Shown here one piece after another: positions 1-64,000 of a DNA stretch of 64,000 nt; the stretch's first letter is position 1, and each line of letters starts with the position of its first letter. The notes below the pieces were generated by a model. It did no database searches and was not told where the DNA came from. It was given only the letters and a program-made list of their open reading frames with translations. The stretch is taken from the NCBI RefSeq assembly GCF_000004075.3, contig NC_026658.2:24292075-24356074 (forward strand). The letters run 5' to 3'. This DNA comes from Cucumis sativus. Lineage: Eukaryota; Streptophyta; Magnoliopsida; Cucurbitales; Cucurbitaceae. A program made the translations under genes and the position numbers.

Positions 1-683
1 AGTTTGAACATCATTTTGAAATGTATTTAGTGTAGTTGAGGGACCAATCTTGAGTGCTCCCTCTGCATTCCCAAGTACGATATGTTGCATTACAACCCAT
101 TTTGTTGTCTTTGATTTATATTGCTTTAGAAAACTGTGTTCAACCTCATATTTCATTTTTTGTTTTATTCTTCATCAATGCAATGCAACTACCATAGATA
201 ATAAAAGAAAAGTAGACATTAAAAAAAAAAAAAAAGTCCATAAGAGATTGAATTAGTTATAACCCATAAACTATCTCATAGACTATAATAAACACACATT
301 ATAATAACTCACTCTACGACTCAAATGCCTCCTTAAGAGTTAAGACTATAATAACCCACTTCTTGTTCTAAAGCCATCTTTCGAATTGGTGCCTTATCGT
401 TCATAAAAGGTATTAGAAAAGGTGGGTGATTATGGTAATATATTTGTTTAGTCTTACTTTTATTTTTCTTTTCCAATTCATTAGGTAGCATTAACAACTC
501 TATTATTATTCAAATTTAAAGAATTTCCAATTGGAAAAGCAAGTTTTAAAAAAAATATAAAAGCGTGAAAGTTAGAATCAATAAACAGTGAATGAAAGTA
601 GAAAAAGAAGAAAATAATGATTTTGCACTTCAAGATGGGCATCATTAATTCCTTAGCCAATAAGAGTAAGAGTGTGGCAGACT
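1..683. other. Intergenic, no gene seen
   Basis: AT-rich spacer with short A-runs. I see no conserved coding frame; the only open frame near the start begins at a TTG and is low complexity. It ends at the poly-T stop of the tRNA gene. Confidence 0.6.
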
Positions 684-689
684 AAAAAA
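684..689 (-). terminator. Pol III terminator of tRNA-Arg
   Basis: A run of six T on the minus strand lies four bases beyond the tRNA 3' end, where RNA polymerase III normally stops. Confidence 0.75.
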
Positions 690-693
690 TAAA

Positions 694-766
694 CGCGCCA
701 GGTAGGGGTCGAACCTACGACTTTCTGCTTAGGAAACAGACGCTCTATCCACTGAGCTACAGGCGC
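694..766 (-). tRNA. tRNA-Arg (anticodon CCT)
   Basis: The minus strand folds into a complete cloverleaf of 73 nt. The acceptor stem starts GCGCCTG and ends CTGGCGC with discriminator G (one T-T mismatch). The D arm contains TAGCTCAGTGGATAGAGC. The anticodon stem TCTGT/GCAGA encloses the loop TTCCTAA, so the anticodon is CCT, which reads AGG. The T arm is GTAGG-TTCGACC-CCTAC. There is no intron and CCA is not encoded, as usual in plant nuclear genes. A CAA motif lies a few bases upstream of the 5' end in an AT-rich context, typical of plant tRNA transcription starts, and a T6 stop follows. It should be an active gene. Confidence 0.97.
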
Positions 767-1679
767 TTCTTGTTAATTAAAATGCATCTATTCATATATT
801 GTTTGAAATACATAACACCAGGTGTCCATTCCTCTATTTTGACGTCACACTACACGTGTCATACCCCTACTCGTCGCATAATATCCTTCGAATTTATTGT
901 TTTTTTAAAAAATGGATTTGAAACGATTTTAAATTGATTATTTTGTTTGAATATAGAAAAGATTTAAAACGTGGATATTTTAAATTTTGAATTTGAATTG
1001 CAAGGGAAAAAGAAAAAAAAAGTTTAAAAATGTTAAAATATATAGCAATAATAAGTAGAATGTTGTTGGAATATTAAATAAATAGATTAATTCCATGTCA
1101 TCATCCATCTGAGTCAATCCAATCCCACCGCTGGGTGCAGTGTCGACGGTGACTATTAATGGAAAACACAAGCGGCGCGTCTGTTTTATTCTGTTTCAAT
1201 TAATGAACAAATCACATAACCCCAAATTAAACACACTTCTTATTAATTATTAGTATCCACTTCTACCCAAATTAATAATAATAATCATAGTAATATAATT
1301 TTGTAAAACTCATTTTCATTTTATATTTTTAAATATAAATAATAATAATAATAATAAGTCAAATCCCTCACCATCTGTGTTGGATTCCTTAAGAATTTTA
1401 CACAAAATCACTTCCACAAATTCAAAAAGTTAAAATGTAATTAAAAAGAAATGAAGGGAGAGAGAGAGATGGACGTTGGTGTATGAGAAGGAGTAGGCTC
1501 CACTGACGCGTACCGGCCCCCCATTTTTCTCATCTCTAATTTTAGCTCTCCCTTTCCTTTCTCGACCCTTTCCTTTCTTCATAATCCTTTTTCTTTCTTT
1601 TTTTTTCCTTTTTCTCTTTAATTATTCATTTTTTTTATTTTTATTTTTATTTATTTATTTTCATTCTTTTCTATTTTTC
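767..1679. other. Spacer and WEB1-like promoter region
   Basis: Divergent spacer between the tRNA (-) and the WEB1-like gene (+). It is AT-rich with an (AAT)n tract near 1338-1356, then pyrimidine-rich from about 1530, which looks like the start of the WEB1 5' leader. No coding frame is supported. Confidence 0.5.
840..859. promoter_or_regulatory. Paired ACGT-core bZIP sites
   Basis: A palindromic TGACGTCA (840-847) is followed four bases later by ACACGTGT (852-859). Both are classical plant bZIP/bHLH ACGT-core sites. They lie about 0.7-0.8 kb upstream of the likely WEB1-like transcription start. Function is inferred from motif match only. Confidence 0.4.
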
Positions 1680-3196
1680 CTTTTCCCATTTTCCGGTGAT
1701 CATTATTTTTCATTTCCGCTTTCCTTTGACTTCTTCATCATCTTCACCATCTTCATCATCTTCTTCCTCCTCCTCCTTTGCTGCTTCTTCACGGTATGCT
1801 TCTTCTTTTAATTCTATGCACTTTCTTACCTTCATCATTAATTTGCTTCCTTTCTTTCTATTACTGTGACTCCATTCCACCTTTTACTGCCTTTTGATTT
1901 CTCTTCATTTTTTTTTATGTTTCCCATTTGATATCTTTGATGCGCTTTATCATTTGTATCTCCTCTTCTGTTCTGTAAGAGCTGTGTGATTTCGCCTTTT
2001 TAATTCCTTTTCCTATTTTTCTTTCCTTAATTGCTCTCATTTAATTCCACTATGTATGTTGTTGTTGAATTTTGCCTGTTTATGTTCTCTCATTTAATTA
2101 GACTGTGAGTTGTTTCGTGCTTCTTTATTTTGCTTTCCTTTCTGGAATCTGGCGGCTGTAGGCGGGATGGAGGGCGGATGCGCTTAATTACTATCTCTGT
2201 TTTTCTCGTTTTTGGAACCAGAGGAGGTTTTTTCGATGTGCGCACTAGGTGTTGACGTTAATTGTTTTCCAGGTTTGATCGGCTCTACGTTTAAATGTTA
2301 AGTCTTTATAGGATTGAAACTTAAGGTTTACAAACTTTTTGGAAAGCGTCTTGCGTCGCGTCCTTTTTGGGTACCAGAAAGTATTTACTTCGTCGGTGAA
2401 ACACATTGGTGTAGCAGAAATTCTTAGACGATTCTATGTTGATCTATTTAGAAAATTAGGTTATCTCATGGATCGATTAGAGGTGGCTGCTATTAAGCTC
2501 AAAATGGATAATTTTTTTAAGAAATAACCTTATATCTTTTCTTTTTTTAAAAAAATATGTGTGTGAGGGTGGTGGGGGATCCGAACCTCAAACTTCTTGT
2601 TTAAGAGTATACACGTTTTGTAGATTTAGCTATGCTCTCTTAGGGATTAATCTAAAATCTTTGGTGTATGCCAAGTCGCGTACCACTTCATAGTTGTAGA
2701 TATAGGTATTAAAGAATATACCATATTTATAACTGAGACTTGATTAACTATGCTTGGATCAAACTTTTTTAGCCTAATACAATTTTTCAGGAGCATTTGA
2801 GGAAAGCTGAATTGTTGATCAAATACAAGGAATTTAATATTCTAGTTTAAAACATTCCGTGGAGTAATATGAAAATGGTTCAAAACGAAATGATAAAACA
2901 TTGACTTAGCAGTGGATAAAAAGCTGAAAATGGTTATCACTTTGATTCTTTGACCCTTGATTAAATGTGTCAAATGTGTCATGATAATTTCTAATGGTTC
3001 GTGAATCTGGTTCTTCTTATTCACTGATTTGTCATTGGCATGATAACATTTTGCTTCTGACTGTAGTTTCCTAAAGTTGCTGTCTAGTTAATTTTGCAAA
3101 ACAGGATTTAAAATTAACGATTTTGGGTGCTTTGTGCTTTCTATGGTTTCAGCTCAGCTACAGCTCTCTGTTGGCAGTATTTGTTAACCCTGTTCG
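1680..3196 (+). other. WEB1-like 5' leader with large intron
   Basis: A CT-rich leader ends at 1793 in a good donor (ACG|GTATGC). A matching acceptor (TGGTTTCAG) ends at 3151, 45 bp before the ATG. This suggests a 5'UTR intron of about 1.36 kb, common in plant genes of this class. It is an inference from splice motifs; no transcript data were available. The intron holds a SINE-like fragment at 2560-2642. Confidence 0.5.
2560..2642 (-). repeat. tRNA-derived SINE-like fragment
   Basis: Read on the minus strand this resembles a degenerate tRNA-type pol III promoter. An A-box-like TAGCTAAATCT is followed about 40 bp later by a B-box-like GAGGTTCGGATCCC. It lies in the putative WEB1-like leader intron. 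The boundaries are approximate. Confidence 0.35.
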
Positions 3197-6100
3197 ATGG
3201 ATGATGTGAAATTAGCTAATCATACATCTTCTTCACATTCCTCATTAATCTCTCAAGAGGATAGTCATTCTCTTGATGAAAATCCAAACCACCTAGTTAA
3301 CAATGGAATTGTTGGTCCCAGCCAAGTTCTCCCAAATTCTGTTGCTAATGGGAAGTTGGAAGGTAAAATTGAATGCTCTCCAAGTCCAATTGATGGAACT
3401 GTGATATCTGAGAGTCCACATCAAATATCTGAAAATTCTGTAATGTCAGCCATAGAAGGTGGTCCTAGCCCGAGAGATGCAAATATGAGACAAGATGAGG
3501 GTATTGCATCCAATAATTCAGGTTTGAGTTCAACAGTTCCAGATGATAGACTAGAGGAACAAAATCCAACTACCTTGATGGAAGACCCCAGAACTCAGTC
3601 AGTTGAAGATATGTCTGAGAAACGTTCTCAAGAACAATCTACTGTCCATAGTGGTTCTGCTAATGATGTCATTATGCCATCTGTTATTTCTTCGGTTGAG
3701 GTTCTGCCTGAGAAATGTCCTCAAGAACAATCTACTGTCCATAGTGATTCTTCTAATGATGTCACTCTGCCATCTGTTATTTCTTCAGTTGAGGATATGC
3801 CTGAGAAACTTCCTCGGGAACAATCCCCAATCCATAGTGAATTTGCTGCTATCAACGAGGTCACTCCATCTGCTGTCTCTTCAGTTGAGGATATGCCCGA
3901 GAAACTTTCTCAGGAACAATTTCCAGTCCATAATGACTCTGCTACAGTCAATGATGACAATACGCCATCTGTTCTATCTTCTGAGGCAGTGGTTATACAG
4001 AATGAAGGTGCTGTACAATTAGATAGGCTCACAGAGGGGGAGAGAGTGTCGTGTGGAAAATCGGAATCTGTTGATTCTCCCATAGATGGGAAACAAAGTG
4101 ATATAAACAGAGGCCTTATTGATACAACTGCACCATTTGAATCAGTTAAAGAAGCCGTTTCAAAGTTCGGTGGGATTGTTGACTGGAAAGCTCATCGAAT
4201 CCAGACAGTTGAGGTATAACTTGCTAGACTATTATTGTGATCCTTTCACAGTTTAAATGTTGTGGCACCCCTTACATGATGCATTGGGGTGGGTTAGGTT
4301 TTCCTAATATTGTTGGATAAAATAACTGTCTTTTGTTGCTAGCCTATCATGAAAAGGGTATTAATTTAGTTGTCACGGCTGTGTACCTTCAGAGCAAAAG
4401 ACACAAAAAGTATTTCTCATTGGTTATTAGCTTATTGTATGTAGTATCTGATGAAGCTGTGCTCTTAGCTGGTAATAACAGCATACTTCGAAAATGCATA
4501 TCTGTGGCATGTTACTTCAGGGTTCATTTGTGATTACAGGATGGTTGTAATTGGGGGACAAGTTTAAATGTGAAGTGAAGCGGAGTTTGTCTCATTATTT
4601 CACAATTATGTTTCCAGATTCTTGTTGAAATTCTAATTCTTCAAAAATATTCTAATAGATACTGTTGTATGTGTAACGCATTCACCTTGATTGTGCGTGA
4701 TTGGGTATAGCCCCACTACGATTGTGCATGATTGGGTATAACTCCACTGCTTGTTGAATTTAAGTAATTGAATTCATTCAACCCCCCGATAGATTCAAAT
4801 GATTTTTCTAGTATAGCTAATAGTTATATCTTTTAAATGTTGCAGAGACGTAAGCTTGTGGAGCAAGAACTTGAGAAATTACAAGAGGAGATTCCTGAAT
4901 ACAGGAGACAGTCGGAAACTGCTGAAGATGAGAAAAAGAAAGTTCTAAAAGAACTGGATAGCACTAAGCGATTGATTGAAGAACTAAAGCTTAATCTAGA
5001 GAGGGCACAAACAGAAGAGCGTCAGGCAAGGCAAGATTCTGAGCTAGCGAAACTCAGGGTTGAAGAGATGGAGCAAGGGATTGCTGAAGAGGCTAGTGTA
5101 GCAGCCAAGGCGCAGCTTGAGGTTGCTAAAGCCAGGCATGTAGCTGCAGTTTCAGAGCTTCAATCTGTCAAAGAGGAGTTGGAATTACTTTGTAAAGAGT
5201 TTGCTTCTTTAGTCATAGACAGGAATGCAGCAATAGCTAAAGCTGAAGATGCTGTTGCTGCATCCAAGGAAGTTGAGAAAGCAGTAGAAGATCTAACCAT
5301 TGAGCTTATGGCTAACAAGGAGTCGTTAGAGTCTGCACATGCTTCTCATTTGGAGGCAGAGGAGCAAAGAATAGGTGCAGCTATGGCCAGAGAGCAAGAT
5401 TCTCTTAACTGGGAGAAAGAGTTGAAGCAGGCCGAAGACGAGCTTCAGAGTCTTAATCTGAAAATTATGTCAGCAAAGGATCTGAAATCAAAACTCGACA
5501 CTGCCTCAAATTTGCTAATAGACTTAAAAGCTGAATTAGCAGCTTATATGGAATCGAAACTGGAAGAGGAGCCTGATAATCAGGATGGTAACACAAAAGG
5601 CGAGGGAGAGGATCCGGAAAAGAAAACACACACAGATATACAAGCAGCTGTTGCTTCAGCAAAACAGGAACTTGAGGAAGTAAAACTCAATATCGAGAAA
5701 GCAAGTTCGGAAATAAACATCCTGAAGGTGGCCGCAACATCATTGAAAACAGAGCTTGAAAGAGAGAAGTCTGCTCTAGCTACCTTGAAGCAAAGAGAAG
5801 GAATGGCATCTATAGCAGTTGCATCTCTTGAGGCTGAAGTGGAAAGAACTAGGTCAGAAATAGCCTTAGTTCAAATGAAGGAAAAAGAGGCCAGGGAAAT
5901 GATGGTGGAGTTTCCTAAACAATTACAGCAAGCTGCACAAGAAGCTGACCAGGCCAAATCAGCGGCTCAGGTCGCTCAAGAGGAGCTACGCAAAACAAAA
6001 GAGGAAGCAGAGCAAGCAAAAGCTGGAGCAAGTACCATGGAGAGTAGATTGCTTGCTGCTCAGAAAGAGATTGAAGCTGCAAAGGCTTCAGAAAGATTGG

Positions 6101-6735
6101 CCTTGGCAGCAATCAAGGCATTACAAGAGAGCGAATCAGCACGAGATACCAATAACGCAGACTCTCCAGCAGGAGTTACACTCTCACTCGAGGAATACTA
6201 TGAGCTTAGCAAGTGTGCCCATGAGGCAGAAGAACAAGCCAACGTCAGAGTGGCAGCTGCACTGTCTCAAATTGAGGTAGCCAAGGAATCCGAGTCAAAA
6301 AGTGTTGAAAAACTGGAAGAAGTAACCCAAGAGATGGCTACCAGAAAGGAAGCACTAAAAACAGCCATGGAGAGGGCTGAGAAAGCCAAGGAAGGAAAGT
6401 TGGGGGTGGAACAAGAGTTACGAAAATGGAGAGCTGAGCATGAACAACGAAGGAAGGCTGGTGACACTAGCGTTGGATTAATGAACCCGATTGCCAGTCC
6501 AAGGGCGAGTTTCGAGGGAAAGAACGAACCGTCTAATTTAGTCAGCGTATCTGATGCCACAGTTACTGATCCCTCAATTTCAACTAGCCCAAAGGGAAAT
6601 ATGCAAAGAAGTTTTACTACATTGGATTCGTTCTCGGAAGCAAAGGCACCAAAGAAAAAGAAGAGGTCGTTTTTTCCTCGAATTCTCATGTTTCTGGCAA
6701 GAAAAAAGACTCAATCAAACAAGACATCGCAATGA
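3197..6735 (+). CDS. WEB1: WEB1-type coiled-coil protein (chloroplast photorelocation)
   Basis: Two coding exons, 3197-4213 and 4846-6735, encode 968 aa; donor GAG|GTATAA, acceptor TTGCAG, phase 0. The N-terminal ~305 residues are Ser/Glu-rich and disordered, with four tandem ~31-residue repeats at about 135-262. From [20 protein letters not shown] (about 314-333) onward the protein is almost entirely coiled coil (DUF827/WEB family), rich in Ala, Glu and Lys. A basic C-terminus containing [11 protein letters not shown] ends it. WEB1 (weak chloroplast movement under blue light 1) pairs with PMI2 and sustains blue-light chloroplast movement by acting on chloroplast actin filaments in the cytosol. 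The family assignment is strong; choosing WEB1 over a close paralogue is inference. The 4214-4845 intron is ordinary. Confidence 0.93.
3599..3979 (+). repeat. Four in-frame tandem repeats in WEB1-like N-terminus
   Basis: Four units of 31-33 codons start at 3599, 3692, 3785 and 3881. Each opens with SVE[DV][ML][PS]EK and continues with [QR]EQ then a Ser/Asn-rich stretch ending PS[VA][ILV]S. Units 1 and 2 are the most alike at DNA level. The arrangement is a recent coding minisatellite in a disordered region. Confidence 0.85.
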
Positions 6736-8200
6736 AATGGATTGGTTTTGGGAGTACAGATATCATAATTACACTGTCGATAGTTTTCAGCTCTGTTTTC
6801 AAGTTGGTTTTGTTGATGGAGATTATATTCAAATGGGTGAGTTTGGAAGAAATACGTGATTGTACATGATGGTGATGGTGATGGTTATTTTTATTTATAA
6901 TTTTTAAAATTTTTAAACATATTTGTATGATGAAGAAAAAAGGGTGTTCGTGCGTGCTATTAAAAAGAAATGTTGCCGTACACTGCCGATGGGATTGAAA
7001 AAGATGTAATAAGTTTGTACGTTTTGATTTTTGAATGATGAGGCTGTTCTCCTAACGTTCTCTCTCGTGTATCAATGAATGTATAGGCTTTTTAAAAAAG
7101 CTACGAGTTACTCCTGAGTTTACTCCAATTTAGTCCATCAACTTGAACTTTACACCCATTTCTCCTGTCAAACTCACTCCTATTAAATTTCTATCCATAA
7201 ATCACCTCAAATCAAATTAATTTATATAGGTAGCAATTTTATAAATAATAAATTAAGTACATTGTGATATTTTTATAAAATTACAAATACATTGTCACCT
7301 TTATAATTTATTAACGATAGGTTATTATTAATAAATTTTACTATATTTGTAATTTTTGCAACATGATTTATTATTAATAAATTTTACTATATTTATAAAT
7401 ATAGTTAAAAATATTGTTCTATATATTAATATTTTGAATCTAATTGCTATATTTGTAAGAAAAAATTATAAAGAAAATGTCAACAAGAGTGTTGGTAACA
7501 ATCAGTTTTAGTGTACAAATACGAGGACAAGAATTTAACACAATTGGTAATGAATGTATCAGTAACAACAAAATTTATAGCTCAAGTCTTCCATTTTCAA
7601 TTATTATTAGAAAAAGAGGAAATTGTTAGAAATAAAACATTTTACAAAGTATTTACACGTTTAATAAATTTTATTTTTTAGTAGTTTTATTTGAAATCTA
7701 AATATGATTTATCAATTTTTCTATTTTTAAAAAACACCTACAAAGAATATGGAAGTGTAAACGTTTTATTTATTAATTTAAACATCTTTAGATATTTTTT
7801 GTTCTTATTTATTAAGACTACACATTCATATCTTCCTAGAATTAGGGTTTTAATGATGCCCAAACTGTGAGTTTAATAAAAGTTTATAATACAAAATTAA
7901 AAATTTTAAAACTTAACGATCATATTTTCATTATTGAATGACCAAATGAACACAAATTTGAAATTTAGGTTGAGATACTTGCTTCCTTGATAACAATGGA
8001 TTAAAAATCTAAGACAAGTCCATCAAGGAACTTGAAATAGAATACAAATTACAAATACATTTAGGGAACTCATTAATAGATGTTCAAAACTACCTAAGGC
8101 ATCTATAAGGTTCTAAACATTACAATGCCACTTTAGAAAGGCATCCAACTCCATCAGATAATATCAATAGCATATTATATATGCTCTGAGGAACTGAATT
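6736..8200. other. Tail-to-tail spacer between WEB1-like and CYPRO4-like genes
   Basis: It holds the 3'UTR of the WEB1-like gene and very AT-rich spacer. No coding frame is supported. A dispersed AT-rich repeat lies at about 7225-7470, and the 3'UTR of the minus-strand gene occupies the right end. Confidence 0.5.
7225..7470. repeat. Dispersed AT-rich repeat fragment
   Basis: It contains two direct copies of a ~27-bp motif (starting near 7323 and 7370) and the phrase TTGAATCTAATTGCTATATT. A related phrase recurs near 22285 in another copy. Boundaries and class (MITE or LTR debris) are uncertain. Confidence 0.3.
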
Positions 8201-11162
8201 TCACCCTCTTAGCCTGCTGCTAGATATGCTGAATGAACTGACTTTCATGGGTGTTGCAATCACCAACGGAGCTTCCGGCGAATCGGTCACCGCAAATTTT
8301 TCATGCATAAAACGACTATCAACAATGGAGTCATCTTTGAGAACAATCTTGTAACAGTAACAGCTCTTCAAACCTTCTTGATGGCGGTAGCAGTCGTGCG
8401 TCCCATTTTTCACTTGTTGGAAGTTCCATATCACACTGAACTTGCCCACAGTTGCAACCAAATGGCGCTCCTGCTTCCCGTCTTCGGTGACCTATAATGA
8501 TGGAAATGTAAAATTTGTACAAAAAGATTATTTGAAAACTGCTAAAGGATAACTGCGAGAAACTTAGAGACGTGTTGAGACAATAATAAGACACGATTTA
8601 GTGACTCAAATGCCTAAATTGTCTTCAGCTTCAGTAATACTCAATCTAACACTCTCAACACAAACTTTGCAGGTTTCAACTCCACCAGATTAGTTAACTA
8701 ACTCGAGGCAAATGGCTAATGTATCTATGGCTATTAAAAACATGAATAGTTGGCAATGAGTTTAAATGACTTAATCTTCTATCCTTCAACGGAAGATTTA
8801 TTGTCTCGAAGAACGTGGTATATTATGAATGACAACATTACAAGAACGAAGAAGAAAAAAATGGAGAATCTAGTGATCTGGCATAACAAACAAGGGAAGA
8901 TTATAGACAAGAAAATGAATGGTAGAAAACAAGAAGCAGAGGAAACAGGTGAAACGCAATTGTATTTGCAGCTGACAATAAAAAAAACAAAGGATAAGGT
9001 TATGGACAAGAAAATGAAACATACCAAAAAAACAAACAAAGAAAACAGGTGAAACATGATTGTAATTGCAGTTTATAGCGGATAAAAAAAAAGCTAATAA
9101 TCAAATAAGACGAAACATGTATACCCAAGCAATAACAATACAGTGGCTCATTTACTCGTACCAACTGCCCACACTATATCCTCACTCAAAAGTACATGTC
9201 AGCCGAACATTAAACTAAAATTTGAATAAGCACTTCTCAAAATTTAAACATCAAAATTTGCAATCTGTTCATGTCTTCATGCTAGATCAAGAAACGATCA
9301 ATCTACTAACCCTGCGGCCCATTGATGTGAAATTTCAATGGCACAACAAGCGTTTGACAGTTGGGCAAAACATCCTCTAATAAAAAGACAAGCGAAGCAT
9401 AAAACTATATAAAGTCCAGTCAATTAAGAGTGAGCTAGAACAACGATAACTTCAAGATTAATCCTGATAAATGGAGAAAGACAAGAAACAAACATACCCA
9501 TGAAAATTGAGCATTTCGAAACTTATTATCTACTCCAGCTAAATGAGAATCCAGAGGAGTCAGTTTCAGCAATCTTGGAGCTGAAATCCTATTCCCCATT
9601 CGACCAGAAAATCCAGTCTTCATCTTCCCATCCTTATCAGTAAAGAGAGTGCAAATAAGAATCAGATAAGAATCTGTTGTCCCCAAAATCCATCTACCGT
9701 CATAGGTAACATCTACATGTGTAATAGGTGAACCAAGGCCTGGAAAAGCGGTTTTTGCTTGTCTCATTGAATTGATAGAATACAACCTAATTTTTCCATC
9801 AAGCGACCCAACAACAATAGAGCCATCGCCAGTGGTTGCAAAGCACTGGAAATTGGTGCCTCTAGAAAACTGATGCCCTTGTGCCCAATTCAAGACAGGA
9901 GTGCTAGAAGTAGCAAGATTTTGAACCATTCCTTTCCTATCTCGCATATCCCATCTACAAAGCCTGTTGTCATCCAAACCCAAAAATGTTGAGCCTGAAG
10001 GATCCAACTGAGCCCCTTTAGAATCATTTGTAATATCCCTCATTGAAATATCAACTCCATCTTTTCCGAACTTCCATTCAGTAACAATTTTCCCTGTTTC
10101 AATGTCAAGCTGATGAAGTCCAGAAGTATGGGGCTTCCCCTCGTTCATTGGACTCATCAAAAGCATATTGGTCTCAGCCTTCATAAGAAGGGCCTTCTTC
10201 GGGGTTGAGTATGCCAAACACGAACCGCCTCCACGAGGACCCCGATTTCCATGATCAATATTCACATACATACCCTTTCCCTGAATTCCATGAGAGAAGT
10301 TCTTGACGACCTGAATTCCTGAATCGCCAACCAAGAAACTGTTGTCTAATGCACCTAGAGCTAAACTCTTAATCCCACCATCGGCAGCTTCCTCAAACTC
10401 CTCCATTAAATCGTTTGCCCTGACAGGCGTAGCTGAATTGGGACTTTTTGAGAAATCTTCCTCAGCATCTTCCCACATTGAATCATCCGCCACTTCAGGG
10501 TTTGCCCAACCAATGAAATCCTTCCCATAAACCTTCAATCTATTCTCCTCCGTATCCTCATATCCATAGGTATTCTCAAATAAACACCCCTTAAATTTTT
10601 CCACAAAAATCTTATAATCTTCATCGCTGAAAAATTTCAACGCCCAGACACCCTGCGCAACAAAATCCACACGCCGCTGATCTCCGAATGTTTTCAATTG
10701 CACTTCTGACGACACTCTCACTCTAATTTTCGATCCAACCCTCAAAAACCACCAAGAGTCATCTTGCCCCTCCTCCTCCTCATCATCATCATCATCTTCT
10801 TCCTCTTCATCACCATTGTCACCCTTATCAATTCTGCAAGACTTCAAAAAAGAGTAAGTAGTGAGTTTTTCGGAGGTAATCCATTTCGCTTTAGGAGTAT
10901 TGCCATTAATATGGAGGTAAAGCTTCACTGCGTTCTTCAAAGTTGGTTTCTGAGACGATCCGTACTTGAGCTTAAGAGCCCTGAGTTTCGCCTCCACTTC
11001 ATCCACTGAAGATGGCGTCTTCGGACGTCGCTCTGAAGATCTTTGATGCTCTTCTTCAACATCCTCGTATTTCTCCTCATCTTCTACATTAGTTACCCCG
11101 TTCTCATCTTCACGATCGGAATCTGACAGTTCCAGACCCTCGCGACTTTGAGATGCTCCCAT
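8201..11162 (-). CDS. CYPRO4/DEM-like, VID27 family protein
   Basis: Two exons, 11162-9498 and 8491-8201, encode 651 aa; donor TGG|GTATGT, acceptor TTATAG, phase 0. I start at MGASQS rather than at upstream in-frame codons because MGxxxS at the N-terminus is an N-myristoylation signal conserved in CYPRO4/DEM proteins. Order: acidic Ser-rich N-terminus; a PH-like VID27 N-terminal region; a run of about 20 Glu/Asp near residues 118-136; then a WD40-like VID27 C-terminal domain from about residue 270, where Gly-Asp-Gly and LDGKIRLY-type blade motifs are visible. The tomato homologue DEM (defective embryo and meristems) is needed for meristem organisation; yeast Vid27 is poorly understood. The single intron is about 1.0 kb (8492-9497) and holds no gene. 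Family call strong, biochemical role unknown. Confidence 0.92.
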
Positions 11163-11410
11163 TATCAAAGCCTTCAAGTTTGGATTACCGGAAATAGAGA
11201 TCGAATCAAATGGAAAATGAAGCAGAATCGAAAGGACAAATGGAGACGTAGAAATGAGGAGGCGCCAATTTCGAAATTTGAAAATCTGGAGCGTTTCTGT
11301 CTGTTCTGTAGTGACACTTTTTAGGGTTCCTCTTTCACAATGACGCCGATAACCGGTTGCCTTTCTCTTTGTAACTGATTCGACTCTTATCTCATCTTAC
11401 CAACTTTATG

Positions 11411-11461
11411 TGGGCTTTCATTTATTTATTGGACTTTCTTTTGGGCTCTCATTTCGGCCCA
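11411..11461 (-). promoter_or_regulatory. Site II (TCP-type) cluster upstream of CYPRO4-like gene
   Basis: TGGGCT at 11411 and 11442 and GGCCCA at 11456-11461 lie 250-300 bp upstream of the ATG. Such TGGGCY elements are common in promoters of housekeeping plant genes. Motif evidence only. Confidence 0.4.
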
Positions 11462-13272
11462 TATTTCAACACAACCTTACTACTACTTACTAGTGTGAAT
11501 GTGCTCTATTTATTCGCATTTGTTGTTATTTATTATTGTTCTATAACCACTATGAAACAAATGAATGATATAATTACGTTTTGATCATTCAAGACAGCCT
11601 TGATGAAACAGATGTAAGTGTTTGATGAAGAAAAGTTGAAAGGTAAGTGTTGAAGAAGAGAAGTTGAAAGGGGAAAAAGGCCTTCCCAAATATCATCTCA
11701 TTTACTAGAAAAATGTTTGATTTTTCTTTTTCATATATATCAGTTCATTTTGATGTGGGTACATTTATTTTTTTATTTACTAAAATTGAGAAATGTTTGA
11801 AATCTAAGTATAGTTATTCCAACGAAATTAATATCTTTTGATTGCTCACATTTGTCTTCTAGTAATAAACATGCTCTGTATTCCTAAGTTAAGATGGATT
11901 CAACCAGCAAGATCATATTTGATTTCAATTATTCTTTGTTTTTATTACAAGTACATTATGGGACATCTATGGAAATAAAAGTGATGTCTCAGTGGCTATG
12001 TTTATCCTCTAGAGAATGAGAAAACTAGAGATTGAGAACACATTGAAAATTTAGATTAAGGTTTCTCAAAGTATTACAATAAAATGAGGCCATTAAATGC
12101 TACACCAAGGAAATCCATCGAACATTTTACATAATAGAAGTAAACACAATTAAATAACGTAAAACTATTAAATTTCAATACTAAATAATATTCAGCTAAG
12201 GCCACATTTAGAAGTCACAATGAATATATGTGTAATCTAAACGAGATTCTATAAGTAATTAACTGCAACACTACTTTTTACATTAACGCTAATGGATTAC
12301 TTAACTAGATAATGATGATGATTACTAGAGGAGGTCATTAGATGATGGATTACTAGAAGTTGTCAACTCACAAGAACAAATAGTCCATTTAGCCAAAACT
12401 ATGTTTAGTGAATAGTTATTCAAATATGTTTATACCATTTTTCTTTTCTATATATAATTTTAAGAGACACTCTAGAAGGGTACTTCAAACATTTCAAAAG
12501 AGTGCTTGCAACAGATAGGGGGAAAAGCACAAAAAAAGGCAACAATTCATGTATATGATAATTTAGTTAACTGATTTATAATGTCGATAATCAACGTTGA
12601 AGAGTCACAATAAATTATCACAAGGTCATAGATTCAAACCATGGTGGTCACCTATTTAGAAATAAACTTTCTACGTCTTTGCTTGACATCCAAATGTCGT
12701 AGAAGTATGTTGTGTGCATGTAAGTTGGTCTACACTAACTAACATATTATATATATTGTATATATACACACATATCTCTCATTGTGCAAGTGGTTATCAC
12801 CTTAATCTTATCCCCTCAACCTACAAGCATGCATAAACAAACCAGCAGGAGAATCTAAAACTAGGCATGAATTGTAAGCACAGAGTAATGGCATTGACTT
12901 GAAAAAAGGGTGAGAATGAAAGTGCTAACAGCTCTAAACATAGCAACTCAGACAAAATAAATGCAACACAAAAAAGAGAAAACGAACAACAGAACACTTA
13001 AAAGAGCAATTTGCATGCCTTGTGAAAGGTTTGGAGCCATATTGCACAAAGAGAAAAATGATTTGAACATTAAATAAGGAGAAATAGTTCCCAACATGTT
13101 ATGATATCCTACAAGAGAATTGGACTAATACTTTTGACACTGGAATTATTGATTTGGAGACAATTGAAAGCAGCTTCTTTTAACTTTTATTGTCTAAATA
13201 CCCATCCATATATCTTCCAACATTGACAATGTGTGGTAGCTTCAGGAACAGCAGTTTCCCTCTTCTGTCCGC
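11462..13272. other. Intergenic between CYPRO4-like and SCP2 genes
   Basis: AT-rich, no coding frame supported. It contains a SINE-like copy at 12596-12740 and the SCP2 3'UTR at the right end. Confidence 0.5.
12596..12740 (+). repeat. SINE-like repeat, 3' part
   Basis: It shares an ordered series of short blocks with the copy at 63178-63376. Both have an AAGGTCA(T/C)(A/G)(G/A) B-box-like start, a TCCATG/ACCATG plus GACC/GGTC-ACCT block, a TTTCTACG block, and a TGACATCCAAATGT-like block. The 5' portion is missing or degenerate. Confidence 0.45.
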
Positions 13273-14617
13273 TCATAACTTCGCAGGCTTCGGGAAAATG
13301 TCGGGAGTGAATTTCTGTGCCGCACTGATACTCCCCTTGATTTGAAGAGCACCCCTGCGGAGTTAACACATTTCTATAAAGCTAGGACTAATATGGTAGG
13401 ACTTGGGTTAAAAACGTATTCAATAAGAATTTCTGAACGAAACACCACTCGAGTATTTCAGGAGTTTAGTATGAATTTAAGGATGGTGGGAAGCAGTTCA
13501 AGCCGACTGAAAAGCACTTGAAAATTGTCGTAGTATTCAAAAAATGAATTTCGAACTGTGAAGTGCTTTTGAAGGAAGCATCTAACTAGTGTTTCTACCA
13601 AAATGTGTCACACTTGATTCACGCAACTCTTGGTCACAAACTAAACATTATGACAAATTTGAAAAGCAATTCTAACAGATAACAAACATCCTTGACTTCA
13701 AATTCATGGTTAAATTCACTCAAAATAAGCAATTTGAAGAATAGGCAGAAACATAACCCAAAATAACGATGATAAAAATGACCTAAAATACCTCAAGAAA
13801 GCCATCTGAGGATTCATCTTCCCCAAAGCAATTTTAATGAAATCTTCGTCCTTGAAGGATAAGGTGGCGTCTGGTTTTCCTCCTTCGTATGGACCTGAGC
13901 TCAAAACAGACATAATGCTGTTTTCAATTTATCAGCCGAAACATATAAATATGCAATCCCATTTCTAAAAGATTAAATTTGTCTGCTACTTAGAAGATGA
14001 CAAATGCAATTGCAAATTGATAGCTATAATGCCACAACAGATTCTAAAAGTTTTTTTTATTATTATGTTTAGATTAAGAAAAGCCTCGTAATGACAGCAA
14101 AATTCATCAGAAAATATTAGGAGATGAATTCATCGAAAAATATTAGGAGATAAATCCATCGGAAAATATTAGGAGATAAATCCACCTTCCACCATAATCT
14201 ATTTCTTCCTTGGAATGATCACTAACGAGATTGAAAGGAGACAGAGTAAAAGCATACAGAAATCGGTCAAATGACGTCTCACACAAGAAAAATCTCCAAA
14301 TCCAAGAAATAGAAATTAGAAACCCTAACCTTTGATAACCTCCCCTTTCTTGAGATCAATAGTATAAACCACCACATCAGTTCCGATTTTCTGCCAACAA
14401 TTCAATTCGAATTCAAAACTTCAAAACACCAGCAAAATTAGAAGAAAAAAAAGTAGAGGAGAGAAAGAGAGAGATAATAGACCTTGGGAGAAATATTAAG
14501 CTGATAAACATAGCCGACTTTCTTAGCGATCTCTTTTCCGGCATCGGTAGAGAGATGCTGCTTCATCTGATCCAATAGAGCATCGGATTTGAGGGAAGAA
14601 TTAGAGGAATTCGCCAT
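13273..14617 (-). CDS. SCP2: Sterol carrier protein 2, peroxisomal
   Basis: Four exons, 14617-14483, 14390-14330, 13894-13792 and 13354-13273, encode 126 aa, close to the usual plant length of about 123. All junctions are GT-AG and the phases close. The single SCP2 lipid-binding domain covers nearly the whole protein. Family hallmarks are the N-terminal LKSDAL..MK.HLSTDAGKE, the central YEGGKPDATLSFKDEDF and GKMNPQMAF, and the C-terminal SAAQKFTPDIFPKP. The protein ends in AKL, a plausible variant of the SKL peroxisomal targeting signal. SCP2 binds fatty acyl-CoA and sterols and supports peroxisomal lipid metabolism. Intron 2 carries a three-copy 26-bp minisatellite. Confidence 0.95.
14101..14178. 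repeat. 26-bp minisatellite, three copies, in SCP2 intron 2
   Basis: Three head-to-tail 26-bp units start at 14101, 14127 and 14153, with an 8-bp fourth start. Each contains AAAATATTAGGAGAT. Units differ at a few positions. Confidence 0.85.
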
Positions 14618-15379
14618 TGGCAACGACGTGGAGAGCAGAAAATGAAGAGAGAGAGGTGAAGGAAAATGGAACGTGGATGATGGGATTTTAACATTGTGAA
14701 AGAGAAATTGAGAAGAGGAGTAAATTGAATAATGAGTTGATGGGTCTGACGAACAAACAGCCCCCAAAGCAGCTGCTATGAACACGCATCCCAACGCTGA
14801 TAAGCACTTTTGTCATTTATGGGCCTACTCCAACCTTAACGAACTACAAAACTTTCATACTTAATGCTTTTGATTTTTTCATCATTATTTTATTTTAGCT
14901 TTCTTCCTTTATCCTCATAGTTTATTGGTATTTTTGGATGGAAAAATAGACACATTATCATCCCTATTCCCTAATTCCATATTTTATAGTTAACTTTGAT
15001 CACAATTTATTGCAAACAAATTGAGATAGACACCCAATTGGCGTATATATAAGTTGAAGTCATGAGGATAGTTTGAGATCGACAGTTTAAATCTTTAGAT
15101 CTATGTCAATTAAAAGTACGCAAGACTGCCAATTAATGATGGTAGCATAAACATGGATTAAAAACATAAAGCACAAGTTTGGTATAATTAGTTGAAAGTT
15201 TTGATTATTTATGAAATTAAAATTTTAGACTAATATAAACTGTTTGAGTACAGATGGAGAAGGGGAGAGGAGAAAATGGATTCTTGAAACGACAGCCCAA
15301 GTCTTGGGCTTGGGCTGGGATTTGGATTGGATGGCAATCGGCCCACTTAGTGCGGGCTCATATTCCCGTCTACAGTTTT
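14618..15379. other. Spacer between SCP2 promoter and CYP707A 3' end
   Basis: It includes the SCP2 5' leader (CT-rich on the coding strand), a TGGGCC element near 14819-14824, and the 3'UTR of the CYP707A gene with GGGC-rich text at 15290-15370. No further gene is seen. Confidence 0.5.
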
Positions 15380-17628
<2,249 letters not shown>

Positions 17629-17719
17629 TTAATCTTTCTCTATATGAAATTGATTAAATGGTTTTTTTTCTTTTAAATATTTGGTTTGTAATAATAGTGA
17701 TTGTGCCAAAGCAGGGGGG

Positions 17720-17726
17720 TTTTATA
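17720..17726 (-). promoter_or_regulatory. TATA box of CYP707A gene
   Basis: TATAAAA on the minus strand lies about 92 bp upstream of the ATG, in a C-rich context unlike the surrounding AT-rich DNA. The position fits a plant core promoter with a leader of about 60 nt. Confidence 0.6.
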
Positions 17727-20700
17727 CTGAGGCAGAGGAGGGAAAAAAAAAAAGTGGAGATGTCATTTTTGAAGATACAGAGACCCAAAGTCTGTTACAA
17801 ATGGCAAGTTTTTAAGTATCCAATAGAATGAGGACAAATATGTAAAATAATATATCTATATTATGTGTATCTTAAAATGCATGTGTTTCCAATCTTTTCA
17901 CCATACACAAATATAATTAAAAATTGCTTTTTCTTAAATTTTAATTTTGTGTGACAGAAAAAATAGAAAATACATACAAAGTTTTTTTTTCTTTATATCA
18001 TACATATATATATATATAAAGAAAAGATGATACCAAAGACAAGACCGTGGGGTTCATTAAACCAAACTTTTTTATGATCAGTTACATTGTGTCTCACCTA
18101 GGTATGATCCACACATTAATTTTGGATTGAAACTACTATGTATTATGTTATGTAGCCTTTGGTCATGTGTGTGTGTATATATATATATATATTTCTTTTA
18201 TAATTCTATATATATTTCAAAATCAATATACATGAAAAAGGGAAAATTGGATAATTGATAAACACAATAAATAACTTTCCTTAGTTGTGTATATTGTGAA
18301 CACTCATCACTTAGTGGTCACTTTCAGTTTCAACTCCATTCAATTTTACTGACCATGTCCACGTGTGTCATTTCCCCCTAAATTAGTCGAGCGTTATTTT
18401 TTTCTTTTTAAAACAAAATTTCTTGCCCTGGAATTTTGTGGGTGGTTTTCTTTTTACCAAAAGAAATAACAGTCATCTGAGTAAGAGTTTCTCACGAAAA
18501 AACTAACAAAACTCATCAATATTGTAGGATAGATGAGTTATTATTTTCGTTGTCAATTGAGTTTGAGATGATATTTTATTTAAATCTTATTATTGTTGTG
18601 TGATGAAAATAGAATGCACAAAAATGTAACGATTCTTAGTACGTCATTTCTATAGATAAATTTTTATTATTCTCTTTTATTACAAATGTGATCTAAACTG
18701 GAAGGCGTGTGTAATGATAAAAATAACTCATGTACTATCTTTAGCATTAGTGTTTATGTTGTTTCGTAGTTCGTACATACTTTTAATTTCACTAGATTTG
18801 AAGTCATTTATTCATCGTTAATTAACTAACAAATATATGACGTAAGTCAAATCAATTATAATAATTTTAAATCTCACTTTCATTGATTGAACATGAAATT
18901 AGTTGGCAAACAAATTCTTTCTTTTTAAAGGACTTTCTTTTTTATCCTTTTCTTTTATTCGTCTCCATGAAGTACTTCACACGACGTTCGCTTGTCGTCC
19001 CTTCTCATGTCTCTCTTTCTCTGGTATCTTCTCTTTTTTCTTCCATCTCTACCTTCAGTTGCTAACATGTGTTGTCGCCATATCTTTCTCGTGGCATTGA
19101 AGTTGAACTAACTATGCAACATTCATAAAGCTTGTCCTTATCGGAATGAAACTAAAAGCACAAATTTACACACGTTTTTGCTCAAAGTAAAAATCAATCA
19201 TATTATTTTGTAGGAATATAAAAGTTATTATTGTTAAATTACCTTTTGACCCAAAAGTTTAAACTAGCCATGAAAATAACATTATCCTATCATCTAAGAG
19301 ATATACATGCTAGGTTTCAACCTGAATGCATTTTTGGTAATGGATCATGATATTACTAAAAAAGAGAAAGTATAAGGGTAGAGATTGCCAGATTGGATTC
19401 TGATATACAAGAACTAAAACAAATACACAGAGAGGAAGATGAGGAAAGAGTCCAAACAAAAGATAAGGATGGAGCTTTGGTAGGAGAGGGTGTTTGTAAC
19501 TGAAGTGATTTAATTTAAATAAATGGAAGAAGGCAAAGAAAGTTGTTAATAAATTAAGGGAATGAATAAGGGAAAAGAAACAGAGAATAAGGATGTCAGG
19601 ACCATTAATAAACAGTTCATTACGTTCCCTTTTTTTCATGCATGTCATGTGTTTCAACCTGTAAACCCTACTATGTTTCATACGTACTAATCTTACGTGG
19701 GGCTTTCTCATTTGTCCTATTTAATGGTACTAACAATAATCTGTTTAATACCCTAAACCCTAACCCTTTGTGTAATAGGGGTTGTATTTGGGGGCTTATG
19801 CGAGCAACAAATTACTTTAGAAGACGGTTATCCATGTGTGTGGATTATATGATAACAATGGGATTCGATCTCCAAACTAAATCACAGTATATATGAGAGA
19901 AATAGCTTATATATTTTATAAGAAGTGTGAGTCCTCTATTTGTTTTTCGGTGTCAGAATTCCAACGTCTGAACAAAGGCTTGGTATGTTTGATTAAATAG
20001 ATGGAAGAGAAATTATAAAAAAGTATATATATTGACTGTGGGTACATTACATTAATAATTTCATTTTAGAAACAAATTTGAAAAAAAAAAAAGAGAGAGT
20101 TACAAATACTGTTTAGAAAGTCGATTGGGAATGTTCTCTCTTGGAAAGATGTGGACTGAGATCGACTTCAAGAGAGACATTCATTTATACCAAATGGTAA
20201 TGTGGGGTTGCTAAATAGAATAATGCATATGATATATGGTACCATTATATTTAATATTAGACTATATACAAACATATATATATCACTGGTACACTTCTAC
20301 AAATTTCTATTAATTATAGATTTTTATCTCCTATATATATTTATTATTGACAGAATTGTATTAGATTTTATCATTTGCTAGAAGACTTTCTATACGTGTC
20401 TATCTTATTTTCAATTATAACTATGTATGGGTCAAAATAGCTCATAGAAAAACCTTTCCAAATAAATTAAATCAAACAAATTTTATAAATAAAGAAAGAA
20501 ATGATAAAGAATAGAACATTTGATCAAATGTTTACCCTTTATATAAATCAAATATAATAAATTTTGGCTTTTAATAGTTTTGTTATAAATAGTTAATCAA
20601 TTTTTACTATTTTTGAAAAAAAAAAACCATTTTAAATATCAAATTATCAATAAAATAAATATTGTAAAGGAGTATTTTCAAGTATAATAAAATGAAACTA

Positions 20701-22084
20701 AAACACTTACCAAATATAACCAAGTTGAGTGTAGCCGTTACATACAAAATATATAGTGATGTATTGATAGATAATAATAAAAGTTTATCAATATCTTTTA
20801 TCACAATAATTATTTTTATTGTAATAATTAAGAAGGAAAAAGAAAATTGAGTTAATCCCGGGAAAATTTGTCTATACACAACTCTCTAGACTCTCTATCT
20901 ATGTATGGAATCCAATTTATTTTGAAAAATGAAAATGTTTGATGTATATATTTTGAAAACATGTTTTCCATTCTTTCATTATTTCTCAAATTTAATTAAA
21001 TGGGAAAACTACCCTTCCCTTCCCTCCTCTCTCAAACACAGAGAATCTTCGTCCTCTTCGTCCAATCTGATGGGAAAAAATAGTTTCTTATACACCATGA
21101 AAGAATATTAACTTTGAAACTATATAGAATGTTTCTTCGGAAACAAATGAAAATGAAAAAGAAAAAAGAAAAAAAGCATATTGTAGTAAATGACGTGCTG
21201 TCAAGTGATATGGAGGTGGCTTGGGTTTATCCTACTTGAAGAGTAATTTTGAACTAAAGGGCAACAGAAAACGAAATCAAAACTGAGGTTGAGTTATGAT
21301 GGACTAAGGGAGGGGAGGTCTATTCATTTGTTGGACGATAGTTGAGTCCTTGGCACAACCTTCCCTTAGACTCCAAATCTTGCTTAGCCACATTCTTAAT
21401 TAATCTCAAGAATCTACTCAATTAGGTTATCAAATAATTGAATTTGATTTACCTAAATCAAATGTGTGGGTTAACTTTAATCGCAATCGCAAATTCTTTA
21501 TCTTTCTTAATCTTACGTTAAAAGAAAACAAATTTATTATTAGTATCAAATAAAAGGATTGTATTAGCTTTAAATATATATATATATATATAATTTAATT
21601 TTTATTTTGTATTATCCTCTTAATAATTATCATGGAATAAGATTTTTATAAAGAAAGAAAGCATATTCGTGGAAAAAGATTTAATAACTGCTAAGAAAAT
21701 TTAGAGTAATATAACGTATTAGAGTTATTAAATTACTAATGTAGAGTTGCAAATTTGTACCAATAATGTGGCCTCAACTGTCGGTGCAACTTTGGTGTGC
21801 ATGCACTATTCAAATTATTTAACAAGTATTTTTCATTCATGAAAGAGGTCATTTTTTCTTAGCATATGTTGAAAAAATTAAATAACGTATTTTTTTTTAC
21901 GTTGGAATGCATCCGAGGTTAGTTGAGCTAATCTTTTTATAAAAATAAAAATAAATTTTGTTAGAATGTGTGAGACATGTTTTTAAATTTTAAATATTTG
22001 TTTAGAATTTTCTGGTATGTGTCAAACAAGATTTGAAGTCTCTATATTCTTTAAAAGTAGGAAAATTGCAATTGATAAACTATT

Positions 22085-22330
22085 TCAACAATAATAGTTA
22101 AGGATATAGCAAAATTTAAAAAAAAAATGTAAATATAGCAAAACTATCATTAAACTTGTATCGTTGATAGACTTTGATAGACTTTGTATGGTCTATCATT
22201 GATAGACCAATATTTGCAATATGGTATATTAGTGATACACTTATATCATTGATAAAATATTGTTATATACTTAATTATTTTAAATCTAATTGCTAAATTT
22301 GGTACTATATCTTAAACTATGATTTAATAA
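22085..22330. repeat. Dispersed repeat with GATAGAC/GTCTATC motifs
   Basis: It has repeated TTGATAGACTT units (22162-22183), an inverted GGTCTATCATTGATAGACC (22189-22207), and a tail AATCTAATTGCTAAATTT shared with the 7.4-kb repeat. Similar text recurs at 46.3 kb. It resembles an abundant cucurbit interspersed repeat from memory; class unknown. Confidence 0.4.
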
Positions 22331-23118
22331 TTTAATTTTTTTATCTCAAGATAATAATTTAAAGAAAAGATTTACTTTGAAGATTATGAGTCTCCTCGTT
22401 GCATGGGATTTGACAAAATCTTAGTTGCTTATTTATAGCCTGCACTTTGGCATCTTTGGGTGTGCGCATTGGGTCAAAATATTGTTCTGCTGATTTGAAA
22501 TTAATTTTTGTTAAGTTTCCAATATGAAGAAAAGTCTTTCACCTTCAAGAAGAAGATCATTCTGATTAAGGGGAGATCTCTATTAATACAAAAATATTAT
22601 TGATTGATTTAGGGTTTAGTGAGATAGAATCACTTATAATAATGTTTAGTAAGATAGAATCACTGTAATAATAAAATTGAGCTGTAAATTAAGTATACAT
22701 AACCATAAGGATGTAATTACGGTTCATTTTTAAAGTAATAAAAAATTTCATATCTCGAATTAAGGAACTTAGACGTAGATGTTATGTTATTAAACTGGGT
22801 TAACAATGTATGTGTGTATCTTTGGTTATTAAATGAAGTATATCTCAAAGATCATTTGTTGATGCATTCATTCATTTATCAAGTTTTATAATTTTATTAT
22901 ATAATAATAATAAATTAAAATAAACTATAAATAAACAAATTTAAATGTTAGTTTTCTCTAACTTTTGAATTTCAATGTGATTAGTGTGTTAAATCCTTGA
23001 AACCTGCCTAGCAAATCACAAGAATAAGAATGATTTTTTAAAAAAGGAGTATATATATTTAAAATTAATTTTGAACTTTACAATTTGTATTTATTAAATT
23101 ACTTTTAAAAAACAACCC

Positions 23119-23124
<6 letters not shown>

Positions 23125-23170
<46 letters not shown>

Positions 23171-23182
23171 ATATATATATAA
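23125..23182. repeat. (AT)n microsatellite
   Basis: An almost pure AT dinucleotide tract of 58 bp with one interruption near 23159. Confidence 0.95.
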
Positions 23183-23299
23183 TGTTAAGATTGAAGTTCT
23201 GAATTTAGAAAGGAATTGAGAAGTGAGGGTGAAAGTTTTTATTTAATGTTGGATATTTTTATGGATGAGATATTGCGTGGTGGGAATTGGAGTCCAGCT

Positions 23300-23540
23300 C
23301 ACGTGTGGGGGAGGGTGCCCTCGAATTCTTAAGGTTTTCGACCACGACGTCGTTTTAGGAAGTGAATTCTTTCTTTTTTCTTTTTTCCTATAACTTCTTT
23401 TTAGTGTTTTTTATCTTTGAGATTTGAAGTTTCATAATTTGTTGTTGTTGTGTTGTGTGGGGCCGATAATGTAGACGTGTACGGTAAAGTCATTTTTAGG
23501 GCTCCACGTGGTATTCTCCTAAGGACGTGGGCCCCATCTA
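23300..23540. promoter_or_regulatory. G-box island 1 in gene-poor region
   Basis: It contains CACGTG at 23300-23305 and 23505-23510, further ACGT cores (GACGTC near 23347, GACGTGGGCCCC at 23524-23535) and a GGGCCC site. Base composition is clearly richer in G+C than the flanks, and a CT-rich leader-like stretch follows (23560-23680). It looks like a promoter but no gene could be attached to it. Confidence 0.35.
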
Positions 23541-24984
23541 TGCGGCCACCTTTTTAACTCCCCTCACTTTCCTTTCCTTGCGATGCCTTCCACCATCACC
23601 TCCCTCTCTGCCACCTCGACTTTTCTTTTGACTTCTTAAACATCCCTCTGTGGTCCATTCCCCCCTTTTTCTTTCTACATTTGAAAATAAATTACTTTAC
23701 ATTTTAATTTTACTTGCACTCCATCTCCCTTCATTTCACAACAAAAACAAAATTTGTTTATGTTTGTATAATGGATTAACTATTAATTCATCCCTCTCTA
23801 ATACAATCTAAAATTCATGTTTTTTAATTAGTGTTTTGAACTTGATTTATGATATTAAACTTATTCCATTTTAACGGTTTTCAAACCCTCGACTCCATCC
23901 TATTTGAATACATTTTAACTCCTAAACAAAGTATGAGGGTAGTACACTTGTAAAAAAACATGGATAGGGTGATAATAGAATCTCACCTACACGTGCAATT
24001 GGAACTATAAAGTTGAGCAAACATGGTTTTAATTTTAATCCTACTTATTATTTATGTTAATTTTGGAGGTTAGGAATCATCTTATACATTTTGTTGAATT
24101 TGTTACGTATAATTTAAGTTTTTTTTTTATTACTTTTTTATTTTTGTATTTAAAGAAATAGAAAAAAGAAAAAGAAAAAGCAAACCAGCGTTGGGGTTTT
24201 CTTTTTTCTTTACAAAAATAATTATTTGATTTATGTCCCACTACTAAAATTATTCCAAAAGTATTAACGTAACCACTTTCTTTTTAAGTTTCATCAGAAA
24301 ACATGATTTTCTTTGTTGGTAGACAAAGGTATGCTTTTCAAAACTTATACATAATAAAGTTATTAAATTTACGAGAGAGAAAAAACTTATTACTGAAAAT
24401 TAAATAACCCTAAATAATAATAATAATAATGGAGAAGATAGGGAGAAGACAAAATGAAACATGAAAGTCTTCTGCCTTTGTTTCAGTGAACAAATCTCTG
24501 TAGGATGCTGGGGGTTGTTGCGCGTGCAATATTACTTCCAATTTCCAAGTAATCTTCATAATGTTCATTGAATATAATCACAACCAAACCATTCTAGCCA
24601 TTCTTTTTTAATTCAATATATTTAAATTCAACAACCAAATCCATCTATATGATTAAAAAGTTAAAATAGGATGAATATGGTTTCGAGTAATAAATTGAGA
24701 CACACAATCAAATGCGAAACATCATTTCATGTCTCGTATCCATTTCAACGACAGACAGTACTGGATGTCGATATCACTTCAAACTTAAAACGGGAGAAGA
24801 AGGATCCAAGAGAGTACAAATGCACGTGTTTGTCCCCATTGGAGATGAAGTTATATATATATAAAATATAATGTTGGAGTGGTAAAGGTTATTAGGGATG
24901 GGGATCTAAATTGATATCGTAGAGAGAAGAGGTGAAGATTTGAGAAATGATGAAGGTTGGATATGGTTTTGTACTGAGGTTAAT

Positions 24985-25047
24985 ATGGCCCAGAATGGAC
25001 ACGTGTCAGAAAAGTAAGGAGGGTGGAGGAGAGGTAGGTGGCACGTG
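24985..25047. promoter_or_regulatory. G-box island 2 in gene-poor region
   Basis: TGGCCCA near 24986, the palindrome GACACGTGTC (CACGTG at 25000-25005) and GGCACGTGG (25042-25047) lie within 63 bp. The following 150 bp is also relatively GC-rich. No coding frame is associated. Confidence 0.35.
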
Positions 25048-27424
25048 GTGGATTCTTATTGGGGGGTTTGGATTTATTGAAATAAGAGAAAGAATCTAAA
25101 ATTGGATCTTCTTTGGGGTTATCTGTCGAGCTGTCCAAAGGCTACAATGTCTAAAGACGTACCATCTCACTGACTCCACCAACAACTCCTCCATATTAAC
25201 TCCCCCTCTCTTTCAAACTTGTGTTCACCTCGTGATTTTAAATTTTCCAATTTACAATTCAATCTTCATATCAAAACTAAATCCAAACCTTTTTCATATA
25301 TATACATATATATATATATATATGGCAAAAAGAAATTTCATTGTATTGTACGTATCTATAAGAATGTTTGACTTGTTTAAAAAGCATAAAGTGTTTAATT
25401 ATTAATTTGAACTTTTACTTTAAATATATGACATTGATGTTTTGAATCTTTTGAGTCTAAGATTTGATAAATTTTTAAAAAAATGAGACACTTAACCGTT
25501 TGAATGATGATATACAAATTGAGTTGTGCTACTTTAAAGTTTAAAGTATTAGGTTGGTTTGACTATGAAAATAAGGTCTATGAGTTATGTTTAGGGTAGT
25601 ATAGTTGGAATATGAAGAGATATTGCTTGTAATTTGACTTGGTGAAATGGAGATTAATGAACCTAGTTTGAGTGAGATGGGTGAGAACTATGGTACCTAA
25701 ATAGAATAATGACTTGAGAGATTAATAGGACACGTGATGTAGAAATGTGCTCATATGTGTCAATTTAACCTAAAATATAAGACTTTATGTGGTTAGAAAT
25801 AATGTGGCCGATCACATGTTGTATGATTTTGAATCGACTCAATATGTCGTTGTAGAACTATAGTGTGGTATCACGTTTTAAGTTGTGACCTACAACCCCC
25901 TACACCAAGGCTATATGTTATTCCCAAAAAGTCACACATGTATGTTATCAATTATTGTATATATGCAAATTTGTTGAGCTTTTATCTTTCCGTTACAAAT
26001 CAGTTATTATACATAAATATCCTAAGTCCTCATGTATTTATTAAATGAGAAATAAAACTAAGCTCTTTTATGCAATGTAAAGTAACTAAGTGAAAGATTT
26101 CATGGGTATCATCAGCATCATAATGATGTGTTTATTTAATTATTTTCTCTTAAGTAAATTCTTTACCATGAGTTACAAGTTGTAACTCATTAAACTTGAT
26201 AGTCGACCTAATTTTAGGCTTTGTGGAATTTTTGACAAACACAACACATTTGTCCACATCTATTAGTATTTGTCGGTAAACTTTAATTGTACGAGTCTTT
26301 CTCTAATAACAATATTATTCCCTTTTTTTTAAAAAAAAAAAATCTTATTGCTTAAAAAAATCGTATCTCTTTTCTATATATAAAGTCAGAAGATTTTATT
26401 TTATAAAAATATGTTGAAAAAAGAATCAAGTCATAGATATATATTGATTTGAAGGTTGGTCTATTTTTTAAAAAGAATAAAAGGATTGAAAACATATGTT
26501 TTGACTTTTTTTTCTTTCTTTTATTATAAATTATTTTAAAAAAACACATGATTCACAATTAATATGATAATAATTTGTATAAGATCCCAATTTTTCTTAG
26601 AATTAATTTCCATAATTAACATCCATACAAACTTGTTAAAACCTTCTTTTTTTTTTCTTTAATTATCATCATCATTAAAAATGTAGTTGATAAATCCATA
26701 TTTATATAGGATAATTATTAAGAGGCCATTCATGCATTTACCTTAATTGAAATAAATACAATAAATAAATAAATCACAGATATAAACTATGGTAGTTTCT
26801 TTTTTCTTTTTTAGGTTGGATAATATTTTATATTCTTTAAACCATAACCATTCATTACATAGATTAGAAAGGCATATCATATCTTTTAAGGTTATATGTT
26901 ACCTAATATCTAAATTAGAATAAAAACAACTTTGATATATGAATTAGAAGGATAGAGTTGACATGATATATATTTGAAAACCTTGAATGGAATTAATGGT
27001 TTGTATTAAAATAGAATATATAGTTGGTTTTAATTTGTAGATATATTATTAGTAAAGTTATGTGTATTGATTTAAATTGATGGAAGGAAGAAGGTAAAGT
27101 GTAATAAAATATTTAATGTTTGAGAAAATAAAAAGGAGAGGAAGAGATGTGTGTGTGATTGTGAGGGTGGTGGGGAAAATGAATGGGAAGATGAATGGGG
27201 AACTTAACCCACAAATGCACCATTCAAAGTTCAAACATATATCATCACTCTTTTATATCCACAATGTTTTGTTTCACAAAATATCCCTATCTACTCTTCT
27301 TTGTACCCCTTCTCTTTTTATAAAAAAATAATAATAATAAACAGAAAGATTATAAACATGGCAAAGTATATCATAACATATCTTGGTTGACTCATAGTAC
27401 GTAAATTGTGATATGACTTTACGA

Positions 27425-27526
27425 CCATCACAGATTGGCTTAGTGATAAAAAGGTTAATACTTAACTAAAAGATCATGGATTTTTTTCACACCCACATGT
27501 TGCATAGAATAATTGAGGTATGCATA

Positions 27527-27566
<40 letters not shown>

Positions 27567-27600
27567 TCTACTTTGTGAGATTAGGTTAAAAAATTGGCCT
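27425..27600 (+). repeat. SINE-like repeat copy with long poly-T insert
   Basis: The first half matches the 5' part of the copy at 63178: GATTGGCTTAGTGATAAAAA against GTTGGTCTAGTGTCAAAAAG, then ACTTAACTAAAAGATCATGG against AACTAACTAAAAGGTCACGA. A 36-T run interrupts it before a TTTGTGAGATTAGGTT block. Highly diverged. Confidence 0.4.
27530..27565. repeat. Poly-T tract, 36 bp
   Basis: Uninterrupted run of 36 T. The length is likely unstable and sensitive to sequencing error. Confidence 0.95.
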
Positions 27601-28644
27601 ATAAAAATGCGATTAAACAACCCAATTCAACAATCCTAAGGGGACACGAGTAAGTGAGAAATTCTAACTTTCTTTTACTAGCATCATAGTGTAGTCTCTT
27701 GAATCAAATATACGATACCCATGCAAATACTCTCACAATGGTTTAGTTTCGATCCACATGCAAATTTTCCAACCAACACATGTTTAATTAATTATGTATC
27801 TTCAAATTTTAATTTAAAATTTCTTTGTTAAATAATGGATCTTTAAACTTTCAAATATGATATTTGATCTGCTTTTCCTTTCAAAATTGAGAACTCTAAC
27901 TAATTGACAATGTAGACATAAAATTTAATTAGTTAGTTTATTTGAAAAGTAATATATTGGAGAGAATTTAAAAGATGTACTTGAAATGATGTAAAAAGTA
28001 TAGAAATGAATGAAAGTGATGAGAAATATAAAAGAGGTATTAGAGAAAGATAATAATGTTGAAGAACCAAACTTATAGATTAGCAAAAAAATTAATTATA
28101 TTAATCATTTTTATATTTTATTTGCCTTTCTTTTTAGCATGATTCAAATTAACTTTTACCATCAAGTTTGAGTTATTATAAATTTGAAACACATCAAACG
28201 TTTAGAAAAACAAATCAAATTTTGAAAACTAAAAAAATAGCTTTCAAAACCTTGTTTTTGAAATTTAGAATTTGACTAATTCAACTATCGTATTTGATAA
28301 AGATGAAAATTATGGTAAACAAATAAGGAGAAAATAGACTTAACCTTAAAGAAAAACAAGAAAATGATTATCAAAATGAGAAATAACATCTTCATCAATT
28401 GAATTATGTTGAGATTATCGATTGAGTTACGTATCAACAACTTTTGAAAAAAAGAAGAAAAACAAAAGAAGAAAAAGAGAAAGGCAGAAATTAAAATGGG
28501 AATAAGGAAGGGACCCAATTAATAATTTGTTGGAGCAGATCCAGCTGGAAGTGTATCTCTCAAAGTGAATTGAATTATTGGGTACATAATGCTCCAAAGG
28601 CCATGGCTTTCCCACAACCAAACTCAGTCAATATCATCACAACC

Positions 28645-28672
28645 CTCTTCTCTTCTCTTCTCTTCTCTTCTC
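28645..28672. repeat. (CTCTT)n pentanucleotide microsatellite
   Basis: Five full CTCTT units plus a partial one. Confidence 0.9.
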
Positions 28673-30462
28673 CATCATATAACTAATCATATACCTTTCT
28701 TCGTTTCTTTACCCTAAACTTCACTTTTTCTTTTCTTTCCTAAACTATTCTTCCAATCATTCATATACAAAGATATAACAATTTCATTTCAATCTTCCAC
28801 TGCTTTGTATCTTTTTGAAAGATACAATATACGGGTATATATGTATTTTGAGCTTTTTTTTTTTTTTGGATTTGTAGTTTACTCTTATTCGAGGAGTATT
28901 TTTAGGTTTATTAAAAATGTGTCAATTTCAAAATTTCATTTAAAACTTTATCCATAGTCTAATACTACATCACTACCTATGAACCACATGTTGAGTTAAG
29001 ATTTTCTTCAATCCACTTTTATACTTTATGTTATCTAGTTTGCCAAAAATCACTTTTGTTGGTGGAGTCTTTAGAAATTATTAAAATGATGTATTGAAAA
29101 TATTGATGAAACAAAGTTTAGAAGACATTGAGTGACAACTGTTCGAGTATCTTCTGAAAGAGACCAGATATGATTTGTCTTTGTTTGAATATTTTTTTAA
29201 TGGCTTTTTCTCTATCTCTATCTTGTTACTATTTGAGGTCACTTTCACATTTTCCAATCTGTCATCCAATAGCCAAATTTTTTCTTTTCATGACTCCAAG
29301 ATTATTATTACTTTTTTCTTTCAGATAATCTTAAAAGAAGGAATAAGAAAAAAGATGGAATACTTTTTTCAACTTCGAAGTAAAAAAGAGAAAGGTGAGA
29401 AAGAAAAGAAAGAAAGAAAGAATAGGAGAGGAGATGAATAAACCCAATTGGGCAACAAGATTCCTAAAGAAGTCCAAGATAGAAGGGCCCAGCCCAGACG
29501 TATGATTGGGCCATAACATCACCAAATGGGACCCATCCCATAGTATTGTATGAAGAAATTTGTGTTCATATTGCTGCCTATTATTGTACTTCCTCTAGTC
29601 CCTTTCATTATAACTCATATGGGAATGCACCAAAATAAACACGTGCTCTTACCTCAAATTACATTTCATTTTCTATGTTACACAAAAATTTGTTAATGAA
29701 GTTCTATAAATCCAACGTATTGAGCTATTTTGATCATGTAAGGACTTCTACGTTCAGTGGGTGTCACATAATTTTCAAACAATCAAATTATGCAATTTTT
29801 TAATACATACTTAGAGATAGACTGCACAATTCATTAAGATTAGTTGTCGGAGTTGCTTTGATATAAACAACAATATATACAATATGACAGGGACTCATTT
29901 CAAACAATCATTGATTAATTAAATTTCCATTATGATAAATGAGACAATGAAACAGAGACTAATGAAACTGAACCATTATATTCATAATTCCATCTTCAAT
30001 TATTTGAAATTAATTATTAAAGAATGAAAGATATTAAATGCCAATCAATTAATATGTACGGATATAGCCATCAACAAACAAAAACTAAAACTTTAAACAT
30101 TTGTATTCTTTTTTTTTTTACTAGAGTGACCTACTATAACAAGAAACAATATTTAAGAAGCTGTCTAATCATACTCTAAAAATTTAAAAAAAGAGAGTGA
30201 ACAATTTCAAGAAAGAAAAACCAAATGGAAAATGGAAAGTCATGGAAATAATTAAGATGTGTGTTGATGAGCAGCAGCAAAATAGGCAAGCTGCAAGTTA
30301 CTTGGAAGGTATGGCCTTTAATCAATCAAATTTATCATACTTCTCCTACTACTTTCCTATCTGCTCTCTCTATCAGGATTCTGTCATTTTTAAGTTGATT
30401 TGATTCTTTCTCTTTAAATCATTCTCGATCAAATGATACATCTGATGAAAAATCAACAATAT

Positions 30463-33400
30463 TTAAGCTCTTTCGCTGTATGAATTTTCAAGGACTGGAA
30501 CCCCTGGACCATATATCAAACGGCACCGTTCATTGAATGAACCAACCAGTTTTGAGACGACCTCCTTAAAGAACACTGAAGCCACCTGATAAAGAATGTC
30601 GTATGAGAAATTATAAGTCTATACAATAAGAGAATATTCAGCTGGCAGTATGAAACAGAACATATTGAACACATCCTCAATATATTTATTTACTGATTGA
30701 GTTTAACAAATCAAAATGGAAATTCTGACTTGAAACTTTTAGGTCGAGGTATAATGAGTTTACCAATTGAGCTATAATTTAGTTGACGATTACAAACGAA
30801 ACAGTATAAAACCATAGGGTCAATTAGTAATTTTGAATTTTGTTAAAAGCAGCCACTGGGTGGGTTGAGATGAGGTTTACAATAAAATTGTCCAAGTTAA
30901 TGCTTTTACCTTTCAAGCTCTCACAGTAACAGGCAAAATAAATTTGCAAGTTTACATGTTCAAGGCATAGCTGGCATTTCACTCGATGTTAGATGACAAA
31001 AATTAAGGAATATAATTTTGGCCTCTATTCATCAAAGTTATACTCCACTACAGGTAAGCCACAAAGCAAAGAAGGCTCCATAATTGTTATTATTACTTTT
31101 TTTAAAATTGAAAAGTTAGAGACTAAATGCTAGACTTCTCCAGGAGTCGGTTGCATTCCTACTCAACGCCCATGATATAATTGAAATTTGAAATTTGAAG
31201 TTTAAAATGAGGAAGGATGATTGGAGAGGGTGAGAGCTTTACCTGTCGATAAAGTGGTGACTGGAACTTGAAATCTACTAAAAAGTAAAGGTTGCAAGTC
31301 CCTGGAACTGGTCCTGGATTGAACTCCCAAGTATTTATCAAGTGGTCAAAAAGCGCACTTCGAGATACTGTGGACTGTGTAAGTGGAAAGAGAAATAAAG
31401 ACAATCAGTGCAATGCTATTAAACAGCAATGGACAATCAAGGGTGAAAATGTCAAGTAAACAATTGTTCTAGTCTTATAGATACAAATATGATATATCAA
31501 TAATTTTAAGCTAATGTGCACACGGATACAGTAATGAAAACTGAGAACTGAAGGAGAATATTCTTGTTTTAATAATTACAAAAAAAACAAATATATATTC
31601 TAACATTGTTCAATTTAAAAACGACCAGGACAACAATATTAACAGGGCAAACGAAGGCTCTAATGGTAAAAGGAGAGTGCTTGATCTAATGATGTGAGCG
31701 AAGACAGGAAAACTGTCTTCTTTATAGGCAAGCCTTTAAAATTCAATGTATTGTTGTTTTTACTGCTACGGCAGCACAAATTGAACATGTGCTTGGCTAG
31801 TTTTTGAACTTTTTTTTTTCTTTTGGGATAAGCTTTTGAACTTGTAGAGAAAGATTTGGAAAAGAGAGAAGACAGGAGAGAGTTAAAAAATAAAATAAAA
31901 TAAATAAAAGAAAGGGAGAAAGAGGGAGGGGGAGGGAGAGAGACAACAAAACCAAAAAGGGAGATCAGGAGTCCAATGGGATGGAGTGCTCCTCCTCACA
32001 TGGTGTTACTAGCTAACCTCTAAAATGCCAAAAAAAAAAAATCGCGTTCAATAAAAACTGTCAACCAATTTTCAAAATTCAGGATTATAGAGCGCATGCT
32101 TCCTACTTAAACCCTTCAAAGATAAAAATGCACAATGCTGCCAGCAACTAGAATTCTAGATAGACTACGACAACATCAGTGACATGCTGTTGATTAGCTA
32201 TATATCAATGTAGTGGCAACAGTAAAACAAAAAGTGGCCATGTAGGAGAGATGTCACAGGCATATAACTGTTTCTCGCATATGTCCAATATTCTTGATAT
32301 ACCAACGTGTCAGGCAACGATTTAAAAATGCCAACAAATTTCACCAACACATTGTAAAAAAAACAATCGTCCACTTCAGGTACCAATATGCCTATAATTC
32401 CACCACAGTAGGTATTGCTGATTACTTCATCTTTATGAGCAAGTTAAATTTTCGTTATCATGCCTAAAACAAAAGAAAATTTTTCCTTCTCATGGATGGA
32501 AGAAAATCCAAACAAATTTGAAACAAAATCAAAACCAAGGTGTAATGCCGGTGTTGACACTTTAAAAGCAGCAAGCATGTGAAGTAAATGTGTGAAGGCA
32601 TGATCTAAAGGTCGATGTTCAAAAGCATGCAGCTTGTACAGCAAAATGGCTCACGCTTTTCTTTTCCCTTTGAACAAAGTCTATGTGCACTTAAAGCTAG
32701 GGATCAAGGCTAAGATTGTAAAACATGATACAATGAATAGATTATGAAATCCCACATTGTAAGATAAAAAGAATTCTACACCGCCTAATATTTCCAAACT
32801 TCTTGGATTTTTTTAAGCATCCACTACATCGTCATGCCACCCAATGTAACACAAACATAAACTAATTGACACACTAAAATCCTTGGTTCTGAATATTAAA
32901 TGCGTCATTAGCTCCACTAGCCAGTTGAATGAGTTACCAGTTCAGTACGAGAAATTCATGATACTGTCTATAAGTTATTACCTTTACAGATTTTGGTCTG
33001 TTCATCTCTACGTGTGAAATGTAACTCTCAACAAGGAATTTAAAACCAATCTCCAGTTCAGCATCAAACGATCCATCAGGATACTTTTTAAGTACTTCAG
33101 ACCGCTGGCACCAAGGAACAAAATCATGGTATAAGTCTACAGCAGCAACTACATCAAATAACTGCTCCGGCGAATACCTAATAACAAATTAAAAGATGTA
33201 ATTAGCTCAGCAACAACCGCTAACAATGAAAAAAATGAAGTTTCACGATCAACTGATTTAATTGGCCAACATCAAACGTAAAAGGAAGGAAACTAAGCCA
33301 AATACCACCTCAAATGCTTCAGATTCTGCATAGCAACATAAAATAAATAAATAAAAACCCTAATCAACAAAGCTAGTTCAATATCACCTTAAATGCTTCC

Positions 33401-33808
33401 GACATTAATGTTCCTCAGGTAGCTAACTCCCATTCTAACCAAATCAAAACATAGAAAATCGCTTCCCATAGATAGCGCAGAAGAAGATTAATTTGTTTAC
33501 CCCATTACGCGTCTCTCCTCATAAATTTTGGACAAAACGCCGGTCTCTGCCCCATCTCCACAACCAAGAAATCGCCTCGATTGTACAGCACTAATATCAC
33601 GAAAGTTCTCGGAAAACATCTTACGATCCTGATCGAACAGTCCATGAATCGACGAAGTCTCAACACCGGGAATACACCTTAAATGTCGAACGTTTCGATA
33701 CTTCCACGGCTCGGCATTACACCTTGCGTATTTGATAGCACGTTTGATACCACCTCTACGTGAAATCAATGATTCAAGAACCTTCGAGTTAGACAGAAAC
33801 GGCGGCAT
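30463..33808 (-). CDS. COQ10: COQ10-like coenzyme Q-binding protein, mitochondrial
   Basis: Four exons, 33808-33501, 33177-32982, 31374-31243 and 30585-30463, encode 252 aa; the phases close. The basic, Ser-rich N-terminus (about 90 residues) fits a mitochondrial presequence. A START-like polyketide-cyclase domain follows from VLSKIYEERRVMGYSPEQLF to the end. Family motifs: YHDFVPWCQRS, a FxVESYISHV strand, LFDHLINTWEFNPGP, and VDFKFQSPLYRQ with VASVFFKEVV. COQ10 proteins bind ubiquinone and are needed for its efficient use in the respiratory chain. I start at MPPFLS because a good acceptor (TTTTGCAG at about 33854-33861) lies just upstream, implying a 5'UTR intron to about 34004; upstream in-frame codons fall in that leader or intron. 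The 1.6-kb intron 2 holds no gene that I can see. Confidence 0.94.
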
Positions 33809-34266
33809 TGCTGTCCTCGGTGATAAAAAAAAGAAATCGAATCTCCCTACGCCTGCAAAAGTATCACACAGCCTAAGCAACGATTAGGCACTTCCCGCCT
33901 CTTCTCGCAAACAAAATACAAATCGGGAACGAACGAAATTCAAAACCTAGGGATTCAATTCAACGAAACAAAAAAAAAGAAAAGAAAAGAAAAGAGAATA
34001 CTAACTCGATGATTGCGACGAAGATTTGGGGGTGAAACAATCAGGAGAAAATTTTCGTTTGGCCGTTAATAAATCTGAACGGAAGAAGACCTTCAAATGT
34101 TCTATAATACACAAATGGGAAGGCAGATTACTCCTATTCCAGACTTTGCCGTTCCCTTTTGTATGAAGGAATAAGAAATGAGAAAGAGGGAAATCGTGGA
34201 GCTGATCCGACCCGACCCTAATCCAATCCGTCTTCGATTTGAACACTGCGTTTAGGTGTAACTGCC

Positions 34267-34316
34267 CACGTGATTGATCATCGATTGACGATTATTTGAC
34301 CCGGAAATGCCACGTG
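34267..34316 (-). promoter_or_regulatory. Two G-boxes upstream of COQ10-like gene
   Basis: CACGTG occurs at 34267-34272 and 34311-34316, the second flanked as GCCACGTGGA. They are roughly 50-100 bp upstream of the CT-rich leader of the COQ10-like gene. bZIP or bHLH binding is inferred. Confidence 0.45.
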
Positions 34317-35973
34317 GAATTTTAAAAAATATTCACTTTTGCGTTCTGAAGTAAATATTTTTGGTCCACAAAAGACAAAGATCGTAACCCAATCTTACAT
34401 GATTTTCCATTTTTTCCCTTTTTGGATAAATGGGAAACCAAGATAGCTACCCTAAAAATACCAAACTCACAATTGAATTCAATGTGCCATGGTGTGACCT
34501 AATTTGGGTTTTAAGGGCGTAGATAGTTTGGGTCTATCATTCAAATTTTGACCTTGATTTAGAGGTCAAGCTTTTCCATTTCATGAATGACACATGATTG
34601 TTCTAACTCATTTGGGTTAAACAAAATTTTATTATAAATGCTATCATGAATCAAACAAAATTTTACTAGAGGCCTTGTTAGCATCGAAAATTTTGTAGTG
34701 AGAACTCTAAATTTTTTTCATTTTTTTTCATTTTGTGGATTATGTTTTTTTTTTTTTAATTATAAGCTTGTCGTTCTTTAACATGTGAATTTTGGCATCA
34801 ACAAAATGAAGAAGGAAGGGGAAGGTGAGTACTAATTTATCTAAAATTAAGTAATCTAACAGTACCTTTTAATTTTTGTGTAAAAAAAATGATATCTTAA
34901 AATAAATATATGGATAGAATTTCTATTCACATTTGCATGTGGACAACTCCATCTATCAATTTATTTATGGAGGGCAAAAATCTAAACTCAAACATTTTAA
35001 GATGGTTTAAGAATTCACATTTTATGCTAATTTACTCATTGTTTATTTTGTATTATGTTCATATTAGGTAAGAAAATATTTGAAATTTTCAGTTATTTTC
35101 AAGAGAAAAAAAAGATCTCTAGAAAAAGCTTTAATTGAGATGTCAAATGTTTGGTTAAGAGGTTGAAACCCATTTAAAGAAAAAAAAGGTGCAATATTAA
35201 AAAAATCAACTAATCACTAAACATGACCTTAGATTTGAAATTTAAAATACTTTTTCTCACTTTTAAAATTAGACCAATAAATATTAAAAATCAACACATC
35301 CAACTTTATTCTTTTCCAATTTATCAAAATGAAAATTTAGTAATGTCGTCGTCTCTTAAGGTTCTTGTCAACCACAAAGATTGAAACAAACTTCAAAAGA
35401 ATCCAAACCTGTGAAGGAGAAATGACCAATCGCAGGCTGTAGGGAAAATCTTGTTATCCTCATTTAATGGACAACGCAACAGAAGCAAAACGATGTGAAT
35501 AAAACGTCTATTTCAATTGACAAGGAATCAATTGCCCAATAATTGTTCCAATAAATAAACTCATGAACAATTGAGGAATAAAATTGAAATTTTCTGACTA
35601 TTTCATTCGAAAAACTAGAATAAATGCTTCATATTCTTGATGAACCAAAAGAAATATATATACACACACAAATGCTGAATGGCAGTACCATAGACATCTA
35701 CCCAGTCAAAATCATAATTGCTGATGTACTAATTACTATACGTAACTTCATGCACCAGAAGGTATTAGGTATTAGAGCTTACATTACCAGAACAAACCCA
35801 AGAACATCAAGATGAGCATTATTGACTTCACCAACAATCTCCCATCTTTAGTCCTTCCCGAGTAAGAAAAGCAGTCGACAAGTCTTTTGGCATATTTTGG
35901 AGACAATCTGGGATCTAGCTATCTTCTGGCTGTAAGATAATTCTTGTTAAACACCATCTCCTTTTCATGGAAT
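34317..35973. other. Intergenic between COQ10-like and COR27-like genes
   Basis: AT-rich spacer plus the COR27-like 3'UTR (right end). No supported coding frame. Confidence 0.5.
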
Positions 35974-37732
35974 TTAAGGAACAACCTAAAAAGAAATCAG
36001 TGATCATCATTTTGGAGGAAGAGATGGTAGTTAAGTTGATATCACTTGAATTACCTGGTCATTGATCAAAGCATTTGTTTCTGATGCGTTGGCCCTTTTG
36101 GCATTGCAATCAATGCTTCCCTTTTCAACTTCTATAACTTCATCAACAAAGTTCTGATCCGAAACTTCTGAAGTGGCAATCATTTGTAGAGCTTATTGTT
36201 ATAACAGTTATTATCATCTAAAATAATTCAGTCTCATATCAGCGAAATTACGATTGCCTTACAATTTGCAATAAAAATCATAATTGGGATTTGGACAAAG
36301 CAGATTACAATAAAGAGTTCAGTTTGACTTGAACTGTATCAATTTGTTTTGACTCGGAACTTTCTGGTAGTAGATACCAGACACTGAGCAAACATCTTCC
36401 AATGTAGAATCACTAACTAGCAAACTTAAACTTGATAAACTAAATTACAATTACAACCAAGGGGAGCCACAAATCTGTCAATAAAATATGGATAATATAT
36501 AAGGTCTAAAGCCAAAAGATTTACCTTTATTATTGCTGATATATTGTTGGGACAAATCAGAGTCGGAAGCACGTATAGGTCCTGAATTATTAGCTGCTCC
36601 TAATGACAGCGAGTTTCTTCCTCTTGAACCGATAGCTTGACTTTTGCAAACGACATTTTTGTTTTTACGAGCAGCTCTAAAGTGATGTATCCAAGGATTA
36701 TGTGAGAGAGCTTGGTATTCATTCAAAAAATTTGATCGAGATTCAGTTGGTTCAAAATTAATGTTCTTCCAGCTGCCTCGTCGAAGAACCTTAAACTGAA
36801 TAAACAAAAGCAAGAAATGAGCAAATTGAGAATTCACAAGCCCATGATCAGAAAAAGAGTTAAAACTCGTCAAGGAAATGCAATTGGCACTGAACCTGGC
36901 CAAACTGTGAATGGCCGTGAGAGGCGGACTGGCTTTTGCTGAGCAATTTTGTGCGTGAAGAATTATCCTTGGTGGGGCAGGAGCCAACAGAATGCCCAGA
37001 ATCAAACATTTGGCTGACAAATGATGCTTCCATGGATTCAAGAAACAAATGGTGCTTCTCGTCGGTCCAATCAGAAGGTACAGAATCCGTCATATGAGTG
37101 CCCTAAAACCGAAACCGCATTATCAGCAATTCCCGCGGAAAGTACATGGTCTATCTTAATAAACAACACAAAAACAATACTATTAGTGATCTTAATGACA
37201 AATCATAATGTTGAACAATCAAAACTCGTGCTGAATTTCCAGAATTATTCTCCACAGTTTCAAACCCCTTACACAGCCCTAGTAATTCCATCGACAAAGG
37301 GCAAGATCGATCCAAACAGAGCCGCACAAAATAAAAAAACAAAAACCTCCGGTCACGAGAGGTAAGTGCGAAAGAAGAACTGTATTCTTCCACTTCCTCT
37401 TTCTTTCAATTGTTTAATTCGTATATATATAATATATATATTCACTTTTAACACGAAAATAAAGAGAAACAGTGCAGTAACGGTGACATAGCATGAAATT
37501 GCAGATACGAAACATCACATAAGCAAAACCTAATCGGAACAACACAACACATAAAAAAAAACAACGATAATTGAAAGTATGCGAAAGAAGTAAGTAGGGT
37601 AAGTGCCCGGCTAGAAGATTCAATCGGGCGGGAAAACTCGGTAGACTGGTCCTTGACGAATTCAGAAACAAGTGAGTCAGCACGAGTTTCTCTAGGGTTG
37701 AGACTGTCCAAATTTGGAGGCAACAATTCCAT
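35974..37732 (-). CDS. COR27/COR28-like cold-regulated protein
   Basis: Proposed exons: 37732-37607, 37102-36896, 36795-36525, 36167-36055, 35985-35974; 239 aa. Family marks are SDWTDEKHHLFLESMEASFV in exon 2, the SHNPWIHHF block in exon 3 and the EVSDQNFVDE block in exon 4. Exon 5 adds only three codons and the stop. COR27 and COR28 of Arabidopsis are nuclear cold- and clock-controlled regulators tied to COP1/HY5, freezing tolerance and flowering. Exons 2-5 have GT-AG junctions. Exon 1 does not: no GT donor gives the right phase, and the best fit is a GC donor (CGG|GCACTT). If exon 1 is non-coding, an in-frame ATG at 37093 would give 197 aa. A MULE is inserted 23 bp upstream of the exon-1 ATG, probably within the 5'UTR, so expression may be altered or lost. 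Confidence 0.85.
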
Positions 37733-37746
37733 GAATGGGGAAGAGG

Positions 37747-37755
37747 AAGAAGGAT
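37747..37755. repeat. MULE target site duplication, left
   Basis: AAGAAGGAT, identical to 44566-44574. Nine bp is the typical duplication length of Mutator-like elements. Confidence 0.95.
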
Positions 37756-37871
37756 GGGGAATTGACAAAAATAGGCCAAAAATGGGGTAGAAATAGAGTT
37801 TTAGGATTGATTGTAGAAAAGTTGAGATTTAGGATAAATTGGAGGTGAAATGACGAAAATACCCTCTTTTA
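37756..37871 (+). repeat. MULE terminal inverted repeat, left
   Basis: 116 bp, starting GGGGAATTGACAAAAATAGG. It pairs with 44450-44565 with mismatches only at TIR positions 4 (G/A) and 35 (G/T). The second mismatch changes the TATA-like TATAAAT of the right TIR to TAGAAAT (37788-37794). Confidence 0.95.
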
Positions 37872-40800
37872 TTTTCCTTCCTCTTTTCTTCTTTTTCCTT
37901 TTCTTCAACCCGAAGACAGAAGGCCGTTCAAAAGAAAAACGTAAACTCGCATTTGAACTCTCCCGCGTCTGCAGTTACCCTCTTCAACTCTCTCCCGCCT
38001 CCGGTGAACGTTTTTCTCTTCCGTCCATTTCTTCTCCACTTCCATCCATTTCTTCTTCACGACTCTCCGCTATATTTTCCGATTTCAACTTGTTCACCGA
38101 ACGTCTCCATTTCTTCTGCACGGGTCTCCATTTCGACTTTCATCTCCGGCGGACGCTTCTCCACTTCCATCCATTTCGATTTCAGGTTTGTTTTCACCGG
38201 ACCTCTCCATTTCTTATCCACTCCTCTACATTGGCAGTGCCGTATCCATCATCTTTGAAGTCAAGTGAGTAATAAAATCTCAGTTTTTTTTTTAGAGTTA
38301 GTCTGTTGTAGCTTATTTATTATTACAGTATTCCATCTTGTTTGTTTAAGTTGTCTGTTAAGATGTGAGTTTTTTGTTTTTGGCACATTTTGGAGAAGAA
38401 ATGCATGTCATATGCACACAGACATAGAGAACCGTGGGAGCCATTCTGTTTTTAGGAAGAAAAACCATTTCCTTTGCAATGTACTGTAATAATAGAAAAA
38501 CCATACCTTGGAGTTTAGAACTTGAATTCGAACATATATTTGGTATCCCATATAAACTCTGCAAAGTTACCAGTACAATAGATATGTGCTAAACATGCAT
38601 TCTAAATATTGTATTCTAAAGACATTATCATAAGCTGCATTGTTGAAAGACCATTTCCTTTGCCTTGAAGTTTTCCATCATCTCTCACCTATCAGCACCT
38701 ATCTCTCACCTTCCAAAATTTTGAGTAGAAGTCCCAATATAAGAGTGTTAACTTCCTAAACCGTTTAGAATGCATGTTTAGCTAGTCTACTAGGTGTTAA
38801 GGCTATAGGGTTAGCAATTGTATTAGACTTAGCAACTTTGCCTTGAAGTTTTCCATCATCTCTCACCTATCAGCACCTATCTCTCACCTTCCAAAATTTT
38901 GAGTAGAAGTCCCAATATAAGAGTGTAAACTTCCTAAACCGTTTAGAATGCATGTTTAGCTAGTCTACTAGGTGTTAAGGCTATAGGGTTAGCAATTGTA
39001 TTAGACTTAGCAACTTTGCCTTGAAGTTTTCCATCATCTCTCACCTATCAGCACCTATCTCTCACCTTCCAAAATTTTGAGTAGAAGTCCCAATATAAGA
39101 GTGTAAACTTCCTAAACGGTTTAGAATGCATGTTTAGCTAGTCTACTAGGTGTTAAGGCTATAGGGTTAGCAATTGTATTAGACTTAGCAACTTTGCCTT
39201 GAAGTTTTCCATCATCTCTCACCTATCAGCACCTATCTCTCACCTTCCAAAATTTTGAGTAGAAGTCCCAATATAAGAGTGTAAACTTCCTAAACGGTTT
39301 AGAATGCATGTTTAGCTAGTCTACTAGGTGTTAAGGCTATAGGGTTAGCAATTGTATTAGACTTAGCAACTTTGCCTTGAAGTTTTCCATCATCTCTCAC
39401 CTATCAGCACCTATCTCTCACCTTCCAAAATTTTGAGTAGAAGTCCCAATATAAGAGTGTTAACTTCCTAAACCGTTTAGAATGCATGTTTAGCTAGTCT
39501 TCTAGGTGTTAAGGCTATAGGGTTAGCAATTGTATTAGACTTAGCAACTTTGCCTTGAAGTTTTCCATCATCTCTCACCTATCAGCACCTATCTCTCACC
39601 TTCCAAAATTTTGAGTAGAAGTCCCAATATAAGAGTGTAAACTTCCTAAACGGTTTAGAATGCATGTTTAGCTAGTCTACTAGGTGTTAAGGCTATAGGG
39701 TTAGCAATTGTATTAGACTTAGCAACTTTGCCTTGAAGTTTTCCATCATCTCTCACCTATCAGCACCTATCTCTCACCTTCCAAAATTTTGAGTAGAAGT
39801 CCCAATATAAGAGTGTAAACTTCCTAAACGGTTTAGAATGCATGTTTAGCTAGTCTACTAGGTGTTAAGGCTATAGGGTTAGCAATTGTATTAGACTTAG
39901 CAACTTTGCCTTGAAGTTTTCCATCATCTCTCACCTATCAGCACCTATCTCTCACCTTCCAAAATTTTGAGTAGAAGTCCCAATATAAGAGTGTTAACTT
40001 CCTAAACCGTTTAGAATGCATGTTTAGCTAGTCTTCTAGGTGTTAAGGCTATAGGGTTAGCAATTGTATTAGACTTAGCAACTTTGCCTTGAAGTTTTCC
40101 ATCATCTCTCACCTATCAGCACCTATCTCTCACCTTCCAAAATTTTGAGTAGAAGTCCCAATATAAGAGTGTAAACTTCCTAAACGGTTTAGAATGCATG
40201 TTTAGCTAGTCTACTAGGTGTTAAGGCTATAGGGTTAGCAATTGTATTAGACTTAGCAACTTTGCCTTGAAGTTTTCCATCATCTCTCACCTATCAGCAC
40301 CTATCTCTCACCTTCCAAAATTTTGAGTAGAAGTCCCAATATAAGAGTGTTAACTTCCTAAACCGTTTAGAATGCATGTTTAGCTAGTCTTCTAGGTGTT
40401 AAGGCTATAGGGTTAGCAATTGTATTAGACTTAGCAACTTTGCCTTGAAGTTTTCCATCATCTCTCACCTATCAGCACCTATCTCTCACCTTCCAAAATT
40501 TTGAGTAGAAGTCCCAATATAAGAGTGTAAACTTCCTAAACGGTTTAGAATGCATGTTTAGCTAGTCTACTAGGTGTTAAGGCTATAGGGTTAGCAATTG
40601 TATTAGACTTAGCAACTTTGCCTTGAAGTTTTCCATCATCTCTCACCTATCAGCACCTATCTCTCACCTTCCAAAATTTTGAGTAGAAGTCCCAATATAA
40701 GAGTGTTAACTTCCTAAACCGTTTAGAATGCATGTTTAGCTAGTCTTCTAGGTGTTAAGGCTATAGGGTTAGCAATTGTATTAGACTTAGCAACTTTGCC

Positions 40801-41553
40801 TTGAAGTTTTCCATCATCTCTCACCTATCAGCACCTATCTCTCACCTTCCAAAATTTTGAGTAGAAGTCCCAATATAAGAGTGTAAACTTCCTAAACGGT
40901 TTAGAATGCATGTTTAGCTAGTCTACTAGGTGTTAAGGCTATAGGGTTAGCAATTGTATTAGACTTAGCAACTTTGCCTTGAAGTTTTCCATCATCTCTC
41001 ACCTATCAGCACCTATCTCTCACCTTCCAAAATTTTGAGTAGAAGTCCCAATATAAGAGTGTTAACTTCCTAAACCGTTTAGAATGCATGTTTAGCTAGT
41101 CTTCTAGGTGTTAAGGCTATAGGGTTAGCAATTGATATTAGACTTAGCAACTTTGCCTTGAAGTTTTCCATCATCTCTCACCTATCAGCACCTATCTCTC
41201 ACCTTCCAAAATTTTGAGTAGAAGTCCCAATATAAGAGTGTAAACTTCCTAAACGGTTTAGAATGCATGTTTAGCTAGTCTACTAGGTGTTAAGGCTATA
41301 GGGTTAGCAATTCTATTAGACTTAGCAACTTTGCCTTGAAGTTTTTCATCATCTCTCACCTATCAGCACCTATCTCTCACCTTCCAAAATTTTGAGTAGA
41401 AGTCCCAAGATGCTAGTGCATCCATGTTAAGTAAGTCTCTTATGCAATTATATTTAATTAGTTTTTTTTTTTTATGCAGGTCTCAGTATGGCTTCGACAT
41501 CAACTAACGGTCCCATGTACAAGATTGACCCTGCTCATCATTTTCAGTCTATA
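37850..41553 (+). pseudogene. Truncated left-hand gene of the MULE
   Basis: A good donor (CAA|GTGAGT after 38264) and acceptor (TTTTATGCAG ending 41479) define a 3.2-kb intron containing the satellite array. The next exon, 41480-41553, contains an ATG at 41488 and encodes MASTSTNGPMYKIDPAHHFQ plus two residues. It ends in a good donor (ATA|GTAAGT), after which no continuing exon exists because transposase sequence begins. A 138-codon frame from an ATG in the TIR (37850) also joins in phase through this intron, but it is low complexity and may be untranslated leader. The product is not recognised. Related MULEs often carry a second gene, for example a Ulp1-like protease, but nothing here identifies one. 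Confidence 0.45.
38659..41408. repeat. 178-bp satellite-like tandem array, 15 units plus partial
   Basis: Units begin (at TGCCTTGAAG) at 38661 and every 178 bp thereafter through 41153; a last partial unit begins at 41332 and breaks off near 41408. One 1-bp insertion near 41134 shifts the final period. Units are almost identical. Three diagnostic sites define subtype X (GTTAAC, AAACCG, CTTCTA) and subtype Y (GTAAAC, AAACGG, CTACTA). Units 1 and 2 are mixed types. From unit 3 the order is Y Y X Y Y X Y X Y X Y X Y, so the right half is a 356-bp dimeric higher-order repeat. Confidence 0.97.
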
Positions 41554-43627
41554 GTAAGTAGTTTAGCACATTTAGAAAACAGTACACGTACAATAAATTT
41601 ATGACCTCCTCTTTATCTAAATCTTTAACATGGAATTGGTAACAATCAATTGGGTTGACTTTCATTGTCAAAGCTCGTTCTTGTTTCTTTTGTAGAACTA
41701 ACTCTGCCCATTTAGTCAATGTAGACGTCACTTTAATGCCTTCTTCTCGACGCTCCCAAAACCAACGTTGTAGCAAAGCTCGAACATGTTCAAGGAATGA
41801 AGCAATAGGCAAATCTCTAGGTTCTTTCAGTATAGAATTCATGGACTCTGCTATATTTGTTGTCATCATATTATATCGTCTTCCTGGACAGTGAAAACGA
41901 GACCAACGTGTTATTCCAACATCGTTTAAATATTTTCCTGAATCATTAGGAAATGCAAGAATACTTCTCCACGCTTCTGAGAACGTTGATTCACGGTATG
42001 TTCTAGATGCATTGTAAAACAAAGTAGCTATAGTGTCATTCTTGTATTTATCATTCAAATTTTGAGTCAAGTGTTGGACACAAAGTCCATGGAATGCGGA
42101 GGGAAAAACCGATGCAATACACTTAGAAAAACATGTTTTTCGATCTGTCACGAAGCCTAGATTAGGCACCTCTCCTATTGCACCTTTCAATTTCTCTAAG
42201 AACCACTGTATTGAAGCATCTGTTTCTCTGTCCACCACTCCAAAGGCAAGAGGATAAATTTGATTGTTACCATCCAAGCAAACAGCAACTATCAACTGAC
42301 CCCGATATTTGTTCTTAAGGAATGTTCCATCCATGACTATAACCGGTCTAATGCAGTTTAAGAATCCTCGAACACATGGACCAACAGCCATAAAAAGATA
42401 TTTGAAGAAACGATTATCTTCAAGTTCCATGTGAAATATTGTACCTACATTTGCAAGTTTGAGAGCTTCACCATATCTAAGCAATAGATTATATGACTCT
42501 TCAGGACACCCGCGCACTCGTTCATACGCATTTTCTCTAGCGCGCCATGCTTTTTCATAACTCATATTTATGCCATAGTCTTGCCTCATGTCTTCTATGA
42601 TATCACGCGGTTTGTATAGACGACCGACTCCCTTGAACTTTGACTTTATTAATTCTCCAACAACCCAAGATTTTGCTTGCCTATGGTCACGATTCAAAAC
42701 GTCAAGAGAACACGAATGAACTTTGACATACTTTTTAATCTTAAATATATTTGAATCCTTCAATCTCATCGCTCGCAGTCTCCAACCACACTTGTTGTCA
42801 ATGCATCTAACAAAGAGAACCTCTTTTGTAGACTTTTTTACTACAAACTGAAAATTTTTTTTCATTGCCAAGACACTTAATCTCATTGACAAATCTTTTT
42901 TGGAAAAAAATATTTGTCCTACATCAAACTCCTCACTTGTAGAGCTTTCTTCGGACCAATCATTCATGTCTGTCTTCAACTTTTGGCTAGAAGAGCTGTA
43001 ACGAACTTTAGATTTTCCTTTGCAATCTTTTGTAGGACCATCTCTATGTTGTGGGATGTCAAATGATTCACTATTCATCTCTACTGGCTCCCATGTAAAA
43101 GTCTCATCTTTCGAATCATATGACTCATATGATTCCCATATAGCCGAAGTGGTCCCTATCACGTTATCACACAAGCCAACTTCAACTTCACGAACATGGA
43201 CTTCATTCTCATTTAATGTATCCATTACAATTGGAGGATGAGGGTTTAAGTTATGAGCTTGGTTGCTGCCAGATACTGAATTGTAATCTTTGCTTAACAC
43301 TTTTTTGCTTTGATTACTTTTAGGCTCAAATGAGACGTATAAAGGGACCTTTAATGGATTTTCACTAAGAAGATAAAACTTCAAATCACGGTCATTGCTT
43401 AACTCAAATGTAGGAGCTTCGTGTTCCACTTTTATCTCATATATGCATCTTATCATTACGTCGAACTTTGAAGGGTCAACTTCTGCAAGGTCATATAATT
43501 CTGCCTGTAAATCTTTATGTGTTATTTCTTTACTGACAACGATGCCTTTTAACATGCCTCCTTCGTATTTTCTTCGCCTCTCATCCCACATACCACCGTA
43601 ACGCACTAACATGGGAATATGTGACAT
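41549..43627 (-). CDS. MULE transposase, C-terminally truncated
   Basis: An uninterrupted 692-aa frame begins at ATG 43627, just after a good acceptor (TTTTTTGCAG), implying a 5'UTR intron. Order: N-terminal PB1-like region (about 1-105); acidic linker; MuDR DNA-binding region (about 230-310) with Cys/His residues (FVRCIDNKCGWRLRA, VKVHSCSL); and the MULE transposase core. Visible core residues are D433 (IVMDGTFLK), D495 (FVTDRK) and C516-x2-H519; E551 or a Glu in NIAES may be the third acidic residue. The usual C-terminal SWIM zinc finger (CxC...CxH) is absent. After FHVKDLDKEEVINL, where that domain normally starts, the frame runs through a donor-like GTACGT into 16 unrelated residues. Activity is doubtful, though the catalytic core has no stops. 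Confidence 0.93.
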   Translation of the reverse strand: MSHIPMLVRYGGMWDERRRKYEGGMLKGIVVSKEITHKDLQAELYDLAEVDPSKFDVMIRCIYEIKVEHEAPTFELSNDRDLKFYLLSENPLKVPLYVSFEPKSNQSKKVLSKDYNSVSGSNQAHNLNPHPPIVMDTLNENEVHVREVEVGLCDNVIGTTSAIWESYESYDSKDETFTWEPVEMNSESFDIPQHRDGPTKDCKGKSKVRYSSSSQKLKTDMNDWSEESSTSEEFDVGQIFFSKKDLSMRLSVLAMKKNFQFVVKKSTKEVLFVRCIDNKCGWRLRAMRLKDSNIFKIKKYVKVHSCSLDVLNRDHRQAKSWVVGELIKSKFKGVGRLYKPRDIIEDMRQDYGINMSYEKAWRARENAYERVRGCPEESYNLLLRYGEALKLANVGTIFHMELEDNRFFKYLFMAVGPCVRGFLNCIRPVIVMDGTFLKNKYRGQLIVAVCLDGNNQIYPLAFGVVDRETDASIQWFLEKLKGAIGEVPNLGFVTDRKTCFSKCIASVFPSAFHGLCVQHLTQNLNDKYKNDTIATLFYNASRTYRESTFSEAWRSILAFPNDSGKYLNDVGITRWSRFHCPGRRYNMMTTNIAESMNSILKEPRDLPIASFLEHVRALLQRWFWERREEGIKVTSTLTKWAELVLQKKQERALTMKVNPIDCYQFHVKDLDKEEVINLLYVYCFLNVLNYLL

Positions 43628-44449
43628 CCTTAAACCACCTTATACTTTTCAATTGCTGCAAAAAATGATTTGAAGTTAGCATTTGACATATCACATAAAC
43701 AAAGTTTATTAAAAAACAGTAGGTAAATACTAAATAAAACGTGCATAGTCACACCCTACATGTTTACGATCTTGACAGCTACAAAATGTTTAGGATATTG
43801 CGAGATACAAAAAACAATAGCTAAAAGTCACCCTAAATCAATTCATTTCAGATTAAACATTTCAATTTAAGAACCTGCAAGATGTCTGCGAGATGTTTGC
43901 GAGATGTCTACCAGATGTTTGCGAGATAAAATAATAATAATGATAAATTGCTAACATCATTTGAAACATCTATAAAGCAACCTTAAATCAACCCTAAATC
44001 AACTTGAAACAATAAAAAATAATATTTGATTTATACATTTAAGATGCAAAAATATATATACATATAACACAACACAATTCAGATTCGGATTTAAAAATTA
44101 AAACAAACCACAATGCGTGAGATGTTCGCCGGAGTAGATGATGAACGACACCGGAGTAAAGCGGAAAGTTGACAAACTTTTGAGAGAGGAGAAGAATCGC
44201 AAATGAGTTTTTCTTTTTTCTTTTTCCTTTACATAATCTATGAGAAGGAGGAGAAATGCTTCTTTTTTCTTTACGTAATCTATGAGACTGCAAGAGAAGG
44301 ATTCTTCTTTTTTTTTCCCTTTACGTAATCTATGAGGAGAGGAGAAGAAGGCTGCGTTCGCAATTCTGTTTTTTTTCTTCAGGTGAATGACATTGAAGAG
44401 AGAGAGAGAGGGGTTGGAAAAGAAGAGAAGAGCAAATGTGAATTAAAAT

Positions 44450-44565
44450 TAAAAGAGGGTATTTTCGTCATTTCACCTCCAATTTATCCTAAATCTCAAC
44501 TTTTCTACAATCAATCCTAAAACTCTATTTATACCCCATTTTTGGCCTATTTTTGTCAATTTCCC
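44450..44565 (-). repeat. MULE terminal inverted repeat, right
   Basis: 116 bp, inverted partner of 37756-37871 with 114 of 116 positions identical. Confidence 0.95.
44527..44533 (-). promoter_or_regulatory. TATA box within right TIR
   Basis: TATAAATAG on the minus strand points into the element towards the transposase start at 43627. It is the natural core promoter for that gene. The left TIR has TAGAAAT at the matching position. Confidence 0.5.
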
Positions 44566-44574
44566 AAGAAGGAT
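44566..44574. repeat. MULE target site duplication, right
   Basis: AAGAAGGAT, identical to 37747-37755. Confidence 0.95.
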
Positions 44575-44653
44575 TATCTCCAGATTTGCAATGGCGAGAG
44601 AGAGATGAAGGGAAGAAAGATGGAAGCGGGCCAGTGGGAGAGATATTGAAGAG

Positions 44654-44674
44654 GAGAGAGAGAGAGAGAGAGAG
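44654..44674. repeat. (GA)n tract
   Basis: Ten GA repeats in the presumed native 5' leader of the COR27-like gene, read as CT on its coding strand, as is common in plant leaders. Confidence 0.85.
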
Positions 44675-44720
44675 GCGGTGTTCTTGGGACGAAAGAACCT
44701 TCACAGTTGTCATGGCTTTA

Positions 44721-44813
44721 CACGTGGCAAGGGGCCTACGAGTGCCACGTCAACGAAGTGTTAATTGACGCTGAGGAATCGCGCAGATATTATATGGACC
44801 AACTGAAATATCT
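44721..44813 (-). promoter_or_regulatory. Displaced COR27-like promoter (G-box/ABRE plus evening-element-like sites)
   Basis: Read on the minus strand, the DNA just outside the right end of the MULE holds AGATATTT (44806-44813, an evening-element core), AATATCTGC (near 44782-44790), TTGACGTGGCAC (44743-44754) and GCCACGTG (44721-44728). A CT-rich leader down to the target duplication follows. Arabidopsis COR27 and COR28 are clock- and cold-regulated through evening elements and ACGT boxes. Without the 6.8-kb element these sites would lie about 175-270 bp upstream of the ATG at 37732. The link to COR27 is inference from position and motifs. Confidence 0.6.
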
Positions 44814-47262
44814 TCCACCCCCTTTTTATCACGACTACACTTCTTCTTTACCACCATCCCTCCCCCTTCAATGCCCCTATTTTCATTTTATGCCATATAC
44901 CAATTTACCATTTCTATCATTCTATCCCTTTATTTTTATTCTCACTTCAAATAATTTTGAAACCTTGATTCTAAATTTAAGTACAAAAGGTCGAATTTAA
45001 ATGGAAATTAATTTTTATATTTCATTTTCTTTCTTCGTTTTAGAAGAGACACACTTTTATAATCTCACTTTATAATAACAAAGAAAAAAAAAAGAATATT
45101 TAGTATAATAGATATTATACAATAATACGTTTATATATTCTATTTTGGTGGCTGCACTTTATTGAAAGGCAACAACACAGACTTTGGGGTTCTTTTTTCT
45201 TTCCCTAGAGACTCCAAATTTTTTAGGCCGGTAACTGTCGTATAAATATCTTTGTAGAATGCAATGAAGAAAAAGGAAACACATTAGTTTAAAGCTATGC
45301 AGTTGCTATTTAAAAAATGTGAGGAAAGAGTTTTATTTTATTTTCTTTGGTTTAATTATTATTGCACAACCATAAATTTTAGATTAATTATAAATTATTG
45401 TCTCGTTTTCTAAATTAATGAATTATTCAAAACTAATTAAAAGTTTTCACGTGTATTCATCTAAAATTGTAAACGTAAAATGGTGAATTTTTATGATGTT
45501 GTGTGCTTTTGTATCGAGGTTAGATTAAATTAATTATTTTGATCAAATTACATTATAAAATTTAGACTAAAGTTCAATTGAGACTATAAATATATTCAAT
45601 CTAGCCCAAATGCTAAATAAGGTACAAATTCAAGTAGTTGGACCTAAGAGGTAGGTCCATGATCAACCAAGCTCAATTTCATATGAAGCTCACGATATAA
45701 CTAATTATATAAACACGGGATTTTTTTGTTTTTTTTTTTTAATTTGAAGGTGGCAAAAATTTAGATTATAGAGAGCTTATGAGTATTCTTTGGACTATCA
45801 AAATACTCTCTAGCTCTTGAAGTTCAACTACATTCACTTCATTTTCATTACGTTACCAACCAAGAGGGAATCGAATAATTAAGCTATAGAGATTGAACCA
45901 CATATGCACCAACCTACATCAACATAAGCTCAATTCCATTGAAAACAAAAAGTGTACTCCAAAACCTCACGTGAAAAATTATATGTTGTCATGTGATAAA
46001 TAAGTGAGTCGTATTTATTGTCTAAAATATTTGTAGAAATGTAAATTTAATGTATTTTTAGGTAAGAAAATTGAATTTTTTATGGAGTCTTCCTTTATAA
46101 CAAATTAAAATCAAGTAAAAGTATGATGATATTTTTTTTATTATGGGAAAATATGTCGGTACTCCATATTTTCTCATGTGTTTGATTGAAAATTACAATT
46201 TGAATTTTAATTTGAATAATTTTTTTTAAAATACTTGATAGTATATTTATATACTCCTTAATATTACACTATATATGAATTAGATAAATTATTTTAAAGG
46301 ACAGTTTTCTAAAAAATATTTATAAATATAGTAAAATATCATCGTCTATTTGTGTTAAACTAAGATAGACTACTATATGTGTTGATCATTATATAAATGG
46401 AAACAAACAGTAGTCTATTGTAGATAGACTGTGATATTTTGCTCGTTGAATTTCAATTTCATTGGGCACCACCAATTTTGCAATGTGTCAACTTTGAGCG
46501 AGTTCACGATTCCATAACACACAACAATATAATTTTTTCAATAAATAACATATGTCGAGTGACTATCATTAGTAGAGGTTATTACTAGCATTTGCTATCA
46601 ATGATAACAAACAATAACATATTTTTAAAATTGAAAACTAGATGGTAGACACTATTAGTGGTATAAACTGATATAAGCTATCAACTAGTTATAAGTGATA
46701 TTTTTCAATTTGAGAAGTTCAAGAAGAAGCATCAGAATGATGAATCGGATATGCTATTTAATTCAAAATTGTATTAGTATATTTTAAGTTGAAAGCTATC
46801 ACTTGTAGCAGCTATAAATGATAGTTACTTATAACAACTACCAATGATAACAATAGATATAACATACCACTCATCCTTTTCAAATGGAAACAAATAAAGA
46901 TACCAAAAAAACTCAAATGTTAAAAGTAAAGCAAGAAGAAGAAAGTGAAACAATACATGTTATATTGTAGTTCGTTTTTTACGTTTTTTTATAGTGATCA
47001 TTTCATACAATTGGACATCTATAACTTGTCCTTTTCCAAATTCGACTAATTCATCTAACATCGTTTCATTCGAATCATAAATTTCATATTCGATTATGAT
47101 CAGAAAGTTTTAAAAAACAAATGAGGAGCATAGAAGGTTAGATTGATATCCAAGTCGGGTCACTATCACTAATAGCTTCTACCGGTTATAACCGAAAAAA
47201 AAACTTTTTATTTTAACAATTATATTTTCTTGTGATTATTTTTTATTTCTTATTTTTCCATT
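44814..47262. other. Intergenic upstream of COR27-like promoter
   Basis: AT-rich DNA with no supported coding frame. It has a GTCTATC-type repeat fragment at about 46300-46440 and more repeated CTATCA/GATAAC text to about 46870. Confidence 0.5.
46300..46440. repeat. Dispersed GTCTATC/GATAGAC repeat fragment
   Basis: ATAAATATAGTAAAATATCAT followed by GATAGACTACTATATG, then an inverted AGTCTATTGTAGATAGACT (46411-46429). It has the same motif grammar as 22085-22330. Confidence 0.35.
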
Positions 47263-47303
47263 AGGCCCAAAAAAAGGATTTGGGCTTAGGTTTAAAGGCC
47301 CGT
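47263..47303 (+). promoter_or_regulatory. Site II-type elements upstream of DCL-like gene
   Basis: AGGCCCA (47263-47269), TGGGCT (47281-47286) and AAGGCCCG (about 47295-47302) cluster 280-320 bp upstream of the ATG. They are typical of promoters of plastid and mitochondrial housekeeping genes. Confidence 0.4.
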
Positions 47304-47579
47304 ATATTTGCCTCCAAATCCAAATAGAAGGGCTTGGGTTTGGTTGTAGCTCATAGCATGAACCCAGCCACAGCCACAGGCCAGAGAATGCGGATTGAAG
47401 AGAAATCCTGTAGAATCTCCAATCCATGAGATTGATGATAATGTGAGCGACCGTTAACTGTTCTTCTTCCTCCGTTTTCTCTAACAATTTGGGAGAAAAG
47501 CCATGCTCCGAAATCGCACACTACCATTTCATTCTCAGTAGTTGCAAATTCAAGCTCCTTGTTTCGATTGATCAAGGGC

Positions 47580-49728
47580 ATGGCCATGGCGTCCATTTTG
47601 AAACCACCGCCATTTCCGCCCTTTCACTCTCTAAATCCAAACTTCTTCAACTCTTCACCACTGATCTTATGTTTTCCTACACACCCAATCAATTCGTTTC
47701 ACCCATCTACTCGTGCCCTCAAAACTGGCCCTGAAGGCATTAGACTTCGAAGCCATCAAGAATATAGTTCCGATTTGCTGCGGAAACCGGTTGGTCCATC
47801 GGCGAAGGACTTGGCTGGACCATCGGAGGATGACGACAGCAGTGAGGAGAGTGGAAATGAAGACGAGGAGGAAGTGGAGTGGGTTGATTGGGAGGACAAG
47901 ATTTTGGAGGATACTGTTCCTCTAGTTGGCTTTGTTAGGATGGTTCTTCACACTGGAAAGTAAGCAACCATATTCTTAGTGAATTTTTAACTGAATTTGA
48001 ACTTCCTGGTCAAATAGAAATTATGCAACTCTATTCTTAGTGAATTTTTAACTTGCGTTTGTTCAACTGGAAACGTGTCACTTGAAGATGAACGGAACTA
48101 TATAATTTGAGATTGAAGTTACGGAACTTCTACGGAATGTTCATCAGTTTCCATAGCACAAGAACAAGAATCACGAGTACCGTCAATTAATCTCTTCGAA
48201 GTTCATTGATTTTATTCAATTTTTTGGAATTTGATTAATAATTGGAATACCCAAAGACTTTGAATCTAAAAAATTGATGAAAAAATGGCTCTTGCAACAG
48301 TACATACTCAACCTATGTCCCTTAGCCCATGGATATTGCTTGCAGTACTCGCAATATTATCTTTATGAAAAAGGGTTTCACAATATGAATGATTAAGATT
48401 TCTATCTCTCTCAAAAAGATATGTAGTCTAAGCCAGTAGTCAAGTCAATATATCTTCTCTCTCTTACTCATCTGATTAGGTGTTCGTAGCATGTATGCTG
48501 TTATCTCTTAGTAAAAGTTTCAAGTTGCTATTATTTCAGCATATCTCCTCAGAGACAAAATTATAGCGTTTTGTAGTTGTTTTTCTTCCCTTGGATGTAT
48601 GAGATATCATGACTGTTGGTCTTGCAATTACAATGGTGGATAAAAAATCTGAAAGAGAATATTTTGTGTCTTGGAGTCATTAGCATGATGAAGTAGAGTT
48701 TAATCTCCATTCGTTAATCATCTTTAATCATACACTTGCAGATATGAAAATGGGGATAGGTTGAGACCAGAGCACGAGAAAACAATTCTTGAGAGGTTGC
48801 TTCCATATCATCCTGAGAGTGAGAAGAAGATTGGATGTGGGGTTGATTATATCACGGTATATCTCTCTCCATGCATATTTGTACATGTCATGTGTTTTGA
48901 GCTTATTTTTATAATTTACATTTATGTAAAATAAAACAACTAATTAGTACTCTAGCCTGTAGCCTTTTTTTCTATTTCCTTGGACGAAAGAAAGCTCGTC
49001 TTGAACCTGGTAAAGAAATTAAATGTTCACAATCAAGTTTTTTATTACTTCTGATGAAGCATGCTGATTATCGCGGTTGATGAGATCAACTTCAATCAGT
49101 CCATGATCTGTACCGTGGATGTTTTTACAAGCTTAGTTTGTAATGCTAAAATATTTGTCTGTACTGTTCAACTTGTAAAGACATAAATTGTTGTGGAACA
49201 GAACACTTCTAAGAAAGGAAAACTTTCTTTTCCTTCTACTTGTTATGTACATTAACTGTGGATTTTTTTTTCTTTCTAAAAGACGTGTTTCCTGTGATAT
49301 AAACGAAGAATGCATAATAGCGAGAAGGCATTGATAAGTGGCAACGGTTTGAATTTTCACTTGATTGTATATATGTGATGCTGCCGAAAGGGTTATGCCT
49401 TGACTTGAAAAACCTGCTTATGGGCAGTTCCATTTTCGTTTTTTGAACTATTTTCTTTGGAATTATACTGGGCATTGGATATACGCCGTATTTGTCAACT
49501 GAAATGATCATGGCAATTTTTTATTGGTGGTGTTGTGGTCGGCAGGTTGGATATCATCCTGATTTTGAAAGCTCAAGATGTTTATTCATAGTCAGAAAAG
49601 ATGGAGAGATGGTTGACTTTTCATATTGGAAGTGCATCAAGGGTCTGATCAGAAAGAATTATCCTCTTTACGCAGAAAGCTTCATTCTTAGGCATTTTCG
49701 GCGACGTAGACGCAATTCCCGTCGGTAA
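47580..49728 (+). CDS. DCL-like plastid protein (DUF3223)
   Basis: Three exons, 47580-47959, 48742-48856 and 49546-49728, encode 225 aa; GT-AG and phases close. The start is MAMASILKPP, with no other ATG in frame just upstream. The first ~50 residues are rich in Pro, Ser and Phe and poor in acidic residues, as in a chloroplast transit peptide. An acidic linker follows (EDDDSSEESGNEDEEEVEW, about 87-105). The DCL domain begins near YENGDRLRPEHEKTILERLL and includes IGCGVDYITV, HPDFESSRCLFIVR and DFSYWKCI. It ends in a basic RHFRRRRRNSRR. Tomato DCL (defective chloroplasts and leaves) is needed for plastid rRNA processing and chloroplast development. A similar domain ends the large subunits of Pol IV/V, but this short protein with a transit peptide fits DCL. 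Confidence 0.92.
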
Positions 49729-51282
49729 CACATGTAAGATCTGTTAATCATACTCTTGTATCATTCAATTTCAGGAATCCTTTGAATATCAAAGCTTGAG
49801 ATTGGACCAGCCACGCTTGTGTGGTTCTCTTTTGTTTAATGACTTGAAATTAACAAATCAAGATGGATATGGGGTGAATATAGACTCTTGCTTAGTAAAA
49901 TTCAATTTTGTAAATTCCAACAGTTGCCTCCAGTTTTCCTTGATCCAATTCATGCTTAGTCTCTCCCTTTTCTCTATTTGTTGAATATATGCTCAAGATC
50001 CTTGAACTTTATAGCTTTTTGTACTTTGGCCGATATTATGGTATTGAAACTCAATTGAATTGGGGTCAAGAACCCTTCAATCCTGCATGGGGTTCATATC
50101 ATATTAGGTAAATGAGTCAGATAAAAAGACCTGCTTGTATTCCATCATGGCCAAAGCACAAAAAGTATACTGCAACTAAGACGCAACTTCGCTTAACTTC
50201 TGCATTAGAATACCTATTGGTCATATGGGGACATTCCCAGCTTTAACTTTGGACCTAAATTTTATATTTCGATATTTCCATTGTTGAATGATTAAAAACA
50301 CTGTATCATTGGAATCAATCAGATTTTGTCATTTTTATGCAATGGTAGTGATAAATGGAAAAATCTTGGTTGCAACGCATCTTCTGTGTAACTTGACCTA
50401 ACTAACACCAAAATGTATCATTTTTTCTTAATCCTTTTCTTTGTGTGTAAAGGATGAGCATAATTGCTCATGATAAAATATCACTTGGGAGTGGGAATGT
50501 GGGCAGTTCAAGTCTTCAAACATCCTTTGCCTTGATGGGCTATTGAAACCTGTAAAGCTGTGTTCAACGACTTATTCCTGAATTGGTTTCCATTTTTATT
50601 TTGGGGACTAAAACTCGATATAAATAAACAAAATTCGGGCTATTTAGAAGTATTCTAAAATATACACTTTCTTATTTCTAAAACCAAAATTAAGTGAGAA
50701 CAAGTTTGGATAACTATTCTTCATTCAAGTGGGGATTTCGTAGTTTTGAAGTACACAATAAACCGTACCATAACAAATCATTTAAAAATAGCTTTTCTGT
50801 TCTAAACTAGACTACATAAAATTGAATGACAGCAACCGTAGAAATCGATCAAAACAGAAGTAATTCTCTCAGTTGTTAAGCAATACAGTGGTGACTCACA
50901 ACATGATGAATTTCCATGACCTGACAATTTATGCCTCAAAGCTTGTTAGTAATTCTTTCAAATACCCAACTTCAGTTTACTTTGTTCCCTCTTGAAAGCT
51001 CCACCCCTTTCTCATACTTCAATTGTCTTTGTTCCAGTGCTGCTATTGGAACGCTTGAGAACTGTATGTCTGTTGGCATTTTCGAAGAGTATTTTAATAG
51101 ACGATCTCATCGGATATACATAAAGTTTCCAGCATTCTAATAGAACATTTCCAAATGCTGGGAACTACATCCATATTTCAATTCTGGTGAAACTGTCTAA
51201 GAAAGAAATAATGCCATTCTAAATGTTCCACAACCAGCAGCAGCAGAAGGCGGTAAAATAATATTGAAAGACCTAAGCGTTC
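49729..51282. other. Tail-to-tail spacer between DCL-like and THO5 genes
   Basis: It contains the 3'UTRs of both genes and AT-rich spacer. No supported coding frame. Confidence 0.5.
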
Positions 51283-54200
51283 TTAGCAAGGATAGCCAGG
51301 AGTACATTCAATATCTTTCCAGGATATCATCTTTCTACGATCCCTTCCTCTAAACGATCTGGCATGTAAACTACCACTAACAGGTTTGCACAATCCAATG
51401 TCAATTACGGAACTACTCTTTCTCCTTTCCGAGAAAAGAGATGCCTCGCTGATGCAGTAGTTAAACAGCATAGCAAGACAGCAAATCTGATGAGACAATA
51501 TATAGTTCTCTTGATCCAAAGGCAGCATCTTAAGTATATGGAGATTCACCTACAAATCCAAGGACACAAAACTATTAAGTGAAAATTACCAAGTCAACAA
51601 CCACTACCCGATATCTGAATAGGTTGTCAAATTCATAAAAATGCCAGTATGTCATCGTAGTGGTTAATTAAGTGCTTTTAAAATAAGAAGATGATGGAGT
51701 TCAGAAATGTGAGAAGATTAAAACAAACTCTCTTCCTTACCTCAGCTTCCATGGCTCGAAGTTCGTTATACCAATCAGAGTCGTCACACTCCTCACGGTT
51801 TTCTTCAGAATTCATCGTGTAGAGATTCAAAGTGAAGACAGGAGGCCTAAGAGGGTACTCCATGCTGATTTTAATCTGCCATAACATTAATGATGCCAAG
51901 ATTCAGAAAATCAAAATTGGATTATTCACGTCTCAAAGATTTCATGCCATCACTGGAAGATTCAGAAAATCAATAAAACATAACTTTTGTAAGGATAAAA
52001 AAAAGCGTTACCTTGGCTTGCAATTTAAGATTTTTGGTAGGTCGCTCAGTGTTCCTGGTAAGAATAAGGCAATATTCCTTGGACCCGTAATCTATCCATT
52101 TCTTTGTTGTTATGTTGTTGGAAGGAACAGATGCTACATCATCTGCTGCAAGCTCAGCTTGCACAGGATCATCCTGGTCACTGTCAACATCTATCATCAA
52201 CTCATAATCTTCATCATGTTTATTGAAACTTAGCATCCTAGAGTAATTAGTTTGAGGTGTAATGCTTTTAGAAATTAAAGTCAACTGTTTGGAATGCTCA
52301 AGATTGGGTGTTCTAACTTCAGGATTATTTAAGATAGGCGTAGATGAAACAAGAGCAGGGAGTTCTCCATCTTCCCTAGCACTGTCAATCTCTTCTCTTG
52401 AAATGCCAGATTTTCCAACCATGTCAACATCTACAGGATCCTGAACTTTCTCTTTCTCCATTGTAGTCAAAGATGATGCCTGCTTTGTAGAGTAACCTAC
52501 AAGCGACCAACCTTGCAAACAGCATGAAGGTTTATGTGAAACCCAAGGGACTTCATCACACGTCAGAACTGGCCATTTGAGTTTTTCAAGTGAATCAAGC
52601 TGTTCCCTGTTAGTCAATGCAAAAATCCCAATTTCTCAACACAAACTACAAACCACAAACCATACTTGGCTGAACTAGTGATCCTTCCACCAACCGAAAA
52701 AATTCCATTATGCAAAATGCAACAGAAGTAAAAGTAAACATGGCAAATATAGTTTTGAGAAAATACAGAGTTATTCACACAAGCATAGTGCATGAAATTG
52801 CAGTGATCAAAGCAACAAGACAAAGGATGGTCGATTTCATCTCTAAGCTACAAATCCTTCTTCTATCATTCTTCAAAGTCATTCATAATCTAAAACTTCG
52901 AATACAAATCAACGACTCACACAAGAGCCAGCTGAGCCTTTTTCCGAGAGCGTAATCTTTGCACTACTGTCTGTATTCGGTTCTGCTGCCGATACATTGA
53001 AAGGCCTGATACAATATCACCTCTAACAGGTTCACCACTGACAGATTCTTGTGCACTCACCAACGGTGGCAATTCTGGCAAAAAATCAATCCCAGCCAAA
53101 TGTTGTGCCCACTTATATGGTCGAGAGGTTCTCTTATCACTAAATGCAAGTGTTTCACCAACAACAAGCTTGGCTGACTGCATCATTTAAAACAAAATAG
53201 CATACAATCAAGGATTTCCCCTCTTTTTAGTTGAAAATGTAACTTAGAGTGGGGAAGGGGGCAGAATAATCAAAACATAAATGGAAAATTCTGAATTCAT
53301 ACCTGGTGAGGCAGCTCAAGGCCAGTATCATCAGGGAACAAGTTGCATAAGATGTTATTCTCAGGACCTTCATGAGATCCTTCAATCCCAACACAAATAA
53401 CGTTCAACTTTAACAAGCATTCAAACTTCAGAGAGAGCAATTTCATTGACTTGGGTTCACATGTTTCACTGTCATATATATGAAGGATGATCTTTAGGGG
53501 ATGAACTTGATATATCCCTGCATGCTCAATGTTCACCTTAGCTGGAATCTTCTTTGGCCGTTTTCTCCTCCTTTGGCCATCATCGTCTTCATCGGGTGCA
53601 TCATCCTCCAACTTATTGCTCTCAGCGTTGTTTGATGCACCTAGAATATTTGCAATGGCTGTATTATCATCTTTAAAAAAACATAAAGGAAGAGTTATCT
53701 GTGGACATTGTGCTCGACATATACTCAACAATCCAAAGAAAGTAGTGTCCTCCAAATTGACGTTTTCTAAAAAATAAATATGATCTGCAATTTTGATTCA
53801 TGTGATGATTTCAATGAATAATCAATTCAATTTGTATGTATATGCTGTACATTACATGACAAGATGATTCAAGAAGAAGTTACTTAGTAGCATATGCATC
53901 CAATTGAACTATCTAAAATTAAAAGAATTCTGATAATCCAAAAATTATCATATATGATATAAACATAACTATTGAACTAATGATTCGACAGAAAATAAAC
54001 ACCAGGTACCAGTTTCCTTATTCGCTTGATGGCGTGCAAAAGCTTGGGCATCTTTGATACTTCCTACTATCTCCAATTCTATATTTTCGCCAAAGGCTTC
54101 CTTTTGTGCCAAGAACTGCGAGTAGATTACATAAAGAGGAGGTGGAAGTAGCTCTGCTAGTTGGTGTTGCTTTAATTTTTTTGTCTGTAATATCCCCAAC

Positions 54201-55520
54201 TGATTTTGTACGGGCAAGGATGCCTTTTTTAAGGACTTGAGGTGTGAGGGAAGACTTGACAAGAATTTCTTTCTATTAGCAATGACTTCTAGTAGGCCTT
54301 TCTTATGCTGTTCAAGTTCATCTCGCCGTTTGCAAAGTTCTTTGCGCTGATAAAATGACGGATATTATTACACTCAACAGTGACAATGGGAAAAGAAACA
54401 TTTTCATAAAAAAAATAAAATTCAACTATGTACATCCACATCGACAAAGCTGGAAAATTAGAACTTTCAAACAAAAACCGAAATCATGGAAAACACCATA
54501 CATGCACCCACCCAGAAAAGCGGAGCTTAGTTATGACACAGGTTTGCAGTCATGATTCAAATTATAATGTTTAGGATATCTTTTAGAAGTAGTCAAGGGC
54601 AAACAAGGTGTAGCTAGATTGCCTGCAATTCTTAAAAATAGTAGTTAACCCGATGGAGTGACCAAAATATTCTTTTGAGAATCACATAATCGACCAAAAG
54701 CAAGGTGATGCATCCTTCAATTTTTGAATAGGAGATATAGCTTTCATCCTCTAATTACCAGAAACATTCTGTAGCCGTGCTAATTAGTTCAAAGAGACAA
54801 TAATAAACAGCAACTCAAGGCTACCTGGAAAAGCTCATAGTCAAGCCTCTGTAGCATCAGATTGTGCGCGCTGTCCTTCGACCTCATGGAGTTCTTAATG
54901 TTTTCGGGTGCATCCCGGAAAAACTCATCCTCAGACACAAGTTCAATATCAGGATACTTGGATTTGAAGTCTTTGCAGGCCTTTATTGCTTTAACATAGT
55001 GACTCTTTTCATACATCAAGTTGTTAAGTTGCAGAGTCGTGAAGTCAACTGGAGCTTTTGCTCGCTCTGTTTCAGATTTGACTCGATCCTCTTCCAGCAA
55101 AATAGAGCGATTTGCCTGTGAGCAAACATTATCTCGAGGGAGTCATCACTGGCTGTAATTTGAAACTGAAATATACTACACTACAACTGACGTTCGTAGT
55201 ACCAAATAGCAAAATAAAAATGGCCATTTCGGACCAATGAGTGTTGGAATTAGCCTAAAGCCCTAAAAGAGAGAGCGTACAGAACCAAGAACCTGGCGAA
55301 GAGTTACGAAGTGAAGGAACATCTGGGTAACGAGTTCTCTGAGCTGAGTTTTAGACTCGCCATGCTTCTTGATGGAGAGCATCTTGGTGACGATGTCTTC
55401 CACACAACTTTTGCTCTCTCGGAGCATTTCAAAGGGAGAAATTTTGCCCGTTTCGCTGTCTGGCGGCAGGGGCTCGGTCTCGTCTTCTATGAGCATTCCT
55501 TCCTCTATCTCCTCGTCCAT
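51283..55520 (-). CDS. THO5: THO complex subunit 5
   Basis: Eight exons encode 825 aa: 55520-55293, 55115-54825, 54346-54010, 53670-53303, 53177-52921, 52606-52012, 51875-51741, 51549-51283. All are GT-AG and the phases close. The length fits Arabidopsis THO5 (about 820). The N-terminal half is helical (LMYEKSHYVKAIKACKDFKS; RKELCKRRDELEQHKKGLLE). Then come a conserved acidic-basic signature (KLEDDAPDEDDDGQRRRKRP, about residues 300-320) and YQVHPLKIILHIYDSET, FLCNLFPDD-type and PYKWAQHLAGIDFLP blocks. A C-terminal half with MEYPLRPPVF ends it. THO5 is part of the nuclear THO/TREX complex that couples transcription with mRNA export and supports siRNA and tasiRNA biogenesis. At the end of exon 3 a second possible donor lies 7 bp downstream (CTG|GTGTTT), but only the first keeps the frame. 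Confidence 0.95.
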
Positions 55521-56547
55521 CTCTGTAGACCGTTGCCGCCTGATTCAGTCACTCGCAATGCTCTGGTCCGAGCTTGAATGGAGGGTGAAGCCCAAATTTG
55601 TATCGACCTAATAGGGAAGCGACTCAGGAATGGCACGTCGAGCGATCGGCTACCGGTCGGGTTGCCTTTTCCTTCTTCTATTTTAGTTTAAAACTCCTAA
55701 CATTAAAATCATTATTATTATTATTTTTGTAACCTTATAGGGACGGGGCCTAGAGTGATTATTATACTCTCTCCAATTTTATACTATGTATTTAGGTGCA
55801 TGCTCTTTTAGTTTGATTATGTGAAGTGAGAAATGGTGAAAGTGAAATAATAAAGAATAATCACGTATAAAAAAAAATAAGGTGAGAAAAAGTGAAAGGA
55901 ATGAGAGAATAATAAATATAAAATTGAATAATTCTAATCTTAAGATTTTAATAATATTTGGGACAAACATGAGAGTGGAACTCCTTTAGGGTAAAACGGT
56001 CCCATAGAGAATGAAACCTATTTTTCATTGCTTGAACGCAATCCAACCGCTGTCCAAAGTTTATCCTTATTTTTTCTTGTTCGCGTCTTCTCCCTCTCGA
56101 GCCAAACCGATTTTAATATTTTTATATTTTGCAAAACCTTTTTAAATTCAAATCCATTTTAATTTTAAGTTTACCGTGGTTGCATGTATTAGGCAATATG
56201 ATGGCTATTTTTTCTTTCTAACCTAAGTATCTTGTCTTCATTTGTTTTGGGGTTAGGCCCTCTATTTTACATGTTGTATTTTTGTTTGATTTCTTTCAAT
56301 TTCATAAAGATTTTTTTAATAAAAAAATAGTAAATATGTTTGAATCATTTTTGCAATATATATTATTTATTCATATAGCAATTAGATGTGCGTATTCGGA
56401 TTCTGAAAGTACGAGTCCGTTGCACCGCCGAATGAGGGTTGCTTTATTTTAGACTTTTAGCAAAGCTTCGAAAAATGGCGGTAGAAAGTGTGCCCTCGTA
56501 AACACTGGTTGTAGTTCTTGATCGGAGTTTCCTTTTCTGCTGACACG
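55521..56547. other. Head-to-head spacer, THO5 and TGS1
   Basis: 1,027 bp separates the two start codons. It contains both 5' leaders and an AT-rich middle (55690-56000) but no other gene. A shared promoter region is possible, though the distance does not require it. Confidence 0.5.
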
Positions 56548-61930
<5,383 letters not shown>

Positions 61931-62678
61931 TGCGTGATATCATATACTCCTTTTGAGAAATTCTCCAGCAATTTTGATGGCTAAGGTATAAAATGAAGTT
62001 GGTTGTTTCAGTTTATAGTTATATCCTAATGGGTATAAGGTATAAAATGAAGTCGCCCTGTATTTTCTCTTGGAACATTATATTAAACTAATGAAACCAT
62101 TTAAGTTGTCGTTTTTGCTGGCATAACAGATGCTTAATTTATTGGCTTGACAAAACATTTTGGCGGACATGGAGGAATAGTTCATTGTACAGTCAACAAA
62201 ACTCTTATAATGGTGAGACCCTCTTACATTACCAGAAAATGGTTCACAGCTGGTTGGGGAAAAACATTTAATTTTTGTGGTTGTATTTATGAATGTACTG
62301 GACCCACTAAGAGGAAGAAGGAAAAAGAAAAAGAAAAAGAAAAGAACACCATGACAACTAGTAACTTTGTAAACAATATGATGTTAAATCAGTCTCAAAT
62401 TTGGGGTTTCAAGTGAAATATCTCTGAATTAAATTGAATTGAATTGGCGATGATTTGGAATCCAATCCTATTGGATGGGAAAGTTACTCAGTTTCATTCT
62501 ATATTCTCGATGGCTACAGAATTTCATTTGTAGATAAGATAAAAATATTTTGCATCTTTTTTCTGAATCTGTGATTGAAGTTGGAAAAGTTACAAATACT
62601 AATCAAGATGATTAATCTGATATACATTTTGAAGATGGTGTTCTAATTTCGCGAAGAGTGTTTTAGTCTCATTGTTTG

Positions 62679-62719
<41 letters not shown>

Positions 62720-63177
62720 AATCATGGCTTCCAAATGCTTACAAATATTCAACTGTTCAATATTTACTGTATTTTTCTTTTGTGGTTCTTATTTTGGATG
62801 TACAGAATGTGTCATTATTCTCTCATGGGTCAATGTTCCCATAGCCCCATTGTACAAACTACAAAGATGGGATATTTTTGTAAGCTTCAGTTAGATCAGA
62901 TAGAGACTATTACAAATACAAAGTTATTTCCAGTGAAACAAGAAGGTGATCATGGTTCACGAGCCAACCAACTGCATCCAAGGGATTTGAAGATAAAAGA
63001 AGAAATGACATTCCTTTACTATCAAACCAAACCAATGCCGAGTGCTCTATTCCTGGTCAAACATGGCATGGCAGATAAGTGCTGCAACAATCATTTACGT
63101 CCGTTGGTTCTTACATTATTATGTATAAATGTTAGATGAGAGAATTATATTTTCGTCCTTCGAGAAAAACATCATCA
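61931..63177. other. TGS1 3' region and spacer
   Basis: It holds the TGS1 3'UTR and then AT-rich DNA. An open frame at 62672-63139 starts at an internal non-ATG codon and runs through the CT microsatellite; no domain is recognised, so it is not called. Confidence 0.45.
62684..62717. repeat. (CT)17 microsatellite
   Basis: Uninterrupted CT dinucleotide tract. Confidence 0.95.
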
Positions 63178-63376
63178 TAGGTTGGTCTAGTGTCAAAAAG
63201 AAAGTAGATAGTCTCAATAACTAACTAAAAGGTCACGAGTTCATTCCATGATGACCACTTATCTATAAATTAATTTTCTACGAGCTTCATGTATGTCAAA
63301 ATGTTGTAAGGTTAGATAGGTTATTCCGTAAGACTAGTTGATGTGCATGAGATGATTTGGATAATCTAAAAAAAAA
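63178..63376 (+). repeat. tRNA-derived SINE-like element
   Basis: An A-box-like GGTTGGTCTAGTG (63180-63192) is followed by a B-box-like GGTCACGAGTTCATTCC (63231-63247), then a body and an A-rich tail at 63368-63376. Two other copies are seen at 27425 and 12596. It matches my memory of an abundant cucurbit SINE-like repeat. Confidence 0.5.
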
Positions 63377-64000
63377 TATATAACAAAAAACGAAAGAATA
63401 TAACAAAATATATTTTTAACCTCTAAATTTAGGAGTTTAAATTTGAGCCACACAGCTTATTTGTTGCATTAAAAGGGGAAAAAAAGGGAGAACAGCTTAG
63501 GTTTTTTTTATTCTTGAAGGGCTAAAAGTCTAATTTTTTAATTCAACATATAGGAGGGTAAATAATTTGAATAGCAGAAGAGAGGTGGAAGGTTCAACAC
63601 TTTCAAATCTCCAATTAAAGCACATATAATACTGAAAATTAATAGCAATAATAGTAATTAAACATTCTTTTACCCAAATATATAGTTTGGTGGAGGGTTT
63701 CATTGTTCTCTGATTATTCAAATTATGCTGTATGCTTAAATTCGACTGATTTTAAGAAAGGAGAAGACTTTTAGATTTTGTTTCAAATAATGTAAATTTT
63801 TAAAAATAACATTATTGTTTTCCATCGTAACTAAAAATTCAATTTAAATAAAGATAAATTCAATTTTTAAGTTTAAGCAGATAATTATATTAAATAAAGA
63901 TAAAAGTATTCTAAAATATACAGTATAATTTTATACTATTACAAAATAATAATAGTTCGTCTAAATTATAAAACTAAGTGAAAATGTATCAAACGGTGTA
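63377..64000. other. Intergenic, no gene seen
   Basis: Very AT-rich; no supported coding frame or RNA gene. Confidence 0.5.

Follow-up and report, generated by a model that had tools for sequence, protein, structure and literature searches.

A recent CsMULE insertion between a COR27/28 homologue of cucumber and its probable promoter

A copy of the transposon family CsMULE has been described in intron 2 of the cucumber gene CsMYB60 (GenBank MG558001). With this insertion, expression of the gene is strongly reduced, not abolished, and methylation of its promoter is higher; the insertion is polymorphic between cucumber lines, and in two black-spined lines it occurs together with another insertion (PMC6305189). 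Both the family and its CsMYB60 insertion are known already from PMC6305189. In maize, promoters in the TIRs of MuDR are described in PMC3310237. In Arabidopsis, COR27 and COR28 connect the clock with light and cold. According to PMC10315267, promoter evening elements are important for their cold induction, and loss of both genes (cor27 cor28) raises freezing tolerance. An excerpt of PMC9265480 describes cucumber as cold-sensitive and names a chromosome-4 gene, which is CsCDL1 and not the COR27-like gene of this report. The main text of the cucumber pan-genome paper PMC8813957 contains no mention of cold, Mutator, MULE or COR27, and a literature search for Mutator-like structural variation of cucumber in a pan-genome context found none. 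Further assembled cucumber accessions, 11 of Li et al. 2022 and Tokiwa, are named in PMC12395194.

The window analysed here is a 64-kb stretch of chromosome 4 of cucumber 9930 (v3), and all positions refer to it unless stated otherwise. A MULE of 6,810 bp occupies positions 37756–44565 inside a COR27-like locus, with its transposase on the minus strand. It is bounded by the 9-bp target site duplication AAGAAGGAT, which is identical at 37747–37755 (gene side) and 44566–44574 (promoter side) and falls within the 8–11 bp, usually 9 bp, characteristic of MULEs. The boundary corresponds to the norm of the family, since a perfect 9-bp duplication flanks 23 of the 24 paired copies found in the cucumber genome. 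The predicted ATG at 37732 is 23 bp away from the element (14 native and 9 duplicated bases). Thus, the first-pass annotation placed the insertion and its perfect duplication correctly.

The terminal inverted repeats are about 115 bp long (37756–37870 on the plus strand and 44451–44565 on the minus strand) and differ by two mismatches over the first 115 bp. The promoter-side repeat contains a TATAAATA box at 44525–44537 that points to the transposase. The gene-side repeat has TAGAAATA in its place, and TATAAATA is absent from the gene-side repeat in all 30 near-end loci examined. A tandem array of 15.4 copies of a 178-bp unit is found at 38658–41408. The transposase reading frame (41549–43639, minus strand) comprises 696 residues from stop to stop with the first ATG at 43627, and 16 ATGs precede it between the far end of the element and the frame. 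It has a DNA-binding and a MULE catalytic domain (PF03108, E 8.1e-10; PF10551, E 2.1e-20), as expected of a MURA-type transposase. Together with the repeats, the duplication and near-identical copies elsewhere in the genome, these domains confirm the earlier assignment as a MULE. The SWIM zinc finger of a complete transposase, a feature of autonomous MULEs, is missing. It was lost with an internal deletion of 3.9 kb (junction at 41596–41597), which also removed a DUF1985/Ulp1-like gene. Complete copies of the family carry this gene with a C48 peptidase (Ulp1) domain.

Judged by its sequence, the element is an internally deleted member of CsMULE. This assignment rests on a 9930 copy within an R2R3 MYB gene, used as a stand-in for GenBank MG558001: the copy at C4:636794-643788 lies in intron 2 of CsMYB60, its flanks encode an R2R3 MYB, and it differs from the window copy at one position in 1,566 bp of one end and at none in 544 bp of the other. 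Compared with other genomic copies, the window copy carries no substitution private to it over 3,513 bp. The column at position 41591, left of the deletion junction, was omitted from this count as non-homologous, and one private gene-side column was read as a one-base insertion rather than a substitution (545 bases, against 544 in most other copies). No substitution separates the window element from 14 of 29 far ends and 18 of 29 near ends. For dating, 7e-9 and 1.5e-8 substitutions per site and year were assumed. From zero private substitutions in about 3.5 kb, the 95% upper bounds of the insertion age are ~122,000 and ~57,000 years, respectively. The anatomy, the family and, as had been proposed, the youth of the element are shown.

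High-copy repeats of this kind can be misassembled. Many copies are nearly identical, and the length of the 178-bp array could be misjudged. The flanks, on the other hand, carry matching duplications, the sequence beyond the far end matches the genome at one place only, and none of the 29 other far-end loci aligns across the deletion junction. An assembly artefact is hardly credible for these reasons. At 22 distinct insertion sites of the family, the GC step averages 0.077, compared with 0.050 at random window positions (p 0.007) and 0.057 inside the flanks; long open reading frames are not more common beside these sites than in controls (8/22 and 20/44). With this mixed evidence, a preference of the family for gene starts is not claimed.

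The interrupted locus contains a predicted gene for a protein of 250 aa at 35974–37732 on the minus strand, the same orientation as the transposase. Its predicted coding exons are 37732–37607 (end uncertain), 37102–36896, 36795–36525, 36191–36055 and 35985–35974. The donor site of the first intron, CGG|GCACTT, is atypical. In a BLASTP alignment, 74 of 234 columns are identical to Arabidopsis COR27, and the blocks WTDEKH..SMEASFV, FKVL..PWIxH, EVSDQNFV and DQVVP that mark COR27/28 proteins all appear in order. The gene is also the best match of the AtCOR27 protein in the genome (E 6.1e-4); no model was matched in a Pfam search. By protein comparison it is the closest COR27/28 homologue in this genome, in line with its previous designation as COR27-like. 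A literature search with a conserved peptide had no match, and a search by title, with supplementary files outside its scope, gave no paper about the gene. We know of no phenotype of it in cucumber.

Because the duplication is exact on both sides, positions 44575 and 37746 were neighbours before the insertion, and no relative is needed to establish this. The far flank therefore once adjoined the COR27-like gene. On the minus strand it contains a GACGTGG-N18-CACGTGTAAA module (44717–44751), which is a new observation and is shared with the upstream region of a COR27-like relative on C7. The pattern GACGTGG-N12-26-CACGTGTAAA, composed once both sites had been seen, has two matches in the 226.6-Mb genome, namely these two. 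Both point towards their COR27-like gene, and the reversed control has no match. Since the module recurs only upstream of the C7 relative and faces the gene both times, it is very likely that the far flank represents the promoter of the COR27-like gene, as had been suggested from its motifs. The motifs themselves were found again: CACGTGGC at 44721–44728, GTGCCACGTCAA at 44742–44753, the evening-element-like AAATATCT at 44806–44813 (plus strand) and a CT-rich leader. ACGTGGC or its complement GCCACGT occurs three times in 64 kb, two of these in the far flank, 22 bp apart. AAATATCT matches eight of the nine letters of the evening element AAAATATCT; it occurs ten times in the window and alone carries little weight. 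The full AAAATATCT does not occur in the joined flank that was examined; the C7 relative has it.

The promoter of the C7 relative has its motifs in the same order as the far flank, and also a CT repeat. Overall, the two regions align only modestly. An equally high score is reached in one of 1,979 random windows and in one of 2,000 shuffles, and two other pieces of the far flank score 54–54.5, compared with 57.5. The upstream region of the C3 relative bears no likeness to the far flank (952 of 985 random windows do at least as well). Adjacency and the shared module strongly support the assignment of 44575–44850 (minus strand) as the native promoter together with the greater part of the 5' leader. 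The element then very probably lies within the leader. This modifies the first-pass view of a MULE parting the gene from its promoter. The promoter is indeed 6.8 kb away; the insertion, however, is in the 5' leader and leaves the promoter itself unbroken. An addition to that view is that the displaced promoter now faces a transposase of the same direction.

If translation naturally started further upstream, the insertion would have interrupted the coding sequence. In the joined flanks, the only ATG within 300 nt upstream is at -162, now beyond the element; it is in frame with the predicted start and reaches it without a stop. This frame crosses CT repeats, which are free of stops in any frame, and the resulting stretch is of low complexity. 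Furthermore, the similarly placed ATG of the C7 relative is out of frame with its predicted start. Such an extended protein is thus very unlikely.

The preferred explanation, which as a whole we hold to be probable with moderate confidence, is that a recent CsMULE insertion in the 5' leader of a COR27/28 homologue has cut its expression. A CsMULE copy landed 14 bp upstream of the predicted start codon. The probable promoter, intact with its ACGT-core module, evening-element-like site and CT-rich leader, is now 6.8 kb distant from the coding sequence and faces the transposase. Transcripts from the native promoter would mostly start, terminate or be mis-spliced inside the element, and the gene-adjoining terminal repeat and the 178-bp array would be likely targets of methylation. 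With transcripts derailed in the element and methylation likely beside the gene, cold- and dusk-driven expression is probably reduced, mistimed or lost. Alternatively, such transcripts might read through the element or splice it out, with near-normal COR27 as the outcome. The unbroken promoter and the common orientation of element and gene would permit this. The transcripts would have to cross 6.8 kb that hold the element's TATA box, a transposase frame, the 178-bp array and 16 ATGs, and the sister insertion, in the easier position of an intron, is reported to lower expression strongly. Little effect is therefore improbable.

A rival that deserves more weight, though still unlikely, is that the gene is active from a new start, either at an outward promoter close to the element's gene-side end or inside intron 1, and has escaped clock and cold control. 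Maize Mu1 has outward promoters. In the present allele the 219 nt ahead of the predicted start codon are free of ATGs. An ectopic transcript might therefore still yield the protein, which counts against the preferred explanation. In addition, intron 1 contains TATATATA stretches at 37440–37429 on the gene strand, and exon 2 has an ATG directly ahead of the conserved WTDEKH block. TATA-like intron stretches are, however, common in AT-rich DNA, and the gene-side repeat is consistently devoid of TATAAATA. We regard as rather doubtful a two-way promoter swap, in which the transposase would have come under cold and dusk control while COR27 would be silent or transcribed from the element or from intron 1. 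The probable COR27 control module lies ~190–280 bp upstream of the TATAAATA box on the same strand. If such a swap occurred, the family would possess a source of altered, SWIM-less and perhaps inhibitory transposase that is gated by cold and the clock.

In the standard reference line 9930, the promoter of the closest COR27/28 homologue seems to have been displaced. If this insertion is polymorphic, as reported for the CsMYB60 sister, lines with and without it would amount to a natural experiment on COR27 function in a crop plant, and work on cold or the clock in 9930 would have to reckon with the displaced promoter.

In maize, hcf106::Mu1 is a Mu insertion in a 5' leader; a literature search for Mu suppression with hcf106 returned nothing, also on the outward promoters of Mu1. 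Mutator/MuDR and the Mu leader insertions resemble the window element as transposons with terminal inverted repeats, a 9-bp duplication and an insertion by the start codon. The cucumber family belongs to another subfamily, and its complete copies have the DUF1985/Ulp1-like gene. Ulp1-bearing MULEs were reportedly described in melon by van Leeuwen in 2007. They share the C48 peptidase (Ulp1) domain with complete cucumber copies, whereas the window copy has lost the corresponding gene by deletion. The Arabidopsis COR27 and COR28 genes have the conserved blocks in the same order as the cucumber gene, but no transposon as at the cucumber locus. The closest case is CsMULE in CsMYB60, with the same family, a 9-bp duplication and a MuRA-like transposase. 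The window copy differs from it in lacking the SWIM end. The CsMYB60 copy has been investigated for its expression effect, for methylation and for polymorphism between lines. Finally, the CsMYB60 insertion is in an intron and the insertion at the COR27-like gene is in the probable 5' leader.

An insertion of a MULE occupies positions 37756–44565 of the window (C4:24,292,075–24,356,074). It is 6,810 bp long and bordered on either side by AAGAAGGAT. The terminal inverted repeats (TIRs) show 2 mismatches over the first 115 bp of each end, and a minus-strand frame of 696 aa matches PF10551 (MULE transposase) and PF03108 (MuDR DNA-binding). As the target site duplication (TSD) forms at insertion and matches exactly on both flanks, positions 44575 and 37746 were once adjacent. 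The proposal of the first-pass annotation that the far, promoter-side flank formerly adjoined the COR27 leader is thus shown by the duplication itself, without need of a relative. The MULE insertion at a COR27-like gene, also noticed there, is real and was well described.

The predicted exons of the COR27-like gene lie on the minus strand and encode a protein of 250 aa. The query, Arabidopsis COR27, shares 74 identities over 234 aligned columns with it (BLASTP, E-value referring to a four-sequence set). The blocks WTDEKH..SMEASFV, FKVL..PWIxH, EVSDQNFV and DQVVP follow in the same order in both proteins. In a search of the 226.6-Mb assembly with this query the window gene ranks first (E 6.1e-4), followed by weaker matches on C7 (E 0.12) and C3 (E 3.5). 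These two loci (L065, C7:5308571; L067, C3:12755385) have the WTDEKH/WTNEKH..EASFV block in common and are apparently more distant COR27-like genes. Introns 2–4 of the window gene are predicted as GT-AG. For intron 1 (37606–37103) no good GT donor was found in the right phase, which implies either a GC-AG intron (CGG|GCACTT) or a shorter exon 1; read from its sequence, the matching intron of the C7 relative is likewise in phase 0. Neighbouring genes identified by Pfam encode a WEMBL (weak chloroplast movement) protein (3188–6735), a VID27-like WD40 protein (9435–11396) and a THOC5-like protein (53297–53797).

Rejoining the flanks places AGATATT at -262, AATATCT at -240, ACGTGGC at -199 and CACGTG at -175 relative to the ATG; a CT repeat follows around -120, and the TSD occupies -23 to -15. 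Upstream of the C7 relative, AAAATATCT, AGATATT, GACGTGG, CACGTGTAAA and a CT repeat occur in the same order, followed by the predicted ATG (position 625 of L065). The genome contains two sites that fit the pattern GACGTGG-N12-26-CACGTGTAAA, one in the window and one at the C7 relative, each pointing towards its own COR27-like gene. Both match by construction, since the pattern was composed after both sites had been seen; the search adds that there is no other match anywhere in the 226.6 Mb. A reversed control pattern had no genome matches. In a general alignment of the far flank with the C7 promoter, one window out of 1,979 random ones and one shuffle out of 2,000 reached the score, and two other pieces of the same flank score nearly as high. 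This alignment is weaker evidence than the pattern search. The upstream region of the C3 relative does not resemble the far flank. Evening elements are described as important for cold induction of the Arabidopsis COR27/28 promoters (PMC10315267); the far flank and the joined flanks examined contain no full evening element.

The insertion site most probably lies in the 5′ leader, because the ACGT module and the CT-rich stretch sit beyond the element. The native promoter would now be directed into the far TIR, in which a TATAAATA box (44525–44537) has the same direction. The two TIRs of the family differ at this TATA box, with TATAAATA on the transposase side and TAGAAATA on the other side (37756–37870). 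The exact TATAAATA string is present in 24 of 30 far loci; among the 30 near loci, 26 carry TAGAAATA in the TIR and none carries TATAAATA. MuDR TIRs with internal promoters are on record (PMC3310237). Having entered the element at its far end, transcripts from the native promoter would pass 16 ATGs before they reach the transposase frame. Most of the timed induction of COR27 is expected to be lost. In the present allele no upstream ATG starts within 219 nt of the start codon, so a residual or ectopic transcript is possible.

In a longer relative on C5 (stretch L068), one strand encodes DUF1985 and Ulp1-type C48 peptidase domains, and the opposite strand encodes the SWIM end of the transposase. 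All are missing from the window copy through one deletion of ~3.9 kb (junction 41596/41597). A 713-aa transposase frame is open to the edge of the retrieved stretch in 20 of 30 far-end loci and is not kept in the window copy and 9 others. Positions 38658–41408 hold a tandem array of 15.4 near-identical copies of a 178-bp unit (98% matches). This unit is widespread, with at least 306 genome matches among the candidates scored; many of the ~150 matches listed lie inside or near CsMULE-family copies. Cucumber Mutator elements with internal tandem repeats are already on record (PMC12395194).

Genome searches with the two element ends gave at least 40 and at least 41 matches, lower bounds from the best candidates scored only. 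From 30 loci retrieved per end, 24 whole elements of 5.8 to 11.3 kb could be paired, and 23 of them have a perfect 9-bp TSD. They represent 22 distinct insertion sites, with two couples having common flanks. In these couples (L033/L013 with L051/L022, L045/L018 with L054/L023) the immediate flanks are identical at different places of the assembly; they are either duplicated segments or assembly duplicates. The target AAGTTTCTTGTTT is common to two distinct insertions, L038 (C4:643788, the CsMYB60 site) and L049 (C1:19177481), which hints at a target preference of the family.

Of 29 other far ends, compared over at most 1,566 bp, 14 show no substitution relative to the window copy; the same holds for 18 of 29 near ends, compared over at most 544 bp. 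With two flagged columns set aside, the window copy has no private substitutions in 2,969 + 544 bp. At assumed substitution rates, the age of the insertion is below about 60,000–120,000 years. The cucumber-melon split is placed at about nine million years ago (PMC3199783). The locus is of value as a specific and recent natural allele that can be tested; it sits at a cold-clock regulator and is carried by the reference line of a crop that is sensitive to cold.

The family and the mechanism class of this insertion are already known. The copy at C4:636794–643788 (6,995 bp, TSD AAGTTTCTT) has parts of an R2R3 MYB encoded in its flanks. Compared with the window copy, it has a single difference over 1,566 bp at one end and none over 544 bp at the opposite end. 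According to PMC6305189, the CsMULE insertion in CsMYB60 is polymorphic between cucumber lines and is present together with a further insertion in two black-spined lines. The paper also reports higher methylation of a promoter region in the white-spined line that was compared. It describes the insertion as no knock-out of CsMYB60, but as dramatically decreasing its expression.
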